From positions 1-42,651 of the IMG/VR virus record IMGVR_UViG_3300047361_000042: a stretch of DNA of 42,651 nt. The stretch is one strand, 5' to 3'. The position numbers and the translations under genes were made by a program. The notes beneath the pieces are model-generated. The model worked only from the letters and a program-made list of their open reading frames with translations. It did not search any database and was not told the origin of the DNA. This document shows positions 1 through 42,651 of the stretch, one piece after another; the stretch's first letter is position 1, and every line of letters starts with the position of its first letter. Origin of the DNA: a virus.

Positions 1-180
1 TTTAAAATTATTTAAAATATAATTGTTATTTAAAGGGTCTGAACTTCCAAATACTAAATCAGTATTAAAAGTACTAGTAAATGTTTGACCTGCACCTGCT
101 GTGTCTATATAAAACTGCTGAGCTCCAGCGTAATATTGTCTATTTGTTTCGGTTATTAAACCACCATTAGGTATAGGCAT
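1..180 (-). CDS. Partial structural-type protein, N-terminal 60 residues
   Basis: An open frame starts at the ATG on 178-180 and runs off the left edge. It opens MPIPNGGLITETNRQYY and continues in a Gly/Gln/Asn-rich style. It follows the 307-residue gene by six bases in the same leftward transcript, downstream of the capsid genes, so a head-completion or tail protein is likely from context. I recall similar openings in marine phage structural proteins but cannot name the family. Function is unassigned. Confidence 0.6.
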   Translation of the reverse strand, partial: MPIPNGGLITETNRQYYAGAQQFYIDTAGAGQTFTSTFNTDLVFGSSDPLNNNYILNNFK

Positions 181-186
181 AATTTA

Positions 187-1110
187 TTATCTTTGTTGAT
201 TTATATTTTCTTGTGCAACTTGTTGTGCTGCAACTTGTATTATTTCTGGACTTTTTATAACTACACCAGCATATAATAATATTTTTAATATTAATTCAGT
301 TTGATCAGCGTCATGTAATTCAAAATTAACTGAAGTATTAGAATTATATACGTAAGCATTGCCACTTAATGAAAAGTTCCATATAGGTGATAAAGGTTTT
401 CTTATATAATCTACTGTTATACCACTTTGTATTGAAGTTGGGTATACAGTTATTTGTTGATTCTCATAAGTGTATATAGGATATGTAGTACTAGGTTTGG
501 TTAACTTAGAGGAAAGTAAATGGTAAAGTTCTGATTTAGTAACTCTTTCTAATTCTTGAGAATTTAAAGCACCAATTTTATAGCTAACCGTTCCTAACCT
601 ATAAAAGTCATTTGAGTCAACTACAGTTAAAACAGTAAAAACTGAAGCGGGTGAATTAGTTAAAGTTATAATGTTATTGTTGATAGTGTAAGCTGAAGAC
701 GGTTGTAATACACCATTAAAATAAACCTGTACAGTTCCATTTGATAATTGGCCAGACGTTAATGTTGTATACGTATAAGCTTGTTGGTTTATTATAGTGC
801 TAATTGTCTCTGTAGATTGAGCAACACCTGATTCTTTAGGTAAAGAAAAATAAGGAGCACTATATGTAGCGACTCCAGAAGTTTTAAAAATTGATATTTT
901 TTCGTCGATATTTACAACTCGATCTGCATAATCAACGTTAGTTTGTGGAACACGTAACTGCTGGTTTAAACTGTCAAAGTATGTTTCAAATATTTCTAAT
1001 TGAGCTTGATTACCTATTTTATTAAACTCAACAGGTGTCATATAACCCCTCTGTTCTTTATTTAGTATTAATAAAACGGTTTGATATACAGTATTTACGT
1101 TTATTGCCAT
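187..1110 (-). CDS. Putative virion structural / head-tail connector protein (307 aa)
   Basis: The protein begins with a helical segment (residues 1-50, containing NKEQRGYMTPVEFNKIGNQA), followed by a beta-rich middle with many Thr, Ser and Asn. The N-terminal pattern 'NKEQ-G-hydrophobic-xPxEFN' resembles ring or connector proteins I know from podovirus-like Bacteroidota phages, including crAss-like ones; that is a memory-based resemblance and not a search result. It lies downstream of portal, scaffold and capsid genes, where head-completion proteins are expected. The start is ATG with an AT-rich leader and no Shine-Dalgarno. Structural role likely, exact role unknown. Confidence 0.6.
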   Translation of the reverse strand: MAINVNTVYQTVLLILNKEQRGYMTPVEFNKIGNQAQLEIFETYFDSLNQQLRVPQTNVDYADRVVNIDEKISIFKTSGVATYSAPYFSLPKESGVAQSTETISTIINQQAYTYTTLTSGQLSNGTVQVYFNGVLQPSSAYTINNNIITLTNSPASVFTVLTVVDSNDFYRLGTVSYKIGALNSQELERVTKSELYHLLSSKLTKPSTTYPIYTYENQQITVYPTSIQSGITVDYIRKPLSPIWNFSLSGNAYVYNSNTSVNFELHDADQTELILKILLYAGVVIKSPEIIQVAAQQVAQENINQQR

Positions 1111-1132
1111 TTTAATATTTTAATTAATAATG

Positions 1133-1152
1133 AGGGCCACAGAAGTGACCCT
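1133..1152 (-). terminator. Hairpin between two late genes, possible weak terminator or processing site
   Basis: Read leftward, the sequence forms an 8-bp stem with one mismatch and a TTCT tetraloop (arms 1133-1140 and 1145-1152). It lies just after the stop of the 254-residue gene and before the leader of the 307-residue gene. The tract after the stem is AT-rich but has no run of T, so it may attenuate or mark a processing site more than terminate. Confidence 0.4.
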
Positions 1153-1173
1153 TCACTATATTATAGTTACATA

Positions 1174-1938
1174 TTATTGTAACTTTTTCTCTATTGTTTT
1201 AAAAACATCTACACCTTCATCTGTTTTAAACCAAGCAGCCATTGCTGAATATGGATTTTCGTCAAAAGGTACAGTCATTAGTTTTCTGTCATTAGATCCC
1301 CAACTAAATGTTCTTTGGTCTTGAGATAATTTAATTATGCTTTGTTCTCTAGCTTTAATAGCAACATTTCTTAATTCTACATTGTCATCGTTTGCAATAT
1401 CTATAAATGCTTTAGGGCTATTTTTAGCCATAATAAGTAAATCTCTTTTAAGTTCTTTAGAAGTCATATTAGCTACTTCACTACCTTTTTCAACTCTTAA
1501 TATAGCTTCTGCATGATCAACACTTATATTTTTAGCAGCATTCATAGCTTCTAACTGTAAATCTATTTCTTCTAATTCATCAATAGCTTCTACTTCTTTA
1601 GAAAACTCAGTATATAAAATCTCTTTTTTTGGGTGATATAACGATAGTAATTTTTGTAAATTTTGTAATTGTTTACTTACAGTTAAAACACCGTTTTCAA
1701 ATATAATATGACCTAATGTTGCTTCTCCTTTTTGTTCATCAGTAAATGGCGAAGCTTGATTAGTCGCATATCTTAATTCTCGCTGTGATCCTTTCGATTC
1801 ATCAAACCATAATAAAGGATGGCGAGCTGTATGTTTAGACCCTAACGTAAAAGTTAGAGGTGATTTGTTTTGTGATAAGATATAAGTTCTATCTTTGATC
1901 TCCCATTTAGGGGCTTTAATTTCTTTTGTCTTTGACAT
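1174..1938 (-). CDS. Hypothetical protein in head gene cluster (254 aa)
   Basis: I do not recognise this family. The N-terminal half is mixed alpha/beta with several charged strands. Residues about 90-200 are mostly helical and rich in Glu, Lys and Ala, with coiled-coil character around ELEEIDLQLEAMNAAK. The C-terminal 50 residues carry aromatic patches (FSWGSND, MAAWFKTDEG). It follows the major capsid gene but is separated from it by a strong terminator, so it may be made at a lower level. The leader is built of 5-base ATTAT units ending at the ATG. A role in capsid maturation or as an internal virion protein is possible but is only an inference from position. Confidence 0.6.
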   Translation of the reverse strand: MSKTKEIKAPKWEIKDRTYILSQNKSPLTFTLGSKHTARHPLLWFDESKGSQRELRYATNQASPFTDEQKGEATLGHIIFENGVLTVSKQLQNLQKLLSLYHPKKEILYTEFSKEVEAIDELEEIDLQLEAMNAAKNISVDHAEAILRVEKGSEVANMTSKELKRDLLIMAKNSPKAFIDIANDDNVELRNVAIKAREQSIIKLSQDQRTFSWGSNDRKLMTVPFDENPYSAMAAWFKTDEGVDVFKTIEKKLQ

Positions 1939-1973
1939 GATATAATATAATATAATTAATAAAAATAAAGGGC

Positions 1974-1991
1974 TAGGCGCCGAAGCGCCTA
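1974..1991 (-). terminator. Strong UUCG-tetraloop terminator after the major capsid gene
   Basis: Read leftward, a perfect 7-bp GC-rich stem (TAGGCGC/GCGCCTA) closes a TTCG loop with the stabilising C-G closing pair. It is followed by GCCCTTTATTTTT, giving the T-rich tail of an intrinsic terminator. It begins 17 bases after the capsid stop codon. In a genome this AT-rich the stem stands out. It probably ends or trims most capsid mRNA and sets the capsid apart from downstream genes. Confidence 0.8.
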
Positions 1992-2007
1992 ACTCTTTAA
2001 TGTAATT

Positions 2008-3486
2008 CTAGCTTTGGAACAATACGAAATTGTTAGCAGCTTGAGTAATTAGACATCTTTCAGATAGCCAGTTAACCTGCATAGCATCTAACTGAGAAGT
2101 GTAAACACCACCAGCAGATCCTGTGATCCAGTTTTTGTATCTTCTGTCGTCTCCTTGTGAAGCTCTGTATCTTACGTGCAAGAATGGTCTTCTAATGTTT
2201 GTACCAAGTTGTTGGTCATAAACAGTTGAAGTTCCAGCAGGTATTAATACACCGTCAATGTTATTAACAGCTACACCACCTCTAGTTGACATATCATTTA
2301 GATATTTCCAGCTAGTTTTATAGAAGTCATAAGAACCTCTTCTAAAACCAGAGAAACCTAAATTAAGTGCCATATCTTCAGAGTTTTCGAATAAACCGTA
2401 AGCAACACCACCAGAGAATCCAGCAGAAATTTGTCCTAGCATATCGTCAAAATCTAAATCAAGAGATCTGTTTAAGAAAAGCATGTTTTCTTCAATAGCT
2501 CCTTGAGTATCAAGGTTTTTAAGTACTTGATCAAAGTCACTGATACCAGTTCCAGCAGAGAATCCTGTAAATACATTACCTCTTGCTTGGATAGCAGAAA
2601 ATAGACCTTGAGTACCGTGTGCAGCTACATTAACGAATCCTGGTACATTACCAAGAGCAGCTTGTGCAGTGAAACCATCACCTGCGATAGCTTGTTCACC
2701 TTCAACCATTGACATTTCTAAGTAGTCATCAAAACGTAATCTTGTTTCTGATTCAGACTTTAAATACCATAAGTATCCTGATGTACCATCTTCAGTTGAA
2801 ACTTCTACCCAACCGATTTGAGCCATATCAGACCCATTGATTTGGAATGAATCTTTTATGATAATTGGTTGATTAGAAAATTGAGTAAATCTAGGCTCAA
2901 TTGATTTAATAGCACCACCTGTTTGAGCAGGAGCAGCTGTTCCTTTTGCAAATACAGAACCATAAACAAACATTTTTAAGCTGTTTGTTCCATTTCCTAA
3001 AGCATTCCAGTTAGCAACTTGGAAAGGATAAGCTGTTACTGTTGTAACGCCAGGTCCAGCAGCTACAGCTGTAGCTCCAACAATACCTTTAATAGTAACT
3101 CCTGTTGCAGGGTTCATTACTACAATTGTATCATTTGGAAATATAGCATTTCTAGCAGCAGTTTGATTTACAGCAGCATTTGTTGGGATAGTGATCGTGA
3201 AAGCACCAGCTCCAGTTAAGTTACAGTTTTGGTAACAAATATGTAACCTGTTTTGTTCAGACCAGATAACCTGATCAGACGTCATTGGCATTTCAGCGCC
3301 AACCATTCTAAGAAATCCAGATAAAGTTCTATTACCGTATCTTTCAACTTCTGCTTCATATATCTCAGGAAGATATTGTTGAGCGAAGTCATTAGCTCCA
3401 GCGTTAAACGCTAGATAATTGCTTTGCAACGCAAGTTGCTGTTGTGATGGCGTTAATGCGCCAAACACGGGATTAATTGCACCCAT
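2008..3486 (-). CDS. Major capsid protein (putative)
   Basis: The 492-residue protein has the size and order expected of a major capsid protein: TerL, portal, acidic scaffold-like protein, then this gene. It begins MGAINPVFGALTPSQQ and has a helical segment at 30-60 (QQYLPEIYEAEVERYGN), then alternating beta-rich and helical parts with many Ala, Gly and Asn. Base composition is richer in G and C than in the neighbours, as often seen in highly expressed genes. A two-unit tandem A-rich leader precedes the ATG and a strong terminator follows the stop, both fitting high expression. An HK97 fold is presumed and not shown. Cys83 and Cys87 (CYQNC) are the obvious cysteine pair. Confidence 0.75.
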   Translation of the reverse strand: MGAINPVFGALTPSQQQLALQSNYLAFNAGANDFAQQYLPEIYEAEVERYGNRTLSGFLRMVGAEMPMTSDQVIWSEQNRLHICYQNCNLTGAGAFTITIPTNAAVNQTAARNAIFPNDTIVVMNPATGVTIKGIVGATAVAAGPGVTTVTAYPFQVANWNALGNGTNSLKMFVYGSVFAKGTAAPAQTGGAIKSIEPRFTQFSNQPIIIKDSFQINGSDMAQIGWVEVSTEDGTSGYLWYLKSESETRLRFDDYLEMSMVEGEQAIAGDGFTAQAALGNVPGFVNVAAHGTQGLFSAIQARGNVFTGFSAGTGISDFDQVLKNLDTQGAIEENMLFLNRSLDLDFDDMLGQISAGFSGGVAYGLFENSEDMALNLGFSGFRRGSYDFYKTSWKYLNDMSTRGGVAVNNIDGVLIPAGTSTVYDQQLGTNIRRPFLHVRYRASQGDDRRYKNWITGSAGGVYTSQLDAMQVNWLSERCLITQAANNFVLFQS

Positions 3487-3488
3487 AG

Positions 3489-3508
3489 TTTTTAATTGTT
3501 TTTAATTG
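3489..3508 (-). repeat. Tandem 10-bp AT-rich leader of the capsid gene
   Basis: Two perfect copies of TTTTTAATTG (plus-strand reading) lie just before the capsid start codon. On the mRNA they give an A-rich, unstructured leader with no Shine-Dalgarno. The stop codon of the upstream scaffold gene falls inside the second copy. Similar 5- or 10-base tandem leaders precede other late genes, so this is probably a translation-initiation feature. Confidence 0.6.
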
Positions 3509-4689
3509 TTAAATGTTCTCTTTTTAATTCTAAGTTTTGAAGAATCAACACCGCTAACAGCTTTAACTTTTATTCCACCAACAAAAACGTCACCAGACGT
3601 AGGTCTAATGTCTTCTTTTATGTTTTTAGATTTTGCAACTAATTCTCTTGTAGCATCGGATTTACCTTGCTCGTAAAAATGTTTTGCAATAGTGTCAGCA
3701 TTTTCAGCAGCGTACATAGCTTTGTGATAACCTTTAACATCTTTAACACTTCCATCATTGTTTAAGAACTTCTTAATTGTATTGGTAATATTTGATTGTT
3801 TAGTTGCAACCTCACTAGGATTTTTAACACCGTATCTAAATTTTTTTTCTCCAATATTGAAATCAAAACCTTTGAATTCATTAGTGAAATAATTTTTAGT
3901 ATTAGATTTAAAATCCTCATGTTGTTGTTGAGCCACATTTTGCTCTTCATTGTAGCGATTGAAAAAATCCATAGCTTTTTGTTGATCTTGAGTAACTCCG
4001 GGTCTCAACTTGATCTCCTCGTAATATTTACTCTTTAAACCTTCTAAATGCTTTTTTGCTTTTGCAACCTCTTCTTTATACGCAAGTTTCTTTTTACGGA
4101 TCTCACGCTCTTCGTCCTCTTCTTCATCAAAAGAAAAATTATCTTCAATCATGAAATTAATTTCTTCTGAATCTAAATGGGATTTAGCTTGTTTGTAATA
4201 CTCTCTTAATAAAGTATCGTTATCGACATTAGAATAATCTGCGTTTAATCTTACATAATCTTCTAATGTTCCACCCGTTTCTTTCATAAAGTCTACGACT
4301 TTTTCGATGTTTTCAGGTAATTTAGCTATTTCTCTTGACTCTTCTGGAGTAGGAGCAATAACTTTTTCTTCTAGTTTCTCGCCTAATTCAACTATATCTT
4401 CTTCTACTTTTTCTTCAATAGTTTTATCTTCTTCTTCTACAATTTCTTGTATTAAGCTTTCTTCTTCTTCAGCTTTAGAAACTTCTTTGGACTCTGGTAT
4501 TTGTTCGTCCACTTCAGGGCTATTTCCGGTTTGTTCTTCCACAGCCACCTCCTTTGTTTTTCCGACTTGAATGGCATCTGTTTCTTCTTTAGGTTTTGAT
4601 AAATCGACTTTTATAACATTGTCTTTTACCAATTGTTTTGGCTTACGTTTAATTTTAAACGTGCCCTCTTGTTTTACTTCTTCTGACAT
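3502..4689 (-). CDS. Putative head scaffolding protein (395 aa)
   Basis: The protein is highly charged. Residues about 30-130 are packed with Glu and Asp in low-complexity runs. Residues 150-290 are helical and rich in Lys, Glu and Gln with coiled-coil character. The C-terminus is short and basic (LRIKKRTFNN). An acidic, coiled-coil protein with a basic tail between portal and capsid is the usual profile of a scaffolding protein, whose basic end contacts capsid subunits. No protease motif is seen. The start is ATG after a leader of TATTA-type units. The call rests on position and composition, not on a recognised domain. Confidence 0.6.
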   Translation of the reverse strand: MSEEVKQEGTFKIKRKPKQLVKDNVIKVDLSKPKEETDAIQVGKTKEVAVEEQTGNSPEVDEQIPESKEVSKAEEEESLIQEIVEEEDKTIEEKVEEDIVELGEKLEEKVIAPTPEESREIAKLPENIEKVVDFMKETGGTLEDYVRLNADYSNVDNDTLLREYYKQAKSHLDSEEINFMIEDNFSFDEEEDEEREIRKKKLAYKEEVAKAKKHLEGLKSKYYEEIKLRPGVTQDQQKAMDFFNRYNEEQNVAQQQHEDFKSNTKNYFTNEFKGFDFNIGEKKFRYGVKNPSEVATKQSNITNTIKKFLNNDGSVKDVKGYHKAMYAAENADTIAKHFYEQGKSDATRELVAKSKNIKEDIRPTSGDVFVGGIKVKAVSGVDSSKLRIKKRTFNN

Positions 4690-4718
4690 AATATAATATA
4701 ATAAAAATTAATAAATGA

Positions 4719-7094
4719 CTAAAAATCTACAGGTATTTCACCTTGAGACTCAAAGTCTTGTGGTAACCCATTATTTTGCCTTTGATTTATCATCGCAGAC
4801 TGTTGGGTAGCTTGTAATTTAGTTCTTTTATCTTTACGATCCTCAATATCCGCTTCTTTTTGACTTATTGTTGCTGATTGCATTTGAGCTAATTGTAAAT
4901 CATATTGAAACTGCTCAGCCATTAATTGAGTTTTTATCTGAGCTTCTGTTTGCATCCTTTGTATTTCAAACTGAGACTTAGCTTGTTCAATTTGAACTTT
5001 AGACTGAGTCATTGCTTCGTTTTTCTGTACTTCACTCATGGCAGCTGATTCTGCAGCTTTAGCATTAGCTTGAGCTTGAGCTTGTATTTGAGCTGTTTGA
5101 GCAGCTTGATCTTCTTTTTGTTTTTTAATTCGTCTATATTTTAAAACTTGATTTGCTAATGATATATTTTTTATTTCTCTAATATCAATAGCATCTTCAA
5201 GATATATTTGATTTTGTTGCAAAGCCATTTGAATATTTTGTTCTATCATAGCTTTTTCTTCATCGTCAGGCTCTAAATTTAAATATAAACCAAAATCATA
5301 TAAATGCAAGTCTTTTGCTTCATCTAAACTAGCAGTATTAAATCTACCTATACTAGATTTTAAAGCATTGTTAGTTAATGGAAACTCTAAAACATCTGCA
5401 ATTCTTAATGATATGTTTTCACAAGCTCTAAGTGTTAAATACAAACTAGCATCTAATATGTGTTTAGTAGCTATATTTGAAGCATTGGCAGCCATTTTTT
5501 GCAATCCGACCAACGCGTCTTTGTCTGGTAAACTGCCGTCTCGTGCTTCATTTAGTCCCGTTACGTCTCTTATCATTTGTAGATAATACTGATAAGTGTT
5601 GATCAACGACTGTATTTTTCCATTAGCACTCGATGATTGTAATTCCTGAATAGGTACTTTACCTCTATTAGGATCGCCATCTTGTGTTAAGCTTCTACCA
5701 ACTATACTACCAGTTTGGAAATACATGTTTAACGCTTCTTGTGGATTATAATTTGTTCCATTACCTAAATCAACTTCTGCTAAACCATCTACATCTACAA
5801 ATACACCGTCTGGCACCATCCTTGCAATTACTTGTTGTAATTTTAATGATGTTAATTGTATCATGTCAGCAAAACTAGTCATACGCCCAACTAAAGAATT
5901 TATACGCCCTTGATACATTTGAGGTGCACAAACAACATAATTCATATTTACTTTAGTTAAATCACTATTTGGCCTAGTCATATTTTTTGCTAGCTTCCAT
6001 TCAAGCATCTGTGGAACACCCATTACTTTTACACCACTGTATAAAACCTCTATACTTCTTGAAACTCTATCAAAGTTGTCACTTGGTGGTGGATTAAAAA
6101 AATCTTCTTTTTGTAATGTTTTTTCTAAACCTTGATCAGTCTTTTTTATTTTAAAAACTTGATCAACATATGTTTTATATTCAAAATATAGTAATTGAAT
6201 TAAATCATTATCATAATTTGGATTTGCTATATACCCTTGTCTACCAGGGTATCTAACCATAGTTTCTAACTCTTTATCGGTAAGTTGAGGAAATTGCTTT
6301 TTAATTTCTGGTATTGTTAATGATTTTATTTCTCCTACATACCATAAATCTTCAAAATTAGGATCATTACTATATGAATAAACTAAATTAGCTGGATCCA
6401 CATAATCAACCACTACTCCTTCAGATTTATTAAAACTTGTTTTTACAGCACCAATACCAATTGTAACTATATCTTCAACTAGTCTTTTTTTAGTTAATTG
6501 ATATTTATTAAATGCTAAAACATTATCAATAACTTCTTCTTGTGCTATTTCCATACTTTGCTTGTAATTAAGCTGCATGTGTATTTCTAATTCTTCATCA
6601 CTTTCTGGTATTTCACTTTCTTTATTAAGTAAAAAATTCATACCAGTAGCTTCTTGTAATTTTAAAGCTTGTTCCTTAACTAACATATCTTGCATTAATC
6701 CCTCAGCATAATCAGTTCTTTGTTGTTGTGAAAAAGGATCTTGAGCGTATGCATTTATTTCATATTCTTTAGAAGCTATACCATTTACCACTATATTTAA
6801 AAACTTAGGTATAATAGGTACTGGTTTCCAGTCTAAATTTAAATAAGATAAATCACCATTTATTGATAATTCATCTTTATATTTTTGTACAGGTTGTTCA
6901 CCTCTAGCGTATAAACGTAATCTATTAAAGTTTGTGTATCCTTGATTCCATTTACCACTGTTTAATCTACCTCCTCTAAACCATTCATATTCAATAGCTT
7001 GCCCAACTGCAAGTCCATATTCTAAAGTTTTCTTTTCCGCCTCAGGTACCACCTGACTTGGAAACGCACTGTTAGTAACATTAGTGTCAATCAT
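4719..7094 (-). CDS. Portal protein
   Basis: At 791 residues, this protein sits between TerL and scaffold and overlaps the TerL stop by four bases (ATGA). Residues 40-110 carry the clamp-like opening (GYTNFNRLRLYARGEQPVQK), typical of portals with an N-RL-YA-GEQ pattern. The middle (200-560) is mixed alpha/beta. Residues about 640-760 form a long Gln/Ala-rich coiled coil, matching an extended crown or barrel. It would form the dodecameric DNA gate of the head. The opening resembles portals of crAss-like and related Bacteroidota phages from memory. The C-terminal Gln-rich arm is unusually long. Confidence 0.8.
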   Translation of the reverse strand: MIDTNVTNSAFPSQVVPEAEKKTLEYGLAVGQAIEYEWFRGGRLNSGKWNQGYTNFNRLRLYARGEQPVQKYKDELSINGDLSYLNLDWKPVPIIPKFLNIVVNGIASKEYEINAYAQDPFSQQQRTDYAEGLMQDMLVKEQALKLQEATGMNFLLNKESEIPESDEELEIHMQLNYKQSMEIAQEEVIDNVLAFNKYQLTKKRLVEDIVTIGIGAVKTSFNKSEGVVVDYVDPANLVYSYSNDPNFEDLWYVGEIKSLTIPEIKKQFPQLTDKELETMVRYPGRQGYIANPNYDNDLIQLLYFEYKTYVDQVFKIKKTDQGLEKTLQKEDFFNPPPSDNFDRVSRSIEVLYSGVKVMGVPQMLEWKLAKNMTRPNSDLTKVNMNYVVCAPQMYQGRINSLVGRMTSFADMIQLTSLKLQQVIARMVPDGVFVDVDGLAEVDLGNGTNYNPQEALNMYFQTGSIVGRSLTQDGDPNRGKVPIQELQSSSANGKIQSLINTYQYYLQMIRDVTGLNEARDGSLPDKDALVGLQKMAANASNIATKHILDASLYLTLRACENISLRIADVLEFPLTNNALKSSIGRFNTASLDEAKDLHLYDFGLYLNLEPDDEEKAMIEQNIQMALQQNQIYLEDAIDIREIKNISLANQVLKYRRIKKQKEDQAAQTAQIQAQAQANAKAAESAAMSEVQKNEAMTQSKVQIEQAKSQFEIQRMQTEAQIKTQLMAEQFQYDLQLAQMQSATISQKEADIEDRKDKRTKLQATQQSAMINQRQNNGLPQDFESQGEIPVDF

Positions 7095-9298
7095 CTATTA
7101 ATTATTTTTGATTCATTACCTCTATTATCATATTTAGAAAAATTTAAATTTACTTTTTCTTTAATAATTTCAGCTATTGGTCTATATTTATTTTTATTAC
7201 AAGCCATAATTGCTAAACCTGAACTAATAGATGCATCGTGCTTTGTTCTATTGTTTATATCAAATGCAGCCCAGTCTTCTAATGTTCTTTGAAAATACAT
7301 CGTACCATATTGTTCATTGTTGTAACCTACAAACATTTCAATATATGATTCAATTGCTGCAGCGTGAGCTTGTTTAACATCTTCACTTGAATTAGGTATA
7401 CCACCTATTTCTTTTTCAGTTACTGACATTTTATGTATTGTTTTATCAGGTCTATTCATAGAAAACCCTCTATAACCTCTACGTTTAAAATGATACAGTA
7501 ATCTAGGTTTATTATTTTCTGCAAGAAGTGGCATGCTATAAAATACGCAAGCCATAAGTACATCTTCAAAAAATATTTCTGCGGTTTGAGGTCTAGCTAT
7601 ATATTCTAAAAAAAATAAATTAGGTGGGCAATCATCCATAGTGAATTTAGTTAACCCGTGCAGTGATCCTTTTGATCCTCTACCATCTACGGTTCCTGAT
7701 ATATCATATGAGTCACAGCCAAATGCTCCCATATGTTCATTAGCAGGATATTTTTTATTATTTTTTAAAATAATTCTATTTTGTTGACCTAGTTCTGGTA
7801 TCCATGAAACTAAAAATCTACCTTGTTGACTTGGCGAAAAAACTACTCTTGAGTCTTTTACTCCACCTTCCCACTGGAAATTACCCTTAGTTACAACTCC
7901 AGAATATTTTAAATCTTCATTATAATCTATTTGTTCGTAAATTTTAGTTAGATTAAATAAAGATTGTTTTGTTTCATCTCTGAATGCATGTTTTTCTGTA
8001 CGTGGAAACTGTCTATATAATTCATTAAGCGCATCAGGATCATCCTTAAGGCCATCTACTTCATTTTCCCAATGCTCGATAACACCGATTTCAATTGGGA
8101 AACCGTCTGGCCCCTTCTTTTTTTCTTTGGGTGTCTCGAAGACAGGTAGTCCATAAGAATCAATGTATCCTTCGTAATTCCATTCCATAGGTATGAACAG
8201 GCTATATAATCCCGAGCTAGTCTGCCCATTTCTGTTTCTTCTGGTAACGTCTGAATCATCATATATTTTTTTATAGTTTCTACCACCTTTATCAAGAGCA
8301 TTGCTCGTTGATCCCATCATACACTTACCTATAATTCTAGAACCTAATCGTAAACAAGTTTTTGTAACCCTCCAGTTATTTAATATATTATCAGGTTTTT
8401 CCCATTTACCACTTTCATCATGTACAAGTAGTTTTAATTTTTCACCATCATAACTATTGTCCCCTGTGTTTTTCCAGTCAATAGTTGTATCTAATCCTTC
8501 AAGTTCTTCTAACTGTTCATTGGTGTCTAATTTTTTTCTAGTGAATCTACTGGCTGGGACTCTGTATGCAAGCTCCGTCTTCGGCCTATCCATACCGTCT
8601 TGAATCGGTTTGAAGAAGAACGGATAATTAACGGAGATGGGTACGATTTTGTCGGTAAACATTTTCTTAGCATCCGACCCTGACTTTGATAAGACACCGA
8701 ATCTAGCATCGCTTGATATTGTGGCCATGTTAACAGCTTCGCCCGATGCCATAAAAGAGAATCCTGAACGCCTGTTCTTAAGATAACACATTCCGTAGCA
8801 CCTTGTATCTGCTTTGCAAGCTTCCCAGAATATATAGAATAATCTGTTTGCTTCCCTAAAGTCTGCTTGCCCAACATCAATTTTTGACCATTGCAAATAC
8901 ATGTAGTGAGTACCAGTAATATAGATAGCTTTACCTTTATTAGTAAACCAATAACCTTCGTGGCGTCTAGCAAATTCTCTATCAATATACGCATACCATT
9001 TATTTTTAAAATCATCTGGATATTGTTTCCAGTCAAATATTGTTTTTATTTTTTTTAATGTTTTAGGATACTCATGAACAGTCCACCTGTCGTTTTCTTT
9101 ATCAACATTATTTTCTTTTGGTAATGCTATTTTAAGATTTTGTATTTCATATATTTCACCTATTTGTCCAGTTTGAGATATAACAATAACATCATATTCT
9201 TTATTATAACCATAATCCCATTTTTTAGATTTATTTAATCTTTTTATTACGTGGGGTTTTATATGATCAATTACTTTATATAAAGTTTGCTTATACAT
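7091..9298 (-). CDS. terL: Terminase large subunit
   Basis: ATPase-nuclease motor that packages DNA. Visible motifs are a deviant Walker A (KNRRSGFSF, residues 174-182), a Walker B (LKLLVHDE, Asp294-Glu295), a coupling-type GSTSN motif near 329-333, and nuclease acidic residues at Asp529 (GCDSYD) and Asp688 (KHDAS). At 735 residues it is longer than most TerL proteins, with an N-terminal extension of about 100 residues before the ATPase. The long form with an Arg-rich, Gly-poor P-loop recalls TerL of crAss-like phages. Codons between about 8.09 and 9.0 kb are visibly more GC-rich than those on either side, suggesting mosaic ancestry. The start ATG overlaps the preceding gene's stop. Confidence 0.92.
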   Translation of the reverse strand: MYKQTLYKVIDHIKPHVIKRLNKSKKWDYGYNKEYDVIVISQTGQIGEIYEIQNLKIALPKENNVDKENDRWTVHEYPKTLKKIKTIFDWKQYPDDFKNKWYAYIDREFARRHEGYWFTNKGKAIYITGTHYMYLQWSKIDVGQADFREANRLFYIFWEACKADTRCYGMCYLKNRRSGFSFMASGEAVNMATISSDARFGVLSKSGSDAKKMFTDKIVPISVNYPFFFKPIQDGMDRPKTELAYRVPASRFTRKKLDTNEQLEELEGLDTTIDWKNTGDNSYDGEKLKLLVHDESGKWEKPDNILNNWRVTKTCLRLGSRIIGKCMMGSTSNALDKGGRNYKKIYDDSDVTRRNRNGQTSSGLYSLFIPMEWNYEGYIDSYGLPVFETPKEKKKGPDGFPIEIGVIEHWENEVDGLKDDPDALNELYRQFPRTEKHAFRDETKQSLFNLTKIYEQIDYNEDLKYSGVVTKGNFQWEGGVKDSRVVFSPSQQGRFLVSWIPELGQQNRIILKNNKKYPANEHMGAFGCDSYDISGTVDGRGSKGSLHGLTKFTMDDCPPNLFFLEYIARPQTAEIFFEDVLMACVFYSMPLLAENNKPRLLYHFKRRGYRGFSMNRPDKTIHKMSVTEKEIGGIPNSSEDVKQAHAAAIESYIEMFVGYNNEQYGTMYFQRTLEDWAAFDINNRTKHDASISSGLAIMACNKNKYRPIAEIIKEKVNLNFSKYDNRGNESKIINR

Positions 9299-9573
9299 TA
9301 TTTAGATCGTCTTTCTGCAAAACCTCCAAAAGCTTCAGTTTTCTTTTCTTCTTTTGGTTTTTCGTTTATCATATCCTCTTCTTCTTTAATACGATTAAGT
9401 ATTTCAAAAGCGTCAAATATAGCTAGCTTTTTAGTAGCTGCTGCATTTTTTAATCTATCAGCTGATATATCATCATCAGAATCAACAATAGCTTCTTTAG
9501 CAACTTTTATTAATTCCTCAACCGCTTTGTGCCCAGCTAGGATTATGTTCAACTTCGTTTCCTTGACGTTCAT
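9298..9573 (-). CDS. Putative terminase small subunit (91 aa)
   Basis: A small charged, mostly helical protein encoded directly upstream of TerL, with the two reading frames sharing the stop/start bases. Residues 30-65 (DDDISADRLKNAAATKKLAI and the following FDAFEILNRIKEEE) form amphipathic helices; the last 25 residues are a Lys/Glu-rich tail. Position and size are those of a small terminase subunit, which would recognise DNA for packaging. No HTH is obvious, so the assignment is by context. Its 5' end overlaps the preceding gene by 56 bases, longer than the usual ATGA overlaps here. Confidence 0.5.
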   Translation of the reverse strand: MNVKETKLNIILAGHKAVEELIKVAKEAIVDSDDDISADRLKNAAATKKLAIFDAFEILNRIKEEEDMINEKPKEEKKTEAFGGFAERRSK

Positions 9574-10123
9574 ATTTAATTACAATATCATTAGATTTCA
9601 TACAGTAAAGTCTTTTACCATCTACAATAAAATCATATTCTCCGCCTGGTGTGTAACCTACAAGGTCTCCCTCGCTTATTTCTAGCGCTTCTAATGAACT
9701 ATTACCGTATTTTAGTATACCAATAAGGAATTGCTCTAAATTATTATGTATATCAACTTGATCTTTAATTGGAGCAATAAAACATCTATTGCCAAAAGCT
9801 TTCCATTTGTCTTTTTGTTTATATAAATAAACTTGATCTGGTTGAACAAAATAAAGATTATCTTTAAAATATGCTTTACTATTTTTTTCTTCACCTCTAA
9901 CGTTATACCATCTTCTGAATACATTATGATGTATCATAATTAAATCTCCTACTTTAATAGAAGTTTTGTATACTATTGGAACCTGTATAACTTTAGCAAT
10001 ATTATTTACTGATTTAAAAGTTTCAATTTTAGTGTTAATTATAAGGCTTTTGTCACCTACTTTTACTTCATTATTATATCGTTGGCCATAAGGCTCAACA
10101 ATAAAATCAAATAAACTTTTCAT
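9518..10123 (-). CDS. Tandem GroES-like (Cpn10-fold) protein (201 aa)
   Basis: The second half matches the GroES plan piece by piece: GNRCFIAPI (111-119) like GroES strand 1, LIGILKYGN (133-141) like the 'GEVLAVG' strand, LEISEGDLVGY (147-157) like 'VKVGDIVIF', and DGKRLYCMKSNDIVIKYE (168-185) like the C-terminal 'EEVLIMSESDILAIVE'. The first half repeats part of this plan: IKVGDLIMI (56-64) and LYFVQPDQVYLYK (90-102). I therefore infer two Cpn10-like barrels in one chain, with a HHNVFRRWYN insert (65-74) in the first. It could be an adaptor for GroEL or a barrel used for something else. The GroES-like assignment comes from motif order, not a search. Confidence 0.6.
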   Translation of the reverse strand: MKSLFDFIVEPYGQRYNNEVKVGDKSLIINTKIETFKSVNNIAKVIQVPIVYKTSIKVGDLIMIHHNVFRRWYNVRGEEKNSKAYFKDNLYFVQPDQVYLYKQKDKWKAFGNRCFIAPIKDQVDIHNNLEQFLIGILKYGNSSLEALEISEGDLVGYTPGGEYDFIVDGKRLYCMKSNDIVIKYERQGNEVEHNPSWAQSG

Positions 10124-10350
10124 TAATACTCTAAATCATACTCAACGGATATTGCCATGTTAGAATTAAACTTCTTCCACGGCAATACTTCGTCTTGTTT
10201 TTTGATAAAAATATTATAAGAATTATCTTTTTTATCAGAAAGTATATGTGATATAATGTGACCACCATATACCGACTGCCCTATCGAGTAGTGCATAGCA
10301 TCGGTTTTGTAGTCAGAACCAATACTGATCTTTCTAATAACTGAAGACAT
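10123..10350 (-). CDS. Hypothetical protein (75 aa)
   Basis: A short beta-rich protein (KISIGSDYKTDAMHYSIGQS and following strands) with no motif I recognise. It overlaps its neighbours on both sides as TAATG, so it is translated with the coiled-coil protein before it and the tandem GroES-like protein after it. I recall similar short proteins next to GroES-like genes in marine phages, but a function cannot be given. Confidence 0.65.
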   Translation of the reverse strand: MSSVIRKISIGSDYKTDAMHYSIGQSVYGGHIISHILSDKKDNSYNIFIKKQDEVLPWKKFNSNMAISVEYDLEY

Positions 10351-10604
10351 TATTTCTTATCCTCTTCTTTTTCAATAGGTTCATATGTTCCATCTTCTAA
10401 ATTAATATTGATAGAGCCATATTCTTCTTCTAGTTCTTTTTTGAAGTCTTCAGTCTTTTTGTTTTCTTCATGGAACTTCCCTAATACTGCGGATTTTTGG
10501 GCTTCTAAGAAACCTACTTCATTTAAGAGTTTGTTCAACTCTTTTTGAAAGCCTTGAATCTTTTCTAATTGGTCTTTGGTAATCATTGATTTTACTTCAC
10601 TCAT
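10350..10604 (-). CDS. Small coiled-coil protein (84 aa)
   Basis: Residues 8-65 form a continuous heptad-patterned helix (QLEKIQGFQKELNKLLNEVG and onward); the tail is acidic (EPIEKEEDKK). It is preceded by a leader of tandem AATTT units with no Shine-Dalgarno. It heads the short chain that leads through the 75- and 201-residue genes to the terminase. Role unknown; such proteins are often oligomerising adaptors or assembly factors. Confidence 0.6.
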   Translation of the reverse strand: MSEVKSMITKDQLEKIQGFQKELNKLLNEVGFLEAQKSAVLGKFHEENKKTEDFKKELEEEYGSININLEDGTYEPIEKEEDKK

Positions 10605-10656
10605 TTTAATTTAATTTAATTGGTTATTAATGTATTAATATAGTTACAGGTTTTCT

Positions 10657-11118
10657 TTACTTTTTAAATATACTTGTAACCTTTTCACTACTTCGTCCGC
10701 CAAAATAGGCTAAAACTACGGCCATCATTACTTTTTCAAATGTATCGTTCCACGTAACACCTATGTTAAATGGTATTGATTCTACACTATCTAATATTCC
10801 AGCTAGTGAGAATATAACAATACACCACACTAAAACTAATGGGCGTACATTTTTAGAAAGCCATGAATCTGATATTGAGTCGGCTTGCCACCTTGAAGTG
10901 ACGGCTTCCATTTCTTTGTTTTGTTGTTCAAATATAAGTTGTTGTAATTTTATTTTATCTTCACCACTTACATCAGATTTACCAATAGCAGCAATAGCTT
11001 CTGCTGGTGAACTAACACCACTTAGAACACTGCCTAATGCAGGGTTAACTAGTGATGCAGCACCAAACAAAAGTTTTCCTACAGTGGTATCTTTAAACTT
11101 TTTTTTAGGTTTAGACAT
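10657..11118 (-). CDS. Holin, 3TM family (153 aa)
   Basis: Hydrophobic segments lie at about 14-35, 91-110 and 128-142, separated by a charged helix containing SRWQADSISDSWLSKNVRPL, the signature region of three-TM phage holins of the gene-transfer-agent release type. It would permeabilise the inner membrane at lysis and let the endolysin out. The M15 peptidase encoded about 2 kb upstream in the same transcript fits as its partner. The C-terminus is cytoplasmic-type and basic (KVTSIFKK). A strongly basic N-terminus (KPKKKFKD) precedes the first segment. Confidence 0.8.
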   Translation of the reverse strand: MSKPKKKFKDTTVGKLLFGAASLVNPALGSVLSGVSSPAEAIAAIGKSDVSGEDKIKLQQLIFEQQNKEMEAVTSRWQADSISDSWLSKNVRPLVLVWCIVIFSLAGILDSVESIPFNIGVTWNDTFEKVMMAVVLAYFGGRSSEKVTSIFKK

Positions 11119-11171
11119 TATTTAGAACAAACTCCTGGTTTGTTGTAAGGTTTTTTAGGTTTAATTTTCAT
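11118..11171 (-). CDS. Micro-ORF, 17-residue basic peptide
   Basis: ATG-initiated frame encoding MKIKPKKPYNKPGVCSK. Its stop codon overlaps the holin start region, and its start is three bases from the next micro-ORF stop. Such tight packing in series with three further tiny frames argues that it is translated, but at 17 codons chance cannot be excluded. Confidence 0.4.
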   Translation of the reverse strand: MKIKPKKPYNKPGVCSK

Positions 11172-11174
11172 AAT

Positions 11175-11264
11175 CTATTTTTTCTTTTTCATTAAAAAAG
11201 CTGGTAATTTCTTTTTATTTTTTGATTTTGAACTACTTTTTTTTGGGGAGCTTTTGTACGCCAT
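11175..11264 (-). CDS. Micro-ORF, 29-residue Lys/Ser-rich peptide
   Basis: The peptide is nearly half Lys and Ser, with a short hydrophobic patch (LPAFLM) before a terminal KKKK. It is packed between two other tiny frames with gaps of two or three bases. The composition suggests a nucleic-acid-binding or membrane-active peptide. I recall similar 'KKLPAFLMKKK' peptides in marine phages, unassigned. Confidence 0.5.
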   Translation of the reverse strand: MAYKSSPKKSSSKSKNKKKLPAFLMKKKK

Positions 11265-11266
11265 AA

Positions 11267-11350
11267 TTATTTGTGTTTTTTAAGTTTAGCTAATTTTATA
11301 GCTTTTTTGTCTATTATTTTCTCTACTTCTTTTTTTTTCTTTTTAGCCAT
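11267..11350 (-). CDS. Micro-ORF, 27-residue basic helical peptide
   Basis: Begins MAKKKKKEVEKIIDKKAIKL and is predicted helical by eye, with a Lys-rich face. It sits two bases from one neighbour and one base from the next in the micro-gene run upstream of the holin. Function unknown; high positive charge suggests nucleic-acid or membrane contact. Confidence 0.5.
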   Translation of the reverse strand: MAKKKKKEVEKIIDKKAIKLAKLKKHK

Positions 11351-11351
11351 G

Positions 11352-11507
11352 TTATTGTTTTTTACCTGGAAACATTTGATTAAGTTTTTCTTTACGCTGT
11401 TGGCAGCCACAGGGTATGTTTAAACCCTGTGACACTGCATCAACAACTTTTTTAATACCAGTTGCTTTAGTGAATGATTCTATTTTATCACCTAAGCCTT
11501 TATTCAT
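11352..11507 (-). CDS. Small CGC-motif protein (51 aa)
   Basis: The frame begins MNKGLGDKIESFTKATGIKK and contains a CGC pair in NIPCGCQQRKEKLNQMF. The pattern 'GLGD-IE-FTKATGIKK-V...CGC-RKE-LN' is one I recognise as recurring in small proteins of marine phages, always without known function. The two cysteines are likely metal- or redox-related. Its start overlaps the stop of the preceding gene (TAATG). Inside the gene lies a perfect 8-bp inverted repeat (11408-11415 / 11424-11431). Confidence 0.65.
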   Translation of the reverse strand: MNKGLGDKIESFTKATGIKKVVDAVSQGLNIPCGCQQRKEKLNQMFPGKKQ

Positions 11508-11872
11508 TATGCTTGAACAAATGATCTCCAATATAATCTTAGTCCAGTTCCGCCACTATCTAGTCCTAGTGAAACTGAAGATACAACCCCACCTGGATTA
11601 GCTTTCATAGCATATTGAATAGATTGTTTTAAAAGTGGAGAAGTTGATGTTGGAGTTCCAGCTGTACCTGTTGCAGCTGTACCAGCTATCACAGTAATTA
11701 CATCAGCTGCTCCAACTGAATTAAGTTGAACTGTAGCTGTAGTTGCTGAAGCTTGAAAAACTCCACTGATTAAATCTACGGGAACTAAATTGATCCCGTC
11801 TTGAAATGTAGAAGCGCCAGCCAAACCTGAGTTAGCGCTGTCTGTTACGTTAAATGAAATGTACTTTGCCAT
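11507..11872 (-). CDS. Putative minor structural / decoration protein (121 aa)
   Basis: A beta-rich, Ala/Gly/Thr/Ser-rich protein with almost no charge in residues 35-85, ending with aromatic LRLYWRSFVQ. It resembles small virion surface proteins in composition. It has its own leader of three tandem 10-bp A-rich units, the same type as the capsid gene, which hints at strong translation. No named family is recognised. Confidence 0.5.
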   Translation of the reverse strand: MAKYISFNVTDSANSGLAGASTFQDGINLVPVDLISGVFQASATTATVQLNSVGAADVITVIAGTAATGTAGTPTSTSPLLKQSIQYAMKANPGGVVSSVSLGLDSGGTGLRLYWRSFVQA

Positions 11873-11880
11873 AATAATTT

Positions 11881-11910
11881 TGTTAATTTTTGTTAATTTT
11901 TGTTAATTTT
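11881..11910 (-). repeat. Tandem 10-bp AT-rich leader (three copies of TGTTAATTTT)
   Basis: Three perfect direct copies of a 10-base unit lie just before the start codon of the 121-residue gene. On the mRNA they read as AAAATTAACA units, an A-rich unstructured leader without Shine-Dalgarno. The plan parallels the capsid leader. Tract length could change by slippage and tune expression. Confidence 0.65.
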
Positions 11911-11927
11911 TGTTTTGTTTTGCGGGT

Positions 11928-12080
11928 TTACATCCCGTTTTTATCGTATTGATGTTTACCACTAGATTTGCTATCTCTAACAATAACATTTTCTTTTATA
12001 AATCCTCCTTTTTTACCGCCTGAAGTAACTTTACCAAGGCCAGATCCGTAAGGTTTTAAATGATGTGTTTTTAGTCCCAT
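11928..12080 (-). CDS. Small basic protein (50 aa)
   Basis: ATG-initiated frame beginning MGLKTHHLKPYGSGLGKVTS, rich in Gly, Lys and His. Its start overlaps the stop of the 70-residue gene as TAATG, evidence of coupled translation. The stop codon lies in the loop of a short CGGG/CCCG hairpin. Family unknown. Confidence 0.5.
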   Translation of the reverse strand: MGLKTHHLKPYGSGLGKVTSGGKKGGFIKENVIVRDSKSSGKHQYDKNGM

Positions 12081-12292
12081 TATGAGTGTGAGTGTTTAGA
12101 CATAAAGCTTTTATCAGCTTTTATATCGCCAGCTAATTTAGAGATGTGTTTTTCATCAGCTGTTTGGTTAATGTTTTTGTATTTGCCTCCTTTTTTTTGA
12201 TCATCTAAAACATCTCTTTTTAAATAATCTATGTGAGCTTTATCATCTTTGATAGCAGACTTCACGTTGCCTTTATTAATTTTAGTTTGCAT
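12080..12292 (-). CDS. Small charged protein (70 aa)
   Basis: Rich in Lys, Asp and His (for example SAIKDDKAHIDYLKRDVLDD), probably helical, with a His-containing C-terminus (KHSHS). No motif is recognised. It lies in the micro-gene cluster around the lysis genes and shares its stop with the next start. Confidence 0.55.
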   Translation of the reverse strand: MQTKINKGNVKSAIKDDKAHIDYLKRDVLDDQKKGGKYKNINQTADEKHISKLAGDIKADKSFMSKHSHS

Positions 12293-12310
12293 AATTATTT
12301 TTTTTTAATA

Positions 12311-12844
12311 TTAACTTAATGCTACTATATCACTTACACCACCTTGTGTGTCTGTAGAATAAACTTGAACTACACTAACTGGTAATATAGATCCAGCTAC
12401 AGGGTTTTTAAATGTAATAACTTCGTCGTTTATAGTATGTACTTTAATTGATGGTAAAACAGCAAAAGAAAAAGTTAAAACAGTATCAGCTGCTATTTGT
12501 GTTCCAATGTTTGCGGACAAAGTAAATTGTTTAGAGCTTTGAACACTAAGAACCGTTGCGCCAGTTGGTACATTAGTTCCGTGAACTGTCATTCCCACTT
12601 GTATTCTAGGGTTATCTACCTTAATAGTAACAATAGCTTGACCTGTATTAGACTGGTTAGCTGTTGCGCTAGTGTTTCCACCAAAATTATCTTGTTGTAT
12701 AGGTGAATTACCAATGTATACATTATATTCTTTCCAATAAGAGATTGGTGTTGTTGCTCTAGCTCTACCATCAATCAACAGCGTATCACTTGGAGTAACT
12801 GCTATTCCTGATTTAAAAGCGTCTGTGTAATAATTTCTAATCAT
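12311..12844 (-). CDS. Putative virion surface protein with Ig-like module (177 aa)
   Basis: The N-terminal 55 residues contain an aromatic structural-type segment (YWKEYNVYIGNSP). Residues 68-128 form a module of the type 'VTIKVDNPRIQVGMTVHGTN...TGATVLSVQSSKQFTLSAN', a beta-sandwich that recurs in phage fibre and decoration proteins. The rest is beta-rich. It may decorate the head or tail surface. It is the only gene of this micro-gene region that looks clearly virion-associated apart from the 121-residue one. Confidence 0.5.
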   Translation of the reverse strand: MIRNYYTDAFKSGIAVTPSDTLLIDGRARATTPISYWKEYNVYIGNSPIQQDNFGGNTSATANQSNTGQAIVTIKVDNPRIQVGMTVHGTNVPTGATVLSVQSSKQFTLSANIGTQIAADTVLTFSFAVLPSIKVHTINDEVITFKNPVAGSILPVSVVQVYSTDTQGGVSDIVALS

Positions 12845-12850
12845 TTTTTT

Positions 12851-13111
12851 TTATTTTTTTTTGTTTTTATTACAAAAAGATCTTGCAGCTTCTTTACTAC
12901 CAAATCCCCATTTTTTAAGAGCCATCTTTAATTTAGTTGGTTCTCCTTTTGAATTTTTTAATGAACCTGCCATACCACCAAACCTACACGCAAAAGAAAC
13001 TCTTCTACTCCCTTTACCAGACGTTTGTCTACTACCTAGTTTTTTACCAGTTTCTTTAGTGTAGTCTTTTCGCATTTTACGATTTTGTTTTTCGTATGAT
13101 TTTTCAGTCAT
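12851..13111 (-). CDS. Small basic Arg/Lys-rich protein (86 aa)
   Basis: Strongly basic protein with the pattern 'SGKGSRRVSFACRFGGMAGS ... LKMALKKWGFGSKEAARSFC'. I recognise this as a conserved phage family with Cys/Arg spacing (FACRFGGM, then KKWGF-S-EAA-FC) and no known function. Two cysteines and many basic residues suggest nucleic-acid binding. It overlaps the M15 peptidase stop by one base. Confidence 0.6.
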   Translation of the reverse strand: MTEKSYEKQNRKMRKDYTKETGKKLGSRQTSGKGSRRVSFACRFGGMAGSLKNSKGEPTKLKMALKKWGFGSKEAARSFCNKNKKK

Positions 13112-13575
13112 TATATTATTTTGTATTTTGTTTTACCATTTTCTTTATATGCTTGTAAACATCTTCTTCTGTTAACATCTTCTGATACATAACTTACATG
13201 AACCCAGGCAGGGTTAGTTTCGTCACCAAATTCCCAAATCATCTGATCGTAATCTAAATTGTTTTTTATATACTCATACATTTCTGCATTAGTTTTATAA
13301 CCATAGTTGTCATCTAGGTCAAGTGCACATCCTATACAATGTTGAGAGGTTGTACTTCCGCCAATAGCAGAATTCAATTTGGGTGAGCGATAGAAACTAT
13401 TAATAGCAATTGGACCACCCACCCATTTACGTAGAGGTTCAAATACTTTTTCAGCAATAGTTTTCATGTTAATTAAATCTATTTCTCTAGGTGTATTATC
13501 AATACTTAACCTAGTAGCTGTGTGAGATTTAATACCTTCTTTAAATGATATGTGTTCACTTATTCTATCACTCAT
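13111..13575 (-). CDS. M15-family peptidase endolysin (154 aa)
   Basis: Cuts peptide stems of peptidoglycan at lysis. The M15A zinc site is clear: SQHCIGCALD gives His79 and Asp86, and WVHVSY gives His126. The substrate-pocket arginine is in SFYRSPKLN (Arg63) and the likely catalytic Glu115 is in IWEFG. There is no signal peptide, so it depends on the holin. The N-terminus (ISEHISFKE) is typical of this family in phages. It overlaps the next gene by one base and lies upstream of the holin in the same transcript. Confidence 0.88.
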   Translation of the reverse strand: MSDRISEHISFKEGIKSHTATRLSIDNTPREIDLINMKTIAEKVFEPLRKWVGGPIAINSFYRSPKLNSAIGGSTTSQHCIGCALDLDDNYGYKTNAEMYEYIKNNLDYDQMIWEFGDETNPAWVHVSYVSEDVNRRRCLQAYKENGKTKYKII

Positions 13576-13587
13576 TTTAGTGAGTTT

Positions 13588-13743
13588 TTACTTTTGAGCA
13601 AGACTAGTTATTGGGCCAGCAGTGTACGGACAATCAGCTTTAGAAACTTGCATGCTATTTCTAGCATTTCCTTTTACTAAATCTGTTGCCTTGTACGGTC
13701 CACCCCATACAGCTTGTATACCTAATTGTTTTTTATCTGCCAT
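13588..13743 (-). CDS. Small hypothetical protein (51 aa)
   Basis: ATG-initiated frame beginning MADKKQLGIQAVWGGPYKAT, with balanced composition and an AT-only leader (TTAATATATATATT). It fills the gap between the endolysin and the 81-residue gene. One Trp-Gly-Gly-Pro turn and a CPY motif are the only landmarks. Family unknown. Confidence 0.5.
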   Translation of the reverse strand: MADKKQLGIQAVWGGPYKATDLVKGNARNSMQVSKADCPYTAGPITSLAQK

Positions 13744-13753
13744 AATATATATA

Positions 13754-13999
13754 TTAACTTATTTTACTTTCAATCTCTTCTGGATCTAAAGGAATATCTA
13801 AAATAGGAGCTGGCGTTGTTGGAACACTGTTAACATCAACAATAGAACCTTTCATTATTTCTGTTTGTGTACCTAAATTAACTTCAGGTTTTTGAAAGTT
13901 TTTTGTAAAGCTATCAGCATAAGGTTGAGTATCACCAGCCATTTGTTTAAAGTTTGGATACTCTTTTTGCCCCATGAAATTAATTTTATCTTCTACCAT
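13754..13999 (-). CDS. Small hypothetical protein (81 aa)
   Basis: Pro/Asp/Thr-rich, low-complexity C-terminal half (VNSVPTTPAPILDIPLDPEE) and a Gln/Phe-rich N-terminal half; probably largely disordered. It follows the winged-helix candidate gene by two bases. A role as a linker or assembly factor is possible but unsupported. Confidence 0.5.
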   Translation of the reverse strand: MVEDKINFMGQKEYPNFKQMAGDTQPYADSFTKNFQKPEVNLGTQTEIMKGSIVDVNSVPTTPAPILDIPLDPEEIESKIS

Positions 14000-14001
14000 A
14001 A

Positions 14002-14445
14002 TTATCTATTTTTATCTTTATTTACATTTTCTATAGATGTTATCATTACTTTATCTATATAAGTATTACCTTTCATTATTTTATTTCTAGCAACAGAAGT
14101 TGGTATATCTTCTGTGCCTAGCATAATACGGTACATACGACTTATTAGTTGTTTACACTTGAAGGAAACTTTATAGATATTATACTTTTGCGTTGTGCGG
14201 TTGTGTTTTCTCCAAACCGTTATCCAACCTTCTTTAAGTAATCTGTTCCAGCGTCTGTTGTCCCAACTATAAGAATACGTACCGATTTTAAAATCTTCTC
14301 TAGTGAAAAAATTCATGCAATCGAAATATATAAGTAATTCTAAATCTGCATCATTAAGATTATTATTTTTGCAAGCCCATTTTCTAATTATACGATAATG
14401 TTTTAAAAGATTTAAATCTTTTATATCTTTAGCTTCTAATCTCAT
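14002..14445 (-). CDS. Putative winged-helix DNA-binding protein (147 aa)
   Basis: Residues 20-100 look like a winged helix of MarR/PadR style: helices over NLNDADLELLIYFDCMNFFT, then a recognition-type segment WNRLLKEGWITVWRKH and a beta wing (KYNIYKVSFKCKQL). The protein is basic. It is translationally coupled to GroES (ATGA overlap), so it may be a regulator carried in the chaperonin operon. I recall similar proteins in marine phages, unassigned. Fold is inferred from pattern only. Confidence 0.5.
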   Translation of the reverse strand: MRLEAKDIKDLNLLKHYRIIRKWACKNNNLNDADLELLIYFDCMNFFTREDFKIGTYSYSWDNRRWNRLLKEGWITVWRKHNRTTQKYNIYKVSFKCKQLISRMYRIMLGTEDIPTSVARNKIMKGNTYIDKVMITSIENVNKDKNR

Positions 14446-14702
14446 AATACAACCACAACATGATCTACTTTTACCACGCTGTAAATGTCTTTTTTTATTT
14501 CTATTTGATGTGAATTATTTTTATCAAAATATATAATATTACCTTTTTTTATACCTAAAACTTCATTACCTGCAGATATTACAGTTGCTTCTTCATACCT
14601 TATATCTTCTCTTTGTTTTTCTGCTAACAATAACCCGCCTTTAGTTTCAGACACACCTTGTTTTACAGCTTGTATAATTAAATTTCTACCTATTGCCTTC
14701 AT
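14442..14702 (-). CDS. groS: GroES-type co-chaperonin lacking the roof hairpin
   Basis: The 86-residue protein has the Cpn10 order: strand 1 KAIGRNLIIQAV (2-13), a mobile loop ETKGGLLLAEKQ (19-30) with a GG-LLL anchor in place of the usual GG-IVL, EATVISAGN (38-46), GIKKGNIIYF (50-59), and a C-terminal strand pair. Between EATVISAGN and GIKKG only about four residues remain where bacterial GroES has the roof hairpin, so the dome opening should be wide, as in T4 gp31. It overlaps groL by 17 bases and would cap the phage GroEL or the host one. Confidence 0.85.
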   Translation of the reverse strand: MKAIGRNLIIQAVKQGVSETKGGLLLAEKQREDIRYEEATVISAGNEVLGIKKGNIIYFDKNNSHQIEIKKDIYSVVKVDHVVVVL

Positions 14703-16233
14703 TAATTCTTAAGTTATTAATTATACAATCAGTTGATAATATTGTTGTAGCTACTGAAGCTGCATTTTGTAATGCACTTTTAGTCACGAGTAAGGGATCA
14801 ATAATTCCTGACTCAATCATATTTACCATATCTCCTGTAACAACGTTTAAACCATATCCAAACTCTTTTATTTCCGAATAATCTTCAATACCAGCATTGT
14901 TTAATATAGTTAAAAAAGGTGCTTTAATTGCATCATACAAAATTCTTTGTGTTGGTTGTACAGCAATAAACTTTGATGCATTTAATAAAGCAATACCACC
15001 TCCTGGTACTATACCTTGTTTTATAGCAGCTTTAGTAGCACAAATAGCATCTTCGACTCTAGCTTGTTTTTCTTGTAATTCTACTTCTGAGTTAGCTCCT
15101 ACTTTTACAACAGCTACTTTACCAGAAAGTCTTGCTAATCTTTTTTCTAATCTTACAACTATTAAAGGATCTTTAGTTTTAGCTAAATCTTTTTCTAGTT
15201 TGATTATAATATCTTTTACTTTTTGATTATTAGGTTTTGCTTGTAAAATTGTTTCAGTTTGACTTGTTATACTCTTTAAACATTCACCTAAATGTTCAGG
15301 ACCTATTAAATCTATATCATCACCTAAGTCTTCGTTTATAATAGTAGCTCCTGTAACTAAAGATAAATCTTTTAACACTTCTTTTTTACTTATACCGTAA
15401 ATAGGTGCATCAATTACATTTACCTTAATATTACCTTTTATTTTATTCATTGCTAACGCAGACATAACTTGTGTATCTATATCAGCTATTATTAGCAGCG
15501 ATCTATTTTGTTTTATAGCGTATTCTAATACGTTTTGTATTTTTCTAACAACATCAACCTGTGATTCAACTAATAAAACTAAAGGATTATCTAATTCAGC
15601 TGTAGTTGTTTCTTCGTTTGTTACAAAATGAACATTTTTTAAACCTCTATTGTATTGAATACCATCAATAAGTTCATAATTTGTTTCAGGTAATTCAGTA
15701 GGTTCTAACATTACTACTCCGTTTTTACCAGCTGCTCTAAAAGCATCTGCAATAATTTTACCTAAAATAGGATCATTGTTTGTTGATATAGTTGCAACTT
15801 GATCTATCATGTCGCCTTCAACAGGAACAGCTATATCTTCTAAATATTGTATAGCTTGTTTTGTTGCTGTTTCTATACCTTGTTTTATATCTCTTGTTGA
15901 AGCTTTTGATTTGTAAGCTTCTTCTAAAATAGCATGAGCTAATACCGTAGCGGTAGTAGTACCATCTCCAGCTTCTCTCACTGTTTTTCTAGCCGCTTCT
16001 TTTAAAAGAGTTGCACCCATATTTTCTACTGGATCCAACAGTGTAATAGCCTCTGCTACAGTTACACCATCTTTTGTAATAAGTGGTTTACCAGTATTGT
16101 CTTCTAACATAACACACTTACCACTAGCCCCAAGAGTGGAGCTAACGGCTTGTGTAAGTTTTTTAATACCAGCAAACACATTGTTTTTAGCATCTGAACC
16201 AAAGCTCAGATTTTTTACAATTGCATTTGACAT
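14686..16233 (-). CDS. groL: GroEL-type chaperonin, phage-encoded
   Basis: Full-length Cpn60 of 515 residues. ATP-site motifs are intact: LITKDGVTVA (51-60), GDGTTTATVL (89-98) with Asp90, RVEDAICAT (392-400) with the catalytic Asp395, and PGGGIALL (410-417). The TLGPKG loop of bacterial GroEL reads TLGASG (33-38), losing the proline and lysine. The apical domain (about 190-375) keeps LLIIA and the hydrophobic client-binding segments. The C-terminus ends NNLRINEGNR with no Gly-Gly-Met tail. It probably folds virion proteins, such as the capsid or large fibres. The leader consists of TTTRA pentamers. Confidence 0.93.
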   Translation of the reverse strand: MSNAIVKNLSFGSDAKNNVFAGIKKLTQAVSSTLGASGKCVMLEDNTGKPLITKDGVTVAEAITLLDPVENMGATLLKEAARKTVREAGDGTTTATVLAHAILEEAYKSKASTRDIKQGIETATKQAIQYLEDIAVPVEGDMIDQVATISTNNDPILGKIIADAFRAAGKNGVVMLEPTELPETNYELIDGIQYNRGLKNVHFVTNEETTTAELDNPLVLLVESQVDVVRKIQNVLEYAIKQNRSLLIIADIDTQVMSALAMNKIKGNIKVNVIDAPIYGISKKEVLKDLSLVTGATIINEDLGDDIDLIGPEHLGECLKSITSQTETILQAKPNNQKVKDIIIKLEKDLAKTKDPLIVVRLEKRLARLSGKVAVVKVGANSEVELQEKQARVEDAICATKAAIKQGIVPGGGIALLNASKFIAVQPTQRILYDAIKAPFLTILNNAGIEDYSEIKEFGYGLNVVTGDMVNMIESGIIDPLLVTKSALQNAASVATTILSTDCIINNLRINEGNR

Positions 16234-16235
16234 AA

Positions 16236-16255
16236 TTTAATTTAATTTGATTTGA
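16236..16255 (-). repeat. Tandem pentamer leader of groL
   Basis: Four head-to-tail TTTRA units (plus-strand reading) lie two bases before the groL start codon and give an A-rich leader with no Shine-Dalgarno. The pattern matches the tandem leaders of the capsid, scaffold, coiled-coil and 254-residue genes. Confidence 0.5.
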
Positions 16256-16265
16256 TTTATTGATA

Positions 16266-16565
16266 TTATTTAAACGTCTTAACTACTTTAGGTCCTTTTA
16301 AGAAATCTACTTTTTTCTTGTAGTGATCAACACTACCATCAATAGCGATTTCAGCGGCTTCCATAGTTTCACGTCTTGTTACATCGTACCATTTGTCTTT
16401 TTCTACAAGGTCACGGTGTTCGGTTTGAAAATAACCATTAGGTAACTGAACTATTCTCCAATGTTTCTTTTTGGATAAATGTTTCCATACGTTAATAGTT
16501 TCTTCGGTAATCTGCGGTGTTTGTGGTTGTCCCATACTTGTGGACAACGAGTAAAAATAAGTCAT
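16266..16565 (-). CDS. Hypothetical protein upstream of groL (99 aa)
   Basis: Contains the block KKKHWRIVQLPNGYFQTEHR followed by KWYDVTRRETMEAAEIAIDG, a pattern I recognise as recurring in phage proteins of unknown function (a small alpha/beta domain with a 'W-I-LP-GY-Q-E' strand). Translation may begin at ATG 16565 or at the second Met (residue 11, MGQPQTPQ), after which the text looks better conserved. It heads the chaperonin segment, with a possible promoter just upstream. Confidence 0.55.
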   Translation of the reverse strand: MTYFYSLSTSMGQPQTPQITEETINVWKHLSKKKHWRIVQLPNGYFQTEHRDLVEKDKWYDVTRRETMEAAEIAIDGSVDHYKKKVDFLKGPKVVKTFK

Positions 16566-16604
16566 CGTTTTTTGGTTTTAAGGGTTAAACATTATTTTTG
16601 GTTA

Positions 16605-16638
16605 ATATTGCGTCGCTAGCAATATAGGTTTAATTATA
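16605..16638 (-). promoter_or_regulatory. Leader hairpin and candidate promoter of the chaperonin segment
   Basis: Read leftward, the stretch has a perfect TATAAT hexamer (16633-16638) and then a 7-bp hairpin (ATATTGC/GCAATAT, loop of seven bases, 16605-16625), about 40 bases before the 99-residue gene. This is one of the few gaps of about 100 bases in the late arm. It is not a CIRCE element. The hairpin could protect or regulate the chaperonin mRNA. Confidence 0.35.
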
Positions 16639-16666
16639 GTATCACTTGTTTTTTTACAAACTTACA

Positions 16667-17038
16667 CTATTCTTCCACTGGTGGCACTGGTGGTGCTGGT
16701 GGCATATCCCATGTAAAATATAAATCTTCATTTACAGGTGTAATTTGAAGGTTAATGTTATCTTCAATAGATTTAGCCATTGAAGCTACATCTAAAACAT
16801 CTTCAAGCCATCCGATCACTACGTTTTCAAAAGCTTCAGTATCTGCATATGGTACAAAAGGTTCTCCAGCTACATAAGTAAAGCTTTGAGCACCTATTTG
16901 ACTTGCTTGATATTGTTGTCCTCCAGACTTTTCAACTCCTTGATAAGTCCAATGTACTGTGTATATCACATTATCCTGGCCTTCAGCTTGAATATGTGCA
17001 TTCATTTGGTTAATATTCCATTTGTAAGTAATTGCCAT
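16667..17038 (-). CDS. Conserved tail-region protein (123 aa)
   Basis: Begins MAITYKWNINQMNAHIQ and contains TYVAGEPFVPYADTEAFENV and GWLEDVLDVASM, a combination I recognise in a conserved family next to phage fibre genes, function unknown. The C-terminus is a short Pro-rich tail (PPAPPVPPVEE). Beta strands dominate the first half. Context (just after the fibre genes) suggests a tail-tip or fibre-associated component. Confidence 0.6.
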   Translation of the reverse strand: MAITYKWNINQMNAHIQAEGQDNVIYTVHWTYQGVEKSGGQQYQASQIGAQSFTYVAGEPFVPYADTEAFENVVIGWLEDVLDVASMAKSIEDNINLQITPVNEDLYFTWDMPPAPPVPPVEE

Positions 17039-17060
17039 TTTTATTGTTTTAATTTATTAT

Positions 17061-17609
17061 TTATGCCGTAATTTGTGTTACGGTCCATGTAACTAATTTT
17101 CCATTTTCTGGTGGATTCCATTGTGGTATATTTGATGGTGAACCGGGATTAGACCAAAACCATACCCAATCATTTGCATTGTAAGCACCACTAAGTCTAG
17201 TTGCAACAGCAGAGCTTCTATCAAATTCTTGTGTATAAGTAACGCCACTAGTGGTCCATTGATATATTAATGTTTTCCAAGAATTAGGTGGATTAGTATT
17301 GCTATTATCACCATTATTTAATCTAAATACTATATTATTTCCTCCTGGTGGTACCCCTGAAGAAGAGTCTAAATAAAGACCCGTTACAACGGCATTACCT
17401 GATGTTTGAGCACCACCAATTAATGATTTAGCTATTGATGTGTTAGTGGAGCTTCCCACACTACCTTGTTGAGCTACTGCAAAACCTCTCCAATAAATCA
17501 ATCCTCCTATTGAAAAAGAAGTAGCTGTAGTCATTACTCCACTATGATCTGGACAAGGTCTATTATATGCTGCCCAATCACTAAATTTATATGGATATGG
17601 ATAAGGCAT
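17061..17609 (-). CDS. Putative tail-associated aromatic-rich protein (182 aa)
   Basis: Starts MPYPYPYKFSDWAAYNRPCP and is rich in Trp, Tyr, Ser and Gly, with a late WFWSNPGSPSNIPQW segment. The composition is that of a carbohydrate-contacting or fibre-tip protein. It lies two bases after the stop of the 160-residue gene and follows the fibre array. No family recognised. Confidence 0.5.
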   Translation of the reverse strand: MPYPYPYKFSDWAAYNRPCPDHSGVMTTATSFSIGGLIYWRGFAVAQQGSVGSSTNTSIAKSLIGGAQTSGNAVVTGLYLDSSSGVPPGGNNIVFRLNNGDNSNTNPPNSWKTLIYQWTTSGVTYTQEFDRSSAVATRLSGAYNANDWVWFWSNPGSPSNIPQWNPPENGKLVTWTVTQITA

Positions 17610-17610
17610 T

Positions 17611-18093
17611 TTAACAGGTTGGATTAGTATATGTTATTCTTCCGCTTGCATCAACTACAAAATCATTAGCGCATGTTGTGTAATCATAATTGTATGTTCC
17701 TCTTTGATTACTCAATGGTGTAGGGTTATTTAAATTAGAAATACTTTCAAAACCTTGAGCACCAAGTGAATTAACCCATGTTTCACCATTTGTCCACTCT
17801 GCTGTTATAAAATAAACAGTTATAGGCACATTAGGAGGGGTTTGAGTCCCATCGTAGTATGTTGCTGTAATAGATGTAAAATCTGAACTAAAAGCTGGAC
17901 CATATGGAGGGTTTGAAGAGCAAGGAGAATTGTTCCAAGCTGGATAACTTACTCCTGAACCAGCCGCTTGGCCAGAATTCATTAAATCATACATATGTAT
18001 AGGACCGGTAATTGAACCACTAGAGCTATAATTATTATAATATAATTCTTTAGCTATTCCTAACATTGATATATTTGTATTTGGTACTGCCAT
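17611..18093 (-). CDS. Putative fibre-associated protein (160 aa)
   Basis: The N-terminus (MAVPNTNISMLGIAKELYYN followed by SSSGSITGPIHMYDLM) resembles short virion proteins in which 'P-TNISM--I' opens the chain. The rest is Ser/Tyr/Asn/Pro-rich with four cysteines (two in CSSNPPYG and TTCAND, one terminal). It overlaps the stop of the 1519-residue fibre gene by one base, so the two are co-translated and may work together. Confidence 0.5.
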   Translation of the reverse strand: MAVPNTNISMLGIAKELYYNNYSSSGSITGPIHMYDLMNSGQAAGSGVSYPAWNNSPCSSNPPYGPAFSSDFTSITATYYDGTQTPPNVPITVYFITAEWTNGETWVNSLGAQGFESISNLNNPTPLSNQRGTYNYDYTTCANDFVVDASGRITYTNPTC

Positions 18094-21000
18094 TATTTAA
18101 TTTTTTTCTTTAGTTCTTCTATTTCAGCTTTTAATTCTTTAATAGCTTCGACTAGTATTGGTGTTATACCTTGATGTCTCATTGATAGCATACCGTTGTC
18201 ATTTTCTCTAACAAGTTCAGGTAAAACTTCTTGAACGTCTTGAGCTATAAATCCTATATCTTCTTTTATATCAAGTATACCTTCTGATTTTTCTTTCCAA
18301 TCAAACGTTACACCTTTTAGTTTCATTGTTTTTTCTAAAGCATTTTCTACAGGTTTTATATTTTTCTTTAATTTTTTATCTGATGGAGAACCGTATGCAA
18401 CAATATCACCAAGTATAGTCAAAGTACCACTTGAGTTTAATTTACCTGTTTGAGCCGGTGTTGATCCTGTTCTAAAACAAACTGCATAACCAGATATTGT
18501 AGGCCCTTCATTTGCTTGATCATAAAAAGTTGCTGTACTAGTTGTAGGATTTGAGTGATTAGCTCTAAACCTATATGAATCAGTAACAGCGTCTCCAGTT
18601 ATTGTAAGATCTCCAGTATAAGAACCAGACATTGTAATATCGTTTGCATTAGCCGTTATACCGTTACTACCAATAACATTTAATGTAACACCACCACTTG
18701 TTCCACCACCAGTCATACCTGTACCAGCGGTCACGCTAGTTATATCACCTGTTGTTGGTGGAGCTGTCCATACCAAATTTATAGAACCTGAAGCTTTTGA
18801 TAGATAATAACCTGTTCCAGGTGCTGCGGTTGTTGGCATTCTCCAATACGTATTAGCTATAGTTGAAGTTGCAGCGGGACCAACTAACTCTAAATTTCCA
18901 TTACCATATAGCTTAACTAATGTGTCAGTTACCCTAGCATTTCCACTATTTGAATTTAAATATTCGTTTATAATTGCAAGATAACGAAGTTTATTATCAT
19001 CTGGTGTAACAATACCTGGATTAAAGAAAATTTCATTTTCTCTGCTTCCACCAGAATTATTATAAGCAAAAGCCATACCTTGATTGTTTATAGGTGCCGC
19101 GTTTGCTGCGTTACCAGCCACATACAAATAACCATCAGATCCAGAACCATTCATAATTATTCTTTGATTTGTGGTATCTCCTCTTTGTGTGACTGATTGT
19201 AAATCGTCAGCTTCTGAAGTTAAATACCCACTGTCATTAGTCCACATGGATATATTACCTGATTTGTTGGTTAAAGTACTTGTACTTACGTTAGAAACTA
19301 AAGTTGAACTTGAACCAGCTGGTAATAACATTGTGTTAGTTACACCAGCACTATGAGGCTGAGCAGATAATGTTTGACCATGACTATTATCATAACAATT
19401 AAGCTTTATTTTTGCATCTACTGAAGATCCATCACCTTTTATTGTTAGTATAGCTCCAGAAGGTACTATTTCATCAATAACAGGAGAGGTTAATGTTTTA
19501 TTAGTTAATGTTTGAGTACCTGTTTTTGTAACTACGGTGCTGTCTATAGAAAATTCTTCATTTGATAAACTTAAACCTGTTCCAGCCGTATATTGTGTGT
19601 CATCATTAGGTGGTGTAGCCCAAGCGTTATCACCTCTTAAAAAAGTTGAACTACTAGCTGTTCCTGACGCGGATAAATCTAAAGTTGTTAGAGCCGAAGC
19701 AGCATCAGGTGTTGTTTTTATAAAAGTTCCAGCTGTTAACTGTATTGTTGATGCAGTACCTGTGTTTGGTGTTATAGTTACATTAGTGTTATTACTACCA
19801 GGAGCTGACAAACTAATAGTATAAGTTATAGGTGGTGTATCGCTATCAGCTCTCCAAGCTGGTACGCCACTTGCGTTTGTTTTCCAAACTAAATTAGCAT
19901 CTGTAGCTGCTGGAGCGGCAACATAACCAGCAACAGTTACTGCATTTGGAATCCATGGTGGTACACTAAAACTACCATCACCATTTAAATAATATGTTCC
20001 TCCTTGTGTTCCAGCAGCAGGCGCAGGCACAAGACCAGCTGTTCCCGCCACATTAGCTGTAGAAGAAACAAAATCATCATATGTTGTTCCAGTAGGCACA
20101 ACCCATGTTGCATCAGCTCTTAAAAATTTATCAGCATGAGGGTTTGGTAAAATAGGTACTAAACCAGCTGTACTTGTTGTAACAACACTATAAGTAGTAT
20201 TAGGTGATGTTAAAGTCATTAAATATGGATCTGTCGTAGTACCTGCTCCTGTTAAAGCAGTTCCTAAAGTTCCTGTTGCAGTTTCGAATTTTAAAAATTC
20301 ATTATTAAGTAGTGTTTTATTTACAGGCGTACCTTGTGTATCTCTTACTTTCCATTGATAACTTCCAGCTGCACTGTTAATAGTAAAAGCAGTTGCTGAA
20401 GTTCTAGTTACTGTAGTCGCACCTGATCCGGTAATAGTTATATCATCAGGACCACCACTACCAGCTAATCTAAGTATAGGGTTACTATTTGATCCACTAT
20501 TTTGCTCTACAGATAAATCATATGTATTTTGAGTATTTGTATCAGGAGAGGTAAGCGTCATTATATAAGGATCGCTTGTACTACCAGAACCTGTAAGCGC
20601 TGTACCTAATGATCCTGTAGCTGTAACAAATTTTAAATATTTTTCGTTATCAACTGTTTTATCTAAATCTGCAAAATCTCTAACATACCATTCAGTATTT
20701 TCTTGAGTATCAGTCCAAGGTACATTAGCAAACATTTTTTCCGAATTCAACTGTATTGCATAATTTCTATTTGCAGCGTCTGTAGTATATCCTATTTGTA
20801 CTCCACCTCTAGTACCATCTGCGGCAAGTGGAAGAGTGTATGTTCCTGGTGGAACATCCCAAGTATTATCTCCTCTTAAAAATGTAGTTCCATCTTTGGT
20901 TCCAGTTGCTGATAAATCTATTGTACCAACAGTTACAGCACCAGTTGCGGCTGAATTTTCTATTCCAGCAGATATAAATGTACCATTAGCATTTGTAAAT

Positions 21001-22652
21001 GTAGTTACACCTGCACCTGTATAACTAGGGACATCCCATGTGTTATCTTTACTTAAAAACCTTGTGCTAGTATCAGAAGTGCCGTCTTGTGCACTTAAAT
21101 CAGCTGTAACAGTCACAGCACCTGTTGTTGCGGTGTTAGGTGTTAAATCTACATAAGTTCCATCAGTTGTAGTAACGGTAGTTACACCTGAATTTGTAGC
21201 AGGTACTCTAGTCCAAGCAGTTCCATTATAAATACACCAATCACCTAAATTCCAAGAATTTGGAGCCACACCTGATCCGTTTGGTGCAGCGGAACCAGCC
21301 ACATCAACTATGTATAACCAACCATCAGCTGGTGATAAAGCTGTTAAGTCTGGATTACCACCGCCTGTGCCTGCAGCACTCCAAGTATCTTTAAACTGTA
21401 AGCCCGTTGGTATTGCACCCCAAGATCCATCACCTTTTAAATAAGTTGTTCCAGTTCCACCTTCAGGTACGTAACCCACATTAGCACCACCAATATATTT
21501 AGCCGATGTTAAAGTTAATTCTCTATTTGCTATACTTTCAACTAAAGGTGCACCCGCTGAATCTGCTGTAGCTAAAGTAACGCCAGTTATACCAGTGTCT
21601 GTATTTGTACCTGTTAAAGTTATTGTGTTACCTGTTTGTGATGCCGCAACACTACCTGCACCTAATATTAAAACCGTTCCACCACTGTTGCTTAATAATA
21701 TGCCAGAATTAGTATTATTTGATCCAGTACCTGTTATAGTTTGAAAGGGATTTTGCGTATCGGTCCAAGGTACATTAACAAGCATTTGTTCAGTATCTAA
21801 AGTTACCGCATAATTTCTTGCTGTGGCATCTGTAGTATAACCTATTTTAACACCACCTAAATCTGCAGCTGTAGCAACTGGTAAAACATAAGTTGTATCT
21901 GTCCAAGGAACATTTACAAACATTTTTTCACTACTTAATTGAACTGGATAATTTTTAAGATTTTGACCATAACCTATTTGAACACCACCTCTTGTACCAT
22001 TTGCAGCTAAAGGTAAAGTATATACTGTGTCAGTCCAAGGCACATTAACAAAAGCTTTTTCTGCAGCTAATTCTAATGGATAATTTTTAAGATTTTGACC
22101 ATAACCTATCTGAATTCCACCTCTAGTTCCATCAGCTGCTAAAGGTAATACATAAGTACCTGGTATTGTAGATATTAATTGTAAACTACCTCCACCATCA
22201 ATAAACTGAGTATTATTACCAGCTCCAGTAACAGTTAAAACTCCGGCTGTTGTTATAGGTGAATTAGTTACTGTAAATGCGGTAGGCATAGTAAGACCAA
22301 CGCTTGTAACCCCTAAACTTGTATTATTTATCCATTGTGTACCTACGTTTGTTGATGATAATATTTGACCAGCTACTCCTGGTTGATTAGAAGAGTCATA
22401 ATATTTTCCAGAAACAAGTAAATCATTACTTATAGTGATAGAATTAGTAGTTGTAGATCCAAGATTTGTAACTTGTTGTAATGTTTGAGCTCCTCCTCCA
22501 GTTCCTATTAAATCTAATATACTTTGTACAGTAAAACTAACTGTAGGATTATTTTTAGGAGAATTATCATCATTTTCATCATGCGTTATTGTTCCAATTA
22601 ATAAGTCTGCCGCTTTTGGCGTATTTAAAGGATACGAATATATTATTGCCAT
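18093..22652 (-). CDS. Tail fibre/spike with type-A anchor and S74 chaperone domain (1519 aa)
   Basis: Modular fibre. Residues 1-50 form the type-A anchor (MAIIYSYPLNTPKAADLLIG ... FTVQSILDLI) shared with two other genes here. Residues 167-299 are three tandem repeats of about 44 residues (LP-A-GTRGG-QIGY...FVNVPWTDT), with a fourth copy further on. The C-terminal 96 residues are an S74 intramolecular chaperone: SDKKLKKNI (Ser1424), GFIAQDVQEVLPELV, and a terminal coiled coil. The S74 domain trimerises the fibre and then cleaves itself off. It is probably a receptor-binding fibre. The long repeat body is Thr/Ser/Gly-rich and nearly free of Cys. Confidence 0.85.
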   Translation of the reverse strand: MAIIYSYPLNTPKAADLLIGTITHDENDDNSPKNNPTVSFTVQSILDLIGTGGGAQTLQQVTNLGSTTTNSITISNDLLVSGKYYDSSNQPGVAGQILSSTNVGTQWINNTSLGVTSVGLTMPTAFTVTNSPITTAGVLTVTGAGNNTQFIDGGGSLQLISTIPGTYVLPLAADGTRGGIQIGYGQNLKNYPLELAAEKAFVNVPWTDTVYTLPLAANGTRGGVQIGYGQNLKNYPVQLSSEKMFVNVPWTDTTYVLPVATAADLGGVKIGYTTDATARNYAVTLDTEQMLVNVPWTDTQNPFQTITGTGSNNTNSGILLSNSGGTVLILGAGSVAASQTGNTITLTGTNTDTGITGVTLATADSAGAPLVESIANRELTLTSAKYIGGANVGYVPEGGTGTTYLKGDGSWGAIPTGLQFKDTWSAAGTGGGNPDLTALSPADGWLYIVDVAGSAAPNGSGVAPNSWNLGDWCIYNGTAWTRVPATNSGVTTVTTTDGTYVDLTPNTATTGAVTVTADLSAQDGTSDTSTRFLSKDNTWDVPSYTGAGVTTFTNANGTFISAGIENSAATGAVTVGTIDLSATGTKDGTTFLRGDNTWDVPPGTYTLPLAADGTRGGVQIGYTTDAANRNYAIQLNSEKMFANVPWTDTQENTEWYVRDFADLDKTVDNEKYLKFVTATGSLGTALTGSGSTSDPYIMTLTSPDTNTQNTYDLSVEQNSGSNSNPILRLAGSGGPDDITITGSGATTVTRTSATAFTINSAAGSYQWKVRDTQGTPVNKTLLNNEFLKFETATGTLGTALTGAGTTTDPYLMTLTSPNTTYSVVTTSTAGLVPILPNPHADKFLRADATWVVPTGTTYDDFVSSTANVAGTAGLVPAPAAGTQGGTYYLNGDGSFSVPPWIPNAVTVAGYVAAPAATDANLVWKTNASGVPAWRADSDTPPITYTISLSAPGSNNTNVTITPNTGTASTIQLTAGTFIKTTPDAASALTTLDLSASGTASSSTFLRGDNAWATPPNDDTQYTAGTGLSLSNEEFSIDSTVVTKTGTQTLTNKTLTSPVIDEIVPSGAILTIKGDGSSVDAKIKLNCYDNSHGQTLSAQPHSAGVTNTMLLPAGSSSTLVSNVSTSTLTNKSGNISMWTNDSGYLTSEADDLQSVTQRGDTTNQRIIMNGSGSDGYLYVAGNAANAAPINNQGMAFAYNNSGGSRENEIFFNPGIVTPDDNKLRYLAIINEYLNSNSGNARVTDTLVKLYGNGNLELVGPAATSTIANTYWRMPTTAAPGTGYYLSKASGSINLVWTAPPTTGDITSVTAGTGMTGGGTSGGVTLNVIGSNGITANANDITMSGSYTGDLTITGDAVTDSYRFRANHSNPTTSTATFYDQANEGPTISGYAVCFRTGSTPAQTGKLNSSGTLTILGDIVAYGSPSDKKLKKNIKPVENALEKTMKLKGVTFDWKEKSEGILDIKEDIGFIAQDVQEVLPELVRENDNGMLSMRHQGITPILVEAIKELKAEIEELKKKIK
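21756..22154 (-). repeat. Three tandem repeats of about 132 bp in the 1519-residue fibre
   Basis: Three successive copies encode a 43-45-residue unit centred on VNVPWTDT and GG-[VI][QK]IGY; a diverged fourth copy lies near 20700-20830. The DNA copies remain similar, so unequal recombination could change fibre length. Confidence 0.7.
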
Positions 22653-22655
22653 TTA

Positions 22656-25403
22656 TTATTTGTTTTCTAATTCTTTTACTCTAACTTCTAACTCTTGTAT
22701 TGCTTTAACTAATATTGGAACAAGTACTGAATATTTTAATGATTTTATTCTATCACCTTGTGGATTTAAATCGTCTTCTACTAATCCAGGAAAAACCTTT
22801 TCAGTTTCTTGTGCTATTAATCCTATTTGTTTTAAATCATCTCCTATAAAATTAAAGTTTTTTACTTTTAATTTTTTAACATCTTCTAGCTTAGGCGTTG
22901 CATCAGTAATATTTTCTTTTATAGTTTCATCTGAATACTGACCGTAAGAATTGTTTCTGTTTCTTAGGTTACCATTTAAATTACACAGAAGCATGTTTGT
23001 ATCTGATCCAGATGTTGGAGCAGCTTGAAATACTAAATGATAACCACCAGCATTCATTGAAGCAGATGTGTATGATAATAAACCTGTTGGGTTACTTACA
23101 CCATTAAGATTGTTTTTAATACCAATACCATTAGCACTGTTTATTTGTATATTTAATTTACCTCCTATATTACCTGAATTAAAACCTATACCTACATCTT
23201 GAAGAAAATAACCATTTTGCCCAGATAATGTTCCAACAAGTGTTAAAGCGTTTATGTTACTTGTACTGGCAAAATCTCCATAATATGTAGTATTTGTATC
23301 ATAAAAAATTGGGGCAGTCATGGATGTTCCTGATGCTAAAGCTCCAGATTTAGTCTGAGAACTTCCCCCACCGTCTAAAACTAACCTAGCTGTAGATTGA
23401 GACCCGTTAGTTGTTCTACTAACCCAAAAATTGTCAGAGTGAAAAGCGTGGGTTAATTGAAAAGAATAATTATTACCACTCGTCCAGAGATCTCCTGCAG
23501 ATTGAATATAGTTTACCCAATCTGTAGTTGGAGGGTTATTTGCAATATTACTTCCAAAGTAAAAACCAGATGGTTCACTGGTTCCTGCAAAAGAATACAC
23601 TCGTGTGCTTTTTCTTCCAGAGCCACCTGAAACTATCATGCTTGGTGTTAAACCTCCTACATTAGTAGCATTAGTAGCATTAGTAGAATTAGTAGCGTTA
23701 GTAGCATTTGCTACAGTCTGAGTGCTAATATTACCACTATGAATAATCTGTTTAGTTGTATTCCAACTACCACCTTTACCCGCTCTTAAATACCAATTTT
23801 CATAAACAGTTGTAGTAGAAGGTCCAATAATTTGCCAACTAGCATAACCATCACTCCAACCTTTCATTTGTATATATGATTGCCAATTTCCATTGCCAGG
23901 AACTTGATTTGTAAAACCTAAGTTCATAGCATGATCGGTTTCAGCGTTTGGAGGTATATCACCAGCTCTTGTATCTTTTATAAAGTACCCTGTAGTACCA
24001 TTCCATCTTCCTGTATAAGTACCTGTTAAAGATACAGTTCCTGTTGTTGTAATTGTTCCACCTGTAATTCCATTGCTTGTAGCCACTGAAGTTACTCCAC
24101 TTGACTGAACAGGGTTAGGTAAGTTAACAGAATCCCAAACTGTTCTCCAACTTTGCCATGTTCCACTATTTTTACCTCTTACGGCTATTTCACCTGTTCT
24201 AAAATTACTAAATATCTGAGAAACCCAAGATGAACTATATGCGGCAACAAAAAGACCTCCATCGGCATAACCAGCAGCTGAAGATGCATTACAATAACCA
24301 GACATGTTAGATGTAGCAGAATCTACAGCAATACCACCAGTACTATTTCTAGACGTAAAAGTAGTTCCAACAAAATTAGTTGTAGCTGTTACGGTTACAG
24401 CTGGACCTGAAGCATTAGTTAAACTTATACCTGTACCTGCAACTAAAGAAGTTAATGTACCCGTATTACTAGTGTGTGAATTCCATGTGTTTGAATTACC
24501 TCCACTAGCATATATCACGCCTCCAGCTGTAAAACTTCCAGCTACAGTATTGTTTCCTGACATATCTAATGTCCATCTGTCAGCCGATGCAGACCATCCA
24601 CCTATTCTAAGTACATTATCACTGTCTAGCCCAAAATTAACAGCATATGCACCAGGTCTATGGAAATGCATAATAGCTCCAGCGCTACTACTACCATAAA
24701 CGCCTAGTCCAACAGCAGATGACCCGGCTGTTGATCCAATACCATATACATCTAATGGATAAGTTCCTGCTGTAAAATCTGTTGATCCAGTTACGGTTCC
24801 ACCAGCTAGTGGTAAAAAAGGACCTGCACCTGGGGTAACACTATCAACATAAGCTTTGTTAGCAGCATCAGTGCTATCGGTAACTGTATCAACGCCTTGT
24901 ATTCTACCTGTGCCTCCTAAAGTTATATCACCTCCTGAAACAGTAAAATCTCCAGCTATAGTAACATTTCCAGAACCATCAAAAGATTGTTGTACAACAT
25001 TATTGTGTTTAAATTCTATGTAATCAGGGGTTGCTTCTCTGTAAAATATACCATAAGTTGTTGCGTTAGCAAGTATAACCATAGGTACAGTAGCACCGGC
25101 AACATAATTAATTCCAAAACCAGTTGCGCTTGTTGTAAAACCTGAAAAAGTTGCACTAGTTCCTGTTAAAGCACCCCCAACAGTAAATGATATACCAGAA
25201 GCTGTAGCCGTAGCACCTGTAAGTGTACCACCAGATAAAGGTAAATAAGGTCCACCAATAACAGTTGAAGCTGCTACCCAAGTTGGTGCTGCATTACCAT
25301 TTGATTTTAATATCTGTCCAGCCGTACCGTGGTTACCGTTAAATTGTACAGCACCTGTAGAGTGAACGTCAAATATCCCATTTATATTAGATAATGATGC
25401 CAT
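22656..25403 (-). CDS. Tail fibre with type-B anchor and S74 chaperone domain (915 aa)
   Basis: The N-terminus MASLSNINGIFDVHSTG is a diverged type-B anchor shared with the two upstream genes. It is followed by 'GTAGQILKSNGNAAPTW' and 'PYLPLSGGTLTG' beta-helix motifs common in phage fibres. Residues about 565-583 are an (N-A/S-T) tract. The C-terminal 92 residues are an S74 chaperone: SDETIKENI (Ser824), IGLIAQETEKVFPGLV and a coiled-coil end. It would self-cleave after trimer folding. With type-B anchor and S74 together, it bridges the two fibre designs in this cluster. Confidence 0.85.
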   Translation of the reverse strand: MASLSNINGIFDVHSTGAVQFNGNHGTAGQILKSNGNAAPTWVAASTVIGGPYLPLSGGTLTGATATASGISFTVGGALTGTSATFSGFTTSATGFGINYVAGATVPMVILANATTYGIFYREATPDYIEFKHNNVVQQSFDGSGNVTIAGDFTVSGGDITLGGTGRIQGVDTVTDSTDAANKAYVDSVTPGAGPFLPLAGGTVTGSTDFTAGTYPLDVYGIGSTAGSSAVGLGVYGSSSAGAIMHFHRPGAYAVNFGLDSDNVLRIGGWSASADRWTLDMSGNNTVAGSFTAGGVIYASGGNSNTWNSHTSNTGTLTSLVAGTGISLTNASGPAVTVTATTNFVGTTFTSRNSTGGIAVDSATSNMSGYCNASSAAGYADGGLFVAAYSSSWVSQIFSNFRTGEIAVRGKNSGTWQSWRTVWDSVNLPNPVQSSGVTSVATSNGITGGTITTTGTVSLTGTYTGRWNGTTGYFIKDTRAGDIPPNAETDHAMNLGFTNQVPGNGNWQSYIQMKGWSDGYASWQIIGPSTTTVYENWYLRAGKGGSWNTTKQIIHSGNISTQTVANATNATNSTNATNATNVGGLTPSMIVSGGSGRKSTRVYSFAGTSEPSGFYFGSNIANNPPTTDWVNYIQSAGDLWTSGNNYSFQLTHAFHSDNFWVSRTTNGSQSTARLVLDGGGSSQTKSGALASGTSMTAPIFYDTNTTYYGDFASTSNINALTLVGTLSGQNGYFLQDVGIGFNSGNIGGKLNIQINSANGIGIKNNLNGVSNPTGLLSYTSASMNAGGYHLVFQAAPTSGSDTNMLLCNLNGNLRNRNNSYGQYSDETIKENITDATPKLEDVKKLKVKNFNFIGDDLKQIGLIAQETEKVFPGLVEDDLNPQGDRIKSLKYSVLVPILVKAIQELEVRVKELENK
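23662..23706 (-). repeat. Five 9-bp tandem repeats inside a fibre gene
   Basis: Five copies of TTAGTAGCA-type units encode an Asn-Ala/Ser-Thr tract in the 915-residue fibre. The 9-bp period keeps the frame, so slippage would lengthen or shorten the linker without breaking the protein. Confidence 0.75.
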
Positions 25404-25405
25404 AA

Positions 25406-27232
25406 CTATATATTAGCAGATGTAAATAATTTATATACAAGTTTTAATTTTAAATTAGTAAATCCACTTGGTAGAGTACCACCACTTACTCTATGTAAAG
25501 TTGTTCCAGCACCAGGCAAATAAGGTCTTACAACAGCATTACCTGTAACCGCGGGCCTATAAAGCATACCGTTTCCACTGTTATTATTGGTCATATAATT
25601 CCATTGAGTTGAATTAACTCGTGTTACAGTTTGAACACCTGGTATTTGGTTAGATTGCCTCGCTTCTAGTTGAAGACCACTATTACTAGTGACTGTTCCT
25701 GTTGTCATCCAATAACTTTCTTGTATTACTACATATGTTGCGCCAGGTCCTGTTGTTCCACCTCCAGGAGCTGCTATTAAAGTATATCCACTACCTCCAA
25801 AACCAGCATTAAGTTGAGCTGCAGTAAAAGTCCATGTTTGTTCTAAAACAGCAGGTGTTAATCCACCACCTGCAACTTGCCAACTTGGAGAAGCATTCCC
25901 ATTTGATGTTAATACTTCCCCTGCAGCTCCGTAAGCTGTAGCGGATGTTCCTAAAGCTATAGCGCCTGTGCTTGTTATAGTCATACGAGTGCTACTATTA
26001 GTTTCACTTCTAAATATATGGTTTGACGCACTATAATAATTATTGTTATCAACATAAGGAAACCAGTTATCAGCCGTTCCATTAGAAAGAACATTTCCTC
26101 CACTCGCGCCAGCATTAACTTCAATACCACTAGCGTTAGAATTTACATTTGCACCCACAACTAACTTAGCACCCGGGTTGGTATTATCGATCCCAACGTT
26201 GCCAGTATCTTTAATAAACATTAAACTTGAACCATTTCCATCTTTAAATTGAAAGCTTCTACTTGATTGGTTATTGTCTGAATCTATGGTTATAGCTCCT
26301 GATTCTCTAAAATTAATTTCAGCAAAACCTCCTATTAAAAAATTTATTGCAGATCCATATAATCCAATGTTACCATTATTTTCTACATGAGCTTTTTCAT
26401 TACCTGCCTCGTTATAAACAACAAAATTTTTAGCGGTTGTTGCACCTAAATATCCTTCAATTGTATTAGCTATTTTTAGTTCAATTAATGCTGAGCCAGG
26501 AGCATTTCTATTAAGACTTAATATAGTTCCAGATCCTGAAAAAATTGCTGTTGTTCCTGTAACACTTCCTGCAAAAGTTGCGTTTTGTGTACCGCCAATA
26601 GTTAATGCTAATGTTGGTGTGCTTCCTGTTTTTATTCTAAAATCTCCTGCTGTACTAATTTCTGCGCCAGTTACATTGTTTTCTGGTGTCATAAATGAAT
26701 TAGCAGAATATTGTAATTTTTTTCCAGCGGCTAAATTTATATCTCCTGCAAAAGTTGCGTTTTGTGATGAGTCTAAAGTTAAAGCTGCTAATCCACTAGC
26801 GCCTGTTGCAATAACCAAAGCATTGCTTTCTGTACCATATATAATCCCTAAGTCTCCTTGATTTACATTTGACCAAGTAATAGCGGGTCTAGATGCTCCA
26901 GAACCTTTAACTACTAACCCTGTATAATTAGAAACACCATCAATAAGTACAGTTCCTGCAAAAGTTGCATTTCCTGAAGTGTCTATAACTAATCTACCAG
27001 AAGCAGCATCTACATCATAAAAATTTAATGAACCATTTACAGCTGAATATATAGAAAATGTTTTACCTTGTGCAGCTGAGTTATCTAAAGTTATAGAAGC
27101 ACAGTTTCCATTTGTTATAGATATTCCACTTTCAGTACCTGATATATTATTTATAGGGGCTAAACTACCTATTTTAAGAAAATCTCCATCCGTGAATAGG
27201 AATTTATTATTTATATTTGATAAGTTTGCCAT
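25406..27232 (-). CDS. Tail fibre-like protein with type-B anchor, no S74 (608 aa)
   Basis: Opens MANLSNINNKFLFTDGDFLK, the type-B anchor. The body carries repeated 'GNATFAG' and 'NVGIDNTNPGAKLVV' motifs of beta-helical fibre shafts. Residues from about 470 form a distinct C-terminal domain (WTFTAAQLNAGFGGSGYTLI and onward) that may bind the receptor. Unlike the next gene it has no S74 chaperone, so it must fold by itself or with the phage chaperonin. It begins eleven bases after the preceding fibre's stop and ends three before the next. Confidence 0.75.
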   Translation of the reverse strand: MANLSNINNKFLFTDGDFLKIGSLAPINNISGTESGISITNGNCASITLDNSAAQGKTFSIYSAVNGSLNFYDVDAASGRLVIDTSGNATFAGTVLIDGVSNYTGLVVKGSGASRPAITWSNVNQGDLGIIYGTESNALVIATGASGLAALTLDSSQNATFAGDINLAAGKKLQYSANSFMTPENNVTGAEISTAGDFRIKTGSTPTLALTIGGTQNATFAGSVTGTTAIFSGSGTILSLNRNAPGSALIELKIANTIEGYLGATTAKNFVVYNEAGNEKAHVENNGNIGLYGSAINFLIGGFAEINFRESGAITIDSDNNQSSRSFQFKDGNGSSLMFIKDTGNVGIDNTNPGAKLVVGANVNSNASGIEVNAGASGGNVLSNGTADNWFPYVDNNNYYSASNHIFRSETNSSTRMTITSTGAIALGTSATAYGAAGEVLTSNGNASPSWQVAGGGLTPAVLEQTWTFTAAQLNAGFGGSGYTLIAAPGGGTTGPGATYVVIQESYWMTTGTVTSNSGLQLEARQSNQIPGVQTVTRVNSTQWNYMTNNNSGNGMLYRPAVTGNAVVRPYLPGAGTTLHRVSGGTLPSGFTNLKLKLVYKLFTSANI

Positions 27233-27242
27233 TATTTGTTTT

Positions 27243-29186
27243 CTAAGCTTGATATGAAATTATTTTACAGTTCCATCCGTGTGCATTACTATGCCACCCT
27301 GTAAATGTAATCGTTATGTTATTTGTTCCACCATTTGTTGATACAGATATTGCTCCACTACCAACAACAGCTGTTTGAACAAACCCAACAATACCATTTC
27401 CTATGTTAGTGTTACTTCCATTATCCCTCCAGTATATAAACCCATTGTTAACTTTACTTTGCCAACCTGTAACTTGTATTTCACATTGACCACCTTGAGG
27501 ATTGTTTCCAAAAAGTGTAACAGGATTAAAAGTATAAGTTCCATTAGCTCCTTGATAACCAATATTTAAAACTCTAGGTGTGTTTAAAATAGTTTGTAAA
27601 GTGTTATCTCTTTGAAATTGTTTATCACAAATAGAATATCCGTTAACATCTAAAGGTTGTGTAGGCGCTCCAGTTGCAATACCTACTTTAATATCACCCG
27701 CGCCTGTATTTTGAAAATTAACTTCTCTACTAGCTCCACTAGACCACCCAATATTTCCTGTAGTTCCGTCTGAAGATATATCAAACACGCTAGAACCATA
27801 AACATACATTTGTAGTCTAGGTGTTCCACCAGCAACTGTTTCTATTAACACTTGTCCATTTGTAGGGTTAAGTACTGCAGAGTCTGTTCCAAAATGAACA
27901 CCTCCATTAACGTGTAAAGTTGCGTTAGGCAAATTCGTCCCGATTCCGACGTTGCCACTATTACTCATATACATTACATTAGTGTTGAGACCACCTGCAT
28001 TATTACCTGTATCAAACTGAAGACCACCGTTATCTAATCCTTGTATTCTTGCTAAAGTTCCACCAGGATTTGTAAAACTTATTAATGAATCTAATCCATC
28101 TGTTGAATTATGCAGCTTTATCATATCTTCAGCCGTATTCTGAATTACTAGTTTATAACCTGTAGGCGAATCCGTTCCGATCCCGACGTTACCTACCTTA
28201 TCTATACGCATTTGCTCAGTTGAAGCAGAACCACCTGTTTGTGTCCAAAAAGTTAATGCAGAACCACCATTACCATTAGATTCTTGATGTACAGAGTTAA
28301 TTCTTGTTTCAACTAATTGACTTGCTGAACCACTCCAGTACCTACCACTCATTCTAATTGAGTTTTGTATTTCATTACTGTCTACTAAACTTGCGTCATA
28401 ATTTCTCATTATAAGCGTGGTTTCACCAGATTGTCTTCCAGATCCTACATTTAATATACCATCAATATTTACATTTGCTCTGTTGTTATTAGCATTAAGC
28501 CCGTTGGTATTCATAAAATGAAAAGTAGTGTCTACATTACCACCACCAGGTGTTGTTAGTGGCATAAACGTTACCGTAGGTGCTCCACTATTATAACCAC
28601 CGTAAGTCATTCTCACTTGATCATAAGCAGAACTATCACCAGCATTACTTAATCTAAAACCTAAAGTTGTGCCACCAGCCACTTCAAGCTTACCATCAGG
28701 CGAATTCGTTCCGATTCCTACGTTGCCTGAGGTGTCGATTAAAAATGGAGTAATTGTAGTTGCGCCCACTCTATTTATACGAAATGTACCATTTGTTCGA
28801 GAATACATACCCCATCCTTTATCATCATTACCATCACCTTGAACTAAAAATAAGCCGGTGTCAGCATAATTCCCTTGCTTTATTGTCAATATAGCACTAC
28901 CTAACACACTCTCTATACCTATCATTACGTTTCCAACAGTATCTATACGCATTTTTTCTGTGGGAGTTTGATTACCGGTTTTAAAATGCAAGGGATAATT
29001 AACAACATCTAGACTTGTAGTATTAGGACTAATAGTCATTTTTCTTCCAGATGAACCTATAAAATCTGAATCTCCAGTTACTTGAAGTAAAGCAGAACCT
29101 GTTACACTCGTCGCTGTTGCCCCAATTAATACATTGCCTCCAGTTGTTACTAGGAATTTATTATTTATATTAGATAAATTAGCCAT
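27243..29186 (-). CDS. Tail fibre-like protein with type-B anchor, no S74 (647 aa)
   Basis: Opens MANLSNINNKFLVTTGGNVL, almost identical to the neighbouring 608-residue fibre over the first dozen residues. The body contains four or five 'GNVGIGTNSPDGKLEV' type motifs, each encoded by a DNA stretch that is well conserved and richer in GC than its surroundings. The last 100 residues form a separate domain (NGGTNNITITFTGWHSNAHG at its end). No S74 chaperone. Probably an accessory or alternative receptor-binding fibre. Confidence 0.75.
   Translation of the reverse strand: MANLSNINNKFLVTTGGNVLIGATATSVTGSALLQVTGDSDFIGSSGRKMTISPNTTSLDVVNYPLHFKTGNQTPTEKMRIDTVGNVMIGIESVLGSAILTIKQGNYADTGLFLVQGDGNDDKGWGMYSRTNGTFRINRVGATTITPFLIDTSGNVGIGTNSPDGKLEVAGGTTLGFRLSNAGDSSAYDQVRMTYGGYNSGAPTVTFMPLTTPGGGNVDTTFHFMNTNGLNANNNRANVNIDGILNVGSGRQSGETTLIMRNYDASLVDSNEIQNSIRMSGRYWSGSASQLVETRINSVHQESNGNGGSALTFWTQTGGSASTEQMRIDKVGNVGIGTDSPTGYKLVIQNTAEDMIKLHNSTDGLDSLISFTNPGGTLARIQGLDNGGLQFDTGNNAGGLNTNVMYMSNSGNVGIGTNLPNATLHVNGGVHFGTDSAVLNPTNGQVLIETVAGGTPRLQMYVYGSSVFDISSDGTTGNIGWSSGASREVNFQNTGAGDIKVGIATGAPTQPLDVNGYSICDKQFQRDNTLQTILNTPRVLNIGYQGANGTYTFNPVTLFGNNPQGGQCEIQVTGWQSKVNNGFIYWRDNGSNTNIGNGIVGFVQTAVVGSGAISVSTNGGTNNITITFTGWHSNAHGWNCKIISYQA
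27928..28727 (-). repeat. Dispersed 29-bp GC-rich repeats encoding NVGIGTNSP
   Basis: Three copies (27928-27956, 28165-28193, 28699-28727) in this gene, and a diverged fourth at 26175-26203 in the next fibre, are nearly the same length and sequence at the DNA level. Their GC content is visibly higher than that of the surrounding DNA. They encode the turn motif NVGIGTNSP. Conservation at synonymous sites suggests gene conversion or recent spread. Confidence 0.65.
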
Positions 29187-29194
29187 ATATTATT

Positions 29195-32100
29195 TTAATT
29201 CATTACAACAGTTGCATCGTTTTGTCCAAATCCTAAATCAAGTGTAATACCTATTTTTTGAGTGTTAGTATAAACTGGAGTTATTGTACATTTTATAGAA
29301 AGATCAGTTGTATCTTGAGCAAAAACAACATTAAAATCACTTGTATCAAAATCTGGACCAGTATCTAATATTTTATTGTATAAAGGACTTGCACCATAAG
29401 ATTTAACTACTGTATACTTTTTTGCAACAGCACAAGCTGTAGACGTGTCACTAGTTAGCATTACATCAAAAATCATAACACCTGTTGTTGCTCTACTTAT
29501 TGTAAAAGCAACTCCTGCTACACCAGCATTTCCAGTTGTATATAGTTTAGTAAAAGTACCACCTTTACCTGTTCCACCCCCACCACCACCGTGGATTATA
29601 TGACCATCAACAGTTAAGTTACCGTCAACAGTTAAATTACCTGCAAAAGTTGAAGATGATGCTCCAACTGTTAATTGGGCAACTCCACCTGCAGGTTGCA
29701 CTACAAAATTATTTCCTACTGCTCCTATTTCAACATTTCCACTATTATCAGCTAACTGTATAACACCTGTTCCATCTGTGCTAGTAAAACTTGCAACAAC
29801 ATTAGTAGTTCCTGAATTAAAAACACCTGCAGTTCCTGAGTTAGTTGCAGTAACAGATCCTGTTACACTAATACCTGTACTTGTAGTGACAAATTTAACA
29901 CCAGGAGTTGTTGTTCCTCTGTAAGATATTGATACGCCTTGACCACCGTGACTAAGCATAGAGCCACCGCTACCACTTTTTGATAAAGTTAATATATCAG
30001 AAGTTATTTTTAAATTACCAGATGTTGGACCTTCTATAAAACTATCTCCCGAACCTGTTGAATATATTTGAAGACTAGTTCCAGAAAGTTTTATTTTACT
30101 AGAATCTGTAAGTGTTATATCATCGTTTGCACTTACAGCAATATCAGTACCACCAGTTACATTGTTAACAGCTAAAACTTCTGCTAAGTTTTGATCAAGA
30201 ACACCACTTACTTGGCTTACGTTTATCTGCTTAATAGTATTGTCATCAGCATCACTAACCCATAGTTTATCTGTAGCAGCTACTGTTATACCAGTACCAT
30301 CATCCGCAGCTTCAATAGCATTATTATTTCCTACATAATTTATAGCTGTAGTTATAGTACCTGACGCTTCTGTGTTTATTATACCTGTACCACTTGCAAA
30401 TGTAGCCGTACCTGTTGTAGTTATATTAGTTGTATTTGTTCCATCAGATAAAGTCCAGTATTGATAATTATCTAAAGTTGGGAAAGTAATTAAATTACCT
30501 AAACCATTTACATACTTAGTAGCACCACTAGCTCCACCAGCCCATGTTAAAGCTATAGCTGGAGTGGTTGTAGGGTTTGTAACCGTAACATCAAGTGCAT
30601 CACCAGTTGTAGTTGCTGAAACACTTGTAACTGTACCAACTTCAAGAGCTGTCCATGTATTTGCATTACCTGAAGCTCCACCAGAAGTTAAAGCGTATCC
30701 AGCTGTACCGTATTCTGTACCATCTGTTGCTGTACCTAAAGCTAAACCTGTTTTTAATCTAGCTGTTTGTTCAAAAGTACCTGGACCTTTAAAAGTTGTT
30801 GTGTCTGTATTAGCATCACCAAGTGTTGTATTACCTTCAACTATTAAGTTTGCAGAATTACCTATTGTAACTGTTTTTGTTGCAGCAGTATCTTGACTTA
30901 TAACACCTGTGCCTATAGTATTAGTTCCACTCCACATTGTGTATTGGTTAGGAGAACCAGATCCTAACACTTCGTTTGATTGATCTAGCTTTTGCCAAGC
31001 ATCGGTGCCAGCACCATTACTTACATATATTGCCCAGTCACCAACTAACCAATCTGTAATACCATCTAAATCTTGACTACCAGCAGGATCAACAATCCAA
31101 AATTGACCGTTTACAGGAGTAGCTGATGGAGGAGTTCCTGCTCCACCTTCACCTACTGTTCTAGCATCCCATGTTCCTTCAAAAGCAAGACTACCAGCTA
31201 TACCTGTAATCTGACCTTGTAGTTTTGCCATTGCAGCAAGTATCGTATCAGATGCAGCGATTGCAGCAGACGTTGGAGTTGGTAAGTTTGTAAGAACTTT
31301 ACCAGTTACTGTAGTATCAGCTATTGTTGTAGCTAATGGCATATCACCACCTTGTGTGTAGTTATAAGGACCACCTGTTAAACTAACATCTCCACTCATA
31401 GTTATAGTTCCAGCACTTGCCAATTGAGCAGCTGTACTTGCGTTACCAATAAAACCTATTGGAGTATTTGTTGCGGTAAAAGTACTAGATGTTATGCTAA
31501 CACCTCCTGTGTAGGTACCAGCTGTACCAGAAAAAGTACCATCTGAAAGAGTTGCAGCTTCTAATTCACCGCCTATAGCTACTTTACCAGTTGCGCCGCC
31601 AGCAAATGTAAATCCTGTAGCACCAGTTATAGTTTGAGCACCATCCCAATATGTAACCTGATTAGCTGCACCACCACCTGAAACAGATGTACCTGCTATA
31701 CTTATTTTTATTTTTTTGTTTGTATTGTCCCACTCTGTAGCTATATTGCCAACGCCTTCAAAATCTATAGTATTTCCACTAGCAACAGTATAAGGACTAC
31801 CTGTTCCACTGTCAGCTTCTATTAACCATGAATAAGGTGTAGGGTTAGGATCTGTTATCCAATTAGTACCTGTTGCTGTAGAAGATAATATTTGACCTGC
31901 AGTACCTACATCACCGCTTGAATCAGAGTAATAACCTGTATTTAAAATATTAACAAATGTACCTGATCCAGTAGATTCTAAATTACCAGTTACCTTAGCA
32001 CCAGCTGTTAATGTTTCAAATCTTTTAGTTCCATTAAAATAAAGATCAACACCAGCATTTTCAGTAGCTAATATCATTGTTTCAGTAGGTGTAATTTGAG

Positions 32101-32836
32101 CATTTACTCTAAACTGATCTCCTTTAAATACAAAACCACCTGAATTAACTTCACTTATAAAACTTAAATCACCATTTTGTGATTTAGATATTGTTGTTCC
32201 TAAAAAGTTATTATGTTTAAATAATATTTTAGATGTTTCGTCAAGCATAACAATGTCATCATTAGCACTAACATCTATATCTGTTCCACCTGTATCGTTA
32301 CCTGCTACTAAAGTTTCAGCTAAAGTTTCTTTACTAGGTTTTGTTGCTATGTAATCTACAATAGCTTTTGTAGTAGCTAATTTAAGATCATCGCCGGGTG
32401 CTACTATAGACGTTACTATTGAAGTTATAGTTGGAGTTGCATTACCTACTTTTAAATTTAATAAAGTACCTAAGCTAGTTATATTAGTTTGAGCAGCTGT
32501 TTGAAGCGTACCTGTTATTCTTGTCGATGTTAAGTCTGTAAATCCTGTACCGACTTGACCTTCTATACTTACAAGAACATTTGCTGGGTTTTGATTATCT
32601 TGTGTTTTAAACCCTGCTCCTTTAAATACGTTATTAGTTAAATCAATATCTCTACCTACAGCTTTAAAACCTAAATCTAATACTGTTTGTAAATCACCTG
32701 TCGCTACAGTAACAAGATCAATAATACTTTGTACTGTAAAGTTTTTTGTAGGCTTACCCTTAACACTTACATCAGTACCTAATATAAGGTCTGTTTTTGT
32801 AGGCTCTACCGTAGGATATGAATATATTATTGCCAT
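29195..32836 (-). CDS. Long tail fibre with type-A anchor, no S74 (1213 aa)
   Basis: Residues 1-45 are the type-A anchor (MAIIYSYPTVEPTKTDLILG ... KNFTVQSIIDLV). The shaft is Thr/Gly/Ala/Ser-rich with internal duplications ('TGGTDI-VSANDDI' occurs twice). A glycine hinge (HGGGGGGTGKGG) separates the shaft from a C-terminal head of about 125 residues (FTKLYTTGNAGVAGVAFTIS and onward). Such a shaft-hinge-head plan suits a receptor-binding fibre. There is no S74 domain. The ATG leader follows the 207-residue gene with only one intervening base. Confidence 0.78.
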   Translation of the reverse strand: MAIIYSYPTVEPTKTDLILGTDVSVKGKPTKNFTVQSIIDLVTVATGDLQTVLDLGFKAVGRDIDLTNNVFKGAGFKTQDNQNPANVLVSIEGQVGTGFTDLTSTRITGTLQTAAQTNITSLGTLLNLKVGNATPTITSIVTSIVAPGDDLKLATTKAIVDYIATKPSKETLAETLVAGNDTGGTDIDVSANDDIVMLDETSKILFKHNNFLGTTISKSQNGDLSFISEVNSGGFVFKGDQFRVNAQITPTETMILATENAGVDLYFNGTKRFETLTAGAKVTGNLESTGSGTFVNILNTGYYSDSSGDVGTAGQILSSTATGTNWITDPNPTPYSWLIEADSGTGSPYTVASGNTIDFEGVGNIATEWDNTNKKIKISIAGTSVSGGGAANQVTYWDGAQTITGATGFTFAGGATGKVAIGGELEAATLSDGTFSGTAGTYTGGVSITSSTFTATNTPIGFIGNASTAAQLASAGTITMSGDVSLTGGPYNYTQGGDMPLATTIADTTVTGKVLTNLPTPTSAAIAASDTILAAMAKLQGQITGIAGSLAFEGTWDARTVGEGGAGTPPSATPVNGQFWIVDPAGSQDLDGITDWLVGDWAIYVSNGAGTDAWQKLDQSNEVLGSGSPNQYTMWSGTNTIGTGVISQDTAATKTVTIGNSANLIVEGNTTLGDANTDTTTFKGPGTFEQTARLKTGLALGTATDGTEYGTAGYALTSGGASGNANTWTALEVGTVTSVSATTTGDALDVTVTNPTTTPAIALTWAGGASGATKYVNGLGNLITFPTLDNYQYWTLSDGTNTTNITTTGTATFASGTGIINTEASGTITTAINYVGNNNAIEAADDGTGITVAATDKLWVSDADDNTIKQINVSQVSGVLDQNLAEVLAVNNVTGGTDIAVSANDDITLTDSSKIKLSGTSLQIYSTGSGDSFIEGPTSGNLKITSDILTLSKSGSGGSMLSHGGQGVSISYRGTTTPGVKFVTTSTGISVTGSVTATNSGTAGVFNSGTTNVVASFTSTDGTGVIQLADNSGNVEIGAVGNNFVVQPAGGVAQLTVGASSSTFAGNLTVDGNLTVDGHIIHGGGGGGTGKGGTFTKLYTTGNAGVAGVAFTISRATTGVMIFDVMLTSDTSTACAVAKKYTVVKSYGASPLYNKILDTGPDFDTSDFNVVFAQDTTDLSIKCTITPVYTNTQKIGITLDLGFGQNDATVVMN

Positions 32837-32837
32837 G

Positions 32838-33461
32838 TTATTGTAATTTTGTTATGATTAATTGTGCAGGTGGTATGTCTATTCCCCAAGCAGCATCAGT
32901 AACTTGACCTGCTAGTGTACCAGCACCACCTGATGTTGGGTTTTGCATCCATAAGTAGTATTCTTCTATAGTGGATACTTGTATATATGTATTTATTTCT
33001 ATACGATGTCTCTCCAAGGTGTTCTGCGATCTAAATCTTTCAGTTGATGTTGGTCCAACTTGAGCACCATTTACATCTACCATCTTAAAATTCAATATAG
33101 CAACAGTACCAACAGTTGCTTGGCCGTAATAAATTTGCTGTATGCTGTATGCACCTTTGATATTAAATGTTATTTTACCATCAGCACCTAACATGACTGC
33201 ATCACCAGTAGAACCTTGTGCTGCGCCAAAAGTAATTATAGCTCCAGTGTTGTTATATCCTGGGTCAAACGTTGTTGTTGGGTAAAACGCTGATAATTTT
33301 TGTAAATACTGCTGATCTACTAGCGATTTTATCGATGTGAGTGTATATTGTACTGTAGGGTTGCCCTGTACTGGGTCTCCAGCTGAGTCTACAGTGTTTG
33401 ATCCTATAATTTGATCTTGTAATTGTGGACTAGCTATAGGATATGAGGAGATTATTGCCAT
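32838..33461 (-). CDS. Short fibre/adaptor protein with type-A anchor (207 aa)
   Basis: First gene of the leftward transcript. It shares the type-A opening (MAIISSYPIASPQLQDQIIG ... VQYTLTSIKSLV) with the 1213- and 1519-residue fibres, but then has only one compact beta-rich domain (about 60-207). It may be a short fibre, a cap, or an adaptor that occupies the same attachment site. The leader holds a run of A and no Shine-Dalgarno; the promoter must lie in the divergent region just upstream. Confidence 0.65.
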   Translation of the reverse strand: MAIISSYPIASPQLQDQIIGSNTVDSAGDPVQGNPTVQYTLTSIKSLVDQQYLQKLSAFYPTTTFDPGYNNTGAIITFGAAQGSTGDAVMLGADGKITFNIKGAYSIQQIYYGQATVGTVAILNFKMVDVNGAQVGPTSTERFRSQNTLERHRIEINTYIQVSTIEEYYLWMQNPTSGGAGTLAGQVTDAAWGIDIPPAQLIITKLQ

Positions 33462-33746
33462 TTTTCTTTTTTTTTATTGCATTATGGAAAGCAGACTTTT
33501 GGTGAAGCGTGCTTGATTAGTAATATCACACATTTTTAGCGAGGTTTACTCTTATATATATAGGCATATTTTAAAAGTGTGACACTAGCCTGTTACTCTA
33601 TAGCTATAATAGGCTTATGTCACTATAAAAGTATTGATTATATAGAATTATGGTGTTACCCCTATCCTCCTGACTATCAACGCATTACGGAAAATGAATT
33701 TAGTTTGACGGGCCTCCCCCTGCTTTTTCAGATTATTCCTATATGT

Positions 33747-33788
33747 TTCACGTTTTGCATAGATTATATATATATGTTCACGTTTTGC
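33747..33788 (+). repeat. Direct repeat TTCACGTTTTGC, 30 bp apart
   Basis: Two perfect 12-bp copies (33747-33758 and 33777-33788) are separated by an AT-rich spacer. Thirty base pairs is about three helical turns, so a regulator could bind both on the same face. They precede the first copy of the 31-bp element by about 25 bp, a place suited to an operator for the early/late switch. Confidence 0.5.
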
Positions 33789-33814
33789 CCAGAATAAACT
33801 AACTAATACAATAT

Positions 33815-33845
33815 ACATACTAAATACGATGTCACTTGGATAATA
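33815..33845 (+). promoter_or_regulatory. Early 31-bp element, copy 1
   Basis: ACATACTAAATACGA, eight bases, GGATAATA. The first box has one change from the consensus (ACAAAC). Three bases after the element comes ATG followed at once by TAA, so no protein is made from that start. It lies farthest upstream, about 180 bp before the first early gene. Confidence 0.7.
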
Positions 33846-33950
33846 TATATGTAACAAGTAATTAAAATAATAATAATTAATATTACAATAAGTGACAGTG
33901 TGGTATACATACAAACAAATATAATACAATAAACAATATTACACTAACAT

Positions 33951-33981
33951 ACAAACTAAATACGACATGCAATGGATAATA
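33951..33981 (+). promoter_or_regulatory. Early 31-bp element, copy 2
   Basis: Consensus ACAAACTAAATACGA, eight bases, GGATAATA. As with copy 1 it is followed after three bases by ATG-TAA, then a 40-base AT-rich leader to the first early gene at 34028. Confidence 0.75.
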
Positions 33982-34027
33982 TAAATGTAACTAATAAACT
34001 AAATAATAATAAATAAAATATAATACT

Positions 34028-34255
34028 ATGACTAAATTAACTTCAAAAAGATTTGTAATCAGAAAATCACTAATCGGAAAAAATGTAACTATCGAATTCA
34101 CTAACAAAAAAGGTGTTAAACACACTTACAATCATGATAAAGCGTACAATATCATGAAAGCAAACTTAGAAAAAATGGCTTGCTTCATAAAGTACAAAAG
34201 TTATACTGCTACTAATAATATTCCAGTAGTACTAAGAAATGTAGAATTAGTATAA
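34028..34255 (+). CDS. First early protein, hypothetical (75 aa)
   Basis: A small, basic protein (net positive, many Lys) beginning MTKLTSKRFVIRKSLIGKNV, with alternating hydrophobic residues suggesting a compact beta fold and a central helix (AYNIMKANLEKMACFI). It is the first gene rightward of the divergent region, so it may be an immediate-early host-takeover protein. No family recognised. The leader is purely A/T with no Shine-Dalgarno. Confidence 0.6.
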   Translation: MTKLTSKRFVIRKSLIGKNVTIEFTNKKGVKHTYNHDKAYNIMKANLEKMACFIKYKSYTATNNIPVVLRNVELV

Positions 34256-34311
34256 TCTACCACTTTAAGTTCCACTTGTTTCTATAAGTATAAAAATGCG
34301 AACAAGTAAAA

Positions 34312-34354
34312 TGTCACTATGGTATACAAGTGTGTTCGATTCACACTGTGACAA
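34312..34354 (+). ncRNA. tRNA-like acceptor/T-arm minihelix
   Basis: A perfect T-arm (GTGTG, loop TTCGATT, CACAC; 34330-34346) is followed by TGTGACA and a discriminator A, then CTAA as after the two true tRNAs here. The 5' strand TGTCAC (34312-34317) pairs with the 3' strand, giving six pairs and one mismatch. Only eleven bases (ATGGTATACAA) link it to the T-arm, so there is no anticodon arm. This is close to the minimal substrate of RNase P. It may be a tRNA remnant or an mRNA-processing signal: the next start codon lies 22 bases on. A 7-bp inverted repeat (34274-34280/34301-34307) lies just before it. Confidence 0.5.
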
Positions 34355-34376
34355 CTAATCTAATAAATAATTAAAT

Positions 34377-34469
34377 ATGAATAATAACAGAAAATTAACT
34401 GAAACGCAAAAAGGTAACTTAATACTTACTATCACTTTAATAATAATACTAACAAATATAATATCATGA
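34377..34469 (+). CDS. Small membrane peptide (30 aa)
   Basis: The frame has a short polar N-terminus (MNNNRKLTETQKG) and a hydrophobic stretch of about 15 residues (NLILTITLIIILTNIIS). Its stop overlaps the next start as ATGA. The start is 22 bases after the minihelix. Probably a single-pass membrane peptide; function unknown. Confidence 0.5.
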   Translation: MNNNRKLTETQKGNLILTITLIIILTNIIS

Positions 34470-34606
34470 ATTTAACTAAAATCTACAGCGAACTTCAACA
34501 AATCGATGAGTTCCACGCTAACTTCAATCCAACTAGTGAATCAAAAGCTAGAATGAGAAAACTAATCTCACTAATACCAATATCTAAATACGATAGAGTA
34601 AGATGA
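34466..34606 (+). CDS. Small early protein (46 aa)
   Basis: Begins MNLTKIYSELQQIDEFHANF; helical, with a basic C-terminus. It is joined to both neighbours by ATGA overlaps, the usual coupling in this early arm. No family is recognised. Confidence 0.55.
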   Translation: MNLTKIYSELQQIDEFHANFNPTSESKARMRKLISLIPISKYDRVR

Positions 34607-34746
34607 TATACACTTTAAATACACATTACGCTAAAGATATTGATCTCACTTGGGCAATACTCAGACAAATGAGTGATGAACTAACAAGAGCAGATGTGGA
34701 AGGCATTGTGCTTACACACAAACTAAATACGATTGATAATGGATAA
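34603..34746 (+). CDS. Small early protein running through element copy 3 (47 aa)
   Basis: Begins MIYTLNTHYAKDIDLTWAIL. Its last eleven residues are encoded by element copy 3 and its stop codon is the TAA of GGATAATA. The gene is coupled to the preceding one by ATGA and overlaps the start of the next (ATG 34739). It shows that the element is tolerated inside coding sequence. Confidence 0.55.
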   Translation: MIYTLNTHYAKDIDLTWAILRQMSDELTRADVEGIVLTHKLNTIDNG

Positions 34747-34748
34747 TA
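34718..34748 (+). promoter_or_regulatory. Early 31-bp element, copy 3
   Basis: Consensus box ACAAACTAAATACGA, eight bases, GGATAATA, then five bases to an ATG (34754). An in-frame ATG at 34739 lies inside the spacer. It heads the 79/142-residue gene pair. Confidence 0.75.
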
Positions 34749-34978
34749 ATAATATGAATACAGAATTTAAAGACTATCCCGCTTCAGAAATCAAAGCAAA
34801 GTTACAACAATGTCTTGACTATGAAGCAAAATACGGTGCAATACCACAAGTAACTGCTGTGAAAAAATGGTGTAACAGCTATGAATATCGCAAGCGTGAG
34901 TGGCAATGGCGTCAAAATGTCGCTAAATCAATCAATTTTAACACAGATTACACTAAACCTTATTACAATGAGTTATAA
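34739..34978 (+). CDS. Early hypothetical protein (79 aa)
   Basis: Helical and charged; central LQQCLDYEAKYGAIPQVTAV and aromatic/basic KREWQWRQNVAKS. The start may be ATG 34739, inside the element, or ATG 34754 just after it (74 residues); the latter fits the spacing of the other copies. It overlaps the next gene by eleven bases. No family recognised. Confidence 0.55.
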   Translation: MDNNNMNTEFKDYPASEIKAKLQQCLDYEAKYGAIPQVTAVKKWCNSYEYRKREWQWRQNVAKSINFNTDYTKPYYNEL

Positions 34979-35396
34979 AACATGGAAACTCGAGCAAGAA
35001 TCGTATGAAAATGCATTCGCTAGACGACTACTAGTCGAGTATAATATCAAAGAAGTCACAACACAGCGTCAAGCTAAAAATGGTACAAGAGAATTTGAAT
35101 TTCCTGTGTCAGCAACTTCACCTAAAACTAGGTATACTAACTATAAATCTAAAAATAAACTAAGATTAGCAGTATATAAATCTGGTTATGTAAGAAATGT
35201 AAACTCTTGCTCGTCTAACTATCAACTAAATCCAGTGTACAAATCAGAGCGTAGACAAATGTTTTTAACTGAAGAAGGTAAACTTAAAACATACATTTAT
35301 GATAGTATTACTAGAGTTAAAATATGGAATACTATGGCTAGAATGAAATTTATGCTAGACTTCTATTTAAAAAACTACTTTTATGGTAAATTATAA
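34968..35396 (+). CDS. Early basic hypothetical protein (142 aa)
   Basis: Starts at ATG 34968 (MSYKTWKLEQESYENAFARR), inside the previous gene, which gives the usual short coupling overlap; the upstream in-frame region belongs to that gene. The protein is very basic and rich in Tyr, Lys and Arg, with many YKS-type repeats, suggesting nucleic-acid binding. The last third is a helix (ITRVKIWNTMARMKFMLDFY). The gene ends two bases before element copy 4. Function unknown. Confidence 0.6.
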   Translation: MSYKTWKLEQESYENAFARRLLVEYNIKEVTTQRQAKNGTREFEFPVSATSPKTRYTNYKSKNKLRLAVYKSGYVRNVNSCSSNYQLNPVYKSERRQMFLTEEGKLKTYIYDSITRVKIWNTMARMKFMLDFYLKNYFYGKL

Positions 35397-35397
35397 T

Positions 35398-35428
35398 ACA
35401 AACTAAATACGATAACTAACGGATAATA
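35398..35428 (+). promoter_or_regulatory. Early 31-bp element, copy 4
   Basis: Consensus ACAAACTAAATACGA, eight bases, GGATAATA, then seven bases to the ATG of the 48-residue gene. It begins two bases after the upstream stop codon. Confidence 0.8.
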
Positions 35429-35435
35429 ATTATAT

Positions 35436-35582
35436 ATGAAAAAAATCAAATTCAATCAAGAAACAGGTAATGCTATTATCGAAACAGATAATGGCTACAA
35501 AGCTCTAACTAGACTACATCAAAACACAGAATACACAGATTACTTAAACTGGTATACTATAAATGATAGAATTTATGTGTAG
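35436..35582 (+). CDS. Small early protein (48 aa)
   Basis: Begins MKKIKFNQETGNAIIETDNG, a compact beta-rich pattern with a Tyr-rich C-terminal half. Placed exactly behind element copy 4, and overlapping the next frame by 20 bases. No family is recognised. Confidence 0.55.
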   Translation: MKKIKFNQETGNAIIETDNGYKALTRLHQNTEYTDYLNWYTINDRIYV

Positions 35583-35823
35583 TAACATACAAGAGCTGAA
35601 GCAATATGTTGCAAACAAGCGTAAAAAACGTGGTTTTCAACACTATGAGCTTAACAAAGTGCACGGTACTTGTCAACCATTTACCGATCGCGAGTACAAA
35701 CAGGTAAAAATATACCAAAAATCTAACTATAGTAAGCGTAAAAAGCATGTTTACACTAGTTATTGGCGAGAGTATACGCAGAAATATACTGTAGATCAAC
35801 TAAAATTAATAAATAAAGTATGA
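35563..35823 (+). CDS. Early basic protein (86 aa)
   Basis: Begins MIEFMCSNIQELKQYVANKR, or four codons later at MCSN. Rich in Lys, Arg, Tyr and Gln, with RKKRGF and KRKKHVY patches; likely nucleic-acid binding. It overlaps both neighbours (20 bases before, ATGA after). Unknown family. Confidence 0.55.
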   Translation: MIEFMCSNIQELKQYVANKRKKRGFQHYELNKVHGTCQPFTDREYKQVKIYQKSNYSKRKKHVYTSYWREYTQKYTVDQLKLINKV

Positions 35824-36023
35824 GTAAAATGAAAATTATAGATGAAATAGCAGATGCTCAAGTCTCTTACATCAAAGAAACATTGTATGATTCTGTTCAG
35901 TGGGCTATTGATGGTTCAGAACTAGATCATAACAAACTAGAAGGTGACGAGTACAATCAATTAATGCACATGATTATGTGTGCTACAATAGAAAAATTAC
36001 ATGCAGGATTAGATGAACACTAA
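35820..36023 (+). CDS. Early acidic helical protein (67 aa)
   Basis: Begins MSKMKIIDEIADAQVSYIKE. Mostly helical and acidic, with several His near the end (LMHMIMCATIEKLHAGLDEH). ATGA-coupled to the preceding gene, and overlapped by the next. Unknown; possibly a small anti-host factor, which cannot be shown. Confidence 0.55.
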   Translation: MSKMKIIDEIADAQVSYIKETLYDSVQWAIDGSELDHNKLEGDEYNQLMHMIMCATIEKLHAGLDEH

Positions 36024-36147
36024 AAAACTAAGACATAAGCACGTTAAACTACTTAAAATTACTAGGCAAGACGCTGAACGTATAGAACTTGAGTGGTTTA
36101 GGCGTTACAATTTACAAACTAAATACGAAAATAATTGGATAATATAA
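36013..36147 (+). CDS. Small basic protein running through element copy 5 (44 aa)
   Basis: Begins MNTKKLRHKHVKLLKITRQD and ends LQTKYENNWII, the last residues being encoded by element copy 5 in another frame than at copy 3. The start overlaps the previous gene's last codons. Basic helix; unknown function. Confidence 0.5.
   Translation: MNTKKLRHKHVKLLKITRQDAERIELEWFRRYNLQTKYENNWII
36114..36144 (+). promoter_or_regulatory. Early 31-bp element, copy 5
   Basis: Consensus box, eight bases, GGATAATA, then TAAAT and ATG (36150). The segment after the spacer, GGATAATATAAATATG, is identical to copy 6. It heads the Cys-rich gene and the tRNA region. Confidence 0.8.
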
Positions 36148-36149
36148 AT

Positions 36150-36338
36150 ATGAGATGTAAATGTAACAACAAAATACCGGCAGGCAGAATAGCATTAGGT
36201 TATTCAAATTGTGTAAACTGCAGCGCAACACAGCAATATAGTTATATTCCTATTATTGCTAACAAACAAGTTCTTGAATTACAAATAGTAAGCCAAGAAC
36301 TAAGCGATCAAGTACACAAAGCTTGGCGTAGAAAGTAA
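36150..36338 (+). CDS. Small zinc-ribbon-like protein (62 aa)
   Basis: The first 25 residues carry CKC and CVNC pairs (MRCKCNNKIPAGRIALGYSN then CVNCS), a knuckle arrangement that could bind zinc. The rest is helical and basic (SDQVHKAWRRK). The start is the ATG right after element copy 5; the frame is open upstream through the element only as a result of its AT content. It may bind nucleic acid or RNA polymerase. Family not recognised. Confidence 0.6.
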   Translation: MRCKCNNKIPAGRIALGYSNCVNCSATQQYSYIPIIANKQVLELQIVSQELSDQVHKAWRRK

Positions 36339-36582
36339 CAGAGGCTAGACGAGTAGCTTAATTAGGTGTCATACTCACAAACATGTGATCGTCGACGCAC
36401 ATAAGTGAATAGCTAGCAGAGAGGCGGCGGCATACAGGTCACGTTAGGTAGATCGGTACAATTACACATTAATTTATAATTAATAGTAATGGTAATTTAA
36501 TTACTGTACCAGTACGAAACAGAAAGTGTGGATAAATGACAATACTAGTTAACTACCTGTCCACAACTGGTGCCTCTCATAA
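36339..36582 (+). ncRNA. Structured non-coding region upstream of the tRNA cluster
   Basis: About 240 bases with no ATG frame of note, the first half being clearly more GC-rich than nearby genes. A three-way junction can be drawn at 36455-36510: GGTACA/TGTACC (6 bp) encloses hairpins ATTAATT-TAT-AATTAAT (36468-36484) and GTAAT/ATTAC (36486-36504). Other short hairpins lie at 36344-36357 and 36374-36387. It could be a small RNA, or the 5' part of a larger RNA that ends in the tRNA-like element. No known RNA family is recognised; the tmRNA tag and the RNase P core were looked for and not found. Confidence 0.4.
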
Positions 36583-36664
36583 GGGAGTGATAAGGTAAGA
36601 TCAAACTATGAACCAATCGGATGGATACGGTTTGATAACGGCGGTTCGACTCCGCCCACTTCCA
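36583..36664 (+). tRNA. tRNA-like element with an extended hairpin in place of the anticodon arm
   Basis: The acceptor GGGAGTG pairs with CACTTCC (36657-36663, one G-U), with discriminator A. The T-arm GGCGG-TTCGACT-CCGCC is perfect. Where the anticodon arm should be, ATCAAAC pairs with GTTTGAT (36600-36606/36630-36636), and the 23-base inside can extend with TAT/ATA and CCA/TGG around an ATCGGA loop. There is no seven-base anticodon loop, and the D-arm is reduced to about ten bases. The plan recalls the tRNA-like domain of tmRNA. Alternatives are a degenerate tRNA or a copy of a host tRNA 3' end (attachment site). It ends five bases before tRNA-Met. Confidence 0.45.
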
Positions 36665-36669
36665 CTAAA

Positions 36670-36742
36670 TGCGGCGTAGAGCAGTGGCCAGCTCGTCGGG
36701 CTCATAACCCGAAGGTCGGGGGTTCGAATCCTTCCGCCGCAA
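36670..36742 (+). tRNA. tRNA-Met(CAT), initiator type
   Basis: Canonical 73-base cloverleaf: acceptor TGCGGCG/CGCCGCA, D-stem GAGC/GCTC, anticodon stem TCGGG/CCCGA, loop CTCATAA, T-loop TTCGAAT, discriminator A, no encoded CCA. Three consecutive G-C pairs in the anticodon stem and A11-U24 in the D-stem are initiator hallmarks. The first pair is U1-A72, whereas classical bacterial initiators have a C1/A72 mismatch, so the assignment to fMet is strong but not complete. The T-stem holds two G-U pairs. Confidence 0.9.
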
Positions 36743-36763
36743 CTAACATTAAATAAATAAATT

Positions 36764-36976
36764 ATGCCAAACATGAGTTATTGCAGGTTCGAGAACACTG
36801 CAAGAGCGTTAAGAGACTGTGTAAACGCTATACAAGATAATGAAGTCAATGATCTAAGTACATATGAAGTTAATGGCTTAGCAGAACTACAACTACTTGC
36901 TATGGATATTGTAGCAATGCAAGATGAGATCGGCGAAATAATCGATAGTAACAAAGAGAGATTTGTTACAAACTAA
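36764..36976 (+). CDS. Conserved small phage protein (70 aa)
   Basis: Opens MPNMSYCRFENTARALRDCV. I recognise this opening ('MPNMSYCRFENT---L-DC') from many phages, with no function assigned. The rest is helical and acidic. The start lies 21 bases after tRNA-Met in an A/T leader. Its stop codon is the TAA inside element copy 6 (ACAAACTAA). Confidence 0.7.
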   Translation: MPNMSYCRFENTARALRDCVNAIQDNEVNDLSTYEVNGLAELQLLAMDIVAMQDEIGEIIDSNKERFVTN

Positions 36977-36998
36977 ATACGAATCAACACGGATAATA
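36968..36998 (+). promoter_or_regulatory. Early 31-bp element, copy 6
   Basis: Consensus ACAAACTAAATACGA, eight bases, GGATAATA, then TAAAT-ATG (37004). The stop codon of the upstream gene lies within the first box. Confidence 0.8.
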
Positions 36999-37003
36999 TA
37001 AAT

Positions 37004-37237
37004 ATGAGATTAAAAACAATTTATGACAAACTAAAACCAGGTTTTAAGTTGTCACTACAAGAAAATGCTAGAAAATATTCTAGCGCTAAAAGACTTAAGT
37101 ATGCGCTTATGTCTGAAACATCATGGTATGACTTAACTATAAGTCAAATATCTGATATATCAGTATACTGTGACATAAAAACTTACAATTTATCTGCTCA
37201 AGATATAATGTATGGTAACTCTATAATTAACAAATAA
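37004..37237 (+). CDS. Early hypothetical protein (77 aa)
   Basis: Begins MRLKTIYDKLKPGFKLSLQE. Basic N-terminal helix, then Ser/Tyr-rich mixed structure (SETSWYDLTISQISDISVYC). Its ATG is placed exactly as at copy 5 behind the element. One base separates it from the next gene. Unknown family. Confidence 0.6.
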   Translation: MRLKTIYDKLKPGFKLSLQENARKYSSAKRLKYALMSETSWYDLTISQISDISVYCDIKTYNLSAQDIMYGNSIINK

Positions 37238-37238
37238 T

Positions 37239-37487
37239 ATGGAAATAGATATAAAAAACAGAGCACATGATAAAGCTTTTGCTACTATATACAGTCTTGA
37301 TACTGACATTAGCAGGTTAAAGCAAGAAATAAAAGATGATATGACACCTTTTATAACTATAGAACAATTACAAGGCGTATTAGATCACACTAAAAGACAG
37401 CGTCAAGTGTGGGATTATATAGCATCATTAATAGAAAAAGATCACGAAAGAATAGATTATCTTGATATACAACAACAATTGTCTTAA
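37239..37487 (+). CDS. Early coiled-coil protein (82 aa)
   Basis: Begins MEIDIKNRAHDKAFATIYSL. Predicted by eye to be two long helices, SLDTDISRLKQEIKDD and the segment after the ITIEQLQGVL turn. It ends five bases before tRNA-Gln, so the mRNA and tRNA share a transcript. Unknown function. Confidence 0.6.
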   Translation: MEIDIKNRAHDKAFATIYSLDTDISRLKQEIKDDMTPFITIEQLQGVLDHTKRQRQVWDYIASLIEKDHERIDYLDIQQQLS

Positions 37488-37492
37488 AATAA

Positions 37493-37565
37493 TGACTCGT
37501 GGTGTAACTGGCAACACGTCTGGTTTTGGTCCAGAAGAGTCTAGGTTCGAGCCCTAGCGAGTCAA
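37493..37565 (+). tRNA. tRNA-Gln(TTG)
   Basis: Canonical 73-base cloverleaf: acceptor TGACTCG/CGAGTCA, D-stem GTGT/ACAC, anticodon stem TCTGG/CCAGA with loop TTTTGGT (anticodon TTG, reads CAA), T-arm CTAGG-TTCGAGC-CCTAG, discriminator A, CCA not encoded. CAA is the usual Gln codon in this AT-rich genome, so the tRNA suits phage codon use. The 3' flank CTAAC matches that of tRNA-Met. Confidence 0.95.
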
Positions 37566-37584
37566 CTAACTTAAATTTTATAAT

Positions 37585-37737
37585 ATGAATGAAAAATTAA
37601 CACCACACTTCTTTGTAAGTGTACTTAAATCCGCTATAAGAATATTCGGGTTTACTATGCTAATGTCATCTATACCATTTGGCATTACAATATTAATAAT
37701 CGCTGAAGTAATCAGCATATTTGAAGAATTGGTATGA
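37585..37737 (+). CDS. Small membrane protein (50 aa)
   Basis: Begins MNEKLTPHFFVSVLKSAIRI and has a hydrophobic stretch of about 25 residues (FGFTMLMSSIPFGITILIIA), so a single or hairpin membrane segment. Starts 19 bases after tRNA-Gln; ATGA-coupled to the next gene. Function unknown; an early membrane protein could serve superinfection exclusion, which is speculation. Confidence 0.6.
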   Translation: MNEKLTPHFFVSVLKSAIRIFGFTMLMSSIPFGITILIIAEVISIFEELV

Positions 37738-38228
37738 GTACTAGAAGCGTAACAATGGTGGTCGATAGATCACACGCAGAAGAACATGAAGCTGGCTTTG
37801 CACTTAAACCTCAATTGGTTAGTGATAAAGCTAATGTTCATATGTATCTACACCATGACGGTTATCCTGAGTGGAGAGGTATAGAGCTTGCTAACTGGAT
37901 TAATCACATGCAAGAATACAAAGGTTTTAACAACTTTGGTGATGGATCAAGAATAGCATCACATTTAGTACATGACTTTCATTACAATAGTCAATATCTA
38001 TATCCTAATGTTGACTCTGTAGATCATGAATATACATGGATTATATGGGTAGGTAAACCTGATGTGTGGTTAAGTGCTTATAATCAGTACAATAACGTAT
38101 GTGAATTTGTTGGCACACCTGACAAACTTATAAACAGGTATAAACAAAGAAACATGGGTTACACAGACTGGACTGAAAAGTTTTTAGTAGAAACTGACGC
38201 GGTAAATAGAACTAAAATTACAAACTAA
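37734..38228 (+). CDS. Conserved phage hypothetical protein (164 aa)
   Basis: Opens MSTRSVTMVVDRS and contains VHMYLHHDGYPEWRGIELAN, a pattern ('Y-HHDGYPE-RG--L') I recognise in a conserved family of phage and plasmid proteins of unknown function. The second half is aromatic-rich (YTWIIWVGKPDVWLSAYNQY). Its stop is the TAA in the first box of element copy 7. Probably a soluble alpha/beta domain. Confidence 0.7.
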   Translation: MSTRSVTMVVDRSHAEEHEAGFALKPQLVSDKANVHMYLHHDGYPEWRGIELANWINHMQEYKGFNNFGDGSRIASHLVHDFHYNSQYLYPNVDSVDHEYTWIIWVGKPDVWLSAYNQYNNVCEFVGTPDKLINRYKQRNMGYTDWTEKFLVETDAVNRTKITN

Positions 38229-38250
38229 ATACGATAAAATATGGATAATA
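38220..38250 (+). promoter_or_regulatory. Early 31-bp element, copy 7
   Basis: Consensus ACAAACTAAATACGA, eight bases, GGATAATA; an ATG (38250) overlaps its last base and another (38241) lies at the end of the spacer. It is the last copy and heads the ligase-to-sigma gene run. Confidence 0.8.
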
Positions 38251-38426
38251 TGTTTAAAGATGATCTAACGATCAATGCACAGAACATCTACGGAGGTATA
38301 AAATCTCACGAAGATGGAGAGTTACATACTCTTAAAGAAATGTTAGAAAGAATTGAAGCTTTAGAAGCTAGACAATCTGACATAAAATACTTTTTAAATA
38401 ACCCTTCTAAACTAGGATTATACTAA
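38241..38426 (+). CDS. Early hypothetical protein (61 aa)
   Basis: Begins MDNMFKDDLTINAQNIYGGI; residues 28-48 form a coiled coil (TLKEMLERIEALEARQSDIK). The start may be 38241 or 38250 (MFKDD). The stop overlaps the next start by one base. Unknown family. Confidence 0.55.
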   Translation: MDNMFKDDLTINAQNIYGGIKSHEDGELHTLKEMLERIEALEARQSDIKYFLNNPSKLGLY

Positions 38427-38698
38427 TGACAGAAAAACAGTATCAAAAACTATTAGATAGAATTAAGTTCGATCTATATCAAGAGTTTATTAACCCTGAA
38501 ACAGCATCTTATGGTATTAAATACGTAGAAGACGAACCTATATATGAAGGTAAATTGTCTGAGCGTGAAATACTACAAGACGAACTTGGCAGATTATGTA
38601 CACTTCAAAACAAATTTATTGATGATGAAGAGTATGAAAAAGCTGAGATAATGAAAAATAAAATAACTAAAATTCAAAATAAAATAGATAAATTATGA
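38426..38698 (+). CDS. Early protein with UVR-like helical hairpin (90 aa)
   Basis: Residues 53-88 (LGRLCTLQNKFIDDEEYEKA then EIMKNKITKIQNKI) match the plan of the UvrB/UvrC interaction motif: a helix, 'F-EEYEKA' turn, and a second helix. The N-terminal half is a charged helix and loop. The UVR link is pattern-based and moderate. ATGA overlap couples it to the DNA ligase, consistent with a DNA-related adaptor role. Confidence 0.55.
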   Translation: MTEKQYQKLLDRIKFDLYQEFINPETASYGIKYVEDEPIYEGKLSEREILQDELGRLCTLQNKFIDDEEYEKAEIMKNKITKIQNKIDKL

Positions 38699-39537
38699 TT
38701 AAACCAATGCTCGCATACAAAGTAGACAAAAAACCTGTCGACTGGTCCGAGAAAGTATACATTCAACCTAAGCTTGACGGCGTACGTTGTGTTATAACTC
38801 TCGATGAAAAAGAAAACATTAGATGTTTTTCTAGAACAGGTAAAGAATTTCACAACTTACAACACATTAAAGACTCATTAAAACCTTGGTTTGAGTTTCA
38901 TGATGATGTAATACTAGACGGTGAATTGTATAACCATGATCTAAGAGATAATTTCGAAAAGATTATATCATTAGTCAGAAAACAAAAACCAACTGAATCT
39001 GATAAGCTAGAAGCCGCAGAATTAGTACAATTTCATTGTTATGACTACATAGATCAAATGCATGATTACAGTACCAGAATGAATCAACTTGTTACAACTG
39101 ATATGTATTCTGATTGTGTTAAATATGTAGAAACTACTTTAGTTAATTCTAAAGAAGCTGCACAGTTAAGACATCAATACAATCTAAATAATGGCTATGA
39201 AGGCTCTATACTACGTCTAGATGCTCCTTATCAATGCAAAAGATCTTACAACTTACAAAAGTTTAAAGACTTTAGTGATACTGAAGCTACAATTATTGGC
39301 TACGAAGAAGGTAAAGGCAAACGCGAAGGTACTCTTGGCAAATTCTTAATGCAAGATGATGATGGCAACAAATTCGGTTGTCCTCCAGGTAAAGGCTACA
39401 ACTACAAAGCTCTAGCTAATATGCTTAAAAACATTCACGACTACATAGGTAAAACAGCTACGTTTACATATTTCGAACGTACTCAATACGGTAGTTACAG
39501 ACATCCATTGTTTAAAACTATTCGTAACTATGAGTAA
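38695..39537 (+). CDS. ATP-dependent DNA ligase (280 aa)
   Basis: Seals nicks with ATP. Nucleotidyltransferase motifs are in order: I QPKLDGVR with the adenylated Lys26, III LDGELYN (Glu77), IV EGSILR (169-174), V KFKDF (189-193). An OB-fold domain follows from about residue 197 (TIIGYEEGKGKR...). It is a minimal two-domain ligase of the kind common in phages, without N-terminal DNA-binding domain. It would act in phage replication and repair with the ERF protein downstream. Four-base overlap with the preceding gene. Confidence 0.93.
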   Translation: MIKPMLAYKVDKKPVDWSEKVYIQPKLDGVRCVITLDEKENIRCFSRTGKEFHNLQHIKDSLKPWFEFHDDVILDGELYNHDLRDNFEKIISLVRKQKPTESDKLEAAELVQFHCYDYIDQMHDYSTRMNQLVTTDMYSDCVKYVETTLVNSKEAAQLRHQYNLNNGYEGSILRLDAPYQCKRSYNLQKFKDFSDTEATIIGYEEGKGKREGTLGKFLMQDDDGNKFGCPPGKGYNYKALANMLKNIHDYIGKTATFTYFERTQYGSYRHPLFKTIRNYE

Positions 39538-39631
39538 GCTAGTGTGGCAATTATACAACGATAATATGATTAGTATGGAAGTTGCCAACATGCTACTAGA
39601 TCAACATTATAACAGAGTAAATAAGACATGA
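39530..39631 (+). CDS. Micro-ORF between ligase and next gene (33 aa)
   Basis: Begins MSKLVWQLYNDNMISMEVAN; helical. It overlaps the ligase end by eight bases and the next start by ATGA, which fits real coupled translation. Without it there would be an unusual 90-base gap. No family. Confidence 0.5.
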   Translation: MSKLVWQLYNDNMISMEVANMLLDQHYNRVNKT

Positions 39632-40197
39632 ATATATTTTATTTACACCCTGATCCAAATAAAGCTGCCGCTTATCATTATGACAAACATAAAGTTAAGA
39701 TGATACTCGAAGCAGCTCAAATGCTCTGTACAGCTCATCATCATTATGCTGAGTTGTATGAGTATGACGGTAGTTATATTCCTTACAAAAAAGCACATTA
39801 TAATCACCCTTCAACGCAATGGGCAAGAGAAAATATGCAAACGTATTTTTGGCTCTATGATTATATGATGGCGCTTGGTGAGGAATATACTAAACGTTAC
39901 AAGAAAAAGCACTTAAGTATAACTAAATGTGCTAAAGTATTGTTAAATCCTCCTGAAGGTATGCAAAATGGTCATTTTACAACGCCTCCACAATGTATGC
40001 CTGATGAGTATAAAGTAACTTGGAACAGTTTAAAAGCTTATTGGAATTATTATATTAACGATAAAAAATCTATAATTAATAAAGATGAAAAACCTTATAC
40101 TGAGTACCCTTTTAATGTCGACGATCTCGACGTCAGACTTGACCGTAACGGCAACTATATATCACGCTACCATCAAGCAAACAGACAGTACGCCTGA
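39628..40197 (+). CDS. Conserved phage protein of MNIFYLDP type (189 aa)
   Basis: Opens MNIFYLHPDPNKAAAYHYDK and contains HKVKMILEAAQMLCTAHHHY, HPSTQWARENMQTYFWLYDY and FTTPPQCMPDEYK, blocks I recognise as a widespread phage family of unknown function, sometimes annotated as related to pyrimidine-dimer glycosylases; I do not see enough to confirm that. Conserved His, Asp and Trp suggest an enzyme. The last 38 codons are overprinted by the next gene in another frame. Confidence 0.7.
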   Translation: MNIFYLHPDPNKAAAYHYDKHKVKMILEAAQMLCTAHHHYAELYEYDGSYIPYKKAHYNHPSTQWARENMQTYFWLYDYMMALGEEYTKRYKKKHLSITKCAKVLLNPPEGMQNGHFTTPPQCMPDEYKVTWNSLKAYWNYYINDKKSIINKDEKPYTEYPFNVDDLDVRLDRNGNYISRYHQANRQYA

Positions 40198-40462
40198 TAG
40201 AACAGCTACAAATTTTAAAATAAATATGAACAACCCTGAGATACACAGAATAATTGCTGTGTCTAGGGATCTTGAAGCTAAAGGCTTTAAAATGAATAGT
40301 ATTGTTGTTATTAGCAATGCAGGCGATATGAACGGCCTTTGGGTCATAAGAGATAGAATGAATAAAAGATGGACAAATAGAATAGATTTCCTGGTCGACG
40401 AGACAATGAAGGGAGGTAAATGGACTAACGTAAAAATTAAATTATATGAGCACAATAACTAA
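40085..40462 (+). CDS. Secreted 3D-domain (RlpA-like) protein (125 aa)
   Basis: An N-terminal hydrophobic signal (MKNLILSTLLMSTISTS) is followed by a double-psi barrel of 3D type: VTATIYHATIKQTDSTP, IAVSRDLEAKGFKMNS, and VIRDRMNKRWTNRIDFLVD. Candidate key aspartates are Asp34, Asp90 and Asp101. I know this 'MNKR-TNRIDFLV' form from Bacteroidota phages and their hosts. It probably acts on peptidoglycan in the periplasm. The start lies 113 bases inside the previous gene, so signal peptide and first strand are encoded in an overprinted segment. Confidence 0.75.
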   Translation: MKNLILSTLLMSTISTSDLTVTATIYHATIKQTDSTPDRTATNFKINMNNPEIHRIIAVSRDLEAKGFKMNSIVVISNAGDMNGLWVIRDRMNKRWTNRIDFLVDETMKGGKWTNVKIKLYEHNN

Positions 40463-40571
40463 TGTAAAACATTTAATGAAAACTAATGTTTTCAATATTG
40501 CAGATAAAGTTAAATCATTTCAAAAACCTAAACGTGACAATAGGTCTAAGAATAAGAGAGTAAGAGGCTAA
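40446..40571 (+). CDS. Small basic protein (41 aa)
   Basis: Begins MSTITNVKHLMKTNVFNIAD and ends with an Arg/Lys-rich tail (KPKRDNRSKNKRVRG). It overlaps the 3D-domain gene by 17 bases and the next gene by one (TAATG). Probably nucleic-acid binding; family unknown. Confidence 0.55.
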   Translation: MSTITNVKHLMKTNVFNIADKVKSFQKPKRDNRSKNKRVRG

Positions 40572-41212
40572 TGTCACATTATGTATCAATACCGCGTCAC
40601 TTATATTATTTAAACAAGAGGCGGATTGTATACAGACGTAATCCAATAACAGATAAGCCTACATTAGAGTTTGAGTACGGTAAATTTTATGAAGAAGGTA
40701 CTTATGAATGTTATGATCTGTTTCGTAGTAAAGCTAAAATTACTACATACAAATCATTAAAATGGCATCTGTTAGTCTTGTGGTATTTAAACCCACAACT
40801 AGACATGAATGAGTTTACAAAGCTATCTGAAACTATAGCTAATTATAAGTATGGATTTATTGCGTTTGATATACCTCCAGAATTACTTAAAAGAATAATA
40901 TATGATGTAAGCATGTGTGATCTTGAAGAACCACCTAAAAATAAACTAAGAAAAGTTATATTTAATGACTATTGCTCTTTAACTCTGTCAGAAAAATTAA
41001 CTATTGTAGGTCAATTAATAGGTAGATCAAAAAGAATACATGAAGATGATATTTACCAATGCATGTTAGATATAAATGACATGGGTAAAAAAATAACTAT
41101 AAATAGACTTGCAGGCCTGTTGAATTGTTCTGCTAGAACTATACATAGAAATATGGGCTATGAACTTAAAAAAGAAAAAGAACTTTTAAATCAATCAAAT
41201 GAAAAAATATAA
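40571..41212 (+). CDS. Putative HTH DNA-binding protein (213 aa)
   Basis: Residues 174-196 (KITINRLAGLLNCSARTIHR and on) form a clear helix-turn-helix. The N-terminal part is mixed, with aromatic and basic residues (HYVSIPRHLYYLNKRRIVYR), and a middle helical stretch, LSEKLTIVGQLIGRSKRIHE. It overlaps the sigma-factor gene by 14 bases, so the two are made together. It could be a transcription activator, a sigma partner or a replication initiator. The pairing with the sigma gene makes a regulatory role most likely. Confidence 0.6.
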   Translation: MSHYVSIPRHLYYLNKRRIVYRRNPITDKPTLEFEYGKFYEEGTYECYDLFRSKAKITTYKSLKWHLLVLWYLNPQLDMNEFTKLSETIANYKYGFIAFDIPPELLKRIIYDVSMCDLEEPPKNKLRKVIFNDYCSLTLSEKLTIVGQLIGRSKRIHEDDIYQCMLDINDMGKKITINRLAGLLNCSARTIHRNMGYELKKEKELLNQSNEKI

Positions 41213-41966
41213 TATACCTAATTATATTCGTTATAAAAACGATTTAATAATTAAACTAAAACTAATAGAAGATATTGATGTTAAATATTTAAGTCAGGAA
41301 CAATTGCAATGGAAATTTATGCTATTAGTAGAAAACATAGCTCGTAAATTCTCTACAACACAACAAGCATCAGGTGTTATGAGTATTAATGATCTTATAC
41401 AAGAAGGTAATTTAAGCTTAACTAAAGCTATTAGAAAAATAGACTGGGTTAGACTAAGTGAATCAGATGATCAAGAAAAAACATTAAAGTCTTTTTTATC
41501 TAAACGTATTAAAGGTGGTATAAGACGTGCTGTTGATATAAACAGAGGCGATATAAGAATACCTGAGCATAAACTTAATGAAATACGTAAAAACAATGGT
41601 AAAGATCAAAAGATGGTTGCTATGTTTTTTAATAGTATGTTTTTATCTATTGATGATAAACCTAAAAACACTGATGATGAAGAGTCTATGATATATCAAA
41701 TAGCAGATAAATCAGAGCCTTATAATATAGGTTTATTAAATGTTTATTTAACTAGTTTATTAAAAACTCATTTAAACGAAAAAGAATATGAGGTGTTAAG
41801 ATTAAGCTATGGTTTAGACTGCGAAAAGCATTCAGCTAATAAAATAGCAGAGATCTTAAACATTGAAGGAAGCAGTGCTTATGTACGTGTTTCAGAGCTT
41901 AAAAAGCAAGCTGTAGATAAATTAATTGATAGTGTAGATCACTCGCAAGTGATTGATTATCTGTAG
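41199..41966 (+). CDS. Phage sigma-70-like factor (255 aa)
   Basis: The order of sigma regions is visible: region 2 (38-115), with SINDLIQEGNLSLTKAIRKI as the core-binding part and SFLSKRIKGGIRRAVDIN as the -10-recognising helix; a short region 3 (GDIRIPEHKLNEIRK, 117-131, like 'IRIPVH--E'); and region 4 (191-243), where YEVLRLSYGLDCEKHSANKI leads to an HTH ending SAYVRVSELKKQAVDKL. It should redirect host RNA polymerase to phage promoters; the seven-copy element is a candidate target, or the late promoters near 33.5 kb. A T4 gp55-like role is possible but region 4 is better kept here. Confidence 0.82.
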   Translation: MKKYNIPNYIRYKNDLIIKLKLIEDIDVKYLSQEQLQWKFMLLVENIARKFSTTQQASGVMSINDLIQEGNLSLTKAIRKIDWVRLSESDDQEKTLKSFLSKRIKGGIRRAVDINRGDIRIPEHKLNEIRKNNGKDQKMVAMFFNSMFLSIDDKPKNTDDEESMIYQIADKSEPYNIGLLNVYLTSLLKTHLNEKEYEVLRLSYGLDCEKHSANKIAEILNIEGSSAYVRVSELKKQAVDKLIDSVDHSQVIDYL

Positions 41967-42009
41967 TTTACTCTTGTAAAACTTAATTTTAATATGTAAT
42001 TATATAACT

Positions 42010-42516
42010 ATGACCTTAAACCAAAAGCTGGCCACAATCCAGACCAAATTTAAATCGAAGAAAAGTAGATTTAACTCATTCGGCAAATATTACTTCCGCT
42101 CAGCCGAAGACATTCTTGAAGCAACAAAACCCTATTTATTAGAATTAGGAGTAACAGTAACAATTAATGAAAACTTAGTTGAGACTAGTCCTGTACCTAT
42201 TATTGAAAGTTGTGCTACTATATCTGATGGAGAAAATACAATACCTGCTACAGCGTTAGTTGGTGTTGATCTTAATCAAAAAGGTATGCAGACACCACAA
42301 CAGTTCGGTACTGCTTCAAGTTATGGGAAGAAATACGCATTAGGTAACTTATTCCTAATTGATGATACCAAAGATGCTGATGCAACCAATGGTTTACCAA
42401 TGAACAAAGCAGCTATACAAAAAGCTAAAGACTTTGTACAAGCCGGTGGAAAGCTCGATGCTATCAAAAAGAAATATAATGTAACTCCTGAAATTGAAAA
42501 ACAAATAACATTATAG
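42010..42516 (+). CDS. erf: ERF-family single-strand annealing protein (168 aa)
   Basis: Promotes strand annealing in phage recombination. The ERF signature is clear: YYFRSAEDILEATKPYLLEL (27-46), and QQFGTASSYGKKYALGNLFL (97-116) followed by IDDTKDAD. The C-terminal 40 residues form a small helical domain. At 168 residues it is shorter than P22 Erf and close to minimal ERF proteins. It is followed at once by the start of a probable nuclease, the usual annealase-exonuclease pairing. The gene has a 43-base AT-only leader and no 31-bp element. Confidence 0.9.
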   Translation: MTLNQKLATIQTKFKSKKSRFNSFGKYYFRSAEDILEATKPYLLELGVTVTINENLVETSPVPIIESCATISDGENTIPATALVGVDLNQKGMQTPQQFGTASSYGKKYALGNLFLIDDTKDADATNGLPMNKAAIQKAKDFVQAGGKLDAIKKKYNVTPEIEKQITL

Positions 42517-42517
42517 T

Positions 42518-42651
42518 ATGACTAAACAAGAGGTGTTAGATAAGCTTAAAATTGATGAGCATTACTACGGTGACTTTGGTAAACAATACCTTAGTAACTC
42601 AGACATATCAGCTTTGTTAAACAACCCTTTAGCACTTGGACAACAGTCACC
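42518..42651 (+). CDS. Partial, probable PD-(D/E)XK exonuclease, N-terminus
   Basis: Only 44 codons lie in the window. The text HYYGDFGKQYLSNSDISALL then NNPLALG resembles the opening of Cas4/RecB-like PD-(D/E)XK nucleases of phages ('YLSNSDI--LL-NP--F'). The catalytic residues lie beyond the edge. Starting one base after the ERF stop, it fits as the exonuclease partner of the annealing protein. Confidence 0.6.
   Translation, partial: MTKQEVLDKLKIDEHYYGDFGKQYLSNSDISALLNNPLALGQQS

Follow-up and report, generated by a model that had tools for sequence, protein, structure and literature searches.

Bacteriophage T4 relies on the GroEL of its host and contributes gp31, a co-chaperonin without roof loops that is believed to help the GroEL–gp31 complex fold gp23, a protein of ~56 kDa (PMC6318259). 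Phages EL, OBP and AR9 encode GroEL-like ATPases of their own, which have no co-chaperonin; in OBP and AR9 these assemble as single rings (PMC9598537). Some phages carry both GroEL and GroES, according to a passage of PMC7185714 that cites Marine et al. 2017, and both are reported for Maribacter phage Panino (PMC11590407). Elemovirus (Flavobacterium phages vB_FspP_elemo), a podovirus of Bacteroidota, has a GroEL with an overlapping GroES, and a 'chaperonin cpn10' some 180 residues long is encoded immediately upstream of where TerL lies. Callevirus (Pervagoviridae; Cellulophaga phages phi38:1 and Calle), in whose family 'chaperonin cpn10' is a core protein (PMC8776804), encodes GroEL, a small Cpn10 and a ~195-residue 'co-chaperonin GroES' before TerL. 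Outside phages, the Cpn60/Cpn10/Cpn20 system of chloroplasts forms mixed lids of single-domain and tandem-domain subunits (PMC5780408).

The DNA analysed here is a virus record of 42,651 bases from a marine phage (hereafter the window, meaning the whole stretch). It resembles the chloroplast system in that it holds one barrel, one single lid and one predicted tandem lid, known in this case from genes and models; such a three-part set (barrel, lid and double-length lid) is otherwise described from chloroplasts. GroEL–GroES pairs were known from phages, and what is added here is a predicted tandem lid whose gene keeps its place next to that of the terminase across several groups of phages. Related contigs mostly reach 53–70 kb, so the window probably represents only part of a genome. 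The closest TerL is that of MW202828 (63%), followed by those of Flavobacterium, Cellulophaga, Maribacter and Tenacibaculum phages; judging from these relatives, the phage probably infects a member of the Bacteroidota. The features considered below are the following:

2008..3486, minus strand: virion structural protein of 492 residues and 53.2 kDa (phrog_13704, head and packaging), likely the major capsid protein
7091..9298, minus strand: terminase large subunit (TerL), next to the tandem-lid gene
9298..9573, minus strand: 91-residue open reading frame between the tandem-lid gene and TerL, overlapping the former by 56 nt, perhaps a small terminase subunit
9518..10123, minus strand: second co-chaperonin of 201 residues, a predicted tandem double-GroES (Cpn20-like; phrog_13932), upstream of TerL
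14002..14445, minus strand: protein of unknown function, 147 residues (phrog_17028), with a 4-nt ATGA overlap with groES
14442..14702, minus strand: GroES (Cpn10), 86 residues, ATG start, overlapping groEL by 17 nt (Pfam, PHROGs)
14686..16233, minus strand: GroEL (Cpn60), 515 residues, 55.4 kDa, ATG start (Pfam, PHROGs)
41199..41966, plus strand: sigma-factor-like protein in the rightward block (phrog_351; Sigma70 regions 2 and 4 below cut-off), a candidate late-gene regulator

A first-pass annotation of the window had described a full-length GroEL with intact ATP-site residues overlapping a GroES by 17 bases in the late arm, and all of this was confirmed: both open reading frames start with ATG and lie co-directionally in the late block, and Pfam and PHROGs agree on them. 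GroEL matches PF00118 over residues 26–506 (2.3e-58), i.e. a full-length Cpn60 domain, as well as groEL in PHROGs (2e-130). It retains the GDGTTT nucleotide loop together with Asp52, Asp87 and Asp398 (E. coli numbering), three residues found without exception in 79 of 79 GroELs of its viral clade. The small GroES matches PF00166 over residues 2–85 (4.9e-9) and GroES in PHROGs (3.5e-10), and keeps the mobile-loop motif as TKGGLLL (mostly TxGGLxL across the clade). In its AF2 model (pLDDT 86.7), the low-confidence loop at residues 11–30 is the mobile loop, and GroES chains are among the Foldseek matches of this model. The roof beta-hairpin of E. coli GroES corresponds to a 9-residue gap in the alignment. 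This hairpin, widespread in co-chaperonins without being a defining feature, is also absent from T4 gp31, another roofless phage co-chaperonin, which appears among the Foldseek matches of both lids of the window; it is thus dispensable for co-chaperonin function.

At least 303 candidate stretches with GroEL relatives were found in IMG/VR, the best 80 of which (66–88% identity) were examined. The small GroES gene comes right after groEL, in the same order, in all 80, so that these loci do not match the far more divergent, co-chaperonin-free EL/OBP/AR9 type. The two genes overlap by 17, 20 or 23 nt in 73 of the 80, a conservation showing that the overlap is no chance artefact; in Elemovirus, by contrast, it measures only 1 nt. 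Purifying selection acts on both genes (dN/dS of 0.03–0.18 for groEL and 0.05–0.14 for groES in seven pairs), the ratio being well below 1 for groEL, groES and the 201-residue protein alike. In the listed long contigs of the clade, groES is followed immediately by the 147-residue open reading frame, which is possibly a fourth partner in the operon. A search of the window for the CIRCE heat-shock operator, allowing up to 3 mismatches, found none.

The annotation had also held that complete pairs are rare in phages, which our searches contradict. GroEL relatives are present in 283 of 50,697 phage records, all below 60% identity (about 42% for the best-ranked), and eight of the nine GroEL phages of other lineages that were searched whole have a Cpn10 match (above the Pfam cut-off in six). 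Given these figures and the literature cited above, complete pairs are already known and not rare. Note that in Bacteroides phage DAC19, where a GroES gene (2218-2481) lies just upstream of GroEL, both are annotated as 'hypothetical protein'.

Near-identity to a single host genus, which the annotation had named as the mark of a very recent accidental capture, was not seen: among the GTDB species genomes scanned, the best bacterial GroELs are only about 36–40% identical and come from many phyla. In a tree of 63 GroEL proteins, a branch supported at 100% separates the viral clade from all other sequences, and the stem of the clade measures 1.4 changes per column. This low identity and the tree rule out a recent capture of the pair from a host, for which no evidence was found, and in view of the 303 or more viral relatives and of a dN/dS of about 0.1 we give practically no credence to an accidental acquisition without a selected role. 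The GroELs of Elemovirus (about 40% identical to that of the window) and MW202828 may be sisters of the viral clade, as judged from an SH-aLRT of 91 that carries a long-branch warning. The same 63-protein tree, whose branches are long, traces the origin of the phage GroEL to no particular bacterial phylum.

A residue comparison between 79 clade members and 80 bacterial GroELs revealed changes in the apical groove, where Y199, Y203, F204, L234, L237, L259, V263 and V264 were checked. L234Q, V263A and V264M occur in 79 of 79 clade GroELs (the window GroEL likewise having Gln at 234), Y203H occurs in 76 of 79, and Y199 is replaced by Leu or Ile; F204 and L237 are kept. As residues 203, 234, 263 and 264 belong to the GroES- and substrate-binding apical residues, pairing cannot simply be transferred from E. 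coli to the phage GroEL. Two further differences lie elsewhere in the protein. The GGM-type tail, present in 76 of the 80 bacterial proteins, is absent from all 79 clade GroELs. In addition, two segments involved in ring–ring contacts are shortened: segment 424–436 typically has 6 residues in the clade versus 13 in bacteria, and segment 453–471 has 14 versus 19. The window GroEL likewise lacks the tail and has the shortened segments. A single-ring GroEL has been made by mutating R452, E461, S463 and V464 (PMC5575113), positions that fall within or next to the shortened part of the clade protein. By these features of its sequence, the clade GroEL is specialised, and the shortened contact segments, together with the location of these four residues, suggest a single ring or weakly paired rings.

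The chaperonin inventory of the annotation stopped at the GroEL–GroES pair, which stands; the second co-chaperonin, at 9518..10123, had been missed. This 201-residue protein matches phrog_13932, 'co-chaperonin GroES' (5.5e-27). Its AF2 model, built from 57 aligned sequences, has a pLDDT of 85 and a pTM of 0.77, and its low-confidence blocks lie at residues 21–40, the place expected of a GroES mobile loop. When this model was compared with the PDB by Foldseek, Chlamydomonas Cpn20 came first (7ekq_R; 210 columns, probability 1.00, E 1e-5) and Cpn23 second, followed by GroES/Cpn10 chains; the TM-scores of about 0.5 indicate that the domain arrangements are not identical. Only six matches reached E 0.001 in a library of viral models; among those with a name, 'Chaperonin cpn10' of Cellulophaga phage phi18:3 ranks best. 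By hhalign, the second domain is recognised as GroES (probability 94, with unrelated controls near 0–1), and the first domain gives no GroES signal in the same profile comparison (probability 4). The first domain being GroES-like by predicted fold only, we term the protein a predicted tandem, Cpn20-like double-GroES lid, rather than a proven one. The first loop contains a conserved hydrophobic tripeptide (LII, LIL or LVL) of the kind by which GroES anchors.

A PDB profile search with the 201-residue alignment gave no significant match, and an internal duplication was not borne out, since comparing the profiles of the two domains with each other produced no signal. Weak single-sequence matches to BamB extend over no more than 49 residues and disagree with the fold search, which points to Cpn10/Cpn20; on these two grounds they were judged fortuitous. 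Although Cpn20 is the best fold match in the PDB, identity over the structural alignment is 13% and no specific sequence similarity to chloroplast Cpn20 was found; the predicted tandem arrangement is likely convergent with that of chloroplasts. In existing records, the protein appears as 'hypothetical' or under the labels 'co-chaperonin GroES' and 'chaperonin cpn10'. As no description of a phage tandem lid as such was found in the literature searched, it appears to be undescribed so far.

The tandem-lid gene adjoins TerL in 151 of the 153 loci that contain both genes. All three genes (GroEL, GroES and tandem lid) were present in each of the 17 clade contigs of 33 kb or more whose full length was searched (G012 left out). 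Among the tandem-lid loci listed, 27 of the 28 that extend far enough upstream or have a detected GroEL contain both GroEL and GroES. The three genes also occur together in Callevirus, Elemovirus and MW202828, and Gundel_1 has none of them. In the nine GroEL phages of other lineages, a search run without a positive control gave no match to the tandem lid. Cellulophaga phage phi46:3 (Bacelvirus, NC_021792) encodes a small Cpn10 (28569-28790) and, beside TerL, a tandem lid (41804-42400); GroEL was searched for in this genome and not found, so its two lids presumably work with the GroEL of the host. As shown by this comparison of lineages, the tandem lid is fixed in position, whereas the GroEL–GroES cassette moves or is missing. 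An open reading frame of similar size occupies in phi46:3 the place of the 91-residue frame of the window.

These observations bear on whether the tandem lid is a partner of the phage GroEL at all. It could instead cap the host GroEL, or be an assembly factor of the packaging module unrelated to chaperonins, an explanation that we consider less probable but to which we assign appreciable weight: the gene content of phi46:3 makes use with a host GroEL credible, the lid keeps its place while the cassette moves, and Chlamydomonas Cpn11/20/23 occur with ClpP (entry 7ekq), which means that GroES-like domains can cap other machines. Yet in the clade of the window the tandem lid co-occurs with GroEL and GroES wherever contigs are long enough, and the tripeptide of its first loop resembles a GroES anchor. 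We treat it here as a putative lid of the phage chaperonin.

As to function, we favour, with fair but limited confidence, a chaperonin that is dedicated to the phage, has roofless lids and folds late phage proteins, the likeliest client being the capsid protein of ~53 kDa. The phage would supply its own group I set, comprising GroEL, the small roofless GroES and the tandem double-GroES lid. An unfolded chain would be bound by the phage GroEL, and ATP would drive the capping of GroEL by a lid devoid of roof loops; the chain would then fold in a chamber open or enlarged at its top, as proposed by analogy with T4 gp31 and gp23. Folding of the head protein would thereby become independent of host GroES, as T4 manages with gp31 alone while still using the host GroEL that the phage of the window replaces with its own. 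The capsid protein is a plausible client by virtue of its size and of the T4 analogy. The annotation had proposed the capsid or the very large fibres as clients: the former suggestion stays plausible, but whole fibres are unlikely, since the two long ones measure 94.7 and 157.4 kDa and both end in Peptidase_S74 intramolecular chaperone domains.

The annotation had drawn these clients from the late-arm position of the pair, which proves to be a weak clue because the pair sits elsewhere in other lineages. In Callevirus (Calle_2), where GroES precedes GroEL with one gene between, the Cpn10–GroEL pair lies between the genes for a DnaQ-like protein and a 3'-5' exonuclease, in the replication module; in Elemovirus, transcription of the pair runs counter to that of the late genes. 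The Callevirus arrangement makes an early client possible, and the chaperonin might accordingly serve early or replication proteins, or host proteins under the stress of infection, in place of the capsid. We hold this to be rather unlikely for the window, in whose clade the pair is located within the late block, between the fibre and lysis genes and in conserved order, and because the tandem lid adjoins TerL, or is one small gene away from it, in every lineage that has it.

Small and tandem subunits may possibly be mixed in one lid, as in chloroplasts; a seven-domain lid could, for example, be made of three tandem subunits and one single subunit. A bolder proposal, which we put forward as speculative and on balance improbable, is that Bacteroidota phages independently evolved a chloroplast-like three-part chaperonin with a single-ring GroEL and mixed roofless lids, tuned to the capsid. 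The set is small and expressible, and lends itself to asking why a seven-fold barrel should take a lid with an even number of domains, whether a capsid protein can be folded by a single ring and the lids that belong to it, and by what means a virus frees the folding of its head from the host chaperonin.

Finally, some related contigs deviate from the common arrangement. At L060, in-frame stop codons interrupt GroEL (10001-11555), and the gene for the tandem lid is likewise in pieces, owing to sequencing errors or decay. Contig G007, one of the long clade contigs, has a fragmented GroEL and a fragmented tandem lid. The viral contig G012 (40 kb) contains two groEL–groES pairs (17982-19433 and 33791-35242), which could reflect a duplication or a joined assembly.
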